From Halomonas sp. H10-9-1 (lineage in GTDB: Bacteria; Pseudomonadota; Gammaproteobacteria; Pseudomonadales; Halomonadaceae): a stretch of 64,000 nucleotides of DNA. Positions 1 through 64,000 of the stretch are shown piece after piece (the first letter of the stretch is position 1; each line of letters opens with the position of its first letter). The stretch covers positions 124,001-188,000 of the forward strand of contig NZ_JAMSHO010000001.1 of NCBI RefSeq assembly GCF_040147005.1, written 5' to 3'. The translations under genes were made by a program, and so were the position numbers. The notes beneath the pieces were generated by a model. That model saw only the letters and a program-made list of their open reading frames with translations. It ran no database searches and had not been told where the DNA came from.

Positions 1-716
1 CCGGCCCGCAGGATCAGCGTCGAACCCGCGAGGGTAGCGATCGCCACCGCCCCCATGTTGATCCAGTAGGGCGGGGTCAGGTTCTCTACCGTCACCTTGA
101 GGAAAGTGAGGCGATAGAAGATCAGGGTGATGATCGCCAGATAGAGCATGCAACCGATCAGGAACATGCACAGCGCAAAGAACAGGCGCAGGTCGGCCGG
201 TCCTTCCCAGGGCAGCAGCGCGGTGAGAATCGATACCGAGTGGGTGCTGACCGCTGCCAGCAGCCAGGCACCGTTGATGCCTGAAGTGAGGTTGGGCTTC
301 TCGGCACGCGTCGTCACGGCGATGAAGAACAGGTACATGATGAGGCCCCACAGCGTCAGGCCCACCCACCAGAATTCGGCGGCGATGGCGTCGCTGTCGG
401 CTACGATATGAAACTGGGTGCCAAGGATGCAGGTCCCGGCGACGATGGTGAAGAAGCCGGGCCCGCGGGCGTGGTCGACCATGTCGCCGGCCAGGCGTTC
501 GGGGTAGCGCACCAGGCGGATCAGGGTCAGCAACCACAGTGCAATATAAGCCAGCAGGTTGGCGCCCAGCAGTGCCCAGGATACCAGCGTCAGCCCCAGC
601 AGATGGCAGGCGATGGAGGTGGCGCCGGTGGCCATGATCACCGCGAAGTAGCCCGGAAAGAGCTCGGCCGCGGCGCGGTCGATGATACCGGCGCCGTGCG
701 CAAGACGCTTCAGCAT
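1..716 (-). CDS. TDT-family (TehA/C4-dicarboxylate type) permease, 3' part cut by window edge
   Basis: The reading frame starts at an ATG at 716-714 and stays open to the window edge, giving about 238 residues of a polytopic membrane protein. The start MLKRLAHGAGIIDRAAAELF, followed by GYFAVIMATGATS and then alternating hydrophobic segments, fits the tellurite-resistance/dicarboxylate transporter (TDT) superfamily. Members of that family export or import small anions such as sulfite, malate or tellurite. The start codon overlaps the stop of the upstream PLP enzyme (ATGCTGA), so the two are probably translationally coupled. Sitting beside a sulfur amino-acid enzyme makes a sulfite-type substrate possible, but this is inference. 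The C-terminus is not in the window. Confidence 0.7.
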   Translation of the reverse strand, partial: MLKRLAHGAGIIDRAAAELFPGYFAVIMATGATSIACHLLGLTLVSWALLGANLLAYIALWLLTLIRLVRYPERLAGDMVDHARGPGFFTIVAGTCILGTQFHIVADSDAIAAEFWWVGLTLWGLIMYLFFIAVTTRAEKPNLTSGINGAWLLAAVSTHSVSILTALLPWEGPADLRLFFALCMFLIGCMLYLAIITLIFYRLTFLKVTVENLTPPYWINMGAVAIATLAGSTLILRA

Positions 717-1912
717 CGGCCTGATTCGAGGGGAGCCAGGGCGCGTTTCAGGTCATTCAGCAGGTCTTCGACATCCTCCAGGCCGATCGATAGGCGCAAC
801 ATGCTGTCGGTGATGCCGCGCCGTTGCCGCGCCTCGGCGGTGAGTTCTGCATGGGAGGTGGTACAGGGCTGAGTGACCAGGCTTTCGGCGCCACCGAGGC
901 TGGGGGCCAGGGTGAAGAGTTCCAGTCGGTCGGCGACGCCTGTGGCGGCATCGCGCCCGCCGGTAATCTCCAGGGTGAGCATGCCGCCGAAGCCACTCAT
1001 CTGGCGCTGCGCCAGGGCATGACCGGGGTGTGAGTCAAGACCGGGATAAAGAACCCGCTCGATGGCGGGGTGTTCCCGCAGCGCCTCGGCGAGGCTCTGG
1101 GCCGAAGCGTTGTGGCGTTGCATGCGCAGCGGCAGGGTACGCAGGCTGCGCGACAGCAGTGACGCCACCTGAGGAGATAGCACGCTGCCCAGATTCTGTC
1201 GCCAGCGCCACAGTGGGGCGAGCAACTCGGCCGACCCCATGACGGCACCGGCCGTGAGGTCACTGTGTCCACCCAGGTACTTGGTGGCGCTGTGTACCAC
1301 CAGGTCGGCGCCTAGCGCCAGCGGCCGCTGGTTGATCGGGGTGGCGAAGGTGCCGTCCACCGCCACCAGGGCGCCGTGGCGATGGGCCTGCTCGGCCACT
1401 GCCGCGATGTCGATCAGGCGCAGTGTCGGGTTGGTCGGTGTCTCCAGATAGACCAGCCCGATGCCCGACGCCAGCAGCCTTTCCAGGGCGTCGGGGGCGT
1501 ACCCCTCGAGCATGAAATGTGTCTCGATGCCCAGTTCGGGAAGCTGCTGCTCGAGCAGGCCCAGGGTGCCGCCATATACCTCGCCCAGGCAGGCGATACC
1601 GCGACGGCCGTGGCTCAGGAACAGGGTGCTGATGGCGGCCATGCCGGACGAGAAGGCCCATGCCGCCTCGGCACCCTCCAGCGCGGCCAGTGTCTCTTCA
1701 AGGGCAAATATCGTGGGGTTATGGCCATAGCGGGAGTAGAGAGGGCCTCGCCGACGTCCTTCGGCTACCTCCAGCAGGGCGGCGGTATCCGGGAAGGCGA
1801 AGGTGGTGGTGTCGTAGATCGGCATGTGGGGGCTGCCGAAGGCATCGCGTTGCTGCTGGCCATGTATGGCCAGGGTGGCGGGACCGTAGTGTGGCGATTG
1901 CGACTGGGACAT
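710..1912 (-). CDS. Cys/Met metabolism PLP-dependent enzyme (cystathionine gamma-synthase/lyase family)
   Basis: A 400-residue protein with the full fold-type I trans-sulfuration enzyme pattern. YSRYGHNPT lies near residue 59, the PLP-stacking region AWAFSSGMAAIS near 84, an ETPTNPT segment near 157, and the PLP lysine in SATKYLGGHSD (Lys211). The conserved C-terminal SLGGAESLVTQP is present. The family includes cystathionine gamma-synthase, cystathionine gamma-lyase, methionine gamma-lyase and O-acetylhomoserine sulfhydrylase, and I cannot separate these by eye. It is the first gene of a minus-strand pair with the TDT permease. The intergenic region upstream (1913-2131) is AT-richer than its surroundings and is shared with the divergent tetR gene. 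Confidence 0.85.
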   Translation of the reverse strand: MSQSQSPHYGPATLAIHGQQQRDAFGSPHMPIYDTTTFAFPDTAALLEVAEGRRRGPLYSRYGHNPTIFALEETLAALEGAEAAWAFSSGMAAISTLFLSHGRRGIACLGEVYGGTLGLLEQQLPELGIETHFMLEGYAPDALERLLASGIGLVYLETPTNPTLRLIDIAAVAEQAHRHGALVAVDGTFATPINQRPLALGADLVVHSATKYLGGHSDLTAGAVMGSAELLAPLWRWRQNLGSVLSPQVASLLSRSLRTLPLRMQRHNASAQSLAEALREHPAIERVLYPGLDSHPGHALAQRQMSGFGGMLTLEITGGRDAATGVADRLELFTLAPSLGGAESLVTQPCTTSHAELTAEARQRRGITDSMLRLSIGLEDVEDLLNDLKRALAPLESGRC

Positions 1913-2038
1913 GGCGGATCTCCGAACGAGCTTCCCTTAACGTTAGTCTCTTTTTTCAATCTATTCATTTATTTTCAATAAGTTATATTGTCATCCGGTT
2001 TCTTGTTGTCCGGATTTTCAGTCGCTTTCTCGGCTAAC

Positions 2039-2052
2039 TTGATCGTGATCAG
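2039..2052. promoter_or_regulatory. FNR/DNR-like box in the metB-like/tetR intergenic region
   Basis: The sequence TTGAT-CGTG-ATCAG matches the FNR/DNR dyad with one mismatch in the right half-site (ATCAG instead of ATCAA). It lies 127 bp upstream of the PLP enzyme and 80 bp upstream of tetR. It is the weakest of the six boxes I list, and its neighbours are not denitrification genes. Confidence 0.4.
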
Positions 2053-2096
2053 AAGTATGCTAATCACGCCTGGCAGAGAGGAGGGTTCACGCCTAG

Positions 2097-2116
2097 GATA
2101 GTAACCAATTACTATC
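2097..2116. promoter_or_regulatory. Inverted repeat, probable TetR autoregulatory operator
   Basis: GATAGTAA, a 4-base spacer CCAA, then TTACTATC form a perfect 8-4-8 palindrome that ends 15 bp before the tetR start codon. TetR-family repressors typically bind such dyads at their own promoter, so it is the likely control site of the tetR-adaptor-RND operon. Confidence 0.65.
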
Positions 2117-2131
2117 TTTAGAGGCTCGAGC

Positions 2132-2749
2132 ATGTCGCAGCGTCAGCATCTCCCCGCCGACGAGCGTCGGGAGCGTACCGTGGAGGCCGTCATCGAGCTT
2201 TGCGGCCGCGAGGAGCCCGCCACCCTGACCACGGGGCGTATCGCCCGCCGCATGGGCGTGACCCAGGGGGCGCTGTTTCGCCACTTCCCCAGCAAGGAGG
2301 CGATCTGGGAGGCGACGGTGGCCTGGATCGCCGAGCGGGTGATGGCGCGGGTCGCCACCGCCGCCGAAGGCGTCGATGACCCCCTGCTTGCCCTGAGGGC
2401 GATGTTCCTGGCCCATGTGGCCTTCATCGCCGAGCATCCGGGGGTGCCGCGGCTGTTGATGGGCCAGTTGCAGCATCCGCGGCCCACCGCCGCCGGGCGC
2501 CTGGTGCGCGAGCTGCTGGAGCGCTACCGGCGCCGCCTGCTGGGCCTGCTCGAGGAGGCCGGGCGTCGCGGGCAACTGCGCCCGGGGCTCGACCTGGATG
2601 CGGCGGCGACCCAGTTCATCGGCTGCGTCCAGGGGCTGGTGTTGCAGTCGCTGATCGCCGATGACGTCGCGGGCATCGTCGACCGGGCGCCGGCGGCCTT
2701 CGAGCTCTACCGGCACGGCATACGCTCAGGCGCGGGAGGTGGCGCATGA
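2132..2749 (+). CDS. TetR/AcrR-family transcriptional regulator
   Basis: A 205-residue protein with an N-terminal TetR helix-turn-helix. The segment TLTTGRIARRMGVTQGALFR followed by HFPSKEAIWEA (about residues 32-61) is the classic recognition region. The C-terminal two-thirds is the variable helical ligand-binding domain and is alanine- and leucine-rich. It probably represses its own operon through the palindrome at 2097-2116. Its stop codon overlaps the ATG of the adaptor gene (ATGA), so regulator and pump are co-transcribed. The inducer cannot be predicted. Confidence 0.88.
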   Translation: MSQRQHLPADERRERTVEAVIELCGREEPATLTTGRIARRMGVTQGALFRHFPSKEAIWEATVAWIAERVMARVATAAEGVDDPLLALRAMFLAHVAFIAEHPGVPRLLMGQLQHPRPTAAGRLVRELLERYRRRLLGLLEEAGRRGQLRPGLDLDAAATQFIGCVQGLVLQSLIADDVAGIVDRAPAAFELYRHGIRSGAGGGA

Positions 2750-4146
2750 GGCCCACGATACGGCGATTGGGGCGGGGGTTGGCGGTGCTGATCGGCGTCG
2801 TCGCGGGCGCGGCGCTGCTGGTCTTCTTCGTGGCCAACCGGCAGGCCCCCGAGCGCCAGGAGGCGGTGGCATTCGCCACCCCGGTCAGGATCGTCGAGGT
2901 CCAGCCTCTGGATGTGCGTCTGGAGGCGCGCGGACACGGCGTGGCGCGTCCCGCCGAGACCTGGCAGGCGGTAGCCAGCGTGGCGGGGCGCGTCGTCGAG
3001 CGCCACCCGCAACTGGAGAGTGGCACCCTGCTGCCCGAGGGCACCCTGCTGGTGGCACTGGATCCCAGCCGCTATGAGCTGGCCATCGCCGAGGCCGAGG
3101 CGGAGCTGGCCAGCCTGGCCGGCGAGTTGGCTCAGCTCGCGGCGGAGGAGGAGAACACCCGCCGCCTGATGGCGCTGGAGCAGCAGGCCCTGGCCCTGGC
3201 CGAGCAGGAGCTGACACGCATCGAGCGCCTGGCATCCAGCGGCTCGGTCTCCGGGTCACGACGCGACGAGCAGCGCCGCAGCACACTGGGGCAGCGCCAG
3301 GCGGTCGCTGCCCTGGAGAACAGCCTGACGCTGTTGCCCGCCCGGCGCGAGGTGCTCGAGGCTCAGCGTGAGCGCGCCGTGGTGCGCCTGGCCCAGGCCC
3401 AGCGCGACCTCACCGACACCCGCTTCGTGGCCCCCTACGACCTGCGGCTGGCCAGCGTGGAGGTAGAGCTGCACCAGTTCGTCGGCACCGGGCAGCGGCT
3501 GTTCCAGGCCGAGAGCCTGGCCGCAGCCGAGGTGGAGGCGCATATTCCCATCGACATGATGCGCCGCCTGCTGGCCGCGGTCATGCCGGCGGCATCTATC
3601 GACGCAGCGCCGGCCCTGGCCGAAGGGCTGGACCTGGCGGAGCGACTGGACTTCTCGGCGGTGCAGGCCGAGCTCTTCCTGGCCGGCGCCGAAGGAGTGG
3701 GCTGGACGGGGGAACTGGTGCGCGTGGCCAGCGGACTGGACCCGACCACCCGCACGGTACGCGCCGTGGTGCGGGTCGATCATCCCTACCGCGATGCCCG
3801 GCCGCCGGATCGCCCCCCGCTGCAGCGTGACATGTACGTGCGGACGTGGCTCAGCGCGCCCAGCCCTGAGCCTCGGCTGGTGATACCGGCCGCGGCGGTG
3901 CACCAGGGCGAGGTGTGGCTGGTGGATGCCGAGGCACGCCTCGAGCGACGCGCGGTGAGCGTGGCCTTCGAGCAGGGCAACCTGGCGGTGATCGCGGCGG
4001 GCCTGGCCCCGGGCGAGAGGGTGGTGGTCGATGATCTGCCCGCGGCGATCGCCGGCATGGCCCTCGCCCCACGTCGTGATGCGGCCCTGGAGGCGAGTAT
4101 CGCCGGGCAGGCACTGGGCGAGCGCCACGGGGAAGCCCAGCCATGA
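2746..4146 (+). CDS. RND efflux periplasmic adaptor subunit (HlyD/MFP family)
   Basis: A 466-residue membrane-fusion protein. A single N-terminal transmembrane or signal-anchor segment (about residues 10-29, LAVLIGVVAGAALLVFF) is followed by a lipoyl-like half-motif near residue 80. A long alpha-helical hairpin rich in Glu, Gln and Leu covers about residues 105-215. The second lipoyl half and beta-barrel contain FVAPYDLRLASVEVELHQFV near residue 228. It would bridge the downstream RND permease to an outer-membrane channel. No TolC-type gene lies nearby, so a distant one must be shared. It overlaps both neighbours by 4 bp. Confidence 0.88.
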   Translation: MRPTIRRLGRGLAVLIGVVAGAALLVFFVANRQAPERQEAVAFATPVRIVEVQPLDVRLEARGHGVARPAETWQAVASVAGRVVERHPQLESGTLLPEGTLLVALDPSRYELAIAEAEAELASLAGELAQLAAEEENTRRLMALEQQALALAEQELTRIERLASSGSVSGSRRDEQRRSTLGQRQAVAALENSLTLLPARREVLEAQRERAVVRLAQAQRDLTDTRFVAPYDLRLASVEVELHQFVGTGQRLFQAESLAAAEVEAHIPIDMMRRLLAAVMPAASIDAAPALAEGLDLAERLDFSAVQAELFLAGAEGVGWTGELVRVASGLDPTTRTVRAVVRVDHPYRDARPPDRPPLQRDMYVRTWLSAPSPEPRLVIPAAAVHQGEVWLVDAEARLERRAVSVAFEQGNLAVIAAGLAPGERVVVDDLPAAIAGMALAPRRDAALEASIAGQALGERHGEAQP

Positions 4147-7100
4147 TCCGCTGGTTCGCTGCCCACCCCACCGCCGCCAACCTGCTGCTGGTGCTGCTGC
4201 TCGCCGCCGGGCTCTTCACCGCCCCGTCGCTCAAGCGCGAGACCTTCCCCGACTACCGCCCGGTCGAGGTGGGCGTCGAGGTGGTCTATCGCGGGGCCAG
4301 CGCCGCGGACGTGGAAGACGCCGTGTGTCGCCGTCTGCATGAGGCGGTGAAGGGCGTGGAGTTCCTCGACGAGTTCGTCTGCGTGGCCCAGGACAACCTG
4401 GCCAGTGCCACCGCCACCATGCAGGCGGGAGGGGATCCCCTGCGCTTTCTCAGCGAGGTCGACACCGAGGTCGGAGCCATCAGCGAGTTTCCGGTCCGGG
4501 CCGACCCACCGGTGGTGCGCGAACTGCATCGCAGCGACCTGGTGGCGGCGGTGGCGGTAGCATCCGACATGCCCGCCGGCCAGCTCGAGGAGTACGCCCT
4601 GCGACTGGAGGAGCGCATCATGGCGCTGCCCGGCGTGGCGGACGTGGCGATCCACGGCATGTCCCAGCGCCAGTGGCAGGTGGAGGTGCCCGGCGAGGTG
4701 CTCGGCCAGCACGGCCTCTCGGCCCGCGAGCTGGCGCGGCGGGTCTCGGCCCAGAGCCTGGACCTGCCGCTGGGCACCCTGGAGACTCCCGCGCGCGATA
4801 TCCTGCTGCGCTTCACCGACCAGCGCCGCTCGCTTGCCGAGCTCGAGGGCCTGGTGGTGATCTCCGACCCGGCCGGCGGCGAGCTGACCCTGGGCGATAT
4901 CGCCAGCCTGACCGAGGCCGGTGAGCGCGAGGAGGAGAAGATTCGCTTCAACGGCGAGCCGGCGCTGGTGCTGGAGGTGAGCAAGAGCCTGCGTGACGAC
5001 TCCCTGACGGTGAAGGAGCGCCTCGAGGGACTGATCGAGGCCGAGCGCCGCCGCTTCGGTGATGGCATCACGCTGACCCTGACCCAGGACATGACCAGCA
5101 TTGTCCGCGACCGCCTGCAGATGCTGGTGGGCAACGGTGTCATGGGACTGGCGCTGGTGGTGCTGGTGATGAGCCTGTTCTTCCGTCCGCGCCTGGCGCT
5201 GTGGGCGGTGCTGGGGCTGCCCGCGGCCTTCATGGGGGCCTTCCTGGTGATGGGGCTCGCCGGCCTCTCCCTGAACATGATCACCCTGGTGGCGCTGCTG
5301 ATGGCCATCGGCATCGTCATGGACGACGCCATCGTGATCACCGACAACATCGCTGCCCACGCCGGCGAGAGTGCCTCGCCACTGGAGGCGGTAGTGGCGG
5401 GGACCCGCCAGGTGCTGCCTGGGGTGCTGTCGTCGTTTCTGACCACCGCCTCGGTCTTCGTGCCGCTCTCCTTCCTGGCCGGCGAACTGGGCGCGGTGCT
5501 TGAGGTACTGCCGGTGGTGCTGATCGCTGCCCTGGCGGCGAGCCTTGTCGAGGCCTTCTGGATCCTGCCCCACCATCTCAAGGGCAGTCTCAAGGGCAGT
5601 CTCAAGGGCAGTCTCAAGGGCAGCATCCGGCACCTGCAGCAGGGCCATGATTCTCGCTTTCGCAGCGCCTTCGACCGCGGCTTCGAGCGTTTCCGCGAGG
5701 GCGTGGGGCGGCTGGCCGACCGGGCGATCCGCTTCCGCCATGCGGTGCTGGGAGCGGTGCTCGCCGTGATGCTGGCCTCCGCCGGCTTCATGGCCGGCGG
5801 GCATGTGGGCAGCGAGGCGATGCCCGACATCGACGGCGACGTGCTGGAGGCGCGCCTGCTGATGCCCCAGGGCACGCCGCTCGAGCGTACCGAGGTGGTG
5901 GCCGGGCGGATCGAGGCGGCGCTGCGTGAGCTCGACGCCCGCTACTCTCCCGAGCAGCCCCAGGGCGCGGCGCTGGTGGAGGCGATCCAGGTGCGCTTCA
6001 ACCACAACGCCAGCGCCCGGGAGGCGGGGCCCCACGTGGCCACGGTCAGTGTCGACCTGCTCACCGCCGAGCGTCGTTCGGTCACGCTGGACACCCTGTC
6101 CGGCGAGTGGCGCGCGGCGATCGGCGAGATCCCGGGGGTGCAGCGCCTGATCATCCAGGAGCCGGGCTTCGGCCCCGCCGGGGTGCCCGTGGAGGTGCGC
6201 CTTACCGGCGAGGATCTCGAGGCCATGAAGGCGGCGGCCCGCGAGCTGGTCACGCGCCTCGAAGGCTACTCGGCGGTCTACAATGTCATGGATGACCAGC
6301 GACTGGGCAAGCCCCAGCGCACCTACTCCCTGGCACCGGGCGCCCACGGTCTGGGGCTCACCGCCGAGGAGGTGGCAAGCCAGCTGCGCGCCGCCCTGCT
6401 CGGCGAGATCGCCGATACCCAGCGCATTGGTGAGCAGGAGATCGAGGTGCTGGTACGCCAGGCCGAGGCCGACCGCGACGGTCTCGACGACCTGGTCGAC
6501 CAGGCCCTGATGCTCCCGGATGGCAGCCGCGTGCCGCTTTCGGTGGTGACCGAGGTGGCCGAGCGCCGCGAGTGGGCGCGCATCACCCGCATCGACGGGC
6601 AGCGCACCGTCACCGTGGAGGCCAACGTGGATGCCCGCCAGGCCAGTGGCCAGGCCATCGTCGACGACCTCGTCGGCAGTGGCTGGCTGGCCGACTTCGA
6701 GGAGCGCCACCCCGAAGTGGCGATCACCTTCGAGGGGCAGGTGGCCAGCTCCGCGGAGACCGGCGGCTCCATCGCCCGTGGTCTGCTGATCGGCCTGGTG
6801 GGAATCTTCGTGATCCTCTCCTTCCAGTTCCGCAGCTACATGGAGCCGCTGATCGTCATGCTCTCGATCCCGTTGGCCTTCATCGGCGCCATCTGGGGGC
6901 ACGTGATCATGGGCTACTATCTCTCCATGCCCTCGTTGATCGGCGCTGCCTCGCTGGCCGGCATCGTGGTCAACAATGCCATCCTGCTGATCCACTTCAT
7001 CAAGACGCACCGCGAGCGGGGCCTGGACGCGGCAGCGGCCGCCGGCCAGGCCTGCCGCGACCGGCTGCGCGCCATCCTGATCTCCTCCACCACCACCATT

Positions 7101-7277
7101 GCGGGCCTCGCGCCCCTGCTGGCCGAGACCAGCAGCCAGGCGGATGCCATCAAGCCGCTGGTGATCGCCGTGGTGTTCGGCCTGTTGAGCGCGACGGTGC
7201 TGGTCTTGCTGGTCATCCCGGCGCTTTATGTGCTGTTCGATGACTGGGGCTGGACCGGTGGAGGTGAGCACCGCTGA
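4143..7277 (+). CDS. RND-superfamily efflux permease (AcrB/MMPL-like, HAE type)
   Basis: A 1044-residue inner-membrane proton antiporter subunit of the usual RND length. The N-terminus MIRWFAAHPTAANLLLVLLL is TM1, followed by the periplasmic porter domain. The proton-relay acidic pair in TM4 is present as GIVMDDAIVITDN (Asp394 and Asp395). The second half repeats the topology and ends with SAASLAGIVVNNAILLIHF-type segments in TM10. An unusual four-copy 12-bp tandem repeat encodes lysine-glycine-serine-leucine units in the loop between the two halves. Substrate class (drug, fatty acid, metal or solvent) is not readable. The absence of the heavy-metal CusA signature region makes an organic substrate more likely. 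Confidence 0.9.
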   Translation: MIRWFAAHPTAANLLLVLLLAAGLFTAPSLKRETFPDYRPVEVGVEVVYRGASAADVEDAVCRRLHEAVKGVEFLDEFVCVAQDNLASATATMQAGGDPLRFLSEVDTEVGAISEFPVRADPPVVRELHRSDLVAAVAVASDMPAGQLEEYALRLEERIMALPGVADVAIHGMSQRQWQVEVPGEVLGQHGLSARELARRVSAQSLDLPLGTLETPARDILLRFTDQRRSLAELEGLVVISDPAGGELTLGDIASLTEAGEREEEKIRFNGEPALVLEVSKSLRDDSLTVKERLEGLIEAERRRFGDGITLTLTQDMTSIVRDRLQMLVGNGVMGLALVVLVMSLFFRPRLALWAVLGLPAAFMGAFLVMGLAGLSLNMITLVALLMAIGIVMDDAIVITDNIAAHAGESASPLEAVVAGTRQVLPGVLSSFLTTASVFVPLSFLAGELGAVLEVLPVVLIAALAASLVEAFWILPHHLKGSLKGSLKGSLKGSIRHLQQGHDSRFRSAFDRGFERFREGVGRLADRAIRFRHAVLGAVLAVMLASAGFMAGGHVGSEAMPDIDGDVLEARLLMPQGTPLERTEVVAGRIEAALRELDARYSPEQPQGAALVEAIQVRFNHNASAREAGPHVATVSVDLLTAERRSVTLDTLSGEWRAAIGEIPGVQRLIIQEPGFGPAGVPVEVRLTGEDLEAMKAAARELVTRLEGYSAVYNVMDDQRLGKPQRTYSLAPGAHGLGLTAEEVASQLRAALLGEIADTQRIGEQEIEVLVRQAEADRDGLDDLVDQALMLPDGSRVPLSVVTEVAERREWARITRIDGQRTVTVEANVDARQASGQAIVDDLVGSGWLADFEERHPEVAITFEGQVASSAETGGSIARGLLIGLVGIFVILSFQFRSYMEPLIVMLSIPLAFIGAIWGHVIMGYYLSMPSLIGAASLAGIVVNNAILLIHFIKTHRERGLDAAAAAGQACRDRLRAILISSTTTIAGLAPLLAETSSQADAIKPLVIAVVFGLLSATVLVLLVIPALYVLFDDWGWTGGGEHR
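5577..5624 (+). repeat. In-frame 12-bp tandem repeat in the RND permease
   Basis: The unit CTCAAGGGCAGT occurs four times in tandem (the last copy ends AGC). It encodes LKGS repeats in the cytoplasmic linker between the two halves of the pump. Each unit keeps the frame, so copy-number changes would only lengthen or shorten a basic, flexible linker. Confidence 0.95.
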
Positions 7278-7327
7278 CGATACCGCGTGGCGTGCGCTTG
7301 ACTACGGCGTTTCCTCGACTAGCTTTA

Positions 7328-7350
7328 AAGATGCATTTCTTTTGCGTCTA
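7328..7350 (+). promoter_or_regulatory. NsrR-like operator candidate upstream of the SdhB operon
   Basis: The left half-site AAGATGCATTT is identical to the classical NsrR half-site. After one base (C), the right half TTTTGCGTCTA is degenerate. It lies 33 bp upstream of the 7383 start codon. Four other sites of the same kind precede NO-related genes in this window, which supports the reading. Confidence 0.45.
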
Positions 7351-7382
7351 TTGTCGTTCGAGGCACTCATCAGGAGGCTATC

Positions 7383-7730
7383 ATGCCCATTGCCCACCGC
7401 TCGCTTTCTCCCCGGAAGAGGCTCGCCGCTGGCCTGGTGCTGGCGACATCGCTGGCTCTGGGTGGCATCGTCAGTGCGGATGAACACGAGGCGTCGGCGG
7501 CGGAAGAGACCTGGCTGCCAAGCCTGATCACCGAGACACCCCAGGAGGGCTTCGCCCTGGCGGTCAAGCTCTCCCAGAAGGGGGTAGCGACGACCCAACC
7601 GGATGCCGAGGTGCGCAAGGAGCAGCGCCCCGAGTATGCGGAGGATCCCGACAGCCTGATCGCGGCCTCCCACGTGATTGCCACCCACTTCCAGACCGTC
7701 GCCGCGGCCAATGACTACTGGCGAGAGTGA
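7383..7730 (+). CDS. Small exported protein of unknown function
   Basis: A 115-residue protein preceded by a consensus AGGAGG ribosome site. Residues 1-32 form a signal peptide: a basic n-region with SPRKR, a hydrophobic core LAAGLVLATSLALGG, and a probable cleavage after VSA. The mature part is short and charged, without cysteines or a recognised domain. It contains an LPSLITETPQEGFALAV segment and ends in ANDYWRE. I do not recognise the family. It is the first gene after the NsrR-like site and is followed 59 bp later by an SdhB homologue, so it may be co-expressed under NO stress. Confidence 0.75.
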   Translation: MPIAHRSLSPRKRLAAGLVLATSLALGGIVSADEHEASAAEETWLPSLITETPQEGFALAVKLSQKGVATTQPDAEVRKEQRPEYAEDPDSLIAASHVIATHFQTVAAANDYWRE

Positions 7731-7789
7731 CCCGGAAAAGAGAGCGACCCGAAAAAGAGTGAGCTCGATTCATCGCTGGGAGAGCGGCC

Positions 7790-8497
7790 ATGATCAAGGT
7801 ACGGCTCTATCGCTACCACCCCGAGGGGGACGACCTGCCGCGGATGGAAAGCCTGGAGGTCGAGGAGCGTTTTCGTAAGGCGATGGTGCTCGACGTGCTC
7901 GAACACCTGAAGCAGCAGGATGCCACCCTGACCTATCGGCGCTCCTGCCGCGAGGGGGTGTGTGGCTCCGACGGCATGAATATCAACGGCAAGAACGGCC
8001 TGGCCTGCATCACATCGGTGGAGGAGGTGCTGGGCAGCGGCGACACCCTGACGCTGCGCCCGCTCCCCGGCATGCCGGTGATCCGCGACCTGGTCGTCGA
8101 CCAGGCGCTGTTCTTCCGCCAGTTCGAGAAGATCCGCCCCTGGCTGATCAACGATGAGCCGCCCACCGCCACCGAACGACGCCAGAGCCCCGCGGATCGC
8201 GAGAAGCTCGACGGCCTCTACGAATGCATCCTGTGCGCCTGCTGCAGTTCGGCCTGCCCCTCCTGGTGGTGGAACCCGGACAAGTACATCGGCCCGGCCG
8301 GCCTCATCCAGGCCTATCGGTTCCTGATCGACAGCCGGGACACCGCCACCGACGAGCGATTGGCCGAGCTCGATGACCCCTTCAGCGTGTTTCGCTGCCG
8401 ACAGATCGGCAACTGCACCTGGGTGTGTCCCAAGGGGCTCAACCCGATGCGCGCCATCGGCCATATCAAGGCGATGCTGTTGGCGCGTGGCAGCTGA
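7790..8497 (+). CDS. sdhB: Succinate dehydrogenase iron-sulfur subunit (SdhB), orphan copy
   Basis: The 235-residue length and sequence closely follow enterobacterial SdhB. The [2Fe-2S] ligands are in SCREGVCGSDG (Cys53, Cys58, Asp61) and NGLAC (Cys73). The [4Fe-4S] and [3Fe-4S] region starts CILCACCSSACPSWWWNPDK at Cys146, and RCRQIGNCTWVCPKGLNP supplies the remaining cysteines. SdhB passes electrons from the flavoprotein SdhA to ubiquinone. Here sdhC, sdhD and sdhA are absent; the neighbours are a small exported protein and a helical CXXCH protein. An extra SdhB next to hmp and behind an NsrR-like site suggests a replacement subunit for NO-damaged complex II, which is inference. A fumarate-reductase-type role is less likely because of the SdhB-like cluster spacing. 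Confidence 0.9.
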   Translation: MIKVRLYRYHPEGDDLPRMESLEVEERFRKAMVLDVLEHLKQQDATLTYRRSCREGVCGSDGMNINGKNGLACITSVEEVLGSGDTLTLRPLPGMPVIRDLVVDQALFFRQFEKIRPWLINDEPPTATERRQSPADREKLDGLYECILCACCSSACPSWWWNPDKYIGPAGLIQAYRFLIDSRDTATDERLAELDDPFSVFRCRQIGNCTWVCPKGLNPMRAIGHIKAMLLARGS

Positions 8498-8524
8498 TGC
8501 CATCTCGAGCGAGTGGAGGAAGCC

Positions 8525-8983
8525 ATGGCCTTTCGTCAGGTAAGAGACCTGCTGGAGTGGGTTCACGACTTTCACCGGCAGTTGGGGGCACAGTATGAGC
8601 GGCTGGCCGAGGAGGCGGCGGACGAACGCCTGAGGATGGCGCTGGTGTTCCTCGCCGACCGCGAGGGGCGCATGCGTGATGCCATGGCGGCCTACCTCGA
8701 GGATGCCGATCAGGGATTGCTCACCACCTGGCTGATCGACAGCCAGCAGTTCGGCCACCCGGGCGTGCTGGAGCGCATCCCGCCCTGCCTGGGGTGTCAC
8801 GACGTCCAGGATATCCTGGCCAACGTGATGACGGCCCACCAGACTCTCAAGGACATGTACCGGCTGCGTGCGGAGCTTGCCGAGATCCCCGAGGAGGCGG
8901 AGCTGTTCATGCAACTGGCCGACCAGCAGGAGGCCGAGGCCCGCCTGCAGACCCGCGATCTTGCTCGTCTGGATATGTACTGA
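8525..8983 (+). CDS. Helical protein of unknown function with a CXXCH motif
   Basis: A 152-residue, almost wholly helical acidic protein. I chose the ATG at 8525, just behind the GGAGGA at 8515-8520, over a GTG at 8513. Repeated Glu/His helices (WVHDFHRQL, YERLAEEAADERL, EEAELFMQLADQQEAEA) resemble ferritin-like or rubrerythrin-like bundles. An internal CLGCH (Cys88, Cys91, His92) matches a c-haem motif, yet there is no signal peptide, so haem attachment is doubtful and metal or Fe-S binding is as likely. It is 27 bp behind the SdhB gene and probably in the same operon, ending at the strong terminator at 9009-9045. A role in Fe-S repair or NO sensing would be guesswork. Confidence 0.8.
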   Translation: MAFRQVRDLLEWVHDFHRQLGAQYERLAEEAADERLRMALVFLADREGRMRDAMAAYLEDADQGLLTTWLIDSQQFGHPGVLERIPPCLGCHDVQDILANVMTAHQTLKDMYRLRAELAEIPEEAELFMQLADQQEAEARLQTRDLARLDMY

Positions 8984-9008
8984 GCGGTACTCCCAATACA
9001 ACATCCTG

Positions 9009-9045
9009 AACGACGACGCCCCGGCATGGCCGGGGCGTCGTCGTT
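9009..9045. terminator. Strong convergent hairpin terminator
   Basis: A perfect 17-bp stem (left arm 9009-9025, right arm 9029-9045, loop ATG) lies between the convergent 8525 and hmp genes. The arms start AACGACG and end CGTCGTT, so either strand carries a short T-containing end. It probably works for both. Confidence 0.85.
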
Positions 9046-9063
9046 ATGCGGGTGGGGCAGGCG

Positions 9064-10233
9064 TCAGGCGGCGCTGAGGGGCTGCGAGGGGCCGAAGTGC
9101 TCGTAGTGGCGGTGCTCGACGGGCACGCCCAGCTCGGCCAGGGCCCGGTCCATGGCGGTCATGAAACCCTGGGGGCCGACGAAGTAGCAGCGGCTGCCCT
9201 CGGGCAGGTAGTTCGCCAGCAGATTCCGGTCCACGCGTCCGACATGGTCGGCCGCGTCGCCACGCTCATGGATGGTCACCGTGTGCAGCTGGTCCGGGTG
9301 CGCCTCGGCCAGGGCCGCGACCTCGTCGCGGAAGGCATGATGCTCGGCATCCAGGGCGGCATGCAGATAGACCACCCGGCGACCCTGGGCCAGCGCCTGG
9401 CGCGCCATGGGCAGCAGCGGGGTCTGGCCGACACCGCCGCTTGCCAGCAGCAGCGGCTCGTCCCCCTCGTGCAGGGTCAACTCGCCGGCCGGCGGCAGCA
9501 GCGAGAGGGTGTCACCGACGCCTATGGCGTCATGCAGGTGACGGCTGGCGCGCCCTTGGGGCTCGCGCTTCACCGAGATCCGGTAGCTCTCGCCGTTGGG
9601 CAGGTCCGAGAGGCTGTAGTGTCGATAGACCGGCTCGCCATCGATGGTGAGCCTGACGCCGATGTACTGGCCAGGCTCATGGCCGGCGACCGGGCCGCCA
9701 TCCACTGGCTCGAGCACGAAGGAGCGAATCACCGCGCTCTCCTGGCGAACGGCGGCAATGCGGAACTCGCGGGGGCCACGCCAGCCGCCGGGGGACTGCT
9801 CGAAGTTGCGGTAGCGGTACTCCTCCAGCTCGATGAGCAGGCCGGCCAGCTCCTCGTAGACGCCCTCCCAGGCGGCGGCGATCTCCGGGGTCACGGCGTC
9901 GCCCAGCACCTCGCCGATGGCCGCCATCAGGCATTCGCCGACCAAGGGATAGTGCTCGGGGCGGATGTCCAGGGAGACGTGCTTGCCGACCACCGTGGCC
10001 AGGGTCTCGCGCACCTTCTCGCGATCGTGACGCAACTGCACATAGGCCAGCACGGCGCCGGCCAGTGCCCGCGGCTGGCCGCCGTCGGCCTGGTGTGCCT
10101 GGTTGAACAGCGGCTTTACCTGCGGATAGCGCTCGAACAGCAGCGGGTAGAAGCGCTGGGTGATGGCGTCGAGATGTTCGGCCACTACCGGGGCGGTGGC
10201 GGCGATCAGCTGTTCCTGCTCCTGGGTCAGCAT
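9064..10233 (-). CDS. hmp: Nitric oxide dioxygenase (flavohaemoglobin)
   Basis: A 389-residue flavohaemoglobin that oxidises NO to nitrate in the cytoplasm using O2 and NAD(P)H. The globin domain (about 1-145) keeps distal Tyr29 and Gln53 and proximal His85 (GKHVSLDI). The FAD domain has RHYSLSDLPN (about 235), and the NAD domain has GGVGQTPLLPM (about 275) and ends in HYEHFGPSQPL. A GGAG ribosome site precedes the ATG. An NsrR-like palindrome lies 32 bp upstream of the start codon, so induction by NO through NsrR is likely. It protects against NO generated by the nir/nor pathway encoded just downstream. Confidence 0.95.
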   Translation of the reverse strand: MLTQEQEQLIAATAPVVAEHLDAITQRFYPLLFERYPQVKPLFNQAHQADGGQPRALAGAVLAYVQLRHDREKVRETLATVVGKHVSLDIRPEHYPLVGECLMAAIGEVLGDAVTPEIAAAWEGVYEELAGLLIELEEYRYRNFEQSPGGWRGPREFRIAAVRQESAVIRSFVLEPVDGGPVAGHEPGQYIGVRLTIDGEPVYRHYSLSDLPNGESYRISVKREPQGRASRHLHDAIGVGDTLSLLPPAGELTLHEGDEPLLLASGGVGQTPLLPMARQALAQGRRVVYLHAALDAEHHAFRDEVAALAEAHPDQLHTVTIHERGDAADHVGRVDRNLLANYLPEGSRCYFVGPQGFMTAMDRALAELGVPVEHRHYEHFGPSQPLSAA

Positions 10234-10264
10234 CGAGGGGCTCCATGTCGGGGGGATGTTTTTT

Positions 10265-10287
10265 AAGGTGCATGTAAACTACATGTT
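10265..10287 (-). promoter_or_regulatory. NsrR-like operator upstream of hmp
   Basis: On the plus strand the site reads AAGGTGCATGT, one base, AACTACATGTT, containing the dyad CATGTA-AAC-TACATG. It matches the E. coli hmp NsrR site at most positions and lies 32 bp upstream of the start codon, where it could block RNA polymerase. Confidence 0.65.
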
Positions 10288-10339
10288 CATTCCCGACAAT
10301 GCCAGACCCTCGATGCTGCGCTGCACCAGAGGGTGCGGC

Positions 10340-10906
10340 TCAATAGGCCCAGACGATTGCCATCAACAGGCCCCAGGCCAGTACCCCGGCCGCCATGATG
10401 GTGTAGGCCGCCGACATGGTGTTGACGTCGTTGTCGCTGCGTTCGCAGAGCGCCTGGAGACCGTGGTAGACCAGGCTGCAGGAGATGCCCAGGGCCACCA
10501 GTACCGCCAGGGTGTTGAGCAGCAGGCTGGGGATCAGCAGCACGATCGCCGAGGACCACAGCGGTAGTGGCGCCAGGGCTGCCAGCAGGTAGGCGTCGTG
10601 ATAGTCGATCGACAGTTCGCGGGTGCCGTTGACGACGGCATGAATCAGCCAGCCCATCACGAAGAAGGTGAGCAACTCGGCCAGGAACAGGATGGTGGTG
10701 ATGAAGCGCCACTCCCGGTCGGCGAAGCCCATCACGAAGCCGTCACCGTAGTGAGTGCCGGCATAGTAGAGCAGCACCGGCGGCAGCAGCGACATGGGCA
10801 GCACCAGGCCCCAGGCAAGCACCGGGATAGAAGGCTTGCGTTGCTGCAGGCTCTTCCAGCCCGCCTGGCGGGTAAAGGGCAGGCGAATTACGGTCAGCGG
10901 GTTCAT
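10340..10906 (-). CDS. Yip1-domain integral membrane protein
   Basis: A 188-residue protein with about five hydrophobic helices. They include VLAWGLVLPMSLLPPVLLYY, FITTILFLAELLTFFVMGW, AALAPLPLWSSAIVLLIPS and a C-terminal AAGVLAWGLLMAIVW. The N-terminal cytoplasmic LTVIRLPFTRQAGWKSL followed by this topology fits the bacterial Yip1/DUF1282 family, whose function is unknown. The gene faces the MarR regulator at 11018, and the inverted repeat 10930-10948 lies between them. It sits just upstream of hmp on the same strand, separated by about 105 bp that holds the hmp promoter. Confidence 0.75.
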   Translation of the reverse strand: MNPLTVIRLPFTRQAGWKSLQQRKPSIPVLAWGLVLPMSLLPPVLLYYAGTHYGDGFVMGFADREWRFITTILFLAELLTFFVMGWLIHAVVNGTRELSIDYHDAYLLAALAPLPLWSSAIVLLIPSLLLNTLAVLVALGISCSLVYHGLQALCERSDNDVNTMSAAYTIMAAGVLAWGLLMAIVWAY

Positions 10907-10929
10907 TGCGGCGTCCTCGTCGGTGGGTA

Positions 10930-10948
10930 AATATCATTCTGTGATATT
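10930..10948. promoter_or_regulatory. Inverted repeat between the Yip1-type gene and marR
   Basis: AATATCA, five bases (TTCTG), then TGATATT form a perfect 7-5-7 dyad, 24 bp upstream of the Yip1-type start codon and 70 bp upstream of marR. A short AT-rich dyad in a divergent promoter is typical of a MarR-family operator, so it may be bound by the product of 11018-11440. Confidence 0.55.
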
Positions 10949-11017
10949 ATTGCTTAACCTTTAGGCAGCAACCCCCTTGCTGTCAAGCGATGGGGAATCT
11001 ATCCACGCAATTGCCGG

Positions 11018-11440
11018 ATGCCTTTCATGAGCGATGACGCCCTCACCAAGCAGGACTTCCAGCGCCTTTCACATTTTCGTTACCAACTGCGCTGCTTCCT
11101 GCGCCAGGGCGATGATATCTGTCGCGAACACGGCCTGACGCCGCTGCAGTATCAGCTGTTGTTGCATCTGCTGGGGTTCGAAGGACGTGAGTGGGCATCC
11201 GTCGGCGAGCTGGCCGAGCGGCTCCAGGCCAAGCATCACGGCACGGTAGCGCTGGTCAATCGGTGCGAGCAGCTGGGCCTGGTGGAGCGCCGCGCGAGCC
11301 GCGGCGACCGCCGGCGTATCGAGGTGCACCTGTTGCCTCGCGGTGCCGAGCTGACCCGGCGCATTGCCGAGCTGCATCAGCCGGAGTTGCGCCATCTGCA
11401 GGAGGAGTTTCATCTGCCGGGTTGGCCCGAGTTCCGCTGA
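11018..11440 (+). CDS. MarR-family transcriptional regulator
   Basis: A 140-residue protein with a winged helix-turn-helix. The segments LTPLQYQLLLHLLGF, SVGELAERLQAKHHGTVALV and LVERRASRGDRRRIEVHLLP are helix 3, the recognition helix and the beta-wing with its DRR tip, all standard for MarR. The ATG at 11018 and the ATG at 11027 are both possible starts, and neither has a clear ribosome site. It probably controls the divergent Yip1-type gene through the 10930-10948 dyad and may also act on the P450 gene that follows 100 bp downstream. The ligand is unknown. Confidence 0.85.
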   Translation: MPFMSDDALTKQDFQRLSHFRYQLRCFLRQGDDICREHGLTPLQYQLLLHLLGFEGREWASVGELAERLQAKHHGTVALVNRCEQLGLVERRASRGDRRRIEVHLLPRGAELTRRIAELHQPELRHLQEEFHLPGWPEFR

Positions 11441-11540
11441 CCCGTGACGAGAGCCGGCTGACGTGGGTCAATGCGTTCCAGGCGTTTTTTTGCTCCCATT
11501 AACCGATTCGTCGCCCCCCCCCTTCTTTCCAGGAGATGAC

Positions 11541-12698
11541 ATGAGTGATACATGCCAGCAGGACTGGGACCCGCGCGCCGAGAATGTGCTGAACGACCAG
11601 ATCTCCGCCTATGACGAGATGCGCCACCGTTGCCCGGTGGCCTTCAGCGACTATCTGCAGTGGTCGCTGTTCCGCCATGCGGACGTGATGCGCGTGCTCG
11701 AGGACCACGAGACCTTCAGCAACGCGGCGAGCCGCCACCTGTCGGTGCCCAACGCCATGGATCCGCCCGAGCATACCCGCTTCCGGCGGATCATCGAGCC
11801 CTACTTCGGCCCCGAGGCCATGGCCGAGTTCGCCCCCCGGTGCCGCGCCATCGCCGAAGGGGTCGTGGCTCGACTGCCCGCCGACGGTGAGGTGGAGGCG
11901 ATGGCCGAGATGGGCCAGGATTTCGCTCTGGAGATCCAGTGCGCCTTCATGGGCTGGCCCACTGCGCTGCATGAGCCACTGCGCGCCTGGGTGAAGCGCC
12001 AGCAGGCCGCTACTCTGGCCCAGGACCGAGAGGCGCTGGGCGAGCTGGCGCTGGAATTCGATGGCGTGATTCGCGAGCAACTGGCCAGCCGCCGAGCGGC
12101 CGGCGATGATGCTCCCGATGACGTCACCACTCGCATCATGAACGAGACCGTTGAGGGGCGCGCACTCTCCGACGAAGAGATCGTCAGCATCCTGCGCAAC
12201 TGGACAGTGGGTGAGCTCGGCACCATCTCGGCGAGCATCGGTATCCTGATGCGCTACCTGGCGGCCGATCCAGAGCTCCAGGGACGGCTGCGCGCCGAGC
12301 GTCAGCTGCTGCCGGCGGCCATCGACGAGGTCCTGCGCCTCGATGCCCCGCTGATGTCCAACCGACGCATCGCTACCTGCCCGGTGGAGATCGGTGGCCG
12401 TCGACTCGAGGCCGGCGAGCGTCTGACGATCCTGTGGGGCTCGGTCAACCGCGACGAGGCGGTGTTCGGCGACCCCGATGAGGTGCGCCTGGATCGCGAC
12501 CCGCAGGACAACCTGCTGTATGGCGCCGGTGTCCACGTCTGTCCCGGGGCGCCGCTGGCGCGCATGGAGCTCAAGGACTTCATGGACGCGCTGCTCGACG
12601 CCACCGTCGACATCACCCTGCTGCCGGGCCGCCCCGCGGTTCGCGCCCTCTACCCCGCCGGCGGCTACTCCGAGGTGCCGCTGCACGTGCGGCGCTAG
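11541..12698 (+). CDS. Cytochrome P450
   Basis: A 385-residue soluble bacterial P450. I chose the ATG at 11541 because of the AGGAGATG ribosome site just before it. The haem-binding loop is YGAGVHVCPGAPLARME with Cys334 as thiolate ligand, and the K-helix ExxR motif is EVLR in AAIDEVLRLDAPLMSNRR. The I-helix reads WTVGELGTISAS, which lacks the usual acid-alcohol AGxDTT pattern, so the oxygen-activation chemistry may be altered (peroxygenase-like or reductive). No ferredoxin or reductase gene is adjacent. It sits between a MarR gene and nirFC, and its substrate is unknown. A terminator at 12721 closes the unit. Confidence 0.92.
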   Translation: MSDTCQQDWDPRAENVLNDQISAYDEMRHRCPVAFSDYLQWSLFRHADVMRVLEDHETFSNAASRHLSVPNAMDPPEHTRFRRIIEPYFGPEAMAEFAPRCRAIAEGVVARLPADGEVEAMAEMGQDFALEIQCAFMGWPTALHEPLRAWVKRQQAATLAQDREALGELALEFDGVIREQLASRRAAGDDAPDDVTTRIMNETVEGRALSDEEIVSILRNWTVGELGTISASIGILMRYLAADPELQGRLRAERQLLPAAIDEVLRLDAPLMSNRRIATCPVEIGGRRLEAGERLTILWGSVNRDEAVFGDPDEVRLDRDPQDNLLYGAGVHVCPGAPLARMELKDFMDALLDATVDITLLPGRPAVRALYPAGGYSEVPLHVRR

Positions 12699-12720
12699 TC
12701 GCAGGTCAGGCCATGATGAC

Positions 12721-12746
12721 GGAAGGCGCCCCGCGGGGCGCCTTCC
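12721..12746. terminator. Convergent hairpin terminator between P450 and nirF
   Basis: A perfect 12-bp stem, GGAAGGCGCCCC and GGGGCGCCTTCC with a two-base centre, lies between the P450 stop codon and the nirF stop codon. It is self-complementary and can serve both strands. Confidence 0.85.
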
Positions 12747-12767
12747 TTGCTTCGAGTGGCCGGGTCC

Positions 12768-13991
12768 TCAGAGCCCGATACGGTGCGCCCGGTCGGTGAA
12801 GAAGATACCGCTGGGCGACTCGCTGTCGAGGCGCGTGATCTCCTTCAGGGTGCGGGTGTCGTAGACCACCACCCGGTCGCTGTCCCGGGCCGAGACCCAG
12901 GCCTGCTCCCCCTTGGGGGTGAACTCCATGTGCAGCACCGCCTCGCCGGGCGTCAGGGTGGCGATGACCTCGCGGGATTCGGTATCGATGACCTGCACCA
13001 CGTCGTTGTTGGGGTGAGCGAAGTTTACCCAGATCTGGCGCTCGTCGGGGCGACGCATCACGAAGATCGGCTGGCCATGGACCGGGACGCGCCCCTTGAG
13101 CGACCAGTCGTTGCTGTCGGCGACCAGCACCTCGTGTCGGCCCACCGCCGGTAGCCAGGCCTCGCCGCCGGCCAGGGTCCACCCTTCCAGATGCGGCATC
13201 TTGTAGACCGGCAGGCGCTCCTCGCCGCGGCCATAGTCGGGCAGGATGCGCGTGACCCCCTGCTCCGGGTGCCACAGGTCGAGCATCGCCAGGCCATCCT
13301 CGCCGAACAGCCCGGCGATATAGTAGCGTCCGCTGGGGCCGATCAGGGCATCGTAAGGCTCCTTGCCGATAGCGGTGAAGCGTGTCACCTCGGGGGTGTC
13401 GCCGTGCATGTCGATCAGGTGAATCTCGCCGGCCTCGAACAGGCTGTAGACGAAGCGATTGCCGGGGGCGTCCACCAGGCCCACCACCTTGGAGCGCTGT
13501 GTCTCGCCCTTCGCGTCGATCCAAGTGGCGGGGATGTCCGCCACCTCCTCCAGGGTCTCGCTGTCGAAGAGCTTCACGCCGCCCGGCTCGTAGTTGGCCA
13601 CCGCCACCAGGGCGCCATCCTGGGAGACGGCGCCGCCGATGCTGTTGCCGGACTGGATCACCCGGTGGGTGATCTCGCCGGTGAGCAGATCGACACGGCT
13701 GAGGCCGCCGTCGCGGCCGAATATGAAGGCATGGCGGGCGTCGCGGGAGAACTTCACCGAGGCGTGGGAGAGATCCCCCAGGCCCTCGACCCGGTCGAGG
13801 ATGCGTCGTTCGCTGGTGTCCACTATCGCCAGGCTGCCGGTGGCGCGCTCCACGACCACGCCGAGGTCGCCGGTGCCGCGCAGCTCGGTGGTCGGGGTCG
13901 CCTGGCAGCCGGCCAGCAGGGCGAGCAGCGAGACGGCAGCAAAAGGCTTGCGGAGTGCTGGGGGCATCTTGGGCATGAAGAGGTCACTCAT
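12768..13991 (-). CDS. nirF: NirF, haem d1 biosynthesis lipoprotein
   Basis: A 407-residue periplasmic lipoprotein needed for a late step of haem d1 synthesis, where NirF acts as a dehydrogenase-type factor on a d1 precursor. The N-terminus has a signal peptide with lipobox LLAGC (Cys29). The rest is a beta-propeller similar to the NirS d1 domain, with GKEPYDALIGPSGRYYIAGL and PVHGQPIFVMRRPDERQIW as characteristic blades. No CXXCH is present, as expected. It overlaps nirC by 8 bp (ATGAGTGA), so the two are coupled. In Pseudomonas nirF lies in the nirS operon; here nirCF is split off and divergent. Confidence 0.93.
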   Translation of the reverse strand: MSDLFMPKMPPALRKPFAAVSLLALLAGCQATPTTELRGTGDLGVVVERATGSLAIVDTSERRILDRVEGLGDLSHASVKFSRDARHAFIFGRDGGLSRVDLLTGEITHRVIQSGNSIGGAVSQDGALVAVANYEPGGVKLFDSETLEEVADIPATWIDAKGETQRSKVVGLVDAPGNRFVYSLFEAGEIHLIDMHGDTPEVTRFTAIGKEPYDALIGPSGRYYIAGLFGEDGLAMLDLWHPEQGVTRILPDYGRGEERLPVYKMPHLEGWTLAGGEAWLPAVGRHEVLVADSNDWSLKGRVPVHGQPIFVMRRPDERQIWVNFAHPNNDVVQVIDTESREVIATLTPGEAVLHMEFTPKGEQAWVSARDSDRVVVYDTRTLKEITRLDSESPSGIFFTDRAHRIGL

Positions 13992-14325
13992 CCAGGGGGT
14001 TGTCGTTCTGCAGGTGATCGGCGAGCCACAGGGCCTCCTGCTCGGTCAGCAGCCCCTCCCAGCCGGGCATGGCGGTGCCTTCGACGCCGTGGAGGATCAG
14101 CGCGGCCAGGCCGTCTTGGCTGTAGGCATTCATGCGCGACCTGGGCAGTTCAGGGCCCAGGCCGCCGCGCAGGGTCATGCCGTGGCAGGAGCCGCAGTCC
14201 TGATAGAGCAGGGTCTCGAGTTCGGCCTCGCGTTCGGCGGAGAGTGGTGTCTCGGCCTGGGCGGCGAGGGGCAGCGCACAGGCCATGGCCAGCAGCGAGA
14301 GGCGTAGGTTAAGGGGCGGCAACAT
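13984..14325 (-). CDS. nirC: NirC, small periplasmic cytochrome c
   Basis: A 113-residue cytochrome c. The ATG at 14325 has an AGGAG site and gives a clean signal peptide ending near AAQA. The longer upstream frame to 14382 has no better start. The haem motif is CGSCH (Cys44, Cys47, His48), and the methionine ligand is probably in TAMPGWEGLLT. NirC donates electrons to NirS or helps haem d1 maturation. It starts a two-gene minus-strand operon with nirF, with an FNR/DNR box 56 bp upstream of the start codon. Confidence 0.9.
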   Translation of the reverse strand: MLPPLNLRLSLLAMACALPLAAQAETPLSAEREAELETLLYQDCGSCHGMTLRGGLGPELPRSRMNAYSQDGLAALILHGVEGTAMPGWEGLLTEQEALWLADHLQNDNPLDE

Positions 14326-14381
14326 GGCGACTCCTGAGGTAAGGGCTGGGGAAAGTGTCCCTGCCCGGGCGTCGGCGCGCA

Positions 14382-14395
14382 TTGATTGGCGTCAA
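14382..14395. promoter_or_regulatory. FNR/DNR box for nirCF
   Basis: TTGAT-TGGC-GTCAA, a near-perfect dyad, centred 63 bp upstream of the nirC start codon. Its position suits class II activation of the minus-strand nirCF operon. Confidence 0.75.
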
Positions 14396-14472
14396 CGAAA
14401 GTCTCCTATGCTTGTGCTTATCAGCAAAGCTCGGAGCGCTCAATTTCCCTTTGTGGGTAGCCGTTCCGCGCT

Positions 14473-14486
14473 TTGATATAGGTCAA
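14473..14486. promoter_or_regulatory. FNR/DNR box for nirS
   Basis: TTGAT-ATAG-GTCAA, centred about 205 bp upstream of the nirS start codon. It is the box nearer to nirS and probably sets its anaerobic, NO-dependent activation by the DNR protein encoded at 50338. Confidence 0.75.
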
Positions 14487-14582
14487 TATCTCCCCGGATA
14501 GAGGGCCTGAGACCATTAAAGGAGCATGAATTATACGCGTTATTGGGCCACTCTCTGCGCAGGAAGGTCATCGGCCGTGTGA

Positions 14583-16415
<1,833 letters not shown>

Positions 16416-16424
16416 TCGGGACCC

Positions 16425-16448
16425 GGCGGCGGGCGCAAGCCCGCCGCC
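16425..16448 (+). terminator. GC-rich hairpin between nirS and nirD
   Basis: GGCGGCGGGC, loop GCAA, GCCCGCCGCC form a 10-bp stem 10 bp behind the nirS stop codon. There is no T-tract, so it may act as an attenuator or 3'-end stabiliser. That would give more nirS mRNA than haem-d1 biosynthesis mRNA. Confidence 0.6.
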
Positions 16449-16472
16449 ACCCGCCGCAAGTGAGCTGTGCCA

Positions 16473-16988
16473 ATGCATTGCCAAGCCCCGAACAGCCAAG
16501 CCCCGACTCACCAGGCCCGAAAGCTCGATGCGCTGGACCGTCGCCTGATCGACAGTTATCAGCGTGGCCTGCCGGTCTGCACCCGTCCCTTCCACACCAT
16601 CGCCGAACGGCTGGGCAGCAGTGAGGCCGAGATCATCGCACGCCTCGAACGCCTGCAGGCGCTGGGCGTGCTGAGCCGGGTGGGGCCGGTGTTCGACCAC
16701 GCCCGGGCCGGCGCTAGCCTGCTCGCCGCTGTGGCCGTACCCGAGGCCGAGCGCGATGCCTTCGCAGAGCTCATCAACGCCGCTCCCGGCGTCAACCACA
16801 ACTATGCCCGCGAACACGACTTCAACCTCTGGTTCGTGATGACCGCTCCGGACGAGACGGAGCTCGTGGCGCGTCTCGATGGCCTGGAGGCGCGCCTCGG
16901 CGTGCCGATACTGCGTCTGCCGATGCTCGAGGGTTATCACATCGACCTCTCCTTCCCCATTCCCTGGGCCGAGCTGGAGCGCGCATGA
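16473..16988 (+). CDS. nirD: NirD, siroheme decarboxylase subunit (Lrp/AsnC-like)
   Basis: A 171-residue member of the NirDLGH family, which decarboxylates sirohaem to 12,18-didecarboxysirohaem for haem d1. The N-terminal winged-helix ALDRRLIDSYQRGLPVCTRPF and the later NHNYAREHDFNLWFVMTAP are diagnostic of the NirD/NirG type. The start is uncertain: ATG 16473 is preferred over GTG 16467, with only weak ribosome binding. The odd Gln/Ala-rich leader QAPNSQAPTHQA is probably disordered. The stop overlaps the nirL start by 4 bp. Confidence 0.9.
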   Translation: MHCQAPNSQAPTHQARKLDALDRRLIDSYQRGLPVCTRPFHTIAERLGSSEAEIIARLERLQALGVLSRVGPVFDHARAGASLLAAVAVPEAERDAFAELINAAPGVNHNYAREHDFNLWFVMTAPDETELVARLDGLEARLGVPILRLPMLEGYHIDLSFPIPWAELERA

Positions 16989-17554
16989 AGACCACTAACG
17001 ACCTGGAGTTCGCCGCCACCGGCGCCACCGGCGCCACCGGCGCCACCGGCGCCACCTGCCATGCGCCCTCGGCCGAGGCCGAGCGCCGCCTGCGTGGCCT
17101 CCTCGAGCAGGGGTTGCCGCTCGACCAGCGGCCCTGGCGCACCCTGGCCGAACAGGCCGGCATGGCCGAGGACCAGGTGATGACCTGCGTGCGCCGCTGG
17201 CAGGCCGACGGCATGATCAAGCGCCTGGGGCTGGTGGTGAAGCATCGCCGCCTGGGTATCCAGGCCAACGCCATGGTGGTCTGGAACGTGCCGGATGAGC
17301 GGGTCGCCGAGGTGGGCCGCCGCCTGGCCCGCGAGACCGCCGTCACGCTCTGCTACCGCCGTCCCCGGCGGCTGCCCGACTGGCCCTACAACCTGTTCTG
17401 CATGATCCACGGCGCCCGCCGTGAGCGGGTCGAGGCGGAGCTTGCCGATATCGTCGAGCGACTGGGCCTGGGGGGCCTGGAGCACCGCGTACTGTTCAGC
17501 ACCCATGCCTATCGACAGTGCGGTGGGCGCTACGTGCGGGAGGGGGAGGCATGA
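16985..17554 (+). CDS. nirL: NirL, siroheme decarboxylase subunit
   Basis: A 189-residue protein of the NirL/NirH class, marked by LCYRRPRRLPDWPYNLFCMI near residue 120 and the winged-helix LDQRPWRTLAEQAGMAEDQV. It works with NirD, NirG and NirH in sirohaem decarboxylation. Residues 10-24 are an ATG-repeat (Ala-Thr-Gly) tract encoded by a nine-base tandem repeat, an addition outside the conserved domain. It overlaps nirD and nirG by 4 bp each (ATGA). Confidence 0.9.
   Translation: MKTTNDLEFAATGATGATGATGATCHAPSAEAERRLRGLLEQGLPLDQRPWRTLAEQAGMAEDQVMTCVRRWQADGMIKRLGLVVKHRRLGIQANAMVVWNVPDERVAEVGRRLARETAVTLCYRRPRRLPDWPYNLFCMIHGARRERVEAELADIVERLGLGGLEHRVLFSTHAYRQCGGRYVREGEA
17012..17056 (+). repeat. 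In-frame 9-bp tandem repeat at the nirL 5' end
   Basis: GGCGCCACC is repeated in tandem four times after one variant copy (GCCGCCACC). It encodes Ala-Thr-Gly units. The frame is kept at any copy number, so slippage would only vary the disordered N-terminus. Confidence 0.95.
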
Positions 17555-18009
17555 CCCTTGAAGATCTGGATGCCGTCGATCGTCGTCTGATCAACCGCCT
17601 GCAGGATGGCCTGCCGCTGGTGGCACGCCCCTTTGCGGCGGTGGCCGAGGCGCTGGGCATCACCGAGGGCGACCTGCTCTATCGCCTGGAGCGGCTGTGC
17701 GAGGCTGGCGTGCTCAGCCGCTTCGGCCCGATGTACCACGCCGAGCGCTTGGGCGGCGGCCTGACCCTGGCTGCGCTGGCGGTGCCGGAGTACGACTATG
17801 ATGAGGTCGTCGAGACGGTCAACGCCTTCCCCGAGGTGGCCCACAACTATCGTCGCGAGCACGAGCTCAACATGTGGTTCGTGCTGGCCACCGAGACACC
17901 GGAGCGCATCGCCGAGACCATCGCCGGGATCGAGGCCGCCACCGGCCTGCCGGTTTTCAATATGCCCAAGGAGGAGGAGTTCCATGTCCGTCTCCATCTG
18001 CCCGTCTAG
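17551..18009 (+). CDS. nirG: NirG, siroheme decarboxylase subunit
   Basis: A 152-residue NirD/NirG-type protein with VDRRLINRLQDGLPLVARPF at the start. The segment VAHNYRREHELNMWFVLATE near residue 97 parallels NirD. The GGGAGGGGGAGG region before the ATG is a strong ribosome site. It overlaps nirL by 4 bp and nirH by 26 bp, so the four decarboxylase genes form one translationally coupled block. Confidence 0.92.
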   Translation: MTLEDLDAVDRRLINRLQDGLPLVARPFAAVAEALGITEGDLLYRLERLCEAGVLSRFGPMYHAERLGGGLTLAALAVPEYDYDEVVETVNAFPEVAHNYRREHELNMWFVLATETPERIAETIAGIEAATGLPVFNMPKEEEFHVRLHLPV

Positions 18010-18583
18010 ACCGGCCCCGCGCCGCGCAGTCGACGAGGGTGAGGCCCCGCCGGCGGATACCGGGGGGCTCGATGCTGCCGATCGAGCCATCGTGCTGGCC
18101 ACCCAGGCCGGTCTGCCGCTGGTCCCCGACCCCTGGGGCGCGGTGGGCCGCGAGGTGGGCATGAGCGGTGCCGAGGTGCTCGAGCGCGTGCAGGCCATGC
18201 AGGCAAGCGGGGTGATCCGCCGGGTCGCCGCGGTGCCCAACCACTATCGGCTTGGCTACGTGGCCAACGGCATGACGGTGTGGGATGTCGATGACGCCCA
18301 GATCGACCGCCTGGGCCGCGAGGTGGCCGCCATCGAGGGCGTCAGCCACTGCTATCGTCGCCCGCGCCACCTGCCGCACTGGCCCTACAACCTGTTCGCC
18401 ATGCTGCATGGCCACAGCCGGGAGGAGGTCGAGCGTCAGGCCGCGGTGCTACGCCAGCGCCTGGGTGAGGCGTGCCGCGATCACCGCATCCTCTACAGCA
18501 CGCGCATCCTCAAGAAGACCGGGCTGCGTCTGGCCGGCCGCCGGCCGAGCGATACGCCCAAGGATACCGAACGTCGAGGCTGA
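17984..18583 (+). CDS. nirH: NirH, siroheme decarboxylase subunit
   Basis: A 199-residue NirL/NirH-type protein. I chose the ATG at 17984 inside nirG because AAGGAGGAGGAG lies directly upstream. The conserved part starts at LDAADRAIVLATQAGLPLVP, and CYRRPRHLPHWPYNLFAMLH is the class signature. Residues 1-27 are a variable Pro/Ala-rich leader. The C-terminal RPSDTPKDTERRG is basic and unlike NirL. The gene ends 46 bp before nirJ. Confidence 0.9.
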   Translation: MSVSICPSRPAPRRAVDEGEAPPADTGGLDAADRAIVLATQAGLPLVPDPWGAVGREVGMSGAEVLERVQAMQASGVIRRVAAVPNHYRLGYVANGMTVWDVDDAQIDRLGREVAAIEGVSHCYRRPRHLPHWPYNLFAMLHGHSREEVERQAAVLRQRLGEACRDHRILYSTRILKKTGLRLAGRRPSDTPKDTERRG

Positions 18584-18629
18584 GTCGCGCCCGCCGCGGC
18601 GACTCGGCACCACACAGCAGGAGAACGCC

Positions 18630-19862
18630 ATGTTCCGCGTCACCCGCTATATCAAGACCTTGATGGAGCCGGGCCCCCCGGGTCATGCAACGAGAGGGGC
18701 GGCCCGCAAGCCGCCAGGACCGGTGGTGATCTGGAACCTGATCCGCCGCTGCAACCTGACCTGCAAGCACTGCTACACCACCTCGGCGGATATCGATTTC
18801 GCCGGCGAGCTCTCCAATGCCGAGGCCCATGCGGTGCTCGACGACCTCGCCGCCTTTCGGGTGCCGGCACTGATCCTCTCCGGAGGCGAGCCGCTGATGC
18901 GGCCCGACATCTTCGAGCTGTCGCGTCGCTCCCGGGAGCTGGGGATCTACACCGGGCTCTCCACCAACGGTACTTTGATTACCGAAGACAACATCGATGA
19001 GATTGCCGACGTCGGCTATGACTACGTGGGCATCAGCATCGATGGTCTGGAGGAGACCCACGACGTCATTCGCCAGCGCAAGGGCGCCTTCCGTGAATCG
19101 ATGCATGCGGTGAAGCTATGCAAGGAACGCGGCATAAAGGTCGGCCTACGCTTCACCCTGACCCGCGAGAACTACGAGCAGCTCGGCGATATCCTGGCAC
19201 TGCTCGACGAGCATGATGTCGACAAGTTCTACCTCTCGCACCTCAACTACGGCGGCCGTGGCCGGCGCCACAGCAAGCAGGACGCCTGGTATCGCATGAC
19301 CCGCGACGCCATGACCCGACTGTTTGACCACTGTCGCGCCGAGCTCGCGCGTGGCGTGGAGCGTGAGTACGTCACCGGCAACAACGATGCCGATGGTCCC
19401 TTCCTGCTGATGTGGGCCCGTGAGCACTTTCCCGAGCAGGTGGCGGCCCTGGAGCAGCGGTTGCTCGACTGGGGGGGCAATGCCTCCGGCGAGTATATCG
19501 CCAATATCGACAACCTGGGCCATGTGCACCCGGACACCTTCTGGTGGGACCACGACCTGGGTAGCGTGCGCAGCCGGCCGTTCTCCGAGATCTGGCGCGA
19601 TACCCAGGACCCGTTGATGGTCGGCTTCCGCCAGCGCCCGCGTCCGCTCAAGGGGCGCTGCGCCGAGTGTCGTTACCTGCCGATCTGCAACGGCAATACA
19701 CGGGTACGTGCCTGGAAGGTCAGCGGCGATCCCTGGGAAGAGGATCCCGGCTGCTACCTGACCAATGCCGAGATCGGCGTCGCCGAGAGTGGCGAGCGCC
19801 GGGTGGCGGCACCCTATTCCTCCCCACCCCATGAGGCCATCCAGGCCGTCGAGATCAGCTGA
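18630..19862 (+). CDS. nirJ: NirJ, radical SAM haem d1 biosynthesis enzyme
   Basis: A 410-residue radical SAM/SPASM protein that replaces two propionates of didecarboxysirohaem by oxo groups. The SAM cluster motif is CNLTCKHC (Cys41, Cys45, Cys48), followed by LSGGEPLMRPD and GLSTNGTLI. The C-terminal auxiliary cluster cysteines are in CAECRYLPICNGN and GCYL. The ATG at 18630 has AGCAGGAG upstream. Longer upstream reading of the same frame runs through nirH and is not coding. Confidence 0.96.
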   Translation: MFRVTRYIKTLMEPGPPGHATRGAARKPPGPVVIWNLIRRCNLTCKHCYTTSADIDFAGELSNAEAHAVLDDLAAFRVPALILSGGEPLMRPDIFELSRRSRELGIYTGLSTNGTLITEDNIDEIADVGYDYVGISIDGLEETHDVIRQRKGAFRESMHAVKLCKERGIKVGLRFTLTRENYEQLGDILALLDEHDVDKFYLSHLNYGGRGRRHSKQDAWYRMTRDAMTRLFDHCRAELARGVEREYVTGNNDADGPFLLMWAREHFPEQVAALEQRLLDWGGNASGEYIANIDNLGHVHPDTFWWDHDLGSVRSRPFSEIWRDTQDPLMVGFRQRPRPLKGRCAECRYLPICNGNTRVRAWKVSGDPWEEDPGCYLTNAEIGVAESGERRVAAPYSSPPHEAIQAVEIS

Positions 19863-19881
19863 GGCTTGCGAGGATACCGCC

Positions 19882-20718
19882 ATGCCGTCACACCGTGTTT
19901 CCTATGATCTGGCCGAGGCGCCGCTGGCGTCCGGCGAAGTGGCCATCATCGGCGCCGGCCCCGGTGATCCCGGCCTGCTGACCCTGCGCGCCCTGTCGTT
20001 GATCGAGCAGGCCGACTGCCTGGTCTACGACCGGCTGGTCTCCCGCGAGGTGCTGGCCCTGGCGAGCCCCAGGGCCCGGCGCTTCTACGTGGGCAAGGCA
20101 TCGCGCTGCCATGCGCTGACCCAGGACGAGACCAACGCCCTGCTGGTGCGCCTGGCCAGGGAGGGCCGCCGCGTGGTGCGCCTCAAGGGAGGGGACCCCT
20201 ACATCTTCGGTCGCGGTGGCGAGGAGGCCGAGGTGCTGATCGAGCACGGCGTGGGCTTTCGCGTGGTGCCGGGCATCACCTCGGCCCAGGGCTGTGCCGC
20301 CTACGGGGGCTTCCCGCTGACCCATCGCGACTTCGCCCAGAGCGTCACCTTCGTCACCGGCCACTGCAAGGGCGATGGCGACCTGGCCTTGAACTGGGCC
20401 ACCCTGGCTGCCCCGCACCAGACCACGGTGTTCTACATGGGCCTGGCCAACGCCGAGCTGATCCGCCGCGAGCTGCAGCGTCATGGTCTGCCGGCCGAGC
20501 ATCCGGTGGCCCTGGTGGAGCGCGGCACCACCCCCGAGCAGCGCCAGGTCATCACCTGCCTGGGCGAGCTGGTCGAGACCATCGAGAGAGAAGGGCTGCG
20601 CCCGCCGACCCTGATCGTGGTGGGTGAGGTGGTGCGCCTGGCCGATACCTTGGCCCAGCCCGCGGCGGAGGCGGCCGCCTTCATCGAGGGGGGCGCCCTG
20701 GAGCGGATTGCCCTGTGA
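19882..20718 (+). CDS. nirE: NirE, uroporphyrinogen III C-methyltransferase
   Basis: A 278-residue SUMT that makes precorrin-2 from uroporphyrinogen III, the entry step to sirohaem and haem d1. Motifs are GAGPGDPGLLTLRA (SAM loop), VYDRLVS, RLKGGDPYIFGRGGEE and VVPGITSA. The ATG at 19882 is 19 bp behind nirJ. The stop overlaps the nirN GTG start. A second SUMT (cysG or cobA) elsewhere would serve sirohaem and B12. Confidence 0.96.
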   Translation: MPSHRVSYDLAEAPLASGEVAIIGAGPGDPGLLTLRALSLIEQADCLVYDRLVSREVLALASPRARRFYVGKASRCHALTQDETNALLVRLAREGRRVVRLKGGDPYIFGRGGEEAEVLIEHGVGFRVVPGITSAQGCAAYGGFPLTHRDFAQSVTFVTGHCKGDGDLALNWATLAAPHQTTVFYMGLANAELIRRELQRHGLPAEHPVALVERGTTPEQRQVITCLGELVETIEREGLRPPTLIVVGEVVRLADTLAQPAAEAAAFIEGGALERIAL

Positions 20719-22313
20719 CAGCTCACGCACGCCCCGTCATGACATCGCGACTCCTGCCGCTGCTGGCAACCGCCATGCTGCTGCTGCCCGCGGCCGCTCC
20801 GGCCGCCAGCGATCCGGAGACCGAGGCGCTCTACCAGGCCCAGTGTGCCTCCTGCCACGGCGCGGACCGCCTGGGGGGTATCGGCCCGGCGCTGCTGCCG
20901 GGCAACCTGTCGCGTCTCAAGCTGGAGGCCGCCGAGGCGGTGATCCGCGACGGCCGCGTGGCCAGCCAGATGCCGGGCTTCGCCGACCAGCTGGAAGAGG
21001 CCCAGGTCGCCTCCCTGGCCGAGTGGATCTATCGGGAGCCCGACGTGGAGCCGCGCTGGGGGCGCGATGAGATCCTGGCCAGTCAGGTGGCGCATCACGT
21101 CGACGGCAGCCTGCCGGACACGCCGCGCTTCGATGCCGATCCGCTCAACCTGTTTATCGTGGTGGAGACCGGAGACCACCATGCCACCCTGCTCGACGGC
21201 GATACCTTCGAGCCGATTCACCGCTTCGCCACCCGCTACGCCCTGCACGGTGGTCCCAAGTACACCCCGGACGGGCGCTACGTGTTCTTCGGCTCCCGGG
21301 ACGGCTGGGTGACCAAGTACGACATCTACAACATGCAGGTGGTGGCCGAGGTGCGCGCCGGCATCAACATGCGCAATATCGCCGTCTCCGGCGATGGCCG
21401 CTACGTCATGGCCGCCAACTACCTGCCCCATAGCCTGGTGTTGCTCGATGCCCACAACCTCGACCTGATGAAGGTCTACCCGGTGGTGGGGGAGAGCGGC
21501 GAGAGCTCGCGGGTCAGCGCCGTCTATGCCGCCCCGCCGCGGGGCAGCTTCATCGCCGCGCTGAAGGATATCGAGGAGGTGTGGGAGATCCCCTGGCCAC
21601 TGCCCACCGAGCCGGTGGTCTCCACCGGTCATATGGCGACGCCGCTGGCATCGCCGCGTAGCCACGACACGCCCAACTTCCGGGTGCGGCGCATTCCGGT
21701 GCCGGATTATCTCGATGACTTCTTCTTCGACCTCGACTACGAACATGTCATCGGCGCCTCCCGAGGAGGGGAGAGCGGTGGCCAGGGCGGCATGGTGGTC
21801 AACCTGGACAGTGGCGAGAAGGTGGCCGACCTGCCCCTGGAGGGGATGCCCCACCTGGGCTCCGGCATCACCTGGGAGCACGAGGGGCGCCGCGTGATGG
21901 CGACACCCCACCTCACCCGAGCGGCGGTGTCGATCATCGACATGACCCGCTGGGAGGTGATCAAGACCCTCGAGACCGACGGCCCCGGCTTCTTCATGCG
22001 CAGCCACGCCAACTCGCCCTACGTCTGGGCGGATGTCTTCTTCGGCCCCAATCGCGACCGGGTGCACGTCATCGACAAGCAGAGCCTGGAGATCGTCGAG
22101 ACCCTGATTCCCGAGCCCGGCAGGACCGCCGCCCACGTGGAGTTCGACCGCTATGGCGAGAAGCTGCTGCTCAGCCTGTGGGAAGACGATGGTGCGGTGA
22201 TCGTCTATGACGCCGAGACCCTGGAGGAGGAGAAGCGTATCCCCATGAGCAAGCCCTCGGGCAAGTACAACGTCTGGAACAAGACGCGGTATGAGGAGGG
22301 CACCAGCCATTGA
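20715..22313 (+). CDS. nirN: NirN, NirS-like c-type cytochrome for haem d1 maturation
   Basis: A 532-residue periplasmic paralogue of NirS that introduces the acrylate double bond of haem d1. GTG 20715 has GGAG about 11 bp upstream and overlaps the nirE stop (GTGA). ATG 20739 is an alternative that starts right at the signal peptide. The haem c motif is CASCH (Cys44, Cys47, His48, counted from GTG). The propeller includes YALHGGPKYTPDGRYVFFGS and ends SKPSGKYNVWNKTR. It is the last gene of the nirS-DLGHJEN group. Confidence 0.95.
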   Translation: MTAHARPVMTSRLLPLLATAMLLLPAAAPAASDPETEALYQAQCASCHGADRLGGIGPALLPGNLSRLKLEAAEAVIRDGRVASQMPGFADQLEEAQVASLAEWIYREPDVEPRWGRDEILASQVAHHVDGSLPDTPRFDADPLNLFIVVETGDHHATLLDGDTFEPIHRFATRYALHGGPKYTPDGRYVFFGSRDGWVTKYDIYNMQVVAEVRAGINMRNIAVSGDGRYVMAANYLPHSLVLLDAHNLDLMKVYPVVGESGESSRVSAVYAAPPRGSFIAALKDIEEVWEIPWPLPTEPVVSTGHMATPLASPRSHDTPNFRVRRIPVPDYLDDFFFDLDYEHVIGASRGGESGGQGGMVVNLDSGEKVADLPLEGMPHLGSGITWEHEGRRVMATPHLTRAAVSIIDMTRWEVIKTLETDGPGFFMRSHANSPYVWADVFFGPNRDRVHVIDKQSLEIVETLIPEPGRTAAHVEFDRYGEKLLLSLWEDDGAVIVYDAETLEEEKRIPMSKPSGKYNVWNKTRYEEGTSH

Positions 22314-22424
22314 TGGCTGTATGGCGGGAAGATAAAGCGAGAGGCGCCGGAAAAGCTTCGAGCGCCTGCTTGCTGCGATCACTCGGCGTCCTTGTGCTTG
22401 CCCTCTTGGGGGCGATCGATCAAT

Positions 22425-22449
22425 AAGAAGTATTCTTGATACCTATCAT
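22425..22449 (+). promoter_or_regulatory. Overlapping NsrR-like and DNR boxes upstream of nnrS
   Basis: Positions 22425-22447 read AAGAAGTATTC, one base, TGATACCTATC, resembling the NsrR dyad. Positions 22436-22449 read TTGAT-ACCT-ATCAT, an FNR/DNR dyad with one mismatch. The DNR box centre predicts a start near 22484, with CACAAT (22472-22477) as -10. Overlap means a repressor and an activator could compete. Confidence 0.6.
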
Positions 22450-22512
22450 GGAAGTCCTGGGCCCGTCGGCGCACAATGGCACTATCCAAGCGTCTTATAC
22501 GGGTATCGCGAC

Positions 22513-23724
22513 ATGTCCTCCTCCCGCACCAGCCAGCCCTCCTTCGCACTGACCCAGCTCGCGGTAGCGCGCCTGGCCTTCCGTCCCTTCTTCCTGCTCG
22601 CCGCGCTGTTCAGCATCCTCTCCCTGGTGGTGTGGTTCGCCTTCTGGCACGGCGACATCCTGCTGCGCCCCCAGGGGGGGCTGATGTTCTGGCACCAGCA
22701 CGAGATGCTGTTCGGCTTCGCCACCGCGGTGGTGGCGGGCTTCCTGCTCACCGCGGTGCAGAACTGGACCGGGCTGCCCAGCCTCAGGGGCGGGCCGCTG
22801 CTGGGCCTGGTCGTCCTGTGGCTGGCGGCCCGCGTGCTGATGGCCTTCCCCATGGGGCTGCCCGGCGTGCTGGTGGCGGCGGTCGACCTGGCCTTTTTGC
22901 CGGTGGTGGCCGTGGTGATGGCAAGCCTGGTGATCCGTGCGCGGCGCTGGCGCAACCTGATCTTCCTGCCGGCCCTGGGGTTGCTGACCCTGGCCAACCT
23001 GCTGATGCACCTGGGGGTGCTCTCCGGCAAGGCGGAGCTGATCCGCCCTGCCGCGCACCTGGCGGTGCTGCTGATCACCTTGCTCATGGTGGTGGTGGGC
23101 GGCCGGGTGATCGCCATGTTCACCGCCAACCGCCTGGGGCTGACCCGCAAGCCGCCGATTCCGGCCCTCGAGTATGCGAGCCTGGGCAGCGTGATGGCGG
23201 TGGTGATGGGGCAGTTGCTCATCGCCTTGGGCGTGCCGTTGCCCCCCGCACTGCTGGCGGCCCTGCTGCTGCTGGCGGCGCTGGCCAACGGGGTACGCCT
23301 GTCGCGCTGGGGCGGCCAGCACAGCTGGCGCGAGCCACTGCTGTGGGGGCTACACCTGAGCTATGCCTGCATTCCGCTGGGCCTGGTGATGTGGGCCCTG
23401 GCGCTGCTCGCCGGCAGCCGCGCGGATGCCGCGCTGCACGCCCTGACCATCGGCGGCATGGGCACCATGATGCTGTCGATGATGGCACGGGTCTCGCTGG
23501 GCCATACCGCACGCCCCATCCGCACCCTACCCGGCATTGGCGTGGCCCTCGCGCTGATGGTGGCCGCCGCCCTGCTGCGTTCGCCGGTGCTGGTGCTGTT
23601 CCCGCAGATCACCCACTGGACCTACAACCTGGGAATTATCTTCTGGTGCCTGGCCTATGGCATCTTCCTGTTCCACTATACGGGACCGCTGCTGGCACCT
23701 CGCGCCGACGGCAAGGATGGTTAG
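22513..23724 (+). CDS. nnrS: NnrS, haem-copper membrane protein for NO tolerance
   Basis: A 403-residue protein with about twelve transmembrane helices. NnrS signature regions are AFRPFFLLAALFSI, FWHQHEMLFGFATAVVAGFL and HALTIGGMGTMMLSMMARVS, with histidines that probably bind haem. NnrS lessens intracellular NO and iron-nitrosyl damage and is usually in the NNR/DNR or NsrR regulon. The start at 22513 places the first TM about 20 residues in. It is followed 19 bp later by the SirB2-like gene. Confidence 0.95.
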   Translation: MSSSRTSQPSFALTQLAVARLAFRPFFLLAALFSILSLVVWFAFWHGDILLRPQGGLMFWHQHEMLFGFATAVVAGFLLTAVQNWTGLPSLRGGPLLGLVVLWLAARVLMAFPMGLPGVLVAAVDLAFLPVVAVVMASLVIRARRWRNLIFLPALGLLTLANLLMHLGVLSGKAELIRPAAHLAVLLITLLMVVVGGRVIAMFTANRLGLTRKPPIPALEYASLGSVMAVVMGQLLIALGVPLPPALLAALLLLAALANGVRLSRWGGQHSWREPLLWGLHLSYACIPLGLVMWALALLAGSRADAALHALTIGGMGTMMLSMMARVSLGHTARPIRTLPGIGVALALMVAAALLRSPVLVLFPQITHWTYNLGIIFWCLAYGIFLFHYTGPLLAPRADGKDG

Positions 23725-23743
23725 ACACTACACGGAGCGTCCG

Positions 23744-24130
23744 ATGGAATACTATTTCCTGGTCAAGCACCTGCATATCACCGCCGCCACCCTGAGCATC
23801 CTGTTCTTCATGCTGCGCGCCTTCTGGTCGGTACGCGAGGCACCGGTGCTGCAGGCGCGCTGGGTCAGGATCGCCCCTCACGTCATCGATACCCTGCTGC
23901 TGACGCTGGGCGTGGTGCTGATGGTCATGCTCTCGCTGTGGCCCCAGGAGCATCCCTGGCTGGCCGCCAAGCTGATCGCCCTGTTGATCTACATCGGCCT
24001 GGGCACGCTGGCCATCAAGCGCGGGCGCACCCCTGCGGTGCGCGGTGCGGCCGCGGTGGCGGCGGTGCTGGTGTTCCTCTACATGCTGGGTGCGGCCATC
24101 ACCAAGAGCGCGCTCTCGTGGCTGGCGTGA
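23744..24130 (+). CDS. SirB2-family small membrane protein
   Basis: A 128-residue protein of four helices, beginning MEYYFLVKHLHITAATLSI. It has FFMLRAFWSVREAP and HVIDTLLLTLGVVLM, the pattern of the SirB2 family. Conserved histidines (LKHLHI, PHVIDT) could bind haem. Function is not established. It is directly downstream of nnrS with ACGGAGCG as ribosome site, so it is probably co-transcribed and may support NO or redox tolerance. Confidence 0.8.
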   Translation: MEYYFLVKHLHITAATLSILFFMLRAFWSVREAPVLQARWVRIAPHVIDTLLLTLGVVLMVMLSLWPQEHPWLAAKLIALLIYIGLGTLAIKRGRTPAVRGAAAVAAVLVFLYMLGAAITKSALSWLA

Positions 24131-24189
24131 CGCCAGGCCGGTCGAGTGGCCTATACTGATGCCACATTCATCCGCAGAAGGAACTTGGC

Positions 24190-24510
24190 ATGTCGAAACA
24201 GGATCTTCCCGCTGGCGCCGGCCAGGTGGCTGAGCACTACCCCGAGGTGTGGGACGCTTACGCCGAGCTGGGCCGGGCCTGTGCCGAGAGCGGCCCGCTG
24301 GACGCGCGCACTCGGCGCCTGGTGAAGCTGGCCCTGGCCGTGGGGGCCCGCTCCGAGGGCGCCGTGCACTCCCATGTCCGCCGCGCCCTGGAGGAGGGCG
24401 AGACCAGCGAAGCCCTCAAGCAGGTGGCCATGCTGTCGATCCCCACCTTAGGGTTGCCGCGTGGCGTCGCCGCCCTGACGTGGATCGAGGACATCACCGA
24501 CGGGCGCTGA
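24190..24510 (+). CDS. Carboxymuconolactone decarboxylase (CMD)-family protein
   Basis: A 106-residue AhpD/CMD-like helical protein with LVKLALAVGARSEGAVHSHV and RALEEGETSEALKQVAMLSI, a common CMD pattern. The redox CXXC of AhpD is replaced by SEGAVH, so peroxidase-type thiol chemistry is not expected. It follows the SirB2-like gene by 59 bp and precedes the norC promoter. Role unknown; alkylhydroperoxidase and decarboxylase activities are both unsupported. Confidence 0.8.
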   Translation: MSKQDLPAGAGQVAEHYPEVWDAYAELGRACAESGPLDARTRRLVKLALAVGARSEGAVHSHVRRALEEGETSEALKQVAMLSIPTLGLPRGVAALTWIEDITDGR

Positions 24511-24568
24511 GCACTCGCCCCTGGCGACATGTTTCTCATCCCCTATCGCCCATACCTTTTTGCACTAA

Positions 24569-24582
24569 TTGACCGACGTCAA
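24569..24582 (+). promoter_or_regulatory. FNR/DNR box for norCB
   Basis: TTGAC-CGAC-GTCAA, centred at 24575.5. At -41.5 it predicts a start near 24617, with TAGGCT (24606-24611) matching the -10 pattern TAnnnT. Start codon of norC is at 24705. Confidence 0.75.
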
Positions 24583-24612
24583 AGCCTGAACCCCCTCTCT
24601 TCTGCTAGGCTT

Positions 24613-24635
24613 AACATGTATCGATAATGCATGTT
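24613..24635 (+). promoter_or_regulatory. NsrR-like operator at the norCB transcription start
   Basis: AACATGTATCG, one base, TAATGCATGTT is a near-perfect palindrome and close to the hmp site read on the other strand. It covers the start site predicted from the DNR box, where a repressor would block initiation. Confidence 0.65.
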
Positions 24636-24704
24636 AATAAATCGCCAGGCGTAACCCGTGGATTCCGCGACGCGCCTGCCAGACGAGCAAGGGGGGAAAG
24701 ATTC

Positions 24705-25157
24705 ATGGCCGACGGTCTCACCAAGTCGGCGGCCCGCAATATTTTCTATGGCGGGTCGCTGTTCTTCTTTCTGCTGTTCACCGCCCTGACGGCGCACAGC
24801 CACTGGTACATGGTCAACAAGTCCACCGACAAGGAGGGGCTCACCGAGTCTGTCGTGGAAGGCAAGCACATCTGGGAAAAGAACATGTGCATCAACTGCC
24901 ACAGCATCATGGGCGAGGGCGCCTATTTCGCGCCGGAGCTGGGTAACGTCTGGGAACGCTACGGCGGCCACCAGAACCCCGAGGCGGCGCGTGCCGGCCT
25001 CGCCGCGTGGATCCGCGCCCAGCCGTTGGGCACCCAGGGCCGCCGCCAGATGCCGGCCTACGACTTCAGCGACGAGGAGATGAACGCGCTGATCGACTTC
25101 CTCGAGTGGACCGACGGCATCGACGACCAGGACTGGCCGCCGCACCCCGCCGGCTGA
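24705..25157 (+). CDS. norC: Nitric oxide reductase subunit C
   Basis: A 150-residue membrane-anchored cytochrome c that feeds electrons to NorB. The ATG at 24705 follows AAGGGGGGAAAG; the longer frame to 24627 would run into the operator and is rejected. A single N-terminal helix (about residues 14-32) is followed by the haem motif CINCH (Cys62, Cys65, His66) and by GEGAYFAPELGNVWERYGG. The methionine ligand is probably in RRQMPAYDFSD. It is 69 bp upstream of norB. Confidence 0.96.
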   Translation: MADGLTKSAARNIFYGGSLFFFLLFTALTAHSHWYMVNKSTDKEGLTESVVEGKHIWEKNMCINCHSIMGEGAYFAPELGNVWERYGGHQNPEAARAGLAAWIRAQPLGTQGRRQMPAYDFSDEEMNALIDFLEWTDGIDDQDWPPHPAG

Positions 25158-25226
25158 ACCACCTGAACGCCGGATCGCCGGACCGCCGGATCGCCGGACC
25201 GGGATGAATCAAGGAGAACGACACCA

Positions 25227-26582
25227 ATGAAATATGAAACCCAGAAGGTGGCCCTGCCATTCTTCATGGTGGCCATGGCGCTCTTCGCGCTGCAGATCGT
25301 CTTCGGGCTGCTGGCTGCCTCTGTCTATGTGTGGCCGAACTTCATGGCCGAGCTGATGCCCTTCAACATCATGCGGGTCAGCCATACCAACCTGCTGATC
25401 GTGTGGCTGCTGATCGGCTTCATGGGCGCTACCTACTATCTGATGCCGGAAGAGGCCGAGCAGGAGATCCACAGCCCCACCATTGCCTATATCCAGCTGG
25501 CGATCTTCGCCTTTGCCGGTGCCGCGGCGCTGGTCGGCTACCAGTTCGGGATCCACGAGGGTCGCGAGTTCCTCGAGCAGCCGTTCTGGGTCAAGGTGCT
25601 GATCACCATCTCCTTCCTGATGTTCCTGTTCAACACCAGCATGACCCTGCTCAAGGGGCGCCGCACCGCCATCAACCTGGTGCTGATGCTGGGCCTGTGG
25701 CTGGCGGCGGTATTCTGGCTGTTCGCCTTCTACAACCCCTCCAACCTCGCCGTGGACAAGCTCTACTGGTGGTGGGTGGTGCACCTCTGGGTCGAGGGCG
25801 TGTGGGAGCTGATCATGGCCTCCCTGCTCGGCTACCTGCTGATCAAGATGACCGGCGTCGACCGCGAGGTGATCGAGAAGTGGCTCTACGTAATCGTCGG
25901 CCTGTCGCTGTTCTCCGGCCTGCTGGGCACCGGTCACCACTACTACTGGATTGGTGCGCCGAGCTACTGGCAGCCCATCGGCAGCATCTTCTCCACCCTG
26001 GAGGTGATCCCCTTCTTCGCCATGGTGGTGTTCGCCTTCACCATGTTCTGGAAGGGCAGCCGTAACCACCCCAACAAGGCCGCCATGCTGTGGGCGCTCG
26101 GTTGCCCGACCGTTGCCTTCTTCGGCGCCGGCGTGTGGGGCTTCATGCACACCCTGCACTGGGTCAACTACTACAGCCACGGCACCCAGGTCACCGCGGC
26201 CCACGGCCACCTGGCCTTCTACGGCGCCTACGTGATGCTGATGCTCGGTATCATCAGCTTCGCCATGCCGCAGCTGCGCCGCGTGCAGCCCTACAACCAG
26301 GTAATGAACATGTGGGGCTTCTGGATCGTGACCGGCGCCATGTGCTTCATGACCTTCACGCTGACCTTTGCAGGCGTCGTCCAGACCCACCTGCAGCGCG
26401 TGCTGGGCATGAACTTCATGGAGGTGCAGGACCAGCTGGTGCTGTTCTATGGCATGCGCCTGGGCTCCGGCATCGCCGTGGCCATCGGTAGCGGCCTGCT
26501 GCTCTACGCCTTCTTCGGCCCTGCCCGTGAGCAGGTTCCCGCAGGCGGGACTCAGCTCACCGCTGGCGCCGACCGCGCCTGA
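25227..26582 (+). CDS. norB: Nitric oxide reductase subunit B (cNOR)
   Basis: A 451-residue haem-copper family protein with 12 helices that reduces two NO to N2O. Haem ligand His53 is in VSHTNLLIVW; HLWVEGVWELI carries the non-haem iron ligand His and Glu, and GTGHHYYWIG the two further FeB histidines. HTLHWVNYYSHGTQVTAAHG carries haem b3 and b histidines. No N-terminal quinol-oxidising extension is present, so it is the cytochrome-c type paired with NorC. A hairpin follows at 26589. Confidence 0.98.
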   Translation: MKYETQKVALPFFMVAMALFALQIVFGLLAASVYVWPNFMAELMPFNIMRVSHTNLLIVWLLIGFMGATYYLMPEEAEQEIHSPTIAYIQLAIFAFAGAAALVGYQFGIHEGREFLEQPFWVKVLITISFLMFLFNTSMTLLKGRRTAINLVLMLGLWLAAVFWLFAFYNPSNLAVDKLYWWWVVHLWVEGVWELIMASLLGYLLIKMTGVDREVIEKWLYVIVGLSLFSGLLGTGHHYYWIGAPSYWQPIGSIFSTLEVIPFFAMVVFAFTMFWKGSRNHPNKAAMLWALGCPTVAFFGAGVWGFMHTLHWVNYYSHGTQVTAAHGHLAFYGAYVMLMLGIISFAMPQLRRVQPYNQVMNMWGFWIVTGAMCFMTFTLTFAGVVQTHLQRVLGMNFMEVQDQLVLFYGMRLGSGIAVAIGSGLLLYAFFGPAREQVPAGGTQLTAGADRA

Positions 26583-26588
26583 TCACCC

Positions 26589-26610
26589 GAGGGCCCCGCC
26601 AGGGGCCCTC
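26589..26610 (+). terminator. Hairpin between norB and norQ
   Basis: GAGGGCCCC, loop GCCA, GGGGCCCTC form a 9-bp stem followed by TTCGATT. The short T content suggests partial termination or attenuation, leaving norQD at lower level than norCB. Confidence 0.65.
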
Positions 26611-26637
26611 TTCGATTGACCCACACGGAGTTTCGCC

Positions 26638-27450
26638 ATGACCCTCTCCCCCGCGGCGGCGCAGCCCGCCGACCAGGAGATTCCCTACTACGACAGCGTG
26701 GGCAACGAGTGCGCCATGTTCGAGCACGCCTACGAGCAGCGCCTGCCGCTGCTGCTCAAGGGCCCCACCGGCTGCGGCAAGACCCGCTTCGTCAGCCATA
26801 TGGCCGCCAAGCTGGGCAAGTCACTGTTCACCGTCTCCTGCCACGATGACCTCACCGCCGCCGACCTGACCGGCCGCTACCTGCTGCAGGGTGGCGAGAC
26901 ACGCTGGGTGGATGGCCCGCTGACCCGCGCCGTGCGCGAGGGGGGCATCTGCTACCTGGACGAGGTGGTGGAGGCGCGCAAGGACGTCACCGTGGTGCTG
27001 CACCCGCTCACCGACGACCGCCGCCTGCTGCCGCTGGAGCGTACCGGCGAACTGCTCGAGGCACCGGACGACTTCATGCTGGTGGTCTCCTACAACCCCG
27101 GCTACCAGCACATCCTCAAGTCACTGAAGCCCAGTACCCGCCAGCGCTTCGTGGCGATGTCCTTCGATTTCCCGCCGCCCAGGGTGGAGCGCGATATCGT
27201 CGCCCGCGAGAGCGGCCTGGACCCCGAGCGCTGCAGTGCTCTGGTCAACCTGGCGGCCAGCCTGCGTGCCATGAAGGGCCAGGACCTGGAGGAGGGCGTT
27301 TCCACCCGCCTGCTGGTCTACTGCGCCACCCTGATCCAGGCCGGCATGCCGATCCGCGATGCCGCCCGCGCCACCCTGGTGGAGCCGCTCTCCGATGATG
27401 CGGATGTCCAGGAGGGCCTGATGGAGGCCATCCAGGCCACCTTCGGTTGA
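26638..27450 (+). CDS. norQ: NorQ, MoxR-type AAA+ ATPase
   Basis: A 270-residue AAA+ protein that works with NorD to insert or activate the non-haem iron of NorB. Walker A is KGPTGCGKTRF (about residues 41-51) and Walker B is ICYLDEVVEARKD, followed by sensor-1 VVSYNPGYQ. It has the NorQ/CbbQ length and a typical C-terminal lid domain. It lies 27 bp after the norB hairpin. Confidence 0.95.
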   Translation: MTLSPAAAQPADQEIPYYDSVGNECAMFEHAYEQRLPLLLKGPTGCGKTRFVSHMAAKLGKSLFTVSCHDDLTAADLTGRYLLQGGETRWVDGPLTRAVREGGICYLDEVVEARKDVTVVLHPLTDDRRLLPLERTGELLEAPDDFMLVVSYNPGYQHILKSLKPSTRQRFVAMSFDFPPPRVERDIVARESGLDPERCSALVNLAASLRAMKGQDLEEGVSTRLLVYCATLIQAGMPIRDAARATLVEPLSDDADVQEGLMEAIQATFG

Positions 27451-27538
27451 TGAGATATTTCTTGAAGGAAGGGGCGCCGGGGGCAAGCCGAAGAGGAGGT
27501 CCCCGAATCAGCCCCTTTCGATACCCGGGAGCTTGATC

Positions 27539-29485
27539 ATGCTGGACTTTCTTGAGGTCGAGGAGACCGTCGGCCGTTTCTGGCACCGCTGGGCCTCCGG
27601 GGCGGTGAGCTACCCCGATCACCCCGAGGCGGCGGTCAGCCTCGAGAGCCTGCGACCCATGCTGGGGGTCTTCTTCCGCGCCGGCGGTGGGGAGCAGGGC
27701 ATCGAGGTGGCGGCCATCGCCCGGCGCGCCTCGGCTCACCGGCTGAGTCTGCGTCAGCGCCTGGGCCTCGACGAGGAGGCCCTGGACCAGGCCCGACGCG
27801 ACGAGGAGAACCTGCTGCTGCCGCCACGCCTGGCGCTGTTCCCCGAGGCTTCCCTCAACCGCGACCTCTACCTGTGGCTGACCGCCTATCTGGCCGAGGC
27901 GCGGCCGCTGAGCTATCCCGACGATCCCCTGCAGGCCGATCTGGCGCGGCTGCGTGAGGCACGGCGCACCACTCGTGCCGCCCTGGCGCGCTTCCCCGGC
28001 CTCGCCGAGCGCTATGTGCGGCTGTGCGGCGAACTGCTGACCATCCGGCCGCAGCGCAAGCGCCTGCCGCCCAGGGAGGCGGCCCTGGAGTCCGCAATAT
28101 GCGCCGAGCTGGGTGCTCCCGACCCCGAGGAGGCCTGGGCCCTGGCCATGCAGCGCGCCATCCGCGAGAGCGACTTCCCGCTGGAGGAGTTCCGCGCGCC
28201 ACGCGGCTATCGCCCGCCGCTGCCGGTACCGCTGTGGGGGCAGGCGGTCACTCTGGGCACCCGCGACGGCGCCCGCGAGCAGAGCGTGGACGATGACGAG
28301 GAGCTGGTCAGCGCCAGCAATTCGCCCGACGATGACCATGGCAAGCGCCAGGCCGACCGCCGCGAGCAGGACCAGGCCGATCGCGACGACCCGCTGATGC
28401 TCAACAACATGGAGAAGATGCTCTCCTGGGCGGAGATGGTGAACCTCAATCGCCATGTGGACGACGAGGAAGAGGAGGAGGCACGCCAGGCGGCCGACCA
28501 GATGGACGAGATCGTGCTCAGCTCCAACCGCAAGAAGGCCTCCTCCCGGCTCAAGCTCGATCTCGATCTGGCGCCCGACGAGGCCGTTGGCGGCCGCCTC
28601 AAGGGCAAGCACCCCTACCCCGAGTGGAACCACCGCAAGCAGGCCTACCTGCCCGACCATTGCGTGGTGCTCAGCGACGTGCAGAGCGAGGAGGGCGAGG
28701 ACTGGGCGCCCGATGAAGCGACCCGCCGGCGCATCCGCCGCGTGCGTCGTGAATTCGAGGCGCTGCGCCCGCGGCGCGAGATCCTGCGCGGCCAGCTGGA
28801 TGGCAGTGAGCTCGACATGGATGCGGTGATCCGCTCGCGCTGCGACCTGGCCGCCACCGGTGAGGCCAGCGACCGCCTCTACATGGCCAGCCGCACCCAG
28901 GCCCGCGACCTGGCGGTATCGATCCTGGTGGATGTCTCGCTCTCCACCGAGGCGTGGCTGCAGGACCGCCGGGTACTCGACGTGGCCAAGGAGGCGCTGC
29001 TGGTGCTGGGTCACGGCCTGGCCGGCTGTGGCGATGACTATTCGATCCACAGCTTCACCTCCCAGCGCCGCCACAAGGTGTGGGTCAACACCCTGAAGGC
29101 ATTCGACGAGCCCATGGGCGAGCGGGTCACGCGGCGCATCTCGGCCCTGCGGCCAGGTAGCTACACCCGCATGGGGCCGGCCATTCGCCACCTGACCAAG
29201 CAGCTGAGCGAACGCCCCAATCGTCACCGGTTGCTGCTGATGCTCACCGACGGCAAGCCCAACGACAACGACTACTACGAGGGGCGCTACGGCATCGAGG
29301 ATACCCGCAAGGCGGTGCTCGAGGCGCGGCGCCAGGAGGTGCGGGTGTTCGGGGTGACCATCGATCGTGAGGCGGGGCAGTATATTCCCCACCTGTTCGG
29401 CCGCGGCGGCTACGCCATCGTGCAGCGCCCGGAGCACCTGTCGCTGGCCCTGCCGGGCATCTACCGCCAGATCATTGCCACCTGA
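27539..29485 (+). CDS. norD: NorD, VWA-domain NOR maturation protein
   Basis: A 648-residue cytoplasmic protein with a C-terminal von Willebrand A domain. The MIDAS motif is DVSLS in LVDVSLSTEAWLQDRR, followed by SYTRMGPAIRH and LLMLTDGKPNDNDYY. The N-terminal half is variable and a central segment is highly acidic (DDEEEEEARQAADQ). NorD anchors the NorQ ring to NorB. The ATG at 27539 follows GGGAGC. About 90 bp separate it from norQ. Confidence 0.94.
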   Translation: MLDFLEVEETVGRFWHRWASGAVSYPDHPEAAVSLESLRPMLGVFFRAGGGEQGIEVAAIARRASAHRLSLRQRLGLDEEALDQARRDEENLLLPPRLALFPEASLNRDLYLWLTAYLAEARPLSYPDDPLQADLARLREARRTTRAALARFPGLAERYVRLCGELLTIRPQRKRLPPREAALESAICAELGAPDPEEAWALAMQRAIRESDFPLEEFRAPRGYRPPLPVPLWGQAVTLGTRDGAREQSVDDDEELVSASNSPDDDHGKRQADRREQDQADRDDPLMLNNMEKMLSWAEMVNLNRHVDDEEEEEARQAADQMDEIVLSSNRKKASSRLKLDLDLAPDEAVGGRLKGKHPYPEWNHRKQAYLPDHCVVLSDVQSEEGEDWAPDEATRRRIRRVRREFEALRPRREILRGQLDGSELDMDAVIRSRCDLAATGEASDRLYMASRTQARDLAVSILVDVSLSTEAWLQDRRVLDVAKEALLVLGHGLAGCGDDYSIHSFTSQRRHKVWVNTLKAFDEPMGERVTRRISALRPGSYTRMGPAIRHLTKQLSERPNRHRLLLMLTDGKPNDNDYYEGRYGIEDTRKAVLEARRQEVRVFGVTIDREAGQYIPHLFGRGGYAIVQRPEHLSLALPGIYRQIIAT

Positions 29486-29537
29486 GCCCTTTTGATTTGA
29501 ACCATCGCCAGTCGAACCACCGCCGAGGAAACGCGCC

Positions 29538-29756
29538 ATGACCCTTCGAACCCGACTGATCCTTGCCGCGGCGGCCTGGTGCCTGGTCGCCGTGGCCCTG
29601 GTGCTGCCGCTGGTGTGGCTGATCAACAACCGCGACTGGGGCATCGGCCTGATGCTGCTGACCCCGTTCCTGGTCTATGCCCTGATGCGCCTGGGCCGAG
29701 CCCTGGAGGCCTGGGCCCGGGCGAGCACCCCGCCGGAGCATCCGCAGCGGCGCTAG
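29538..29756 (+). CDS. Small two-helix membrane protein behind norD
   Basis: A 72-residue protein with two helices (LILAAAAWCLVAVALVLPLV and WGIGLMLLTPFLVYALMRLG) and a basic tail PPEHPQRR. A GAGGAAACG ribosome site precedes the ATG, and the gene is 52 bp behind norD. I do not recognise the family; it may assist the NOR complex. Terminator 29787-29814 follows it. Confidence 0.65.
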   Translation: MTLRTRLILAAAAWCLVAVALVLPLVWLINNRDWGIGLMLLTPFLVYALMRLGRALEAWARASTPPEHPQRR

Positions 29757-29786
29757 CCCCCCTCAGGGGCCGGAACCACACGACGG

Positions 29787-29814
29787 CGAAGGGCCTGCGC
29801 ATGCAGGCCCTTCG
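29787..29814. terminator. Convergent terminator between the nor genes and the norE/F-type operon
   Basis: CGAAGGGCCTGC, loop GCAT, GCAGGCCCTTCG is a perfect 12-bp stem. It lies between the plus-strand small membrane gene and the minus-strand gene ending at 29838, so it can act in both directions. Confidence 0.85.
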
Positions 29815-29837
29815 GCATTCATTAAGAGCGGAGAGCG

Positions 29838-30128
29838 TCAGGTAAAGCGCGCCACCAGATAGCCGGCACCGATCAGCGCCAGGGTCAGGATCACCAGGCC
29901 CACGAAGGCGCCCTTCCAGGCCGAGGTGGCCATGCGCAGGTTGAGGTAGACCATCAGCAGGCGCTGGGCCTTGAAGGCGGTGGCCAGAATCACCAGGGCC
30001 GCCGACCACAGCGGCAGCGTCTGCCAGTCGTCGGCGTCGCTCAGCGCCGAGAGCATCGACACCAGCGTCAGGCCCATCAGGATCGCCCAGGTGGTCAGCA
30101 GGCGGCGTGTGCCGGGCAGTGCGGTCAT
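29838..30128 (-). CDS. norF: NorF-like / cytochrome c oxidase subunit IV-family membrane protein
   Basis: A 96-residue protein with three helices: LLTTWAILMGLTLVSML, WSAALVILATAFKAQRLLMV and AFVGLVILTLALIGAGYLV. The AFKAQRLLMVYLNLRMA loop fits the subunit IV/NorF group. I start it at ATG 30128, because the longer frame is a shadow of the norE gene. It is the last gene of a minus-strand operon and probably aids NOR assembly or activity. The symbol is by context and family, not by close identity. Confidence 0.75.
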   Translation of the reverse strand: MTALPGTRRLLTTWAILMGLTLVSMLSALSDADDWQTLPLWSAALVILATAFKAQRLLMVYLNLRMATSAWKGAFVGLVILTLALIGAGYLVARFT

Positions 30129-30130
30129 GG

Positions 30131-30700
30131 TTACCTCAGCAAATAGAGCAGTGGGTAGAGCAGGATCCAGATCAGGTCGACCATGTGCCAGAAGGCGGCG
30201 GCGGTCTCCACGTTCTCGAGGCTGGTGCGCCAGCTGACCAGGGCCAGCAGCGCCAGGCCGAACAGCACATGGGCGAAGTGGAAGGCGGTCAGGCCGTAGT
30301 AGAAGCCGAAGAAGGTGTTGGTGTCCGGGGTGATCCCCACGGCGAACTTGCTCGAATACTCGACCACCTTGATCACCCCGAACAGCACCCCCAGCCCCAT
30401 GGAAGCGGCCAGCCACTGCCGGGCGCGACGGATGCGCGCCGCGGCGCAGGCCTCCACCGCCAGCGCCACGCACAGGCCGCTGGTCAGCAGTACCAGGGTG
30501 TTGAGCCCGCCCATCAGCGGGTCGAGCTGCTGCTGGGAGGCGTCGAACAGCGTCACCTGGGCGGCGCGTTCGGCGGCATAGAGGGCGAAGAACGCCATGA
30601 ACACCAGCAGCTCGCTGAGGATCAGCACCCAGATCAGCGGGTTGCCGGGCAGGGCAGAGAGTGGTCCCCAGCCGGGGTTGGGAAGGTCGTGTTCCCTCAT
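30131..30700 (-). CDS. norE: NorE, cytochrome c oxidase subunit III-like protein
   Basis: A 189-residue protein with five helices of the haem-copper oxidase subunit III fold. Diagnostic regions are ILILSELLVFMAFFALYAA, FGFYYGLTAFHFAHVLFGL and AAAFWHMVDLIWILLYPLLY. NorE is not part of the purified NOR core but raises NO reduction in vivo. It overlaps the upstream 31161 gene by 4 bp and is 2 bp from the norF-like gene. Confidence 0.9.
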   Translation of the reverse strand: MREHDLPNPGWGPLSALPGNPLIWVLILSELLVFMAFFALYAAERAAQVTLFDASQQQLDPLMGGLNTLVLLTSGLCVALAVEACAAARIRRARQWLAASMGLGVLFGVIKVVEYSSKFAVGITPDTNTFFGFYYGLTAFHFAHVLFGLALLALVSWRTSLENVETAAAFWHMVDLIWILLYPLLYLLR

Positions 30701-31161
30701 GCGTCGCTCAGGGTCACCCGGGCGCCGCCGAAGGCCAGGCTGCGCGGGTTGTCTATCGGGCGATTGGAGGTCAGCCGGGCGATGCCCACGGCGCAGCGCC
30801 CCACCATCCAGACCATGCAGGCGGTGAAGTAGAGATAGCCCATGGCCCAGGGCGCCATGGGCGGAGTGCCGACCAGTCCCAGCAGCTGCCAGGTGGCGAT
30901 GAAGGCGCTGCCACCCAGCACCCCCAGCCAGAAGGTACGGATCTGGAACTGCAGGTGGCTCTGCACCCAGGGTTCGGCGCCGGGGCGCTTGAAATGGGCG
31001 ATCAGTACGGCGATGGGGGCGGTGATGACCGCCAGTACGCTGCCCAGGAAGAGCATGTAGACGATGATGGCGGCACCGCGCCCGCGAGACTGCTTGCCGG
31101 AATGCGCGCCCTCGATGTGGTGGCCGGAATCGACGGCTGGGAAGGCCGGAGGGGTGGACAT
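30697..31161 (-). CDS. Membrane protein of unknown function, first gene of the norEF-type operon
   Basis: A 154-residue protein with a polar N-terminus (about 30 residues with HHIEGAHSGKQ) and three helices: AAIIVYMLFLGSVLAVITAP, TFWLGVLGGSAFIATWQLLG and WAMGYLYFTACMVWMVGRC. A conserved-looking tail SNRPIDNPRSLAFG follows. I do not recognise a named family. Tight coupling to norE and the NsrR-like site upstream point to a role in NO metabolism, perhaps in NOR assembly. Confidence 0.8.
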   Translation of the reverse strand: MSTPPAFPAVDSGHHIEGAHSGKQSRGRGAAIIVYMLFLGSVLAVITAPIAVLIAHFKRPGAEPWVQSHLQFQIRTFWLGVLGGSAFIATWQLLGLVGTPPMAPWAMGYLYFTACMVWMVGRCAVGIARLTSNRPIDNPRSLAFGGARVTLSDA

Positions 31162-31207
31162 GATGGGTCCTCGCTTGACAGGCGGCCGGCCCTGACGGAC
31201 CGGTCTA

Positions 31208-31230
31208 ATGATGTATTCAGGATACTACTA
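31208..31230 (-). promoter_or_regulatory. NsrR-like operator upstream of the norEF-type operon
   Basis: The core on the plus strand is GATGTATTC, AG, GATACTAC (31210-31228), matching NsrR sites except for CTAC in place of CATC. It closely resembles the nnrS site. It lies about 47 bp upstream of the 31161 start codon. Confidence 0.5.
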
Positions 31231-31264
31231 TAGCGCGAGGCCTTGCGGAAAGCCTTGGCCTGGA

Positions 31265-32563
31265 TCAACTCTTGGCCGGACTGGTTGTGGTGAGCCGGTT
31301 CTCGGCAGGCTTGCCCGGATGCTGCTCGTCGCGGGTCAGCACCGGTACGCGCCGCTCGGTCCACCACATCCAGACGATCGAGACCAGGGTCACGCCGAAG
31401 CACAGCATCCACACGGTGGTGGCCACGCCGGTGATATCCACCAGGGCGCCGAACATGATCGGCAGCAGGAAGCCGCCGACGCCACCGGCCAGGCCGACGA
31501 TGCCGGAGACCAGGCCGAGGTTCTCGTGGTACTCGTTGGAGAGGTACTTGAACACCGAGGCCTTGCCGATGCCCCAGGCGATGCCCACCACGAACAGCGC
31601 CGCGGTGAACAGCCACACCGGGATGCCGAAGCCGAACTCCACTACCCCTTCGCCGCCGGCACCGGCCACGCGGTACTGGGTCTCGGGGTAGGACATGATG
31701 AACAGCGCGATCAGGCTGGCCCACATGCAGGCCCAGGTGACGGTGTGGGCGCCGAAGCGGTCGGAGAGCCAGCCGCCGAAGGCGCGGATCACCCCGGAGG
31801 GCAGCACGAAGATGGTGGCGATCAGCGCCGCGACCTGGATGCCGAGGCCGTACTCGCCCATGTAGTAGCGGGTCAGCCACAGCGAGACCCCCACGTAGCC
31901 GCCGAACACCACGGAGTAGTACTGGCAGTACTTCCACACCCTGGGGTCGTTGAGCACCTTGAGCTGGTCGCGCAGCGAGACGCTGCTGGCGCTGCGGTGG
32001 GCCGGGTTGGAGTAGGTGAAGAACCAGAACAGCACCGCGGTGATCAGCATGATGCCGGCGTAGATGTTGGGCACGGCCTGCCAGCCCAGCACCACGATCA
32101 CGGTGGGGGCGATGAACTTGGTCACCGCGGCCCCGGCGTTGCCGGCGCCGAAGATGCCCATGGCCAGGCCCTGGCGCTCCTTGTCGAACCACTTGGCGGT
32201 ATAGGTGATGCCCACCGAGAAGGAGCCGCCGGCCAGGCCGACGAAGGCGCCCAGCACCAGCAGCTGCCAGTACTGGGTGGCGAACTGCACCAGCCAGATG
32301 GCCGGCACGATCACCAGCAGGATGATGAAGAACACCGGGCGACCGCCATAGCGGTCGGTCAGCGAGCCCAGCGGCAGCCGCGAGAGCGCGCCGGTGAGGA
32401 TGGGCACCGCGGTGAGGATGCCGAACTGGGTGCCGTTGAGGTCGAGCTGCTCGGCGATCGGCACGCCGATCTCGCCGAACATCGTCCATACCATGAAGCA
32501 CATGGTGAAGGCGAAGGTGTTGGCCACCAGCACCGAGTATTGCTTGAAGCGTTCAGAGGCCAT
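31265..32563 (-). CDS. narK: NNP-family nitrate/nitrite MFS transporter (NarK type I-like)
   Basis: A 432-residue transporter with 12 helices. NNP signatures are GSFSVGITYTAKWFDKERQ (about residue 114) and GNAGAAVTKFIAP, followed by the second nitrate signature LVSGIVGLAGGVGGFLLP. Type I carriers of this length usually import nitrate with protons. It is the distal gene of a minus-strand run behind the second transporter (65 bp apart), and its stop is 103 bp from the next promoter region. Substrate direction is inferred. Confidence 0.88.
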   Translation of the reverse strand: MASERFKQYSVLVANTFAFTMCFMVWTMFGEIGVPIAEQLDLNGTQFGILTAVPILTGALSRLPLGSLTDRYGGRPVFFIILLVIVPAIWLVQFATQYWQLLVLGAFVGLAGGSFSVGITYTAKWFDKERQGLAMGIFGAGNAGAAVTKFIAPTVIVVLGWQAVPNIYAGIMLITAVLFWFFTYSNPAHRSASSVSLRDQLKVLNDPRVWKYCQYYSVVFGGYVGVSLWLTRYYMGEYGLGIQVAALIATIFVLPSGVIRAFGGWLSDRFGAHTVTWACMWASLIALFIMSYPETQYRVAGAGGEGVVEFGFGIPVWLFTAALFVVGIAWGIGKASVFKYLSNEYHENLGLVSGIVGLAGGVGGFLLPIMFGALVDITGVATTVWMLCFGVTLVSIVWMWWTERRVPVLTRDEQHPGKPAENRLTTTSPAKS

Positions 32564-32627
32564 GCTTGTCTCCTTGCGATACGGCCGATGGCCGGCTAGT
32601 GCCGGCCATCGGGCTGGAGGAACGGGG

Positions 32628-34127
32628 TCAGGCCTTGCCTTCGGCCTTAAGCTGCTCCTGTTCGGCGATCATGCGATCGACTGAGGAGATGTGGTACTCG
32701 TCGGCGAACGCACCCTCAGGCTCCTTGAGCCACATGAAGCAGACCAGCCAGCTGAAGAAGGCGCCCGCCGCCAGGATGTAGAAGAATTGGGTCGGGGTGA
32801 CGAAGGTGAAGACTGTCAGGTAGACCACCGCCCCTACGTTGCCGTAGGCGCCGGCCATGCCGGAGATCTGGCCGGTGATGCGGCGCTTGATCGACGGGAT
32901 GATGCCGAAGGTGGCGCCTTCCGAACCCTGCACAAAGAAGGAAGTGAAGATGGTGATGGCGATCGCCAGGATCAACGGCCAGCTCTCGTCCATCATCGCC
33001 ATCAGAGTGAAGCCGATGCCGATACCGAACATGTAGCTGAGCATCACGAAGCGGCGGTTGCCCATGCGGTCGGAGACGGCGCCCCCCATGGGGCGAGCCA
33101 CCAGGTTGACGAAGGCGAACGACGAGGCGATCAGGCCGGCAGCAGCGGCGGACAGGCCCCAGGTCTGCTCGAAGAACATCGGCAGCATCGAGATCACCGC
33201 CAGCTCGGCGCCGAAGTTGGCGAAGTAGGTGGTGTTGAGTGCGGCCACGCTGTTGAAGTGGTACTTGTCGTCCTCCGGCACACCCTTCCTGAGGATCGGC
33301 ACATTGACGCGGATGATCTGCACAATCTGGTAGATGACGACCGCCAGGATGGCCAGGTAGGCAATAACTGCGGCGGTGGTGGACATGAAGCCCATGTTCT
33401 GGATCCGCCAAACCAGAATCGCCAGCACGCCCACCAGCGGGATGGTCCACAGGATCAGCTTATACATGTCGGCCCAGCTGCTGACCTCCATGGCCATCGC
33501 CTTGCGGGTCTTGCGGTGGGCTGTGGCATCGGGGCCATCGGTGATGGCGAACCAGTAGAAGACGCCATAGGCGGCCATCACGAAGGCGCTCTGGGCGATG
33601 GCCCAGCGCCAGCCCTCGTCGCCGCCGTACCAGACGATGGCGATGGTGGGCAGGGTCATGGCGGCGGCGGCGGAGCCGAAGTTGCCCCAGCCGGCATAGA
33701 AGCCCTCGGCGAAGCCGATATGCTTGGGCTTGAACCACAGCGCGGTCATGTGGATACCGACCACGAAGCTGGCGCCTATGGAGCTGAGCACCAGGCGAGA
33801 GACCAGCAGCTGGGTCATGGTGTTGCCGAAGGCGAACGCCAGGGCGGGAATCGCCATGACCACCATCAGGATGGAGAACACGCGGCGCGGTCCGAAGCGG
33901 TCCAAGGCCATGCCGACGATGATGCGCGCCGGGATGGTCAGCGCCACGTTGCAGATGGCGAACAGGCGGATGTGGTCCTGGGTCAGCCAGTCGACATCGC
34001 GCAGCATGCTGGTGGCCAGCGGCGCCATGTTGAACCACACGTAGAAGGTGATGAAGAACGCAATCCAGGTCAGGTGCAGGGCCCTGATCTCCGGCGTGCG
34101 TACCTTGAAGAGGTCAGCGACTTTCAT
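32628..34127 (-). CDS. NNP-family nitrate/nitrite MFS transporter, second copy
   Basis: A 499-residue MFS carrier. HLTWIAFFITFYVWFNMAPL near residue 18 and GFAEGFYAGWGNFGSAAAAM near 138 are of the NrtP/NarK type; ISGMAGAYGNVGAVVYL is the second nitrate signature. A long central loop (AHRKTRKAMAMEVSSWADM) and a C-terminal tail AEQEQLKAEGKA lengthen it. It lies between the UspA gene (37 bp) and the first transporter (65 bp), so the three are probably one operon with the narK upstream. Confidence 0.88.
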   Translation of the reverse strand: MKVADLFKVRTPEIRALHLTWIAFFITFYVWFNMAPLATSMLRDVDWLTQDHIRLFAICNVALTIPARIIVGMALDRFGPRRVFSILMVVMAIPALAFAFGNTMTQLLVSRLVLSSIGASFVVGIHMTALWFKPKHIGFAEGFYAGWGNFGSAAAAMTLPTIAIVWYGGDEGWRWAIAQSAFVMAAYGVFYWFAITDGPDATAHRKTRKAMAMEVSSWADMYKLILWTIPLVGVLAILVWRIQNMGFMSTTAAVIAYLAILAVVIYQIVQIIRVNVPILRKGVPEDDKYHFNSVAALNTTYFANFGAELAVISMLPMFFEQTWGLSAAAAGLIASSFAFVNLVARPMGGAVSDRMGNRRFVMLSYMFGIGIGFTLMAMMDESWPLILAIAITIFTSFFVQGSEGATFGIIPSIKRRITGQISGMAGAYGNVGAVVYLTVFTFVTPTQFFYILAAGAFFSWLVCFMWLKEPEGAFADEYHISSVDRMIAEQEQLKAEGKA

Positions 34128-34164
34128 GGTCGTGTCATCCTTATCGCAAGGCCAGAGGCCGCGA

Positions 34165-34620
34165 TCAGCTGGGCAGGATCATTAGGGGACATTCGGCGCG
34201 GCGGGCCAGGAAGGAGCTCACGCTGCCGAAGGTCATGTAGTCGAGCTCATCGACGAAGTAGCTCAATGACTGGGCGATGAAGCCGCCGTCGGGTTTCTGG
34301 CTGTGGCGAGCGATCACCAGGATGTCCGGGGACAGACGCTTGGTGGCATCGAGCAGCATCTTGCGAGCGTCGCCCTCGGCGATGACCAGCTCCGCATCGA
34401 GGCCCTCCTTTACGGCCACCTCGACCGCTTCCTCGAGGTCGGCCTTGAGCTCGCGATACTCCTCCTGGAAGAGGTCCTCGTTGGCGTCGGTGGTGTCCCT
34501 CGGGTTCTCGGCGACACCCACCAGCACGATCAGCGGCGACATGGCGTGAAACAGGGTGATGGTTCTGGCCAGTGCGAGCTTGGCATTCCGCGAACCGTCA
34601 TAGGCGATCATGATCTTCAT
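34165..34620 (-). CDS. Universal stress protein (UspA family)
   Basis: A 151-residue single-domain Usp. The start MKIMIAYDGSRNAKLALAR, the central IAEGDARKMLLDATKRLSPD and the end FGSVSSFLARRAECPLMIL are standard. The ATP loop G-2x-G-9x-G is not clearly kept, so ATP binding is uncertain. It lies between two nitrate transporters in the same direction, a typical place for anaerobically induced Usps in denitrifiers. Control by the upstream FNR/DNR box is likely. Confidence 0.88.
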   Translation of the reverse strand: MKIMIAYDGSRNAKLALARTITLFHAMSPLIVLVGVAENPRDTTDANEDLFQEEYRELKADLEEAVEVAVKEGLDAELVIAEGDARKMLLDATKRLSPDILVIARHSQKPDGGFIAQSLSYFVDELDYMTFGSVSSFLARRAECPLMILPS

Positions 34621-34693
34621 CTAGCACCTCCAGCATTTGAGGTAGAGGCGGGGTGGCCGGGAGGGCCGGCCACCGGGCGTGGGGTAAGGTGGA

Positions 34694-36286
34694 TCAGGGG
34701 TTCTTCACGTAGGCGTTCTTGCGCAGGTAGAACCACCAGTTGACCACCAGGCAGAGAGCGTAGAAGACCGCGAAGCCGTACATGGCCATCTCCGGGGTGC
34801 CGGCCTTGATCTGCTCGCCCATCACCCGCGGGGCGATGAAGGCGCCGTAGGCCGCGACGGCGGAGGTCCAGCCCAGCACCGGGCCTTTCTGCTGGAGGTT
34901 GAAGATGAAGCCGATGCTGCGGAAGGTGGAACCGTTGCCGATGCCGCTGGCGGCGAACAGCACGATGAACAGCAGCAGGAACATCCAGAAGTACTGGTTG
35001 GGATCGGTGGCGTTGTAGGCCAGCATCATCACGTAGCCCACCGCAGCAGACGCCAGGACCATCACCACCGAGATCGCCTGGGTGACGATGGCGCCGCCCA
35101 CCTTGTCGGAGATCCAGCCGCCTACCGGACGGATCAGGGCGCCCACGAAGGGCCCCATCCAGGCCCAGGTGAGGGCGCTGGGGGCGTCTGGGTTGGCGAC
35201 TCGGGTCACGGTACCGTCGGCGGCGACCTCCATCATGTTGCCGAAGATCACCGAGATGGAGAGCGGAAGCGCCGCGGAGAAACCGATGAAGGAGCCGAAG
35301 GTGGCGATGTAGAGCACCGTCATCGCCCAGGTGTGCTTGTTGGAGAAGATCGCGAACTGCTTCTGGATGTTGGGCTTGATATCACCCGGGATCAGGCGCA
35401 GTAGGAACAGGGTCAGTACGATGGTCAGCGGCAGGGCGAGCCACATGTTGAGGAAGCCCAGCGCCACCACGCCGACGATGGAGGTCACGATGCCCACGGC
35501 GTAGAGGCCCAGGATCTTGCCGAAGGCCTGCAGCGGCGTGCCGGGGTTGGGGGTGATGGCCCTGATGTTGTTCATCCCAAACCAGCCGGCGAAGGCCAGC
35601 GGAATCAGGAAGACCAGCCAGATGAAGCCGGCATTCTGGATCCAGGTATCGGTGCCCGCTTCGATACGCCCGATCAGAGTGCCGCTGGCCTTCTGCAGCT
35701 CCATGGGGTCGCCGCCCAGGGCGCCGAACAGGCCCACGGTCATCACCAGCGGGATCAGGATCTGCATGGTGGTGACGCCGAAGTTGCCGAGGCCGGCGTT
35801 CATCCCCAGCGCGTAGCCCTGCTGCTTCTTGGGGAAGAAGCTGGAGATGTTGCTCATCGAGTTGGCGAAGTTGCCGCCGCCGATGCCGGAGAGCAGCGCC
35901 AGCGCCTGGAACACCCAGAAGGGGGTGTCCGGGTTCATCAGTGCGATGCCGGTGCCCAAGGCAGGCACCATCAACAGGGCGGTGGTCAGGAAGATGGTGT
36001 TGCGCCCGCCGGCGATGCGGATCATGAAGGAGGCGGGGATGCGCAGGGTGGCCCCGGCGAGGCCGGCAATCGCCGTCAGGGTGAACAGCTGGTCCACCGT
36101 GAACGGGAAACCCAGGTTGCGCATCTGGGTGGTGATCATTCCCCACATCAGCCACACGGCGAAGCCCATCAACAGGCTGGGGATGGAGATCCACAGGTTG
36201 CGGTTGGCAACCTTCTTGCCCTCCGACTCCCAGAACTCCTCGTTCTCGACATCCCAGTGTTCGATGTCGGCATTCTTCCTGGTCAT
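34694..36286 (-). CDS. narK: NarK, nitrate/nitrite transporter (E. coli NarK-like, type II)
   Basis: A 530-residue carrier close in pattern to E. coli NarK: ENEEFWESEGKKVANRNLWI at the start, then GGNFANSMSNISSFFPKKQQ and GMNAGLGNFGVTTMQ (first nitrate signature). IGNGSTFRSIGFIF is in the C-half. I chose ATG 36286 with GAGGGGAAA upstream rather than the longer frame to 36346, which would include the FNR/DNR box. Type II carriers mainly exchange nitrate for nitrite. It heads the run narK-usp-two transporters. Confidence 0.93.
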   Translation of the reverse strand: MTRKNADIEHWDVENEEFWESEGKKVANRNLWISIPSLLMGFAVWLMWGMITTQMRNLGFPFTVDQLFTLTAIAGLAGATLRIPASFMIRIAGGRNTIFLTTALLMVPALGTGIALMNPDTPFWVFQALALLSGIGGGNFANSMSNISSFFPKKQQGYALGMNAGLGNFGVTTMQILIPLVMTVGLFGALGGDPMELQKASGTLIGRIEAGTDTWIQNAGFIWLVFLIPLAFAGWFGMNNIRAITPNPGTPLQAFGKILGLYAVGIVTSIVGVVALGFLNMWLALPLTIVLTLFLLRLIPGDIKPNIQKQFAIFSNKHTWAMTVLYIATFGSFIGFSAALPLSISVIFGNMMEVAADGTVTRVANPDAPSALTWAWMGPFVGALIRPVGGWISDKVGGAIVTQAISVVMVLASAAVGYVMMLAYNATDPNQYFWMFLLLFIVLFAASGIGNGSTFRSIGFIFNLQQKGPVLGWTSAVAAYGAFIAPRVMGEQIKAGTPEMAMYGFAVFYALCLVVNWWFYLRKNAYVKNP

Positions 36287-36332
36287 GGCGTTTCCCCTCA
36301 GGTCTGCGTTATTCCGGTGGCCCTGATATCGG

Positions 36333-36346
36333 TTGATCGATATCAA
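36333..36346 (-). promoter_or_regulatory. FNR/DNR box upstream of narK
   Basis: TTGAT-CGAT-ATCAA is a perfect dyad, the best in the window. It is centred 53 bp upstream of the narK start codon and predicts a start about 12 bp before that codon. Confidence 0.85.
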
Positions 36347-36426
36347 GGTGCTGGAACTGTTGGGGGAAAGATACGCCTGAGCCCGCGGGCGCGAAACGTG
36401 CCGCCACGGGCCGGAAAGGGGAAGAC

Positions 36427-36442
36427 TACCTCCAGAGGGGTA
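36427..36442 (-). promoter_or_regulatory. NarL 7-2-7 site upstream of narK
   Basis: TACCTCC-AG-AGGGGTA is an inverted pair of NarL heptamers, about 95 bp upstream of the FNR/DNR box. Further heptamers lie at 36501-36507 (AGAGGTA) and 36534-36540 (GGAGGTA). Nitrate activation of narK by NarXL is therefore likely. Confidence 0.65.
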
Positions 36443-36562
36443 GAGGGGTGTTTTGTGTAATGCCTTGTTTTATTAGGGTTTGTGTCGCCGGCGGGGTGGT
36501 AGAGGTAGGGCGCCGGCGGGCCCCGGGGTATTTGGAGGTATCCACACAGAACCGGGTGCGGT

Positions 36563-37228
36563 TTAGCGGTCGATCCCCTCCTGCACCGCCCACACCGCCG
36601 CCTCGACCCGCGAGCGCAGGTTGAGCTTCTTGAGCAGGTGCTTGACGTGCACCTTGACGGTGCCCTCGGTGATCTCCAGCTTGCGGGCGATCATCTTGTT
36701 GGAGAGCCCGGCGGCGAGCTCGCGCAGGATCTCACGCTCGCGCTGGGTGAGGCTGTGGATATCAGGCGCCGCCGGCTGGTTGCGCTGGCTGCGCAGCGCC
36801 TCGGCGAGCAGCGCGGTGAGGCTCTCGCTGATCACCATGCGCCCCAGGGAGGCCTGGCGCAGCTGGCGCACCATCTCGTCGGGATCCATGTCCTTGAGCA
36901 GGTAGCCGTCGGCGCCGCTGCGCAGGGCATTGACCACATCCTCCTCGTGGTCGGAGACGGTGAACATCACGATGCGCCCGGCGTAGCCCGCGTCGCGCAG
37001 GCGGCGCAGCGTCTCGATGCCGTCGAGCCCCGGCATGTTGAGGTCGAGCAGCACCATGTCGGGGTCCAGCTCGGCGGCCAGGCGGATGCCCACCTCGGGT
37101 TCGCCCGCCTCGCCGGCAAGCACCAGGTCATCCTCCAGCTCCAGCAGCTGGGAGACCCCGCGGCGCAGCAACGGGTGGTCGTCGATGATCAGGATGGTGG
37201 CAGGGCTGTCGGCGGCGGTGTCGGTCAT
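36563..37228 (-). CDS. narL: NarL, nitrate/nitrite response regulator
   Basis: A 221-residue NarL/FixJ regulator. The receiver domain has [11 protein letters not shown] at the start and the phosphoacceptor aspartate in [14 protein letters not shown]. The LuxR-type HTH is [20 protein letters not shown], followed by [17 protein letters not shown]. It binds TACYYMT heptamers, and clusters of these precede narK, the 39328 transporter and narG. It overlaps narX by 4 bp. Confidence 0.95.
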
Positions 37229-39156
37229 CCTGGGGTCCTGTCGTCGGGTGAATCGGTGGTGATGGCGCTGTGCGGGTCCACGTGGCTTGCCTCGGCGCTG
37301 GCCTGCTGGTGGATCAGGCGCGCGGTCTGGGGCGTGAAGATCAGCTCGACCCGGGTGCCCCCCTGGGGGCGATTGCTTACCGTCATGCGGCCGCCGAGGG
37401 TGTCGGCGCGGTCGCGCATGATCACCAGGCCGTAGTGCATCGGCGGCGAGTCGTCGTCCTTGAGGCCCACGCCGTCATCCTCGATGGCGACGTGCAGCCG
37501 CGCCGCCTGGAAGCCGATGGTCACCGCGGCCCAGTGGGCATTGGCGTGCTTGTGCACGTTGGCCAGCGCCTCGCGCACCACCTGCAGCACGTGGATCTCC
37601 TCGTTGGGATTGAGCAGGTGGGGTGGCACGTCCACGGAGAGCGACACCGGGAAGCCCAGGCGCTCGCCGAACTCCTCGGCGGTCTGGCGCAGGGCGCTGG
37701 CGAGCCCCGGCCCCTCGAGCTTGAGGCGGAAGGTGGTGAGCAGCTCGCGCAGCTGGCGGTAGGCGCTGTCGAGCCCGGTGCGTAGCTCGTCGAAGACCGC
37801 TGCCTGGGTCTCCCGCGGGGCCTCCTTCTGCTGCATGCGCTCCAGGCGCGCCACCTGCATCTTGAGGTAGGAGAGCGACTGGGCCAAGGAGTCGTGGAGC
37901 TCCCGGGCGATGATGGTGCGCTCGTTCATCAGCGTCACCTGCTGCTGTTCCTCGATGCGCCGTTGCAGGTAGACCGCGGTGGCCAGCTGGTCCGCCAGGG
38001 CGTTGAGCAGGCGGCGCACGCTGTCGGAGAGCGGCCGCTCACGGGGGTGCCACACCTCCAGGGTGCCGAGCATCAGCTCGCCGACGCTCACCGGCAGCAG
38101 CAGGCACTCGCCCTGCCGGGTGGCCTCCAGGCGCAACGGCTGGGGGTCGATCAGGCAGGCGTGGCAGTCGTGGTCGCGGCAGTACTCCGGTCGCCGCGCC
38201 GAGTGGGTGGCGAGTATGGGGATCTGGCGGTCGTCGTGGGGGTCGTTGAGCGACAGCCGGATGGGTCCCACCTCGAGCAGTTGCTCGAGGTGGCGCAGCA
38301 TGGGGGCAGCGCTGGCGCAGAGGTCGTTGCCGCCGCCGTAGAGGGCGCGGCTGCCGTCGTGCATCACCTGCATGGCGCGATTGCTGCGCTCCAGCTCCAC
38401 CTTCTTGCTGGAGGCGCGCGCCTCCAGCTCTGCGTAGCTCGCCGCCAGCTCCTCGGCCATGCCGTCGAAGGTGCGCCCCAGCAGGGCAAGCTCGTCGCGG
38501 CCCTCGAGGTGCGTGCGATAGGCGAAGTTGCGTTGGGCGGCCTCTCGGGCCAGCACCACCAGCTGGCGCAGCGGCGCCACCAGGTTGTGGCGGATGTCGT
38601 AGAGGGCGATGGCCACCACCACGGCGGTCAGGGCCAGGAAGAGGATCTGCAGGGCGCTGAGCAGCTGGATCTTCGACTCGCTGTTCTGCTCGAGCAGGGT
38701 GACCAGGCGGTCGATGTCATCCACCAGGCCATCCAGCGTCTGGCGCAGGGCCTCGACCTCGAGCCCGCCGTCGTCCAGGGTGCGGTTGACCTCGGGGGCC
38801 AGCGCCTCCTCCCAGCGGGTCTGCAGCAGCCGGTACTGTTCCCACAGGGCATGGTCGCCGGCCCCCGGCAGGGCATCGATCAGCTCGGGGCTTTCCAGGC
38901 GAGCCTCGAAGCGCGCCATCAGCGCCTCGACCCGCTGCCGCTGTTCCGCCGTCGGGCGCTGCTCGTGGCGCTGCAGAGCGGCGACGATCTGGTAGGTGTT
39001 CATGCGCAGCGAGCCGGCCATGTTGATGGCGGCGGCGTCGCCACGGCTGTCGCTGGCCACCGTCATGGTGACCACGATGCTGACCAGCGCCATGGCGCTG
39101 ATGGCGAGCAGCGAGGCGACGATGCGCGCCACCAGGGAGTGTTGCAGCAGTTTCAT
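37225..39156 (-). CDS. narX: NarX, nitrate/nitrite sensor histidine kinase
   Basis: A 643-residue membrane kinase. The start at 39156 gives an N-terminal helix ([20 protein letters not shown]), then the periplasmic ligand P-box with [21 protein letters not shown] second helix ([18 protein letters not shown]) precedes the HAMP region and a GAF-like section with CRDHDCHAC. The phosphoacceptor histidine is in [18 protein letters not shown], and the ATPase domain has EDDGVG and [10 protein letters not shown]. The longer frame to 39735 is a shadow of the divergent transporter. Confidence 0.95.
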
Positions 39157-39227
39157 CGAGTCGCAGCCGTCAGGGGGAGTGGCTCGGGGCGAAGGGGCCC
39201 CCATACCAGGCAACCTAGGCAGTCTAC

Positions 39228-39257
39228 TACACCCAAGGGGGTAGGGAGGATACCTCC
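39228..39257. promoter_or_regulatory. NarL heptamer cluster between narX and the 39328 transporter
   Basis: TACACCC-AA-GGGGGTA (39228-39243) is a 7-2-7 pair, followed by TACCTCC (39251-39257) inside GGAGGATACCTCC. It lies in the divergent promoter region, so it could autoregulate narXL and drive the transporter-narGHJI side. Confidence 0.65.
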
Positions 39258-39327
39258 GATGCCCCTTTGACCCCCAGGGGGCGGCTACTGAGACTTCTCT
39301 CCACTCCCATCGTTTCCATGGCCCCCG

Positions 39328-40599
39328 ATGACCGCCCCCCCGGAACCCGCCGCCGTCGGCTACCGACCGCTCGTGGTGATGCTGCTGTCGCCGCTGGCCT
39401 TCGCCCTGGTGTTCGCCAGCTGGACCCTGTTCGCCGTGCTGGGGCTGGAGCTGCGCGCCCTGCTGGGGCTGGACGAGTTCGGCTTCGCCCTGCTGCTGGC
39501 CACGCCCATGGCCGCCGGCGCCCTGGCGGCGCTGCCCATGGCGGCCCTGGCACGGCGCTTCGGCGGGCGTCGGGTGATGGTCGCCAGCCTGCTGCTGATC
39601 TGTCCCTTCCTGTTGGCGGTGGCCCACTCCCGGCTCTTCCCGCACTTCCTGCTGGCCGGTGCCGGCCTGGGGCTGGGGGCAGGGTCGCTTTCGGCCGGGC
39701 TGGTCTATGTCGCCGAGCTCTGCCCGCGCCGCCACGTCGGCCTGGCGCTGGGCCTCTACGGCGCCGGCATGATCGGCGCCGGGCTCTGCTACCTGCTATT
39801 GCCGCTGGTCAGCCAGGCCTACGGCTGGCGCAGCGCCCCGCTGCTGTTGCTGATGCCGGTGCTGGCGGTGGCCGCGCTGCTGTGGCTGTTCGCCGACGAT
39901 CCCGAGGCGTCGGGCCCGGCCGGTGACGAGGCGTCGCCGCCCCGGGCGCTCGGCGCGCTGCGGGAGTGGCCATCGCTGCTGCGCCACTGGCATCCCTGGC
40001 GCCTGGCGGTGGTCTACAGCTTCTTCTACGGCGCCTTCGTGGCGCTGACGCTGTGGCTGCCGGGCTATCTCGGCGCCCAGTACCAGCTGGGGCTGCGCGA
40101 GGCGGCGCTGCTGGCGCTGCCCTTCCCGCTGGCGGTGGGCCTGGGCCAGGTGGCGGGCGGCGCCTGGGGCGACGTGCGCGACTTCCGTGCCCTGCGCTGG
40201 TGGGTCAGCGCCTTCGTGCTGGTGTGCCTCTTCCTGCTCTCCTACCCCCCCTTCACGATGCGGATCGAGGGGGTGGAGCGCATGCTCACCCTGCGCTACA
40301 CCGCCCCGCTATGGGGCTTCCTGGCGCTGCTGGTGGCCATGGGGCTGGCCATGGGGCTCGGCCAGGGCAGCCTGATGCGCATGATCCATCGCGACCACGG
40401 CGACCAGATGGCGCTGGTGGGTGGCCTGTCGCTGGCCCTGGGCGGCCTGTTCGGTGCCCTGCTGCCGCCGGTGTTCGCGCTGGGCAACAGCTGGGTGGGC
40501 ATCCGCACCGCGGGGTTCATGTTCCTCTACGCCTCCCTGGTGGTGTGCATGCTGGTGATGGTGTGGGACCACGCCAGCGGCCGAGGGCGGCGCGCCTGA
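39328..40599 (+). CDS. NNP/NarK-like MFS transporter linked to narG
   Basis: A 423-residue carrier with 12 helices. LGAGSLSAGLVYVAELCPRRH (about residue 114) and LYGAGMIGAGLCYLLLP correspond to the NNP first signature, though more divergent than the other three. MALVGGLSLALGGLFGALLP is the second. The ATG at 39328 lacks a clear ribosome site, so an internal start is possible. It is codirectional with narG, 217 bp upstream, like the narK-narGHJI order of many denitrifiers. It may import nitrate or export nitrite. Confidence 0.8.
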   Translation: MTAPPEPAAVGYRPLVVMLLSPLAFALVFASWTLFAVLGLELRALLGLDEFGFALLLATPMAAGALAALPMAALARRFGGRRVMVASLLLICPFLLAVAHSRLFPHFLLAGAGLGLGAGSLSAGLVYVAELCPRRHVGLALGLYGAGMIGAGLCYLLLPLVSQAYGWRSAPLLLLMPVLAVAALLWLFADDPEASGPAGDEASPPRALGALREWPSLLRHWHPWRLAVVYSFFYGAFVALTLWLPGYLGAQYQLGLREAALLALPFPLAVGLGQVAGGAWGDVRDFRALRWWVSAFVLVCLFLLSYPPFTMRIEGVERMLTLRYTAPLWGFLALLVAMGLAMGLGQGSLMRMIHRDHGDQMALVGGLSLALGGLFGALLPPVFALGNSWVGIRTAGFMFLYASLVVCMLVMVWDHASGRGRRA

Positions 40600-40637
40600 C
40601 CCGTCATGCGGGCTATCTCCCCGGCGATGGCGGCGTC

Positions 40638-40674
40638 TATCCCCTTGGGGGTAGACGAGGGGTATATGGAGGTA
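40638..40674 (+). promoter_or_regulatory. NarL heptamer cluster upstream of narG
   Basis: TATCCCC-TT-GGGGGTA (40638-40653) is a near 7-2-7 pair. AGGGGTA (40658-40664) and GGAGGTA (40668-40674) follow as direct copies. All lie 140-180 bp upstream of the narG start codon. I find no FNR/DNR box in the 217-bp gap. Confidence 0.6.
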
Positions 40675-40816
40675 ACCAGGCAGTATTCGCCGCCGCCATC
40701 GCCCAGAATTGCTGGCAAGGAACCGGCCCTGGTCCCGCGCCGAGCGCGCTCTCGACCAAGGCTGACCGGGTGGCCCGACGAGGCCACGCATCTTTTCAGG
40801 AGCCTGGAGAGCGACC

Positions 40817-43800
40817 ATGAGTCACTTCATCGATCGGCTGAACTTCTTCCGCAAGGCCCGCGAGCCCTTCGCCAACGACCACGGCGAGCTTCGCGACGAG
40901 TCCCGCGGCTGGGAGAACGGCTACCGGCAGCGCTGGCAGCATGACAAGGTCGTGCGTTCCACCCACGGGGTGAACTGCACCGGGTCGTGCAGCTGGAAGA
41001 TCTACGTCAAGAACGGCCTAGTCACCTGGGAGACCCAGCAGACCGATTACCCGCGCACCCGGCCCGACCTGCCCAACCACGAGCCGCGTGGCTGCCCGCG
41101 CGGCGCCAGCTACTCCTGGTACCTCTACAGCGCCAACCGCCTCAAGCACCCGATGATCCGCAAGCCGCTGCTCAAGCTGTGGCGCGAGGCCCTCCAGGCG
41201 AAGAAGGATCCGGTGGAGGCCTGGGCCTCCATCGTCGAGGACCCGGCCAAGGCCAAGCAGTACAAGCGCGCCCGTGGCATGGGCGGCTTCGTGCGTGCCG
41301 ACTGGAACGAGGTCAACCAGCTGATCGGCGCCTCCAACGTCTACACCGCCAAGCAGTACGGCCCGGACCGCATCATCGGCTTCTCGCCGATCCCCGCCAT
41401 GTCCATGGTCAGCTACGCCGCCGGCAGCCGCTACATGTCGCTGATCGGCGGCGTCTGCATGAGCTTCTACGACTGGTACTGCGACCTGCCGCCGGCCTCG
41501 CCGATGACCTGGGGCGAGCAGACCGACGTGCCCGAGTCCGCCGACTGGTACAACTCCGGCTACATCATCGCCTGGGGCTCCAACGTGCCCCAGACCCGCA
41601 CCCCGGACGCCCACTTCTTCACCGAGGTGCGCTACAAGGGCACCAAGACCGTCTCGGTGACTCCGGACTACGCCGAGGTCTCCAAGCTCACCGACGAGTG
41701 GCTCTCCGCCAAGCAGGGCACCGACGCCGCCCTGGCCATGGCCATGGGCCACGTCATCCTCAAGGAGTTCCACCTCGAGAACCCCAGCGCCTACTTCACC
41801 GACTACGTGCGGCGCTACTCCGACATGCCCTTCCTGGTCGAGCTGGAGGCCCGCGAGGACGGCAGCTACGCGCCCGGCCGCCAGCTGCGCGCCAGCGACT
41901 TCGACGGCAACATGGGGCAGGACAACAACCCCGAGTGGAAGACCGTGGCGTGGGACGAGACCCGCGACCAGCCGGTGGTGCCGCGGGGCTCCATCGGCTT
42001 CCGCTGGGGCGAGGAGGGCAAGTGGAACCTCGAGCCGCTGGACGCCGACGGCGCCGAGATCAAGCCGCTGCTGACCCTGGCCGACAAGCATGACGAGGTG
42101 GCCAAGGTCGCCTTCCCCTACTTCGGCGGCATCGCCCACGAGCACTTCGAGCACGTCAAGAGCGGCGGCGCCAGCGACGAGCTGCTGTTCCACAGCCTGC
42201 CCGCCAAGCGCATGAAGAAGGCCGACGGCAGTGACGTGCTGGCGGTCACCGTCTTCGACCTGATGTGTGCCAACTACGGCATCGACCGCGGCTTCGGAGA
42301 AGACGACGGCGCCACCTCCTATGACCAGGTCAAGCCCTACACCCCGGCCTGGCAGGAGAAGATCACCGGCGTGCCCGCCGAGCAGGCCACCCGCATCGCC
42401 CGTGAGTTCGCTCAGAACGCCGACAAGACCCAGGGTCGCTCCATGATCATCGTCGGTGCCGGGATGAACCACTGGTACCACATGGACATGAACTACCGCG
42501 GCCTGATCAACATGCTGGTCATGTGCGGCTGCATCGGCCAGAGCGGCGGCGGCTGGTCCCACTACGTGGGCCAGGAGAAGCTGCGCCCGCAGACCGGCTG
42601 GACCCCGCTGGCCTTCGGCCTCGACTGGCACCGTCCGCCGCGCCACATGAACTCCACCTCCTTCTTCTACAACCACTCCTCCCAGTGGCGCTACGAGAAG
42701 CTCGAGGTCAAGGAGATCCTGTCGCCGCTGGCCAAGGCCGAGGACTACTCCGGCAGCCTGATCGACTTCAACGTGCGCTCCGAGCGCATGGGCTGGCTGC
42801 CCTCCGCGCCGCAGCTCGGCACCAACCCGCTGCGCCTGGCCGCCGCCGCCGAGGCCGCCGGCATGTCCACCAAGGACTACGCCGTGCAGCAGCTCAAGGA
42901 GGGCAAGCTCGCCTTCGCCGCGGAGGATCCGGACAACCCCCAGAACTTCCCGCGCAACCTCTTCATCTGGCGCTCCAACCTGCTGGGCAGCTCGGGCAAG
43001 GGCCACGAGTACATGCTCAAGTACCTGCTGGGCACCCGCCACGGCATCCAGGGCAAGGACCTGGGCGAGTTCGGTGGCCAGAAGCCGGAAGAGGTGAAAT
43101 GGCATGACGAGGCGCCCGAGGGCAAGCTCGACCTGCTGGTGACCCTGGACTTCCGCATGTCCACCACCTGCCTCTACTCGGACGTGGTGCTGCCCACGGC
43201 GACCTGGTACGAGAAGGACGACCTCAACACCTCCGACATGCACCCCTTCATCCACCCGCTCACCGCGGCCACCGACCCGGCGTGGGAGTCGCGCAGCGAC
43301 TGGGAGATCTTCAAGGGCATCGCCAAGGCCTTCTCCGAGGCTACCGAGGGGCACCTGGGCGAGGAGACCGACCTGGTCACCCTGCCGCACCAGCACGACT
43401 CCCCGGCCGAGCTGGCCCAGCCCGAGGTCAAGGACTGGAAGAAGGGCGAGTGTGAGCCGATCCCCGGCAAGACCATGCCGGCGCTGATCGAGGTCAAGCG
43501 CAACTATCCCGAGACCTATGAGCGCTTCACCTCCATCGGCCCGCTGCTGGAGGAGATCGGCAACGGCGGCAAGGGCATCGCCTGGAAGACCGAGAAGGAG
43601 GTCAAGCTGCTGGGCGACCTGAACCATCGCAAGACCGAGGGGCCGCACAAGGGCCGCCCCCAGCTCGACAGCGCCATCGACGCCGCCGAGATGATCCTGA
43701 CCCTGGCGCCGGAGACCAACGGCCAGGTGGCGGTCAAGGCGTGGGGCGCGCTCTCCAAGATCACCGGGCGCGACCATACCCACCTGGCGCACCCCAAGGA

Positions 43801-44572
43801 GGAGGAGAAGATCCGCTTCCGCGACATCGTCGCCCAGCCGCGCAAGATCATCTCCAGCCCCACCTGGTCCGGCCTCGAGGACGAGCATGTCTCCTACAAC
43901 GCCGGCTACACCAACGTGCATGAGCTGATCCCGTGGCGCACCGTCAGCGGCCGCCAGCAGTTCTACCAGGACCACCCCTGGATGCGCGCCTTCGGCGAGA
44001 GCCTGCTTGTCTACCGTCCGCCCATTGATACCAAGGCGGCGGTGAGCGTGGCCGAGCCCAAGGGTAACGGTAACCCGGAGATCGCCCTGAACTGGATCAC
44101 CCCGCACCAGAAGTGGGGCATCCACTCCACCTACTCGGACAACCTGCTGATGCAGACCCTGTCCCGTGGCGGACCGATCGTGTGGATGTCCGAAGACGAT
44201 GCGAAGTCCATCGGCGTCGAGGACAACGACTGGATCGAGCTCTACAACGCCAACGGCGCCATCGCGGCGCGGGCGGTGGTCAGCCAGCGGGTCAAGAACG
44301 GCATGGCGATGATGTACCACGCCCAGGAGCGCATCCTGAACATGCCGGGCTCCGAGATGACCGGGACCCGCGGCGGCATCCACAACTCGGTGACGCGCGT
44401 CTGCCCCAAGCCGACCCACATGATCGGCGGCTACGCGCAGCTCTCCTACAGCTTCAACTACTACGGCACCGTCGGCTCCAACCGCGATGAGTTCGTCATC
44501 GTGCGCAAGATGAAGAAGATCGACTGGCTGGATGGCGAAGGCAACGACTACGAGCAGGAGGCCGTGAAATGA
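40817..44572 (+). CDS. narG: Respiratory nitrate reductase alpha subunit
   Basis: A 1251-residue molybdoenzyme, standard NarG length. The N-terminal FeS ligand motif is THGVNCTGSCSW (His and three Cys; a later Cys is in EPRGCPRGASYSW). The Mo-bis-MGD ligand Asp is expected in the YNSGYIIAWGSNVPQTRTPD region. A final HMIGGYAQLSYSFNYYGT is NarG-like. It has no Tat signal and faces the cytoplasm. The ATG at 40817 follows AGGAGCCTGGAGAG. It overlaps narH by 4 bp. Confidence 0.98.
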   Translation: MSHFIDRLNFFRKAREPFANDHGELRDESRGWENGYRQRWQHDKVVRSTHGVNCTGSCSWKIYVKNGLVTWETQQTDYPRTRPDLPNHEPRGCPRGASYSWYLYSANRLKHPMIRKPLLKLWREALQAKKDPVEAWASIVEDPAKAKQYKRARGMGGFVRADWNEVNQLIGASNVYTAKQYGPDRIIGFSPIPAMSMVSYAAGSRYMSLIGGVCMSFYDWYCDLPPASPMTWGEQTDVPESADWYNSGYIIAWGSNVPQTRTPDAHFFTEVRYKGTKTVSVTPDYAEVSKLTDEWLSAKQGTDAALAMAMGHVILKEFHLENPSAYFTDYVRRYSDMPFLVELEAREDGSYAPGRQLRASDFDGNMGQDNNPEWKTVAWDETRDQPVVPRGSIGFRWGEEGKWNLEPLDADGAEIKPLLTLADKHDEVAKVAFPYFGGIAHEHFEHVKSGGASDELLFHSLPAKRMKKADGSDVLAVTVFDLMCANYGIDRGFGEDDGATSYDQVKPYTPAWQEKITGVPAEQATRIAREFAQNADKTQGRSMIIVGAGMNHWYHMDMNYRGLINMLVMCGCIGQSGGGWSHYVGQEKLRPQTGWTPLAFGLDWHRPPRHMNSTSFFYNHSSQWRYEKLEVKEILSPLAKAEDYSGSLIDFNVRSERMGWLPSAPQLGTNPLRLAAAAEAAGMSTKDYAVQQLKEGKLAFAAEDPDNPQNFPRNLFIWRSNLLGSSGKGHEYMLKYLLGTRHGIQGKDLGEFGGQKPEEVKWHDEAPEGKLDLLVTLDFRMSTTCLYSDVVLPTATWYEKDDLNTSDMHPFIHPLTAATDPAWESRSDWEIFKGIAKAFSEATEGHLGEETDLVTLPHQHDSPAELAQPEVKDWKKGECEPIPGKTMPALIEVKRNYPETYERFTSIGPLLEEIGNGGKGIAWKTEKEVKLLGDLNHRKTEGPHKGRPQLDSAIDAAEMILTLAPETNGQVAVKAWGALSKITGRDHTHLAHPKEEEKIRFRDIVAQPRKIISSPTWSGLEDEHVSYNAGYTNVHELIPWRTVSGRQQFYQDHPWMRAFGESLLVYRPPIDTKAAVSVAEPKGNGNPEIALNWITPHQKWGIHSTYSDNLLMQTLSRGGPIVWMSEDDAKSIGVEDNDWIELYNANGAIAARAVVSQRVKNGMAMMYHAQERILNMPGSEMTGTRGGIHNSVTRVCPKPTHMIGGYAQLSYSFNYYGTVGSNRDEFVIVRKMKKIDWLDGEGNDYEQEAVK

Positions 44573-46131
44573 AGATTCGTTCCCAGGTAGGCATGGTCCT
44601 CAACCTCGACAAGTGCATCGGCTGCCACACCTGCTCGGTGACCTGCAAGAACGTCTGGACCAGCCGCGAGGGCGTCGAGTACGCCTGGTTCAACAACGTC
44701 GAGACCAAGCCCGGCATCGGCTATCCCAAGGAGTGGGAGAACCAGTCCAAGTGGAAGGGCGGCTGGATGCGTCGCAAGGATGGCAAGATCGAGCCGCGCA
44801 TCGGCGGCAAGTGGCGGGTGCTGGCGAACATCTTCGCCAACCCCGACCTGCCGGAGATCGACGACTACTACGAGCCGTTCACCTTCGATTACGAGCACCT
44901 GCACAGCGCCAAGCAGGGCGAGCACCAGCCCACCGCGCGGCCGCGTTCGCTGATCTCCGGCGAGCGCATGAAAAAGATCGAATGGGGCCCGAACTGGGAG
45001 GAGATCCTCGGCACCGAGTTCGCCAAGCGTCGCAAGGACATGAACTTCGAGAAGGTGCAGGCCGACATCTACGGCCAGTTCGAGAACACCTTCATGATGT
45101 ACCTGCCGCGCCTGTGCGAGCACTGCCTCAACCCGACCTGCGTGGCGAGCTGTCCCTCCGGCGCCATCTACAAGCGCGAGGAGGACGGCATCGTCCTGAT
45201 CGACCAGGACAAGTGCCGCGGCTGGCGGATGTGCATCTCCGGCTGCCCCTACAAGAAGATCTACTACAACTGGAAGACCGGGAAGTCCGAGAAGTGCATT
45301 TTCTGCTATCCGCGCATCGAGGCCGGCCAGCCCACCGTCTGCTCCGAGACCTGCGTGGGCCGCATCCGCTACCTCGGCGTGTTGCTGTATGACGCCGACC
45401 GCATCGAGGAGGTGGCCAGCTCCCCGGACGTGCGCGACCTCTACCATCGTCAGCGCGAGATCTTCCTGGATCCGCACGACCCGGAGGTGATCGCCCAGGC
45501 GAAGAAGGACGGCATCACCGACAACGTGCTCAAGGCCGCCCAGGAGAGCCCGGTCTACAAGCTGGCCATGGACTGGGGGCTGGCGCTGCCGCTGCACCCC
45601 GAGTACCGCACCCTGCCGATGGTCTGGTACGTGCCGCCGCTGTCGCCGATCCAGTCCGCCGCCGAGGCCGGCAAGGTCGAGTTCGACGGCGTGATGCCCA
45701 AGATCGAGTCGCTGCGCATCCCGGTGAAGTACCTGGCCAACATGCTCACCGCCGGCGAGGAGGCGCCCGTGGTGCTGGCGCTCAAGCGCCTGATGGCGAT
45801 GCGCCTCTACATGCGCGGCAAGCATGTGGAAGGCCAGGCCGACGCCTCGGTGCTGGAGGGCGTCGAGCTCACCGAGCAGCAGGTGGAGGACATGTACCGC
45901 TACCTGGCCATCGCCAACTACGAGGATCGCTTCGTGATCCCGACGAGCCACCGCGAGATGGCCACCGAGGCCTTCCCCGAGCGCGGCGGCTGCGGCTTCA
46001 CCTTCGGTGACGGCTGCCACGGTGACAGCAGCCAGAGCCTGTTCGGCGGTCGCAAGACCACCACCACCCTGGTCAAGCCGGTGGAGACCTTCGACCCGCA
46101 GGCCCAGAGCGAGGAGGCCCGTCATGGCTGA
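44569..46131 (+). CDS. narH: Respiratory nitrate reductase beta subunit
   Basis: A 520-residue iron-sulfur protein that relays electrons from NarI to NarG. It has four cysteine clusters: CIGCHTCSVTCKN, CEHCLNPTCVASCPSG, CRGWRMCISGCPYKK (Trp in the [3Fe-4S] position, as in other NarH) and CIFCYPRIEAGQPTVCSETC. It overlaps both narG (4 bp) and narJ (8 bp). Cytoplasmic and membrane-associated through NarI. Confidence 0.98.
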   Translation: MKIRSQVGMVLNLDKCIGCHTCSVTCKNVWTSREGVEYAWFNNVETKPGIGYPKEWENQSKWKGGWMRRKDGKIEPRIGGKWRVLANIFANPDLPEIDDYYEPFTFDYEHLHSAKQGEHQPTARPRSLISGERMKKIEWGPNWEEILGTEFAKRRKDMNFEKVQADIYGQFENTFMMYLPRLCEHCLNPTCVASCPSGAIYKREEDGIVLIDQDKCRGWRMCISGCPYKKIYYNWKTGKSEKCIFCYPRIEAGQPTVCSETCVGRIRYLGVLLYDADRIEEVASSPDVRDLYHRQREIFLDPHDPEVIAQAKKDGITDNVLKAAQESPVYKLAMDWGLALPLHPEYRTLPMVWYVPPLSPIQSAAEAGKVEFDGVMPKIESLRIPVKYLANMLTAGEEAPVVLALKRLMAMRLYMRGKHVEGQADASVLEGVELTEQQVEDMYRYLAIANYEDRFVIPTSHREMATEAFPERGGCGFTFGDGCHGDSSQSLFGGRKTTTTLVKPVETFDPQAQSEEARHG

Positions 46132-46906
46132 TGCCGCACAACAGTTGGAACCGGACGTCGGCATGCGCAGCCTGCGCGTGCTGGCCCGGCTGCTGGACTA
46201 CCCCAGCGAGGCGCTCCAGGCCGCCGCCCCGGAGATGATCGAGATCCTCGACGCGGAGCGCCGCCTCTCGGCGGCGGTGCGCGGCGCCCTGATGGAGTGG
46301 TGCCAGCGGATCCTGGAGGCCGACATCATGGACCTGCAGGCGGAGTACGTGGCGCTCTTCGACCGCGGCCGCAACACCTCGCTGCTGCTCTTCGAGCACG
46401 TCCACGGCGAGTCCCGCGACCGCGGCCAGGCGATGGTCGACCTGATGGCCGAGTATCGCGCCGCGGGCTTCGAGCTGGATGCCCACGAGCTGCCGGACTA
46501 CCTGCCGCTGTTCCTGGAGTACCTCTCCACCCGCGACGAGGCCGACATCGGCCGCTGGCTGGGCGAGATCCGCCACATCCTGGCGCTGCTCACCGCACGC
46601 CTCGAGGAGCGCGAGGCGGACCACGCCCTGGTGCCGCTGGCGTTGCTGGCGCTGATCGGCGCCGAGGAGGACGTCGCCCCCCTTCGCCAGACGGCGAAGG
46701 AGGAGGCACCCGACTACACCGCCGAGGCCCTGGACGAGGTGTGGGAGGAGGAGGCGGTGCGCTTCACCGCCGAGTCCGACCAGGACTGCGCCCTGCAGTC
46801 CGCCGAGGGGCGGCGGCTGGCCGAGCGCAAGCAGGCCGTGCCCAGCGACCCCGTCAAGATCATGCCCGGCAGCGGCCCGACCGACCGCACCGTGACCGAT
46901 CGCTAA
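46124..46906 (+). CDS. narJ: NarJ, nitrate reductase molybdenum cofactor assembly chaperone
   Basis: A 260-residue cytoplasmic chaperone that holds apo-NarGH during cofactor insertion. The start MADAAQQLEPDVGMRSLRVL is followed by LLDYPSEALQAA, YVALFDRGRNTSLLLFEHVH and LPDYLPLFLEYLS, the NarJ hallmark. The acidic C-terminus is longer than in E. coli NarJ. Start ATG 46124 lies inside narH, with GAGGAGG just upstream. Confidence 0.95.
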   Translation: MADAAQQLEPDVGMRSLRVLARLLDYPSEALQAAAPEMIEILDAERRLSAAVRGALMEWCQRILEADIMDLQAEYVALFDRGRNTSLLLFEHVHGESRDRGQAMVDLMAEYRAAGFELDAHELPDYLPLFLEYLSTRDEADIGRWLGEIRHILALLTARLEEREADHALVPLALLALIGAEEDVAPLRQTAKEEAPDYTAEALDEVWEEEAVRFTAESDQDCALQSAEGRRLAERKQAVPSDPVKIMPGSGPTDRTVTDR

Positions 46907-46918
46907 AGGAGACCCGTC

Positions 46919-47602
46919 ATGTTTAGCGAATACCTGCAACACCTGATCTACGGCTACTACCCGTATCTTGCCGGCACGGTGTTCCTGGTCGGCAGCCTGC
47001 TGCGCTACGACCATGGCCAGTACACCTGGAAGACCGGCTCGAGCCAGATGCTCTCCTCGAAGAACATGCGCCTGGCCAGCAACCTCTTCCATATCGGCAT
47101 CCTGGTGATCTTCTTCGGCCACCTGTTCGGCATGCTGACGCCGCACTGGGTCTACGCGCCCTTCCTGCATGCCGGCACCAAGCAGCTGCTGGCCATCGTG
47201 GTGGGCGGCATCGCCGGTGTCCTGTGCGTGATCGGCGGCGCCATGCTGCTGCATCGCCGCATCACCAACCCGCGGGTGCGCGCCTCCTCCAGCCTGATGG
47301 ACACCGTGATCCTGGGCCTGATCGTCTTCCAGGCGGCGCTGGGCCTGGTCACCGTCATCTTCTCCCTGGGCCACCTGGACGGCGAGATGATGCTGACGCT
47401 CTCCAGCTGGGCGCAGTCCATCGTCTTCTTCAGCGGCGGCGCGGCGGACTACATGGCGGAGGTCTCCTGGATCTACAAGATCCATATCTTCGTCGGTCTG
47501 ACCATCATCCTGCTGTTCCCCTTCTCGCGCCTGGTCCACGTGTGGAGCGTGCCCTTCGGCTACATCACGCGGCGCTACCAGGTCGTCCGCAAGCGGGGCT
47601 GA
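46919..47602 (+). CDS. narI: Respiratory nitrate reductase gamma subunit (cytochrome b)
   Basis: A 227-residue membrane subunit with five helices that oxidises quinol and feeds NarH. Haem histidines are in ASNLFHIGILVIFFGHLFGM and in YKIHIFVGLTIILLFPFSRL with LVHVWS. Length and FLVGSLLRYDHGQYTWK match NarI. AAAGGAG precedes the ATG. It is 12 bp behind narJ and 12 bp before the parvulin gene. Confidence 0.97.
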   Translation: MFSEYLQHLIYGYYPYLAGTVFLVGSLLRYDHGQYTWKTGSSQMLSSKNMRLASNLFHIGILVIFFGHLFGMLTPHWVYAPFLHAGTKQLLAIVVGGIAGVLCVIGGAMLLHRRITNPRVRASSSLMDTVILGLIVFQAALGLVTVIFSLGHLDGEMMLTLSSWAQSIVFFSGGAADYMAEVSWIYKIHIFVGLTIILLFPFSRLVHVWSVPFGYITRRYQVVRKRG

Positions 47603-47614
47603 GGAGTCATCACC

Positions 47615-48433
47615 ATGCAGAAAATCGATATCGAGATGATCCCGGGGGGCGCGAGCCCCCCTCCCATCCGGGTCGGCGAGGCCACGATCCCCGAGGCCGA
47701 CATCGCCCAGGAGATGCAGTACCACCCGGCGGACAGCGCCGGCAGCGCCCAGCTCAAGGCCGCCCGTGCCCTGGTGGTGCGCGAGCTGCTGCGCCAGCGC
47801 GCCGCCGCCCTGGGCCTGGCGGAGGCGGGCGCCGACCTCGACGAGGATGACGCCGCCATCGCCACCCTGCTGGAGCAGGAGCTGGACGTGCCCGAGCCCT
47901 CCGAGGAGGACTGCCGGCGCTTCCACGCCGCCCATGCCGAGCGCTTCAGCGAGCCGACCCGCCTCAAGGTGCGCCATATCCTGCTGCCTGCGGCGCCGGA
48001 CGACGCCGAGGCCCGGGACGCCGGCTACCGCCTGGGCGAGAAGCTCATCAAGCAGCTCGGCGAACACCCCGAGCGCTTCACCGAGTTCGCCCAGCGCCAC
48101 TCCGCCTGCCCCTCCAAGGACGAGGGCGGCGAGCTCGGCTGGCTGGCCCCGGGGCAGACCGTGGCCGAGCTCGACGGCGCCCTGCAGCACCTCCCCGAGG
48201 GGCTGCACGACCGCCCGCTCGCCTCCCGCTACGGCTGGCACGTGGTCAGCATCGACGCCCGCCAGGAGGGGCGCGAGCTGCCCTACGAGCAGGTCGCCGA
48301 GCATGTCCGCCACAGCCTGCGCGAGCAGTCGACCCGCCGCTCCCTGCGCCACTACCTGCTGGCACTGCAGGCCGAGATTGGCGTCGAGGGGATCAGTCTC
48401 GACGACGAAAGTGGCAGCGCCCTGATGCAGTAG
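47615..48433 (+). CDS. Parvulin-type peptidyl-prolyl isomerase in the nar operon
   Basis: A 272-residue protein without signal peptide. The parvulin domain (about 120-215) has RLKVRHILLPAA, FAQRHSACPSKDEGGELGWL and a RYGWHVVSID end. A GAGGAG ribosome site and a 12-bp gap to narI show it belongs to narGHJI. Similar isomerases follow narI in other gammaproteobacteria and may help fold cytoplasmic NarGH. The substrate is inferred from context only. Confidence 0.9.
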   Translation: MQKIDIEMIPGGASPPPIRVGEATIPEADIAQEMQYHPADSAGSAQLKAARALVVRELLRQRAAALGLAEAGADLDEDDAAIATLLEQELDVPEPSEEDCRRFHAAHAERFSEPTRLKVRHILLPAAPDDAEARDAGYRLGEKLIKQLGEHPERFTEFAQRHSACPSKDEGGELGWLAPGQTVAELDGALQHLPEGLHDRPLASRYGWHVVSIDARQEGRELPYEQVAEHVRHSLREQSTRRSLRHYLLALQAEIGVEGISLDDESGSALMQ

Positions 48434-48440
48434 CCGGATG

Positions 48441-48464
48441 AAGGGGGCCGCCTGGCCCCCTTTT
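48441..48464 (+). terminator. Rho-independent terminator after the nar operon
   Basis: AAGGGGGCC, loop GCCT, GGCCCCCTT is a 9-bp stem followed by a TTTT run. It lies 8 bp behind the parvulin stop codon. Confidence 0.9.
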
Positions 48465-48537
48465 CGGTGTTCTCGCCTTTTCCTTTCCTCGCCATTCATG
48501 CACCGCTCGCCCGCCGGCGGGCGGTGAGGAGGACCCC

Positions 48538-49131
48538 ATGGCTCACGTTCACGCCCATACCCCCTTCGCGCCCCTCGGTATCGCCGTGCTGACCGTCTCC
48601 GACACCCGCGGTTTCGACGAGGACGGCAGCGGCGACCTGCTCTCCGCGCGTCTCACCGAGGCCGGCCATGCCCTGGTCGAGCGACGCATCGTCCCCGACG
48701 ACGTCTACCGCATCCGTGCGGTGGTCTCGAAGTGGGTCGTGCGCGACGACATCCAAGTGGTACTGGTCAACGGCGGCACCGGCTTCACCCTCCGCGATAC
48801 CACCCCGGAGGCGCTGGCGCCGCTGTTCGACAAGGCCATCGACGGCTACGGCGAGTTGTTCCGCCAGCTCTCTTACCAGAGTATCGGCACCTCCACCGTG
48901 CAGTCCCGCGCCGTGGCCGGGTTGATCGACCGCACCCTGGTGTTCGCCATGCCCGGCTCGCCCAAGGCCTGCGCCACCGCCTGGGACGGCATCCTGGCCG
49001 AGCAGCTCGACGCCCGCACCCGCCCCTGCAACTTCGTGGCCATGGTGCTGCCCCAGGGCGCGCGCTGCGCCAGCCGCCAGCCCGCGACCTCGCCGCGCGA
49101 GGCGCAGGCCGGTGAGGAGGTCGACGCATGA
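48538..49131 (+). CDS. moaB: MoaB-type molybdenum cofactor protein
   Basis: A 197-residue MogA/MoaB-fold protein that adenylylates or binds molybdopterin. The motifs are LTVSDTRGFDEDGSGDLL, LVNGGTGFTLRDTTPEALAP and VFAMPGSPKACATAWDGIL. The C-terminal 30 residues (ARCASRQPATSPREAQ) extend beyond usual MoaB. It overlaps moeA by 4 bp. It sits next to narGHJI because NarG needs the cofactor. Confidence 0.93.
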   Translation: MAHVHAHTPFAPLGIAVLTVSDTRGFDEDGSGDLLSARLTEAGHALVERRIVPDDVYRIRAVVSKWVVRDDIQVVLVNGGTGFTLRDTTPEALAPLFDKAIDGYGELFRQLSYQSIGTSTVQSRAVAGLIDRTLVFAMPGSPKACATAWDGILAEQLDARTRPCNFVAMVLPQGARCASRQPATSPREAQAGEEVDA

Positions 49132-50378
49132 ACTGCGGCTGCGCGGAGGTCGTCACCCCCGGCCTGATCGACCTGTTCGCGGCGCGCGAGCGCATGGTCA
49201 TGGCCGGCCGGCCGGTGGCAGGGTGCGAGCGGGTGGCGCTGGGCGACGGCGAGGGTCGGGTGCTGGCGGAGGCGGTCGAGGCCGCCCTGGACCTGCCCGG
49301 CGTCGACAACAGCGCCATGGACGGCTATGCCCTGCGCGTCGACGGGCTCGGCCCCGAGGGGCTGCCGGTGGTGCAGCGCATCCCCGCCGGTGCCGGCGTG
49401 CTGCACCTGCCGGAGGGCGGCTGCGCGCGCATCTTCACGGGTGCTCCGGTGCCGCTGGGCGCCGACGCCGTGGTGCCCCAGGAGAAGGTGCGCCTCGACG
49501 CCACGGGCCGTGTTCACGTCGACGGCGAGCTGCCGCGTGGCGCCAACATCCGCCGCCGGGGCGAGGAGAGCCGCGCCGGCACGCCGTTGCTGCCCGCCGG
49601 CACGCGCCTCGAGGCCGCCGCCATCGCACTGCTGGCCAGCCACGGCATCGCCGAGGTGACGGTGCACCGCCGGGTCCGGGTGGCGCTGTTCTCCACCGGC
49701 GACGAGCTGATCGAGCCGGGCGCGACCCGCGCGCCGGGCCAAGTCTTCGACAGCAACCGCGCCATGCTCAAGGCGCTGATGGGCCAGCCGGGCGTCGAGG
49801 TGCTGGACCTGGGGGTGGTTCTCGACGATCCCCTTGATCTGCATCAGGCCCTTGGCCGGGCCCGCGACGAGGCCGATCTGGTAGTCTGTAGCGGCGGCGT
49901 GTCGGTGGGCGAGGAGGATCACGTGCGCCCCGCCATCGAGCGGCTGGGCGGCATCGCCTTCCATGGCGTGGGCATCAAGCCCGGCAAGCCCTTCGCGCTG
50001 GGCTACCTGGGCGACTCGCTTGCCACCGGCATCCCGCTGATCGCCCTGCCCGGCAACCCGGTGGCCTCGCTGGTGGGCTGGCAGTTCCTGGCCCTGCCGC
50101 TGCTGCAGGGTCGCCAGGGCATGGTGCCCGCGGCACTCGAGCGCTTTGCGGTCACCGCCGGCTTCTCCCGGCGCGGCCCGCGCGGGCGCCGCGAGCTGCT
50201 GCGGGTGGTGATCGACTGGCAAACGGGCGAGCCGGTGGCGCGGCTGGCCGGCGGCCAGGGGTCGCACATGCTGAGTGCCGCCAGCCAGGCCCATGGCTAC
50301 CTGCTGGTGGATGCCGATACCGATGTGGAGGAAGGCCATGTCTATGGATACTGCCCAGCCGCCCAGTTCGGCCGCTGA
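49128..50378 (+). CDS. moeA: MoeA, molybdopterin molybdenumtransferase
   Basis: A 416-residue enzyme that inserts molybdate into adenylylated molybdopterin. Landmarks are LPGVDNSAMDGYALRV (about 53), RRRGEESRAGTPLLP, VFDSNRAMLKAL, VVCSGGVSVGEEDHV and ALPGNPVASLVGWQFL. The domain order is that of standard MoeA. It overlaps the dnr gene by 41 bp, so the regulator is translated from within its 3' end. Confidence 0.95.
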   Translation: MNCGCAEVVTPGLIDLFAARERMVMAGRPVAGCERVALGDGEGRVLAEAVEAALDLPGVDNSAMDGYALRVDGLGPEGLPVVQRIPAGAGVLHLPEGGCARIFTGAPVPLGADAVVPQEKVRLDATGRVHVDGELPRGANIRRRGEESRAGTPLLPAGTRLEAAAIALLASHGIAEVTVHRRVRVALFSTGDELIEPGATRAPGQVFDSNRAMLKALMGQPGVEVLDLGVVLDDPLDLHQALGRARDEADLVVCSGGVSVGEEDHVRPAIERLGGIAFHGVGIKPGKPFALGYLGDSLATGIPLIALPGNPVASLVGWQFLALPLLQGRQGMVPAALERFAVTAGFSRRGPRGRRELLRVVIDWQTGEPVARLAGGQGSHMLSAASQAHGYLLVDADTDVEEGHVYGYCPAAQFGR

Positions 50379-51081
50379 CCTGCTGTTCAAGCCCCGCCAG
50401 CTGCGCGAGCTGGTGCGCGGGGTGCCTTGGCTGGGCGCGCTCTCCGACGACGAGGTCGAGGCGCTGCTGGAGGACTGCGAGCCGCGCACCCTGGCCAGCC
50501 GCGAGTGGCTGTTCCGCCAGGACACCCCGGCGCGCTGGCTGCATATCGTCATCAGCGGCGCGGTGCGCCTGGTGCGCAGCGCCGGCGACGGCCGCCTGGC
50601 CACCATCCGCTGCGTGGAGCGCGGCGGCACCCTGGGCGAGCTGAGCATGGTCTCCCGGGAGGGCATCTACCTCTACTCCTCCGAGGCGCTGCGCCGCACC
50701 CATGTGCTGTCGATCCCCGCCGAGCGCTGCCGCGAGGCCATGGACCGCCACCCCGAGTGCCGCGCCGAGTTCATGAGCCGCCTGGCCCTGGAGCTCACTG
50801 ACCGCCTCGAGGATCTCGCCCTGCTCACCCAGGGGGATGCCATGTCGCGGCTGGTCAGCTACATCCTGCGCCAGCTGCCCGCCGGGCGCGGCAAGGAGCC
50901 CCGGGTAGTGCGCCTGACCATTCCCAAGCGTTGGCTGGCCGCCCAGCTGGCGATGACCCCGGAGACCCTCTCGCGGCTGCTGGCCAGGCTCCGCGACAGC
51001 GGCGCCATCAACATCGATCGCCAGCGGCTGGTGGTGCTCGATGAGCAGAAGATGCGCGACCTGATGATGACCGATGACTGA
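50338..51081 (+). CDS. dnr: DNR/FNR-type Crp-family transcriptional regulator
   Basis: A 247-residue Crp/Fnr protein. ATG 50338 follows GGAGGAAGG inside moeA. The N-terminal cNMP-like barrel has WLHIVISGAVRLVRSAGDGR; there is no N-terminal cysteine cluster of FNR, so an oxygen-labile 4Fe-4S is unlikely and NO sensing through haem, as in DNR, fits better. The recognition helix is TPETLSRLLARLR, with Glu209, Ser212 and Arg213, the same residues that read TTGAT in FNR. TTGAT boxes at nir, nor, nnrS and narK are its likely targets. It is the last gene of moaB-moeA-dnr. Confidence 0.92.
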   Translation: MSMDTAQPPSSAADLLFKPRQLRELVRGVPWLGALSDDEVEALLEDCEPRTLASREWLFRQDTPARWLHIVISGAVRLVRSAGDGRLATIRCVERGGTLGELSMVSREGIYLYSSEALRRTHVLSIPAERCREAMDRHPECRAEFMSRLALELTDRLEDLALLTQGDAMSRLVSYILRQLPAGRGKEPRVVRLTIPKRWLAAQLAMTPETLSRLLARLRDSGAINIDRQRLVVLDEQKMRDLMMTDD

Positions 51082-51468
51082 TGGAACAGTGGCAGCTAGC
51101 TTATAAGATTTATGGTTCCGAGTGAGTTGTCCCCGTCGCCAATATTGGCGAGATCAGGGAGGGCGTTGCATGGTTGTCTTGCTACGCCAGGCGTGTGGCT
51201 GTTATCGAAATAAGTGTGCGTGTTTAGTGGCGCCTGGTGAGTTTTCGCAAGATGCCATCCTGTGTCTTTACGCGCCGATTCGGAAGTTGATTATACGCTG
51301 GCGGCCGGGGTGCTCCGTGTCCAACGTCCGAAGGAGGTCGAGGATGGCAGTCACGAATCTATCGGTCGCGTACGTATACGTCGGTAGCGCCCCAGTGACA
51401 TTGATGTGCCGATAGCCTGTTATCATGGGCAGGAATTCGCCTGCCCATGCCCAGCTGGAAGCCCCGAT
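51082..51468. other. Gene-free region before cobT
   Basis: This 387-bp gap is AT-richer than its surroundings. I find no supported gene; a 97-codon plus-strand frame at 51122-51415 shows no family, ribosome site or codon pattern. CCAGGCG (51187-51193) can pair with CGCCTGG (51231-51237). A perfect hairpin TGGGCAGG, loop AATTCG, CCTGCCCA lies at 51426-51447, 21 bp before the cobT start codon. A structured leader or the cobT promoter is likely. The B12 riboswitch motifs seen at 56709 are not present. Confidence 0.6.
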
Positions 51469-52539
51469 ATGCTCAATGAAGTCCTCGCCGCCTTGTGTCC
51501 GGCCGATCGCTCCATCGCCGCGACCGTTACCGCTCGCCTGGACAGCCTTACCAAGCCGGTGGGTAGCCTCGGCCGCCTGGAGTCCCTCGCCGTGACGCTG
51601 GCCACACAGACCGGCGAGGCTTTTCCGAGCGTGTCGCCGCCCGGCGTGCTGGTGTTCGCCGCCGACCACGGTGTGGTCGCCGAGGGGGTCTCCGCCTTTC
51701 CCCAGGATGTCACCGCACAAATGGTGGCAAACTTCGTGACCGGCGGCGCCGGCATCAATGTCTTCGCTCGTCAGATCGATGCCCGTCTCGAGGTGATCGA
51801 CGTGGGGGTGGCAGCCGAGCTTGGTGGCGAAGGGGTGGTGGACGAGAAGGTGCGGCTGGGCACCGCCAACATGGCCGAGGCGGACGCCATGAGCCGCGCT
51901 GAGGCCGTGGCGGCCCTCGAGGCGGGCATGCGTGCCGCCGAGCGAGCCATTGACGCCGGATGTCGCTGTCTGATCGTAGGCGAGATGGGCATCGCCAATA
52001 CTACCGCGAGCAGTGCACTGCTCGCGGCCTTCACCGATGTTCCGGTGGCCAGCCTGATCGGGCGGGGTGCCGGCATTGCCGAGAGCCGCCTGGCCCATAA
52101 GCAGGCGGTCATCGAGCGTGCCCTGATGGCGCGCGCCCCGGATCGCGATGATCCCCTCGACGTGCTCGCCAAGCTGGGAGGCCTGGAGATCGCGGCCATG
52201 GCCGGCGCCTACCTGGGCGGGGCGGCGCGCCGCGTGCCGCTGTTGGTCGATGGCTTCATCGCCACGGTGGCGGCGCTCGCTGCCTGCCGGCTCAGCCCCG
52301 CCGCGCGGGACTACCTGATCTTTGCTCACCTCTCTCACGAACCGGGGCATGTGCATGCGCTCGCCGCGCTCGATGCCCAGCCGCTGCTCGACCTGGGGCT
52401 GTGCCTGGGTGAGGGTACGGGGGCAGCGCTTGCCTTCCCGCTGCTGGAATCGGCCACGCGCATGCTCGCCGAGATGGCGACCTTCGACAGCGCCGGTATC
52501 ACCGCCGGCAATGTCGGCAATGTCGATAGCGTCGGCTGA
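51469..52539 (+). CDS. cobT: CobT, nicotinate-nucleotide--dimethylbenzimidazole phosphoribosyltransferase
   Basis: A 356-residue enzyme that makes alpha-ribazole phosphate for the lower ligand of cobalamin. LDSLTKPVGSLGRLESLAVT at the start, FAADHGVVAEGVSAFPQDVT, GEMGIANTTASSALLA and the catalytic Glu in LGEGTGAALAFPLLE are all kept. ATG 51469 heads an almost gapless salvage operon cobT-cbiZ-cobD-cobU-cobS-cobC. Its neighbours use the same codon style. Confidence 0.95.
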   Translation: MLNEVLAALCPADRSIAATVTARLDSLTKPVGSLGRLESLAVTLATQTGEAFPSVSPPGVLVFAADHGVVAEGVSAFPQDVTAQMVANFVTGGAGINVFARQIDARLEVIDVGVAAELGGEGVVDEKVRLGTANMAEADAMSRAEAVAALEAGMRAAERAIDAGCRCLIVGEMGIANTTASSALLAAFTDVPVASLIGRGAGIAESRLAHKQAVIERALMARAPDRDDPLDVLAKLGGLEIAAMAGAYLGGAARRVPLLVDGFIATVAALAACRLSPAARDYLIFAHLSHEPGHVHALAALDAQPLLDLGLCLGEGTGAALAFPLLESATRMLAEMATFDSAGITAGNVGNVDSVG

Positions 52540-52543
52540 GAGT

Positions 52544-53254
52544 ATGGCGCAGGCGATGACCGCAGCGAGGCGGCAAGGGCCCTACCTGGGCGAGCGTATC
52601 GTCCTCGAGGGCGATGCGCGGTGCCTGCATTTCCGCTCGGCGCGGCCGCTGCGCACGGTGAGCAGCGCCTTGGTCGGCGGCGGACTCGGTTGGGCGCGCC
52701 ACTTCTGCAATTTCCACGTCAGCAAGGACTATGCCGGCCATGACCCCGTGGCAGACCTGCATGCCTGGCTGGCAGCGCGTGAGTTGGCTCCGGGGGAGAG
52801 CGTGGCCATGATGACCGCGGTGCGCCTGGCGGAGCTCACGGTGGTGGAGGCGCGTGTCTCCGGCATCTCGCTGACGGTGGCGGTGACCGCCGGGGTGGGC
52901 AATGCGGTGGACATCACCGCGCCGCTTGCCGGCGACCCGCGTCCGGTCGTTGGCACCATCAACACCCTGGTCTTCCTCGACGCCCATCTGACCGACGGTG
53001 CCCTGGTCAATGCCTGCCTCTCGGTGAGCGAAGCCAAGGTGCGTGCCCTGGCCGAGTGCGGCGTGCGCGACCCCCATACCGCCAGCCCGGCGACCGGCAC
53101 CTCCACCGACTGCCTGGCCATAGCCGCCACCCAGCGAGGGGTGGCCACTCCCTATGCCGGCTCCGCCACGGGGCTGGGACGCGCCCTGGGCCGAGCGGTG
53201 TTCGAGGCGACCTGCCAGGCACTCGGGCCGGCGGGCCAAGAGGGATTGACATGA
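52544..53254 (+). CDS. cbiZ: CbiZ, adenosylcobinamide amidohydrolase
   Basis: A 236-residue enzyme that removes the aminopropanol arm of adenosylcobinamide to give adenosylcobyric acid. It thereby salvages pseudo-cobamides or incomplete corrinoids. Family landmarks are SALVGGGLGWARHFCNFHVS, AVTAGVGNAVDI, GTINTLVFLDAHLTDGALVN and ATGTSTDCLAIAA. The start at 52544 follows the cobT stop by 4 bp; 52556 is an alternative. CbiZ needs CbiB to re-amidate, and no cbiB is in this window. Confidence 0.88.
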   Translation: MAQAMTAARRQGPYLGERIVLEGDARCLHFRSARPLRTVSSALVGGGLGWARHFCNFHVSKDYAGHDPVADLHAWLAARELAPGESVAMMTAVRLAELTVVEARVSGISLTVAVTAGVGNAVDITAPLAGDPRPVVGTINTLVFLDAHLTDGALVNACLSVSEAKVRALAECGVRDPHTASPATGTSTDCLAIAATQRGVATPYAGSATGLGRALGRAVFEATCQALGPAGQEGLT

Positions 53255-54360
53255 CGCACGAGGCCGCCTGGCCCTCGCACGGTGGCCAGGGGGCGCCACT
53301 GTTGGCGCGCTTTGGCCTGCCGCCCGACCATCCGTTGCTCGACTTCAGCGCCAACTTGAATCCCCTGGGGCCGCCGGCCTGGGTGGCGGCCCGGCTGGCC
53401 GTCGCGGCCGAGGGCCTCGCCCGCTATCCCGCCCCCGACTACCGCCCGGCGCGTGAGGCGATCGCCCGTGAGGCGGGGGTGACCGCCGAGCAGGTGCTGC
53501 TGACCAACGGCGGCGCCGAGGCGATCTTCCTCACCGCCGCCGGGCATGCCGGCGGGCGGGCGGTGATCGTCCAGCCCACCTTTACGGAGTACGCCCGGGC
53601 CTGCCGCGCCTTCGGCCTGGCCGTCGCTAACCGCGTGCTCGCGGCGCCCGAATTCCGGCTCGACCCGGAGCGCCTGGCGGCGGCCTTGTCGCCCGGCTCG
53701 CTGCTGTTCCTGTGCCGACCCAACAACCCCACCGCCTCCCTGGTGCCGCGCGCGGCCATCGAACGCCTGCTGACCCTGGCGGCGTTGCGCGGCAGCCGGG
53801 TGGTGGTCGACGAGGCCTTCATCGACTTCGTCACGCCGCCCGAGGAGAGCCTGGCCCCGCTGCTGGCGCGTTTCGACAACCTCATCCTGCTGCGCTCCCT
53901 GACCAAGCTCTATGCGCTGCCGGGGCTGCGGGTGGGGTACCTGCTGGCGAGCGAACCCGTGGTGCGCCAACTGCAGGCGTGCCAGCCTCCCTGGAGCGTC
54001 AACCACCTGGCCGCCGACCTGGTGGCGCCGCTGCTGGCCGACGGCGCCTTCCTGGCTCGCACCCAGCAGTGGCTATCCAGCGAGCACCCACGGCTGCAGA
54101 GTGGCCTTGTCGCTGCGGGCCTCGAGGTGGTCCCGAGCCGCGCCAACTTCTTTCTGGTGCGGCCCGCCCTGGAGCCCCGGGCGGCGTCGGGGCAAGGGCA
54201 TGGCGCGGCCCTCTTCGAGCGGTTGCTGCGCTCGGGTATCCTGGCCCGCCATACCCACGGCTTTCGCGGCCTCGATGGTGACTGGCTGCGCGTGGCGCTG
54301 CGCGATCGCGCCGCCAACGACCGCCTGCTCGCCGTCTTGAGCGAGGAGGATGCGCCGTGA
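53251..54360 (+). CDS. cobD: CobD-type PLP enzyme (threonine-phosphate decarboxylase)
   Basis: A 369-residue fold-type I aminotransferase-like enzyme. It decarboxylates L-threonine phosphate to (R)-1-amino-2-propanol phosphate for the nucleotide loop. LDFSANLNPLGPPAWV at the start and RYPAPDYRPAREAIA are CobD-like. The PLP lysine is in LLRSLTKLYALPGLRVGYLL, and RPNNPTASLVPRAAIERLL is the substrate loop. It is called CobC in the Pseudomonas naming. It overlaps cbiZ and cobU by 4 bp each. Confidence 0.92.
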   Translation: MTHEAAWPSHGGQGAPLLARFGLPPDHPLLDFSANLNPLGPPAWVAARLAVAAEGLARYPAPDYRPAREAIAREAGVTAEQVLLTNGGAEAIFLTAAGHAGGRAVIVQPTFTEYARACRAFGLAVANRVLAAPEFRLDPERLAAALSPGSLLFLCRPNNPTASLVPRAAIERLLTLAALRGSRVVVDEAFIDFVTPPEESLAPLLARFDNLILLRSLTKLYALPGLRVGYLLASEPVVRQLQACQPPWSVNHLAADLVAPLLADGAFLARTQQWLSSEHPRLQSGLVAAGLEVVPSRANFFLVRPALEPRAASGQGHGAALFERLLRSGILARHTHGFRGLDGDWLRVALRDRAANDRLLAVLSEEDAP

Positions 54361-54914
54361 TCGTCTTCGTCAGTGGCGGGGCGCGCTCCGGCAAGAGTGG
54401 CGTCGCCGAGCGCCTGGCCCGGGAGTGCCGCCAGGCGCGTGGCGGGGCGCTCTACTACCTGGCCACGGCGACTGTTTCGGACGCCGAGATGGCGGCGCGT
54501 ATCGCTCGCCACCGCCGCGACCGGGGAGACCAGTGGTTAACGCGGCAAGCGCCACTGGCGCTGGGCAGCGCGCTCGACGACATCGAGCCGGGGAGCAGCG
54601 TGCTGCTCGACTGCCTGACGATATGGGCCGGGCGGGCGCTTTTCGAGGCGCGCTATGACAACACCGCAGGCTTGGCCCAGCTCGAGTCGCTGCTGGCCGC
54701 GGCGCGGGCGTGGCCGCTGGACCTGGTGGTGGTCTCCAACGACGTGAACGAGGATGTCCCGCCCCAGGACGCCATGACCTGGCGCTACCTCGCCTTCCTG
54801 CAGCGCCTGCACCGCGTGTTGGCCCAGGAGGCCGATCGGGTCATCGAGGTGGTGGCCGGCGTAGCCATCGACTGGTCGGATGAAAGAACCTTGAAGAAGG
54901 AAGCAAGGCGATGA
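54357..54914 (+). CDS. cobU: CobU, adenosylcobinamide kinase/guanylyltransferase
   Basis: A 185-residue enzyme started by GTG overlapping the cobD stop (GTGA). Walker A is GGARSGKS, the guanylylated His is in IARHRRDRGDQWL, and VLLDCLTIWAGRALFEA follows. In place of the usual CobU NEVGxGIVP motif it reads SNDVNEDVPPQDAMTWRYL. That motif is present in the separate paralogue at 56214. The enzyme converts adenosylcobinamide to the GDP form for CobS. Confidence 0.9.
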   Translation: MIVFVSGGARSGKSGVAERLARECRQARGGALYYLATATVSDAEMAARIARHRRDRGDQWLTRQAPLALGSALDDIEPGSSVLLDCLTIWAGRALFEARYDNTAGLAQLESLLAAARAWPLDLVVVSNDVNEDVPPQDAMTWRYLAFLQRLHRVLAQEADRVIEVVAGVAIDWSDERTLKKEARR

Positions 54915-55669
54915 AGGAGGCGGGTTATGGCCTACTGCTGGCCTTCCAGTTCCTGACGCGGCTGCCGGTACCGGTGACCTGCCCCTGGTCACCGGCCACC
55001 AGTCGCTGGGCGTTGCGCGCTTACCCCTTGGTGGGGCTCGTGGTCGGCGTGCTGCTGGCCGGAACCGCCTCCCTGCTGGAAAGCCTGCTGCCGCCACCGC
55101 TGTTGGCGCTCGCGCTGCTCAGCCTGTGGGTGGCACTCTCCGGAGGATTGCACCTGGACGGCCTGATGGACGTGGCCGATGCCCTGGGCAGCAATGCGCC
55201 CCTGGCCCGGCGCTGGGAGATCATGAAGGACCCGCAGGTGGGCAGCTTCGGTATCCTGGCGCTGGTTTTCCTGCTGGCCTGGAAGGGCCTGATGCTGTGG
55301 GCGTTGCTCACCGCCGGGGCACCCCTGGGCGTGCTGGTGGCGGTGCCGGCGCTGGCCCGCTTCGGTGCCGTGGGACTGCTGCGCCTGGCGCCCTGCGCCC
55401 GCCGCGAGGGGTTGGCGTGGAGGTGGCGCCAGCATCTCGGTCCGTGCGATCTACCGCTGGCCCTGCTGGCACTGGTCCCGCTGTTCTGGCCCCTGGCCGG
55501 TTGGCCGTGGCTGCTCGTCGGCCTGCTGCCCTTTCTGTTCGGCTATGAGCGGGTCATGACGCGCAGCTTCAACGGCATCAATGGCGATATCGTGGGGGCT
55601 GCCATCGAGGGAGGAGAACTATGGCTGTTGCTGATCGCCTGGAGCTGGTGGTCGTTCGTCACGGGCTGA
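54911..55669 (+). CDS. cobS: CobS, adenosylcobinamide-GDP ribazoletransferase
   Basis: A 252-residue inner-membrane enzyme that joins the nucleotide loop, the last step to cobalamin. FLTRLPVPV near the start, GGLHLDGLMDVADALGS (metal-binding DGxxDxxDA), RRWEIMKDPQVGSFGILALV and GYERVMTRSFNGINGDIVGA are classic. About six helices. It overlaps cobU by 4 bp and cobC by 49 bp. Confidence 0.95.
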   Translation: MKEAGYGLLLAFQFLTRLPVPVTCPWSPATSRWALRAYPLVGLVVGVLLAGTASLLESLLPPPLLALALLSLWVALSGGLHLDGLMDVADALGSNAPLARRWEIMKDPQVGSFGILALVFLLAWKGLMLWALLTAGAPLGVLVAVPALARFGAVGLLRLAPCARREGLAWRWRQHLGPCDLPLALLALVPLFWPLAGWPWLLVGLLPFLFGYERVMTRSFNGINGDIVGAAIEGGELWLLLIAWSWWSFVTG

Positions 55670-56262
55670 CGGCCTGGAATATCGAGCGCCGCTACCAGGG
55701 GCAGCGTGACATTCCCCTGCTGCTGCCCGAGGGGCAGCCCGGCCTGGATCGGCTACGCGAGGCGCTACACGGCGAGTGCTTCGATGCCGTTTACGCCAGC
55801 GACCTGATGCGCTGCCGCCAGACCCTGGCGCATGCCTATCCGGGGCGGCACGCCGCGCCGATAGCGCGCTTTGACGCACGGCTTCGCGAGCTCGACTTTG
55901 GCGAGTACGAGGGCAAGCGCTACGCGGAGCTCCAGGCGTTGCCCGCCTACCGTGCCTGGATCGACAGCGTGGGCGAGCAGGCGCCTCCCGGCGGAGAATC
56001 CGCCCGTGCCCTGCGTCAGCGCCTGGGCGAGTGGCTGGGCGAGCTGTTCACCGACGTGGAGTCGCAGGCGCTCCAGCGGGTGCTGATCGTCACCCATGGC
56101 GGCGTGATCCGCGAGCTGCGCCGACGCTTCGAGGCGATCGATTTCTGGGAGGGCAGCGTGGGACAGGCCGAGGGCCGCCGGCTGACCTTCATGCAACGGG
56201 AGGGGAGGTGGCAATGCAGCTCTTCATCGGCGGTGCCTGCGCCGGCAAGCACGAGGCGGTAA
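55621..56262 (+). CDS. cobC: CobC, alpha-ribazole phosphatase (histidine phosphatase family)
   Basis: A 213-residue phosphatase. RHGLTAWNIERRYQGQRDIP carries the catalytic His, FDAVYASDLMRCRQTLAHAY and LRELDFGEYEGKRYAELQ are usual, and VTHGGVIRELRRRFEA holds the second His. It dephosphorylates alpha-ribazole phosphate or cobalamin phosphate. GAGGAGAACT is the ribosome site inside cobS. The last 15 residues are low-complexity (SSSSAVPAPASTRR) and overlap the next gene by 49 bp. Confidence 0.9.
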   Translation: MAVADRLELVVVRHGLTAWNIERRYQGQRDIPLLLPEGQPGLDRLREALHGECFDAVYASDLMRCRQTLAHAYPGRHAAPIARFDARLRELDFGEYEGKRYAELQALPAYRAWIDSVGEQAPPGGESARALRQRLGEWLGELFTDVESQALQRVLIVTHGGVIRELRRRFEAIDFWEGSVGQAEGRRLTFMQREGRWQCSSSSAVPAPASTRR

Positions 56263-56639
56263 CCGAGCGTTTCCCTACCGCCTGTTGGCACCGGCTGGCG
56301 CCCGGCGCTCCGCTGGAGAGTTGGCGTGCGTCGATCACCGCTGCTCCCTTGGTGCTGACGGGGTGGACCACCTGGCTCGAGGGCGCCTTGGGCGCTGAGC
56401 CTGATGACGACCGGCTGCGTGAGCGGCTCGTCGCCACGCTCGATGCGCTGGTGGCGGTCGAACGCCGGGGTGGTCCGGTGGTGGTGCTGGTCCTGTCCGA
56501 AATAGGTCGCGGCATCGTGCCAATGGCGGCGTCGACGCGGCGCCTGCGCGACCTTGCCGGCTGGCTGGCGCAGGATGCCGCCGCGCGCGCCGAGAGCGTC
56601 TGCTACGTTCGTCATGGACTCGTCAAGCGATTGAAATAA
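56214..56639 (+). CDS. CobU-like paralogue with altered P-loop
   Basis: A 141-residue protein related to CobU. The start MQLFIGGACAGKHEAVTERF is a P-loop with His instead of Ser/Thr. VVLVLSEIGRGIVPMAASTR is the motif that the true CobU at 54357 lacks, followed by RRLRDLAGWLAQDAAARAES. The guanylylated-His region of CobU is missing. GGGAGGTGG precedes the ATG. It may be a regulatory or partner subunit, or a decaying duplicate. Confidence 0.75.
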   Translation: MQLFIGGACAGKHEAVTERFPTACWHRLAPGAPLESWRASITAAPLVLTGWTTWLEGALGAEPDDDRLRERLVATLDALVAVERRGGPVVVLVLSEIGRGIVPMAASTRRLRDLAGWLAQDAAARAESVCYVRHGLVKRLK

Positions 56640-56672
56640 CAGGGCATGTCGTGTTCCGGTACGTCGGCGTCG

Positions 56673-56701
56673 TTGATCTTATGGGTTCGGATTGCTAGTT
56701 T
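56673..56701 (+). promoter_or_regulatory. Candidate promoter of the riboswitch transcript
   Basis: TTGATC, a 17-bp spacer, then TAGTTT. Each hexamer matches the sigma-70 consensus at 4 of 6 positions. The start predicted from it falls at about 56708, the first base of the riboswitch P1. Confidence 0.55.
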
Positions 56702-56708
56702 ATCGCCA

Positions 56709-56918
56709 CTCTCAGGTGCCCTAGGCGCGCGCAGACGCGCCAGGGTGAAACGGGAAGTCGGTGCGCGGTGCTCTTGCCGAGAGTCCGCCAGTCCGACGCT
56801 GCCCCCGCAACGGTGATCGAGTTTAGGAACGCCCTATACCACTGTGCCGCTTGGCACGGGAAGGTGGCTTTCCGGGACGCTTTGCGTCCGCTCGTCAGCC
56901 CGGAGACCGGCCCGAGAG
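56709..56918 (+). promoter_or_regulatory. Cobalamin (AdoCbl-type) riboswitch
   Basis: All core elements are in order: AGGTGCC (56714-56720), the GGGTGAAACGGGAAGTCGGTG-type core (split here as GGGTGAAACGGGAAG and TCGGTG), GACGCTGCCCCCGCAACGG, CCACTGTG and GCACGGGAAGGTGG. The B12 box is GTCAGCCCGGAGACCGGCC. CTCTC (56709-56713) pairs with GAGAG (56914-56918) as P1. Behind it GGAAACA (56923-56929) and TGTTTCC (56940-56946) form a hairpin. AACCCCG (56933-56939) could instead pair with CGGGGTT (56980-56986), a candidate expression platform. It controls the btuB-cobN genes, shutting them off when B12 is plentiful. Confidence 0.95.
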
Positions 56919-57083
56919 CGTAGGAAACATGGAACCCCGTGTTTCCCTTCATGCCGGGTTACGGTGGGTGACCACGAAGCGGGGTTGACGCTGTTGCTGT
57001 CGTTTTCCCTCCCTCGTTCCTTGCCGTCTCGGTGAATGCAGTACCAATGCTGTGCGGGTAGGCACGGCGAGCAAGGGACATTC

Positions 57084-58907
57084 ATGAACACCACACGCAA
57101 CGCTCCGCGGGGCCTGGCCGCCTTCGGCCTGGCGCTTATCCCCCTGGCCATCCAGGCTCAGGCCGAGACCGACAGCCGCGACACCGCCGTCGACCTCAAC
57201 CCCCTGGTCATCACCGCCGCGCTGGCGCCGCGCACCGCCGACGAGACGCTCTCTTCCGTCACCCTGCTCGATGAGGCGACCCTGCGTCGCCAGGATCCCA
57301 CCAGCCTGACCGACCTCTTCCGCGGTCAGCCGGGCGTGGATGTCATCTCCAATGGCAGCTTCGGCAAGAGCAGTAGCGTCTATATCCGCGGTACCGACAA
57401 TAAATCAACGACGTTATTGATCGACGGTATCCGTCTGCGCTCGGCGACCGCGGGTGGTGCGGCGTGGTCATCCCTGGATCCGCGCATGTTCGAGCGCGCC
57501 GAGATCGTGCGCGGCCCGCGTGGCAGTCTCTATGGCGCCGATGCGATGGGCGGGGTGGTGCAGCTGTTTACGCCGGAAGGCGAGGGTGAGCCCGCACCGC
57601 GCATTTCCCTTGGCGGTGGCTCCTTCGATACCCAGCGTTATAGTGCCAGCCTTTCCGGTGCCGAGGGTGGCACGCGCTACCATTTCGCCGCCAGCCGCTT
57701 CGATACCGACGGCGAGCCGATACGCCGTGGCGGAGACGATATGGGCTACGACAACACCACGGCGCTGGCGCGCATGTCGCATACGTGGGATACCGGCGCG
57801 GAAGTCGGGTTACTGGCGTTGCGCGCGCGCGGCAGCAATGAATACGACGGTGGCGAGAATGACTTTGTCCAGCAGGTGACGGGCATCTATGGCGAACTGC
57901 CAATTAGCGGATACTGGCGTAGCCGCGTGACACTCAGCGAGGCGCGTGACGAATACGAGAGCATTGATGATTTTGGCTTCTCGATCATCGATACCCGTAC
58001 CCAGGCCGCGCGCTGGCAGAATACCTTCGCCTTCGGCGCCCACGAACTGGTGGCCGGGGCGGAGTACAGCGAAGACAAGGTGTCCAGCACCAACGACTAC
58101 GAGGTTGATAGCCGCGACAACGTTGCCGTCTTCGCGCAGGGCCTGTTCGATTTCTCTCCTTTCGCCTTGCAGACCAGCCTGCGCTATGACGACAACGAGG
58201 CCTATGGTGATGAGGTAACCGGCAGCTTGGCACTGGGCTATGACCTGGATACTCACCACACTCTGCGGGCAAGTTATGGCACTGCCTTTAGGGCGCCCAC
58301 CTTCAATGATCTCTATTGGCCTGGCAGTGGCAACTCCGATCTCGATGCTGAAACCTCCGAAACGTTCGAGGTCGGCGCTCGTGGCCAGTACCGTGCCTGG
58401 TTCTGGGATGCGGCGCTTTATCAGACCGATATCGATGACATGATCGACTGGGCGCCGACAGAGAGCGGCCTGTGGGCTCCACAGAATATCAATGAGACGC
58501 GCCTCCGTGGTGCGGAGCTCGCGGCCGGTGCGGAGCTGGGCGACTGGACCCTGCAGGCCGCGCTCACCTATCTCGACCCGGAGGATCGCGGTGAGGGAGA
58601 GAGCCGCGGCAACGACCTGCCGCGCCGCGCCACTCAGAGCCTGCGCCTGGACGTTGATCGTGAGCTCGGCGACTGGTCCATGGGCGGCTCCTGGGTCGTC
58701 CAGAACCATCGCTACAATGACGCCGCCAACCAGGAGCGCCTGGCCGGCTTCGGCCTGCTCAACCTGCGCGCCGGCTGGGACTTCGCACCGCACTGGTCGG
58801 CGCGACTGACGGTCGACAACGCGCTCGACAAGGAGTACGAGACCGCTCGCGACTATATCAATGCCGGTCGCGCTGCCTTCCTCAGCGTGCACTTCGGGGC
58901 CCTGTGA
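57084..58907 (+). CDS. btuB: BtuB-type TonB-dependent outer-membrane receptor
   Basis: A 607-residue receptor. ATG 57084 gives a signal peptide ending near QAQA. The TonB box region is NPLVITAALAPRT, the plug has FRGQPGVDVISNG, VYIRGTDNKSTTLLIDGIR and RAEIVRGPRGSLYGADAMGG. The 22-strand barrel ends ALDKEYETARDYINAGRAAF. The riboswitch upstream makes cobalamin or another corrinoid the probable ligand. The stop overlaps the cobN start (TGATG). Confidence 0.93.
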   Translation: MNTTRNAPRGLAAFGLALIPLAIQAQAETDSRDTAVDLNPLVITAALAPRTADETLSSVTLLDEATLRRQDPTSLTDLFRGQPGVDVISNGSFGKSSSVYIRGTDNKSTTLLIDGIRLRSATAGGAAWSSLDPRMFERAEIVRGPRGSLYGADAMGGVVQLFTPEGEGEPAPRISLGGGSFDTQRYSASLSGAEGGTRYHFAASRFDTDGEPIRRGGDDMGYDNTTALARMSHTWDTGAEVGLLALRARGSNEYDGGENDFVQQVTGIYGELPISGYWRSRVTLSEARDEYESIDDFGFSIIDTRTQAARWQNTFAFGAHELVAGAEYSEDKVSSTNDYEVDSRDNVAVFAQGLFDFSPFALQTSLRYDDNEAYGDEVTGSLALGYDLDTHHTLRASYGTAFRAPTFNDLYWPGSGNSDLDAETSETFEVGARGQYRAWFWDAALYQTDIDDMIDWAPTESGLWAPQNINETRLRGAELAAGAELGDWTLQAALTYLDPEDRGEGESRGNDLPRRATQSLRLDVDRELGDWSMGGSWVVQNHRYNDAANQERLAGFGLLNLRAGWDFAPHWSARLTVDNALDKEYETARDYINAGRAAFLSVHFGAL

Positions 58908-61900
58908 TGGCGCGGGGGGCGATGGCGCTGCTGCTCGCCCTGCTGCCGGTGCTGGCCTCGGCGGGCACGCTGGTCGGCGTCGTTTCGGAGCGCTCGGCCG
59001 CCGAGCTCGCCGCCGGTGCGGCGCGCTTCCTCGATGCTCACCCCGGGCATGAGGTGGTCCTGCGCACGCCGGAGCAGCTGGCCGAGGCGGACGATGCCGA
59101 GCTCGCCGCGCTCTTCGACGGCGCCGATGCGCTGCTGCTGGCGGCGGTGTTCGGCGACCAGGTGGGGCGCCTGGCGCGGCTGGTCGACAGCGCCGCCGCC
59201 CGGCGCGACTTCCCCATCCTCGCCATCAACGGCGACAGGCGCCTGACGCGCCTGTCGCGGCTGGGCGGTGTGCGCCTGCTGGCCGGGCTCGACGCCGCGA
59301 CACTCGGCGAGCTGGTGGCAGGCCCTGCCCCCGACGTGGCGGCAGCCGAGCACCTGACGGCACAACTCGAGCGCTTCCCCACCCAGGCTGGGTGGCTGAC
59401 CGGGCGTGCCTACTACCAGGGGCGTAGCCCCGAGCACCTCGATGGCCTGCTGCGCTGGCTGCTCGCCGCGGCCGGCCATGAGCTGGACGTGCCCGAGCCA
59501 TCGCCGCGAGCGGCGATTCGCTACTATCGGCCATGGCTCCACGCCCGCCCGGGGGGCGGCGATGATGCGCCCACTACCGACCCCACCAGCCTGGGGCTGG
59601 GGGCCGGGCCGGTCGTGGCGATCCTCGACCTCGACAGCGGCGACCGCCCCGGCGACCGTGAGCTGCTCGAGGGTGCCTGTGAGGCACTCGAGGCGCACGC
59701 CATCCAGTGCGTGGCGGTGCTGGCGCGCTGGGGTGGGGCGACCCTGGCGGCGCTCGAGCGCCTGCCCGAGACGCTCGGCGAGGCGAGCCTGGCCGGGATC
59801 CTCAGCCTGCAGGACTTCACCCTGGGCGGGGGCGCGGGGCGGCGCGCGGCCAGTGAAGTGCTTGGCCAGCTCGACGTGCCGGTGATCAAGGGGGTGCGCC
59901 TGGCCGAGCGCAGCGAGGCACAGTGGCGACTCTCGCACGATGGCCTGCCGCGCGAGTCGGTGCACTACCAGCTGGCGATGCCGGAGCTGCAGGGCATCAG
60001 CCAGCCGATGGTCCTGGCGGTGGCCGCGCCGCGCGAGATCGATGAGCGCACCGGGGTGGCGTTGACGCTGTCGCGGCCACTCGAATCGCGCCTCGGCGCC
60101 GTCGCCGAGCGCTTCGCCCGCTGGCAGCGCCTGCGGGCGCTGGACAACGCCGACAAGAAGGTGGCGCTGATCTACTACAACCACCCGCCCGGACGGCAGA
60201 ATGTCGGCGCCGACAACCTCGACGTACCGGCCTCGCTCTACGCGATGCTCACCCGGCTGCGCGAGGCCGGCTACCACACCGGCGAGCTGCCGGAGAGCCC
60301 GGAGGCACTGCACGCGATGATCCAGGCGCGCGGGGTCAATCTGCCGGAGGACCGCGGCGCCCTGGAGGGCATGGTCGGGCAGGTGCCGTCGCTGACCGCA
60401 GAGGCGTACCGCCGCTACTTCGCGACGCTGCCGGCGACCATCCGCGGCGAACTCGTGCAGGGCCCGCTGGGTTATCTGCACGCCCGCCTCGAGCGGGCCG
60501 ATGCGCTGGGCGAACCGGAGCTGGTTCACGAGGTGCTGGAGCGCGTCGCCAAGGATCTGCTCCACCTCATCGAGCAGCATGACCACCCGGCCCGGGCCCG
60601 GGCGCTGGACCTGCTGGAGCAGTACGTCACGGGCTGGGAGAAGCACCTCGCCCATGCGGAGGAGAGCGAACTCGACACGCTCGAGGCGCTGCGCGATGGC
60701 CTGGTGGCCACCGGCATTCCCGGGCTCTCCGGCTGGGGCGAGCCGCCGGGGCGCTCGATGGTTATCGATGACGAGATGCTCTTCCCGGGGCTGCAGTTCG
60801 GCAACGTCTTCATCGGGCCGCAGCCGCCACGCGGCTGGGAGCTGGACGAGGAACTGCTGCACGCCAATACCACCTTCCCCCCGACCCACCAGTACCTGGG
60901 CTTCTACCACTGGCTGCGCGATCACTTCGCCGCCGATGCCCTGGTCTACGTGGGGCGTCACTCCACGCGCGAGTTCCTGCCGCGACGCCGGGCGGGACTG
61001 GCCGAGGACGACTATCCGGAGCTGCTAGGCGGCAACCTGCCGTTGATCTACCCGTACATCGTCGATGGCGTGGGCGAGGGCATCCAGGCCAAGCGACGTG
61101 CCCTGGGGGTGATGATCGGCCACCTGACCCCGCCGCTGGCTGCCACCGAGCTCTACGACGACCTGCTCGAGCTGCGCCAGCTGGTCGAGACCTTCGAGGT
61201 GGCGACCGACCCCGATGGCCCCACGCGGCGCCGCGCCGTGGTGATGTTGCGCGAACAGATCGAGGGCCTCGAGCTGACCGAGGCGTTCGAGCGCGAGATC
61301 GCCTCCGACCTGGGCTTGGCCGCCGAGGAGGTGAGCCTGGATGAGGTCGCCGCGGAGCTGCTGGTGCACGAAGCGGGGCACTACGTCACCGACATGCAGG
61401 AGCGCTTCATGCCGCTGGGGCTGCATGTGTTCGGCCGCGACTGGGACGCCGAGGCCGTCGATACCCTGCTCGACTCGATGGGAGGCGAGGGCGACGAGCG
61501 CGAGCGCCGGCGCGAGTGGGTCGAGGCCTCGCCGCGTCACGAGCGGGAGAGCCTCCTGGGCGCCCTGGAGGGGCGCTTCGTTCCCCCGGGGCCGGGCAAC
61601 GACCCGCTGCGCACGCCGGAGGTGCTGCCCACCGGGCGCAACTTCCATGCGCTCTCCAGCGACCTGGTGCCGACCCGGGTGGCCTGGTCGCTGGGCAGCG
61701 AGATGGCGGCCACCGCCCGTGGGCGTGACGCCGAGGCGACGGAGGGGAGCGAGGCGCTGGTGCTGTGGGCCTCGGACACGGTGCGCGATGAGGGGGTGAT
61801 GATCGCCTTCGGCCTCGACATGCTGGGCGTCAAGCCGCGCTGGAACTCGCGTGGCATCGTCCGGGGGCTCGAGCGCCTGTCGCTGGGGGAACCTGGCGAT

Positions 61901-63307
61901 GCGGCTGATACGCCACGCACGGCGCGGCGCGATGTGCTGTTCACCACCTCGGGGCTGTTCCGCGATCTCTACGAGGACCAGCTGGTGTGGCTCGACCTCG
62001 CCGTGCGCCTGGCCCTCGATGGGGCGAGCGAGACCATCCGCAGCGCGCATCCGCAGCTCGCCGGGGCGCTGGCGGCGGCGCTCGCCCCGCTGCCCGAGGA
62101 GATGCGTGACCCGGGCGCCGAGGCGCTCGCCGACAACCGCGTCGCGGCGCGCTGGGTGGCCGATACCCGGGAGCTGCTAGCCCGCGGCGAGGCGGCCGCT
62201 GCGGCCGGGGAGCAGGCGGCGTGGCGGGTGTTCGGCACCGCCCCGGGCGCCTACGGCGCCGGCGTCAATCGCCTGGCGTCGCGCTCCAGTGCCTGGGAGG
62301 CGCGTGACCAGTTGGGCAGTGCATATCGCCGGCGCATGGGACATGTCTACGGCAAGGAGCAGGGCGGCGAGTCGGCTCACGCGGCCTTCGATGCCAACCT
62401 CGCCCGGGTCGGGCGCACCTACCTGGGGCGCGCCAGCCACCTCTACGGGCTGCTCGACAACGACGACGGCTTCGACTTCCAGGGTGGGCTCTCCAATGCC
62501 GTGGAGCAGTTGACCGGCACCCCGCCGGCCAACCGCGTGCTCACCCACGCCGACCCCGACAACCCGCGCGTCGAGAGCCTGGAGCGCGCGCTGCTCGGCG
62601 AGCTGCGCGCGCGCAACCTCAACCCCCAGTGGCTGCGCCCGCTGATGGAGCACGGCTACGCCGGGGCCCGCACCATGGGCAGCGACTTCCTCGACAACCT
62701 GTGGGGCTGGCAGGTGACGAGCCCGCAGGTGGTGCGCTCCTGGGTGTGGGACGAGGTCGATGCCGTCTACTTCCAGGACCGCCACGGCCTGGGGCTGGAC
62801 GACTTCCTGGCCGCGGGGCACAACGTCCATGTCAAGACGCACATGCAGGCCACGGCGCTGCTCGCCGCCAAGCGCGGCTACTGGCAGGCCGATGCGGCGA
62901 CCCTGGAACGGCTCACTGGCGAGTTCGCGGAGGCGGTGATCGAGCACGGCCTGCCGGGCAGCGGCCACGCCCACCCCGACCATCCGCTGCTGCCGTGGCT
63001 CGCCGAGCGCCTGGACGACGAGCGGCGCGAAGCCTTCACGGCGGTGATCGAGGCGGCGCGGCTCGCGAGACGCGAGCCCCAGGCCGCGCCGACCACCATC
63101 CGCGAGGTCACACCCCAGGCCGCACTGGCCGAGCAGCCGCCACCGGCGCCAGTGGCGCCAGTGGCGCCAGTGGTCGGTGCCGAGGCGGCGGAGGAGGAAC
63201 TGGCGGCCGCCGCCGAGGGGGGCACGCCGTTACTGCCCTGGCTGCTCGCTCTCGCGGCGCTGCTGCTGCTGATGGGCGGCTTCGCTTACGGGAGACGCGC
63301 ACGATGA
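58907..63307 (+). CDS. cobN: CobN-like chelatase with signal peptide and C-terminal membrane anchor
   Basis: A 1466-residue CobN-family protein. The segments YYNHPPGRQNVGADNLDVPA, YPYIVDGVGEGIQAKRRALG, IGHLTPPLAATELYDDLLEL and GFDFQGGLSNAVEQLTGTPP match the CobN/BchH large subunit. Unlike cytoplasmic cobaltochelatase, it begins with a signal peptide (MARGAMALLLALLPVLASAG). It ends with a linker APVAPVAPV, one helix (PWLLALAALLLLMGGFAYG) and a basic tail RRAR. This predicts a periplasmic enzyme held in the inner membrane. No cobS/cobT-type AAA+ partners are nearby; an ExbB-like and a DUF2149 protein follow instead. Metal insertion into, or removal from, a corrinoid or other tetrapyrrole are both possible. 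Confidence 0.9.
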   Translation: MARGAMALLLALLPVLASAGTLVGVVSERSAAELAAGAARFLDAHPGHEVVLRTPEQLAEADDAELAALFDGADALLLAAVFGDQVGRLARLVDSAAARRDFPILAINGDRRLTRLSRLGGVRLLAGLDAATLGELVAGPAPDVAAAEHLTAQLERFPTQAGWLTGRAYYQGRSPEHLDGLLRWLLAAAGHELDVPEPSPRAAIRYYRPWLHARPGGGDDAPTTDPTSLGLGAGPVVAILDLDSGDRPGDRELLEGACEALEAHAIQCVAVLARWGGATLAALERLPETLGEASLAGILSLQDFTLGGGAGRRAASEVLGQLDVPVIKGVRLAERSEAQWRLSHDGLPRESVHYQLAMPELQGISQPMVLAVAAPREIDERTGVALTLSRPLESRLGAVAERFARWQRLRALDNADKKVALIYYNHPPGRQNVGADNLDVPASLYAMLTRLREAGYHTGELPESPEALHAMIQARGVNLPEDRGALEGMVGQVPSLTAEAYRRYFATLPATIRGELVQGPLGYLHARLERADALGEPELVHEVLERVAKDLLHLIEQHDHPARARALDLLEQYVTGWEKHLAHAEESELDTLEALRDGLVATGIPGLSGWGEPPGRSMVIDDEMLFPGLQFGNVFIGPQPPRGWELDEELLHANTTFPPTHQYLGFYHWLRDHFAADALVYVGRHSTREFLPRRRAGLAEDDYPELLGGNLPLIYPYIVDGVGEGIQAKRRALGVMIGHLTPPLAATELYDDLLELRQLVETFEVATDPDGPTRRRAVVMLREQIEGLELTEAFEREIASDLGLAAEEVSLDEVAAELLVHEAGHYVTDMQERFMPLGLHVFGRDWDAEAVDTLLDSMGGEGDERERRREWVEASPRHERESLLGALEGRFVPPGPGNDPLRTPEVLPTGRNFHALSSDLVPTRVAWSLGSEMAATARGRDAEATEGSEALVLWASDTVRDEGVMIAFGLDMLGVKPRWNSRGIVRGLERLSLGEPGDAADTPRTARRDVLFTTSGLFRDLYEDQLVWLDLAVRLALDGASETIRSAHPQLAGALAAALAPLPEEMRDPGAEALADNRVAARWVADTRELLARGEAAAAAGEQAAWRVFGTAPGAYGAGVNRLASRSSAWEARDQLGSAYRRRMGHVYGKEQGGESAHAAFDANLARVGRTYLGRASHLYGLLDNDDGFDFQGGLSNAVEQLTGTPPANRVLTHADPDNPRVESLERALLGELRARNLNPQWLRPLMEHGYAGARTMGSDFLDNLWGWQVTSPQVVRSWVWDEVDAVYFQDRHGLGLDDFLAAGHNVHVKTHMQATALLAAKRGYWQADAATLERLTGEFAEAVIEHGLPGSGHAHPDHPLLPWLAERLDDERREAFTAVIEAARLARREPQAAPTTIREVTPQAALAEQPPPAPVAPVAPVVGAEAAEEELAAAAEGGTPLLPWLLALAALLLLMGGFAYGRRAR
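63145..63171 (+). repeat. In-frame 9-bp tandem repeat in the cobN linker
   Basis: GGCGCCAGT is repeated three times and encodes Ala-Pro-Val units in the linker before the C-terminal helix. It is flexible, frame-neutral and outside the catalytic part. Confidence 0.9.
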
Positions 63308-63756
63308 ACTTGGACCTGACCCACGCCACGCTGGACGTCATGGGCACCCTGGTGGAGTGGCTGCTGACGCCGGTCATCCTGGTGCTGCTGGCCCTGGTGG
63401 CGCTGTCGCTGTGGGAGGCGGGGCTCGCCATCGGCGAGCGCAGCGGCGGCATCCGGCGCCTGGTGGCGGCACGCCGTGGCGATCGGCTCGCGGCGCGAGC
63501 CCGTCGCGCCATCGACCGCGCCGACCTGCTGGCGCGCATCGGCCCCATGCTGGGCCTGATGGGCACCCTGATCCCGCTGGGGCCGGGGCTCGCCGCCTTG
63601 GGCAATGGCCAGCTCGACGTGTTGGCCCAGGCCGTCACCGTGGCCTTCAATACCACGGTGATGGGGCTGTTGATCGGCATCCTCGGCTTCCTGCTGGGAC
63701 GGCTGCGGCGACGCTGGTACGACGCCGCCATGGCGCAACTGGAGGCAGCCCCATGA
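63304..63756 (+). CDS. MotA/TolQ/ExbB-family proton channel protein
   Basis: A 150-residue protein with three helices. VEWLLTPVILVLLALVALSL is TM1; RIGPMLGLMGTLIPLGPGLA and VTVAFNTTVMGLLIGILGFL form the conserved ExbB/TolQ pore pair, including the Thr-rich NTT in TM3. The start overlaps the cobN stop by 4 bp and its stop overlaps the DUF2149 gene by 4 bp (ATGA). It should form the stator of an ion-driven motor coupled to the CobN-like enzyme or its substrate transport. Confidence 0.9.
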   Translation: MNLDLTHATLDVMGTLVEWLLTPVILVLLALVALSLWEAGLAIGERSGGIRRLVAARRGDRLAARARRAIDRADLLARIGPMLGLMGTLIPLGPGLAALGNGQLDVLAQAVTVAFNTTVMGLLIGILGFLLGRLRRRWYDAAMAQLEAAP

Positions 63757-64000
63757 GCATTCCCGAGTATCGACGCAGCCGCTTCGACAATGCCGACGAG
63801 GAGCCCATGGGGCCGCTCGCCAACCTGGCCGACATCATGCTGGTGTTCGCCGTGGGGCTGATGGTGGCGTTGGCCGCCTCGCGTGACACGGGGTCGCGCG
63901 GCGGCGTGGAGCTCGAGGCCGGACGCGAGCTGCCCGAGCTGCCGGCGGGAATGGGGACATCCGGCAGCGGTTATGAAAGCGTGGGGCGCGTCTACCGCGA
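63753..64000 (+). CDS. DUF2149 protein, ExbD-like, 3' end outside the window
   Basis: The first 82 residues are seen: a polar start MSIPEYRRSRFDNADEEPMG, then a helix ANLADIMLVFAVGLMVALAA with an acidic residue at its N-terminal end, as in ExbD/TolR (Asp in the membrane helix). The periplasmic part has GSGYESVGRVYR, the DUF2149 signature. It starts in an ATGA overlap with the ExbB-like gene, so CobN-ExbB-DUF2149 form one translated unit. By analogy it would be the rotor/plug partner of the stator. The function of DUF2149 is not established. Confidence 0.85.
   Translation, partial: MSIPEYRRSRFDNADEEPMGPLANLADIMLVFAVGLMVALAASRDTGSRGGVELEAGRELPELPAGMGTSGSGYESVGRVYR

Follow-up and report, generated by a model that had tools for sequence, protein, structure and literature searches.

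A cobalamin-riboswitch operon in Halomonas sp. H10-9-1 joins a CobN-family protein, predicted to be exported, to an ExbB-like protein and a DUF2149 protein

The window analysed here is a 64-kb stretch of the genome of Halomonas sp. H10-9-1. A single cobalamin riboswitch, the sole Rfam match at the gathering score in the window, lies 5' of four genes that encode, in order, a BtuB-like receptor, a CobN-family protein, an ExbB-like protein and a DUF2149 protein (Table 1). Riboswitches of this class should turn their genes on at low B12, and the operon would be expected to respond to B12. Adjacent genes are linked by 4-base overlaps (GTGA, ATGA and ATGA, in order), just as a preliminary description of this DNA had stated. 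The DUF2149 gene is followed, with a one-base overlap, by btuF, and beyond the window the operon continues as btuF, btuC, btuD, btuR, cobQ and bluB. In the salvage cluster upstream, several NCBIfam scores are below the equivalog cut-offs, and the 5' ends of the ORFs are over-extended. The true start of the receptor may likewise lie slightly downstream; the CobN gene begins with GTG, and an alternative start is possible a few codons further on.

Table 1. Positions of the features discussed, numbered within the window.
Feature	Position	Strand	Evidence
Upstream corrinoid salvage cluster, six genes	51406..56262	+	NCBIfam matches and ORFs
CobT phosphoribosyltransferase	51406-52539	+	NCBIfam, ORF
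CbiZ/CbiS-like amidohydrolase	52322-53254	+	NCBIfam, ORF
CobD/CobC threonine-phosphate decarboxylase	53056-54360	+	NCBIfam, ORF
CobU	54357-54914	+	NCBIfam, ORF
CobS (salvage cluster)	54911-55669	+	NCBIfam, ORF
Alpha-ribazole phosphatase	55621-56262	+	NCBIfam, ORF
Cobalamin riboswitch aptamer, RF00174	56697..56929	+	108.8 bits (gathering 31.5)
BtuB-like TonB-dependent receptor, 623 aa	57036..58907	+	PF00593 198 bits, PF07715 90 bits
CobN-family class I chelatase subunit, 1467 aa	58904..63307	+	PF02514 783.5 bits
CobN signal-peptide-like N terminus	58904..58966	+	Hydropathy, sequence
CobN active-site motif GRHST, G684-T688	60953..60967	+	Alignments
CobN second cavity motif, LLDNDDGFDFQGGL	62450..62491	+	Alignments
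CobN predicted C-terminal transmembrane anchor, residues 1443-1461	63230..63286	+	KD hydropathy 2.25
ExbB/TolQ/MotA-like protein, 150 aa	63304..63756	+	PF01618 (MotA_ExbB) 40.6 bits, cut-off 22.9; subfamily alignment A4
DUF2149 protein, 98 aa	63753..64000 (ends 64049, past the window)	+	PF09919 34.7 bits, cut-off 27.1

Among NCBIfam models the receptor is matched best by the B12 receptor TIGR01779, at 455 bits against a cut-off of 599.7. Since this score is under the cut-off, we call the protein BtuB-like rather than, as had been proposed, a BtuB-type receptor. In the CobN-family protein, the only copy in the genome, hydropathy rises to 1.93 over residues 1-19 and peaks again at the C-terminal anchor, which is followed by the basic tail YGRRAR; a weak interior peak (1.61) covers residues 65-83. 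By hydropathy, therefore, the protein is predicted to be exported and membrane-anchored, in agreement with the topology first proposed for it.

The predicted model of CobN (residues 201-1399) has the cobaltochelatase CobN 7c6o as its closest structure. The CobN/ChlH fold is present, and so is the catalytic histidine of the first motif: H686 aligns with the second histidine of the superfamily motif HFG(T/A)HG and does not vary among the 31 sequences of alignment A1 or the 34 of alignment A3. In the second motif, D1188 aligns with His1209 of the haem-locus protein HmuS and D1191 with Glu1212; where HmuS has LSLDHxxEFMGG, CobN reads LLDNDDGFDFQGG. Aspartate occupies both positions in all 46 aligned sequences of the B12 clade, although 9 of 12 non-B12 relatives also carry the second-motif Asp, which is thus no hallmark of that clade. 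In the tree, the riboswitch-linked CobN proteins form a clade of their own, with the motif GRHST. The Halomonas protein scores below the NCBIfam equivalog cut-offs for CobN (TIGR02257, 492.7 versus 822; NF004645, 530.6 versus 1619).

The ExbB-like sequence, compared singly with solved structures, finds a MotA as its top match, at an E-value of only 0.28. The DUF2149 protein consists of one Asp-bearing transmembrane helix, a linker and a C-terminal hairpin motif, and the best stretch of PF09919 covers its N-terminal part only. The aspartate, D27, is invariant in the 17 sequences of alignment A2, and an AF2 model of the homologue from locus L009 (mean pLDDT 68) has a helix at 20-47 and strands at 80-82 and 89-91. 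In hhalign, DUF2149 proteins of the B12 class and of other classes match at 99.9%, and D27 falls on the ExbD aspartate with a probability of 49%, the ExbD side comprising the 7 of 30 loci whose sequences passed the protein-extraction pattern. The idea that DUF2149 is a true ExbD is unsupported: the protein is not among the genome's PF02472 (ExbD) matches, and PDB searches with the A2 profile and with the single sequence returned chance matches only, the former no ExbD. The earlier label 'ExbD-like' would hold at most for the predicted helix and its aspartate, and not for family membership.

The partnership of CobN with these two proteins, proposed in the preliminary description, is supported as a fixed one and recurs elsewhere. 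ExbB directly follows CobN in 59 of the best 80 related loci, and the remaining 21 comprise 20 from Marinobacter and one on a short contig. All 20 Marinobacter loci keep btuB while the CobN anchor, ExbB and DUF2149 are all missing; a search of 16 Marinobacter genomes found DUF2149 in none. Across loci the CobN anchor co-occurs with ExbB/DUF2149, the Fisher value counting loci as units, and one locus (L067) has the anchor with no ExbB within the next 1.2 kb. The tree suggests that anchor and stator were lost once in Marinobacter, whose CobN is predicted to be soluble and periplasmic, with its motifs intact, beside BtuF.

At 20 of the 48 loci that were mapped, CobN has the riboswitch no more than about 200 bp away; two of these riboswitches are below the gathering score (L080, 25.1 bits, unreported on re-reading; L086, 29.8 bits). 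Riboswitch positions were mapped across loci by coordinate range rather than by contig name. Of the 42 at-threshold cases, 17 were checked again on the DNA of the locus itself, and all 17 were upheld (L032, L040, L045, L046, L048, L049, L051, L057, L060, L072, L075, L076, L077, L082, L083, L087, L088). Eleven re-read loci (L032, L040, L049, L051, L057, L059, L070, L075, L077, L083, L088) had one to three extra in-range matches on other contigs, none of which was counted.

A genome search found no CbiC in Halomonas sp. H10-9-1, and the three TP-methylase matches of this genome include no ring methyltransferase. CbiC, and therefore corrin-ring synthesis, is missing from 46 of 49 carriers (this genome and 45 of 48 others); three make the ring. 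Two strong CobQ/CobB-family genes occur in 38 of the 49; the pair is missing in 11, so salvage at the level of cobyrinate is not universal. CobB-like matches of about 1.23 kb, set apart by alignment length in a division of our own from NF002204 matches that we take to be DsrN-like, occur in 35 of the 46 CbiC-negative carriers; among the remaining CbiC-negative genomes in the class sample they occur in 9 of 199. If all NF002204 matches over the cut-off are counted, the background rises to 76 of 199 and the contrast shrinks to 76% versus 38%; in the class sample alone, CobB-like matches occur in 4 of 6 carriers versus 9 of 199. Since the sequences are related, P values for this link overstate the evidence.

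Because 46 of the 49 carriers lack ring synthesis and 38 have the CobQ/CobB-family pair, we place CobN in salvage; together with the B12 riboswitch, this bears out the corrinoid-handling setting proposed at the outset. Because Marinobacter keeps btuB without anchor, ExbB or DUF2149, we take the stator to serve CobN and not BtuB; this sharpens the first proposal, in which a motor would power CobN. It is probable that CobN is periplasmic, coupled to a stator and active in corrinoid salvage. In the scheme we favour, a corrinoid would enter the periplasm through BtuB and meet a CobN-type chelatase exported by its signal peptide and held at the inner membrane by its C-terminal helix. ExbB and DUF2149 would form an ion-channel stator acting on that helix, giving the mechanical work that class I chelatases otherwise draw from ATP through CobS/CobT or ChlI/ChlD. 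The likeliest chemistry would put cobalt into, or back into, incomplete or metal-free corrins shed by other microbes, compounds like hydrogenobyrinic acid among them; BtuFCD would import the product, BtuR adenosylate it, and CobB, CobQ, CbiB, CobU and CobS complete it. Such a riboswitch-controlled salvage module, with a stator-coupled periplasmic class I chelatase that inserts cobalt, is our best overall explanation, held at a little under an even chance; cobalt insertion as the chemistry we credit slightly less. The specific mechanism, in which the ion gradient and not ATP drives the chelatase as ExbB-DUF2149 pulls on the CobN helix, loading cobalt, on the periplasmic side, into metal-free corrins that the cell scavenges, is a bolder and rather unlikely proposal. 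The motor is not indispensable for every CobN function, since the Marinobacter CobN is motif-intact without anchor or stator. The observation itself is confirmed, and the earlier interpretation is partly supported. Metal-free corrins are not documented as a natural nutrient in those parts of the literature that we consulted.

The strongest alternative, which we hold to be rather unlikely, is that CobN is a periplasmic corrinoid receptor in which stator-driven movement frees the ligand or passes it to BtuF, with no metal chemistry. This would suit carriers that mostly only salvage, the position of btuF directly 3' in Halomonas-type and most Marinobacter loci, the apparently soluble Marinobacter CobN next to BtuF, and the likeness to periplasmic binding proteins stated for the HmuS head and neck in the sections of PMC12583661 consulted. 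A mere carrier, however, would have no need of an invariant catalytic H686, and BtuF already fills that role.

CobN could instead remove cobalt or a wrong metal from corrinoids or other tetrapyrroles, which we consider improbable. Cobalt removal, one of the options first raised, fits badly because the riboswitch should express these genes when B12 is scarce and because 46 of 49 carriers cannot reuse free cobalt in a new corrin ring. To our knowledge, cobalt is practically irremovable from an intact corrin, and where HmuS has the metal ligand His1209, the B12-clade CobN carries Asp. In favour of removal, HmuS, with the same partners (a TonB-dependent receptor, an ExbB-like protein and DUF2149; PMC10434189, in part), is described as stripping haem iron (PMC12583661, sections consulted), and Zur binding at the Pseudomonas aeruginosa PA1922 promoter is consistent with metal release. 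Among relatives with these partners, HmuS is the only one biochemically tested in the literature consulted, and it takes metal out, which speaks against insertion.

It seems very improbable that ExbB and DUF2149 serve BtuB as an accessory pair energising TonB, with CobN a mere neighbour. A figure legend in PMC12583661 draws HmuU/HmuV in this way with HmuR, and the stretch read at each of 12 non-B12 loci has a TonB receptor gene. Against this stand the 20 Marinobacter loci with btuB and no stator, the 17 of 20 loci with a CobN-proximal riboswitch and no BtuB-like ORF in the DNA examined, the three ordinary ExbD-family (PF02472) loci elsewhere in the Halomonas genome, and Methanosarcina acetivorans, which has no outer membrane and carries both PF09919 and PF02514 (presence only). 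Finally, public records annotate close relatives as ordinary CobN, but an aerobic de novo CobN, exported by chance or mis-called, deserves almost no credence given the sub-threshold scores (TIGR02257, 493 versus 822) and the signal-like start and anchor, and is refuted for the Halomonas genome by its missing ring pathway (no CbiC, no ring methyltransferases).

An enzyme of the cobalt-inserting type, apparently placed outside the inner membrane beside an ion motor in hosts mostly auxotrophic for the ring, suggests an unrecognised step in the scavenging of B12-like molecules. It also suggests that an extracytoplasmic step, and perhaps a substrate, has been overlooked in bacterial corrinoid sharing. 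If gradient-driven insertion is true, it would mean a new motor, a new place for metal insertion and a new class of nutrient, and ring auxotrophs could subsist on corrin precursors released by others. Genes for DUF2149 and 'CobN' outside corrin-synthesis genomes gain a testable function, and a stator that partners a chelatase and not a receptor would bear on the role drawn for HmuU/HmuV in haem-using gut bacteria.

The CobNST cobaltochelatase (PDB 7c6o, 9uk9, 9fpc) shares with the Halomonas protein its fold, catalytic histidine and second-motif Asp, whereas it serves de novo synthesis together with the AAA+ partners CobS and CobT and is not known to be exported. The ExbB-ExbD, TolQ-TolR and MotA-MotB stators likewise combine an ExbB-family channel with a single-helix partner bearing a transmembrane Asp; unlike ExbD, DUF2149 is predicted to have no folded ExbD-like periplasmic domain and has no PF02472 match, and here, unlike in those stators, we take the target to be CobN. 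Our literature search, with subscription papers outside its scope, found in the parts consulted neither a suggestion that CobN is ion-driven nor an account of a riboswitch-CobN-ExbB-DUF2149 operon, including in PMC3621897, PMC2667541, PMC2864759, PMC545781 and PMC7857532. An earlier guess, cited in PMC8620254, was that the chelatase genes next to a cobalamin TonB receptor in Chlorobaculum tepidum serve to insert cobalt into cobalamin that the cell has acquired. PA1922-PA1925 of P. aeruginosa, likened here by description and not by sequence, has a TonB receptor, a CobN-like protein, an 'ExbD-like' protein and one uncharacterised gene; it is zinc-controlled, its promoter binding Zur (PMC8531726, PMC8456098, PMC13083405, parts consulted). 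Plasmid pSZ77 of Geobacter lovleyi, likened in the same way, carries cobN-exbB-exbD-tonB near cobalamin genes; it differs in its reported ExbD and TonB and in a host with corrin-ring genes, and the sections consulted report that CobS/CobT were not found and gave the biochemical role as unknown in 2012 (PMC3403914). The link to haem-locus CobN relatives drawn in the preliminary description is borne out by hmuYRSTUV of Bacteroidota, which unites a TonB receptor, a large CobN-family protein, an ExbB-like protein and DUF2149 in one operon, with HmuS described as bound to the membrane and depicted on its periplasmic face (PMC12583661, PMC13227078, PMC10434189, parts consulted). That system differs in its haem substrate, iron response, HmuY and HmuT, in its His1209/Glu1212 where the B12 clade has Asp/Asp, and in an anchor described as N-terminal where that of the Halomonas CobN is predicted to be C-terminal; the haem ligands Met79 and His254 of HmuS belong to its head and neck, and the phmmer alignment of CobN begins at about residue 290 of HmuS. 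In the sections of PMC12583661 consulted, the H538A variant of HmuS is inactive, and activity in vitro needs NADH, not an ion gradient. Relatives of the Halomonas arrangement are thus already known in HmuS-U-V, the Zur-controlled PA1922-1925 and the Geobacter cobN-exbB-exbD-tonB genes.

The cobalamin riboswitch is the sole Rfam match at or above the gathering score in the whole window. As the preliminary description had claimed, overlapping stop and start codons link the first four genes 3' of it, all under this one riboswitch; they encode a BtuB-like receptor, CobN, an ExbB-like protein and DUF2149. Past the window's end, on the same strand, follow btuF, btuC, btuD, btuR, cobQ and bluB, and 5' of the riboswitch are found cobT, a CbiZ/CbiS-like amidohydrolase, cobD/cobC, cobU, cobS and an alpha-ribazole phosphatase; the region is a corrinoid salvage region. 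Where the corrinoid operon ends, immediately 3' of bluB, transposase-like frames (by ORF only) occur in stretch L004, outside the window. The closest relatives of this CobN bear the names Halomonas and Billgrantia.

We scanned GTDB genomes once with a 31-sequence profile, which returned 307 relatives, and analysed the best 80 loci. By record title, these 80 span Gammaproteobacteria, one Betaproteobacteria bin, Nitrospirota, Nitrospinota and Myxococcota; ExbB lies directly 3' of CobN in 59 of them and DUF2149 is present in 57, the contig ending at the two ExbB loci that lack it (L023, L069). The gap from the CobN stop to the ExbB ORF start is at most 200 bp in all 59 and in our own locus. Within 9 kb of CobN, in 81 loci including our own, we count BtuR (45), CobC-like aminotransferase (40), BtuF (40), CobB (40), BtuD (38), BtuC (37), CbiB (35), CobQ (32), BluB (25), CobU (23) and CobS (21), counts that are approximate, since the families are BLAST clusters each named from one member. 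A neighbourhood search for DUF2149 with CobN, which the preliminary description had proposed, bears out the association: the Pfam family occurs in 17 of 398 Pseudomonadota genomes sampled, at 18 loci, and is clustered with both ExbB and CobN at all 18.

The stator, that is, the ExbB-like and DUF2149 pair, belongs to CobN. A C-terminal hydrophobic segment, the anchor, is present in 60 of 60 CobN proteins with ExbB 3' of them (weakest 0.98 in L076 and 1.17 in L059; in the frameshifted CobN of L053 the helix was identified by eye in another frame), and also in the CobN of the 17 sampled DUF2149 loci outside our own genome (lowest 1.32). In L067 the anchor is present, and ExbB was not found in the contig's last 1.2 kb. 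At 20 of 20 Marinobacter loci both ExbB and DUF2149 are missing beside CobN, and so is the anchor (top 19-residue hydropathy 0.13); the DUF2149 model matched none of 16 Marinobacter genomes and found four of four positive controls. A BtuB-like gene is present at all 20 (the L020 copy cut by the contig end). Since the three Marinobacter CobN in our tree nest within the anchored clade, their state is a derived loss, probably a single event. This co-loss is the strongest indication we have that the anchor forms one functional unit with ExbB and DUF2149, and that this unit does not serve BtuB. Many soluble Marinobacter CobN (e.g. L014, L016, L018) carry a short Cys-containing tail, e.g. ...VSSC, in place of the anchor, and in Marinobacter mobilis btuB-cobN-btuF appears on two contigs of the same assembly (L029, L041), apparently a duplication or assembly repeat.

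A same-strand riboswitch at or above the gathering score lies 5' of CobN in 42 of 48 mapped loci, a figure made up of 40 of the 42 counted by script plus L057 and L060, whose ORF starts were over-extended; 17 of these 42 were re-examined directly on locus DNA, and all were confirmed. L080 and L086 have matches below the gathering score, and no same-strand riboswitch was found in L044, L059, L070 and L081. Among 12 additional loci examined directly, six have a riboswitch. Ten loci have no riboswitch at all; for eight of them the contig begins about 1.9 kb or less from CobN, and the other two, L070 and L081, are genuine misses in the locus DNA searched. In 20 of the 48 mapped loci no more than about 200 bp separate the riboswitch from CobN, and in 17 of these 20 no BtuB-like ORF was found within the locus DNA searched. 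Four Nitrospirota loci have a cobalamin riboswitch immediately 3' of DUF2149, ahead of another TonB receptor.

Coordinates of features in the window, the Halomonas genome and related loci
Feature	Location	Position	Strand	Score
Cobalamin riboswitch of the operon	window	56697-56929
Second uroporphyrinogen-III C-methyltransferase, siroheme type	window	~19939-20571
Other uroporphyrinogen methyltransferase	C1	1488324
CobB	C1	2309771-2310994		409 bits
Transposase-like frames	L004	13762-15566
Riboswitch 3' of DUF2149	L048	15064-15229
Riboswitch 3' of DUF2149	L047	15064-15227
Riboswitch 3' of DUF2149	L050	6687-6850
Riboswitch 3' of DUF2149	L052	5950-6116
Riboswitch	L106 (genome G302)	11407-11596	-	121.3 bits
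TonB-dependent receptor (TBDR)	L106	9193-11235	-
ExbB	L106
DUF2149	L106
CobN	L106	1565-5497	-

The CobN of our locus has no part in de novo corrin synthesis. The genome (3.79 Mb, completeness 99.99%) encodes one CobN, and its three TP-methylase matches are two uroporphyrinogen methyltransferases, one of them in the window, and a 16S rRNA enzyme. CbiC is required by both corrin pathways, and it was not found in 46 of the 49 carriers (genomes with a related CobN) searched, our own among them; it is present in two Thioalkalivibrio and one Azotobacter. A GATase_3 gene is present in all 49 carriers and two strong ones (matches above 75 bits, the pair taken as CobQ and CobB) in 38, while one of the other 11 has a CobB-like match alone. 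Our genome's CobB is remote from the operon; the CobB family, named from one member, lies close 5' of CobN in L040, L047, L048, L050 and L052, and immediately 3' of DUF2149 in L059 and L076.

In a tree of 58 sequences, 46 group as the B12 clade, apart from the other 12, with FastTree support of 0.98 and 1.0; of the 17 sampled DUF2149 loci from other genomes, five (L118-L122) fall in this clade and 12 (L106-L117) outside it. The first motif is GRHST in the B12 clade and GTHG(S/T) in 10 of the 12 others; the second is DN(D/N)DxFD in the clade (DNNDAYD in L118). Tyr replaces the first His of the superfamily motif in the branch that holds Halomonas, Marinobacter, Thioalkalivibrio and Aquisalimonas. 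All 46 clade members have, as in CobN, an Asp aligned with His1209 of HmuS, which the available text of PMC12583661 describes as a haem de-chelatase; judged from the alignment, this Asp speaks against HmuS-type chemistry. The Asp also occurs in 9 of the 12 others, and therefore does not alone single out corrins. L114 and L115 have His at this position (L113 does not align there) and, with an HmuS-like His/Glu pair in STDHPFEYLGG, are candidate haem de-chelatases outside Bacteroidota, in Pseudomonadota. Within the stretches read, all 12 loci outside the clade contain a TonB receptor gene; in L106 this gene is preceded by a riboswitch, and in L117 a riboswitch precedes a receptor that lies some 5 kb upstream in the same orientation. 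The CobN of L106 falls outside the clade, yet a strong cobalamin riboswitch opens its cluster; from this locus, B12 control of CobN-ExbB-DUF2149 modules may have arisen twice.

CobN is predicted to lie across the membrane from ATP, which is not available on the outer side, and the anchor would tie it to an ExbB-type channel. Class I chelatases, in the portion of PMC7689651 available, use ATP via AAA+ partners, perhaps to distort the ring so that metal can be inserted. Most simply read, the stator would substitute for the AAA+ motor. The riboswitch should turn the module on at B12 shortage, and most carriers, unable to make the ring, can complete one that has reached the cobyrinate level (38 of 49), so that cobalt removal would be self-defeating. 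Either inserting cobalt into incomplete corrins or an energised handling of corrinoids would be useful instead, and we lean towards insertion, which the CobN-like modelled structure and the second motif would favour.

In the parts of the literature covered by our search, we found no description of a B12-riboswitch CobN clade, of its concentration in ring auxotrophs, or of the Marinobacter co-loss. Related arrangements are recorded in the available portions of several papers. A Geobacter lovleyi cobN-exbB-exbD-tonB cluster without CobS/CobT was reported in 2012, its role unknown (PMC3403914); P. aeruginosa PA1922-1925 is a Zur-controlled cluster of receptor, CobN and ExbD-type genes, likewise of unknown role (PMC8531726, PMC8456098, PMC13083405); and the hmu operons include ExbB-like and DUF2149 genes (PMC10434189, PMC13227078).
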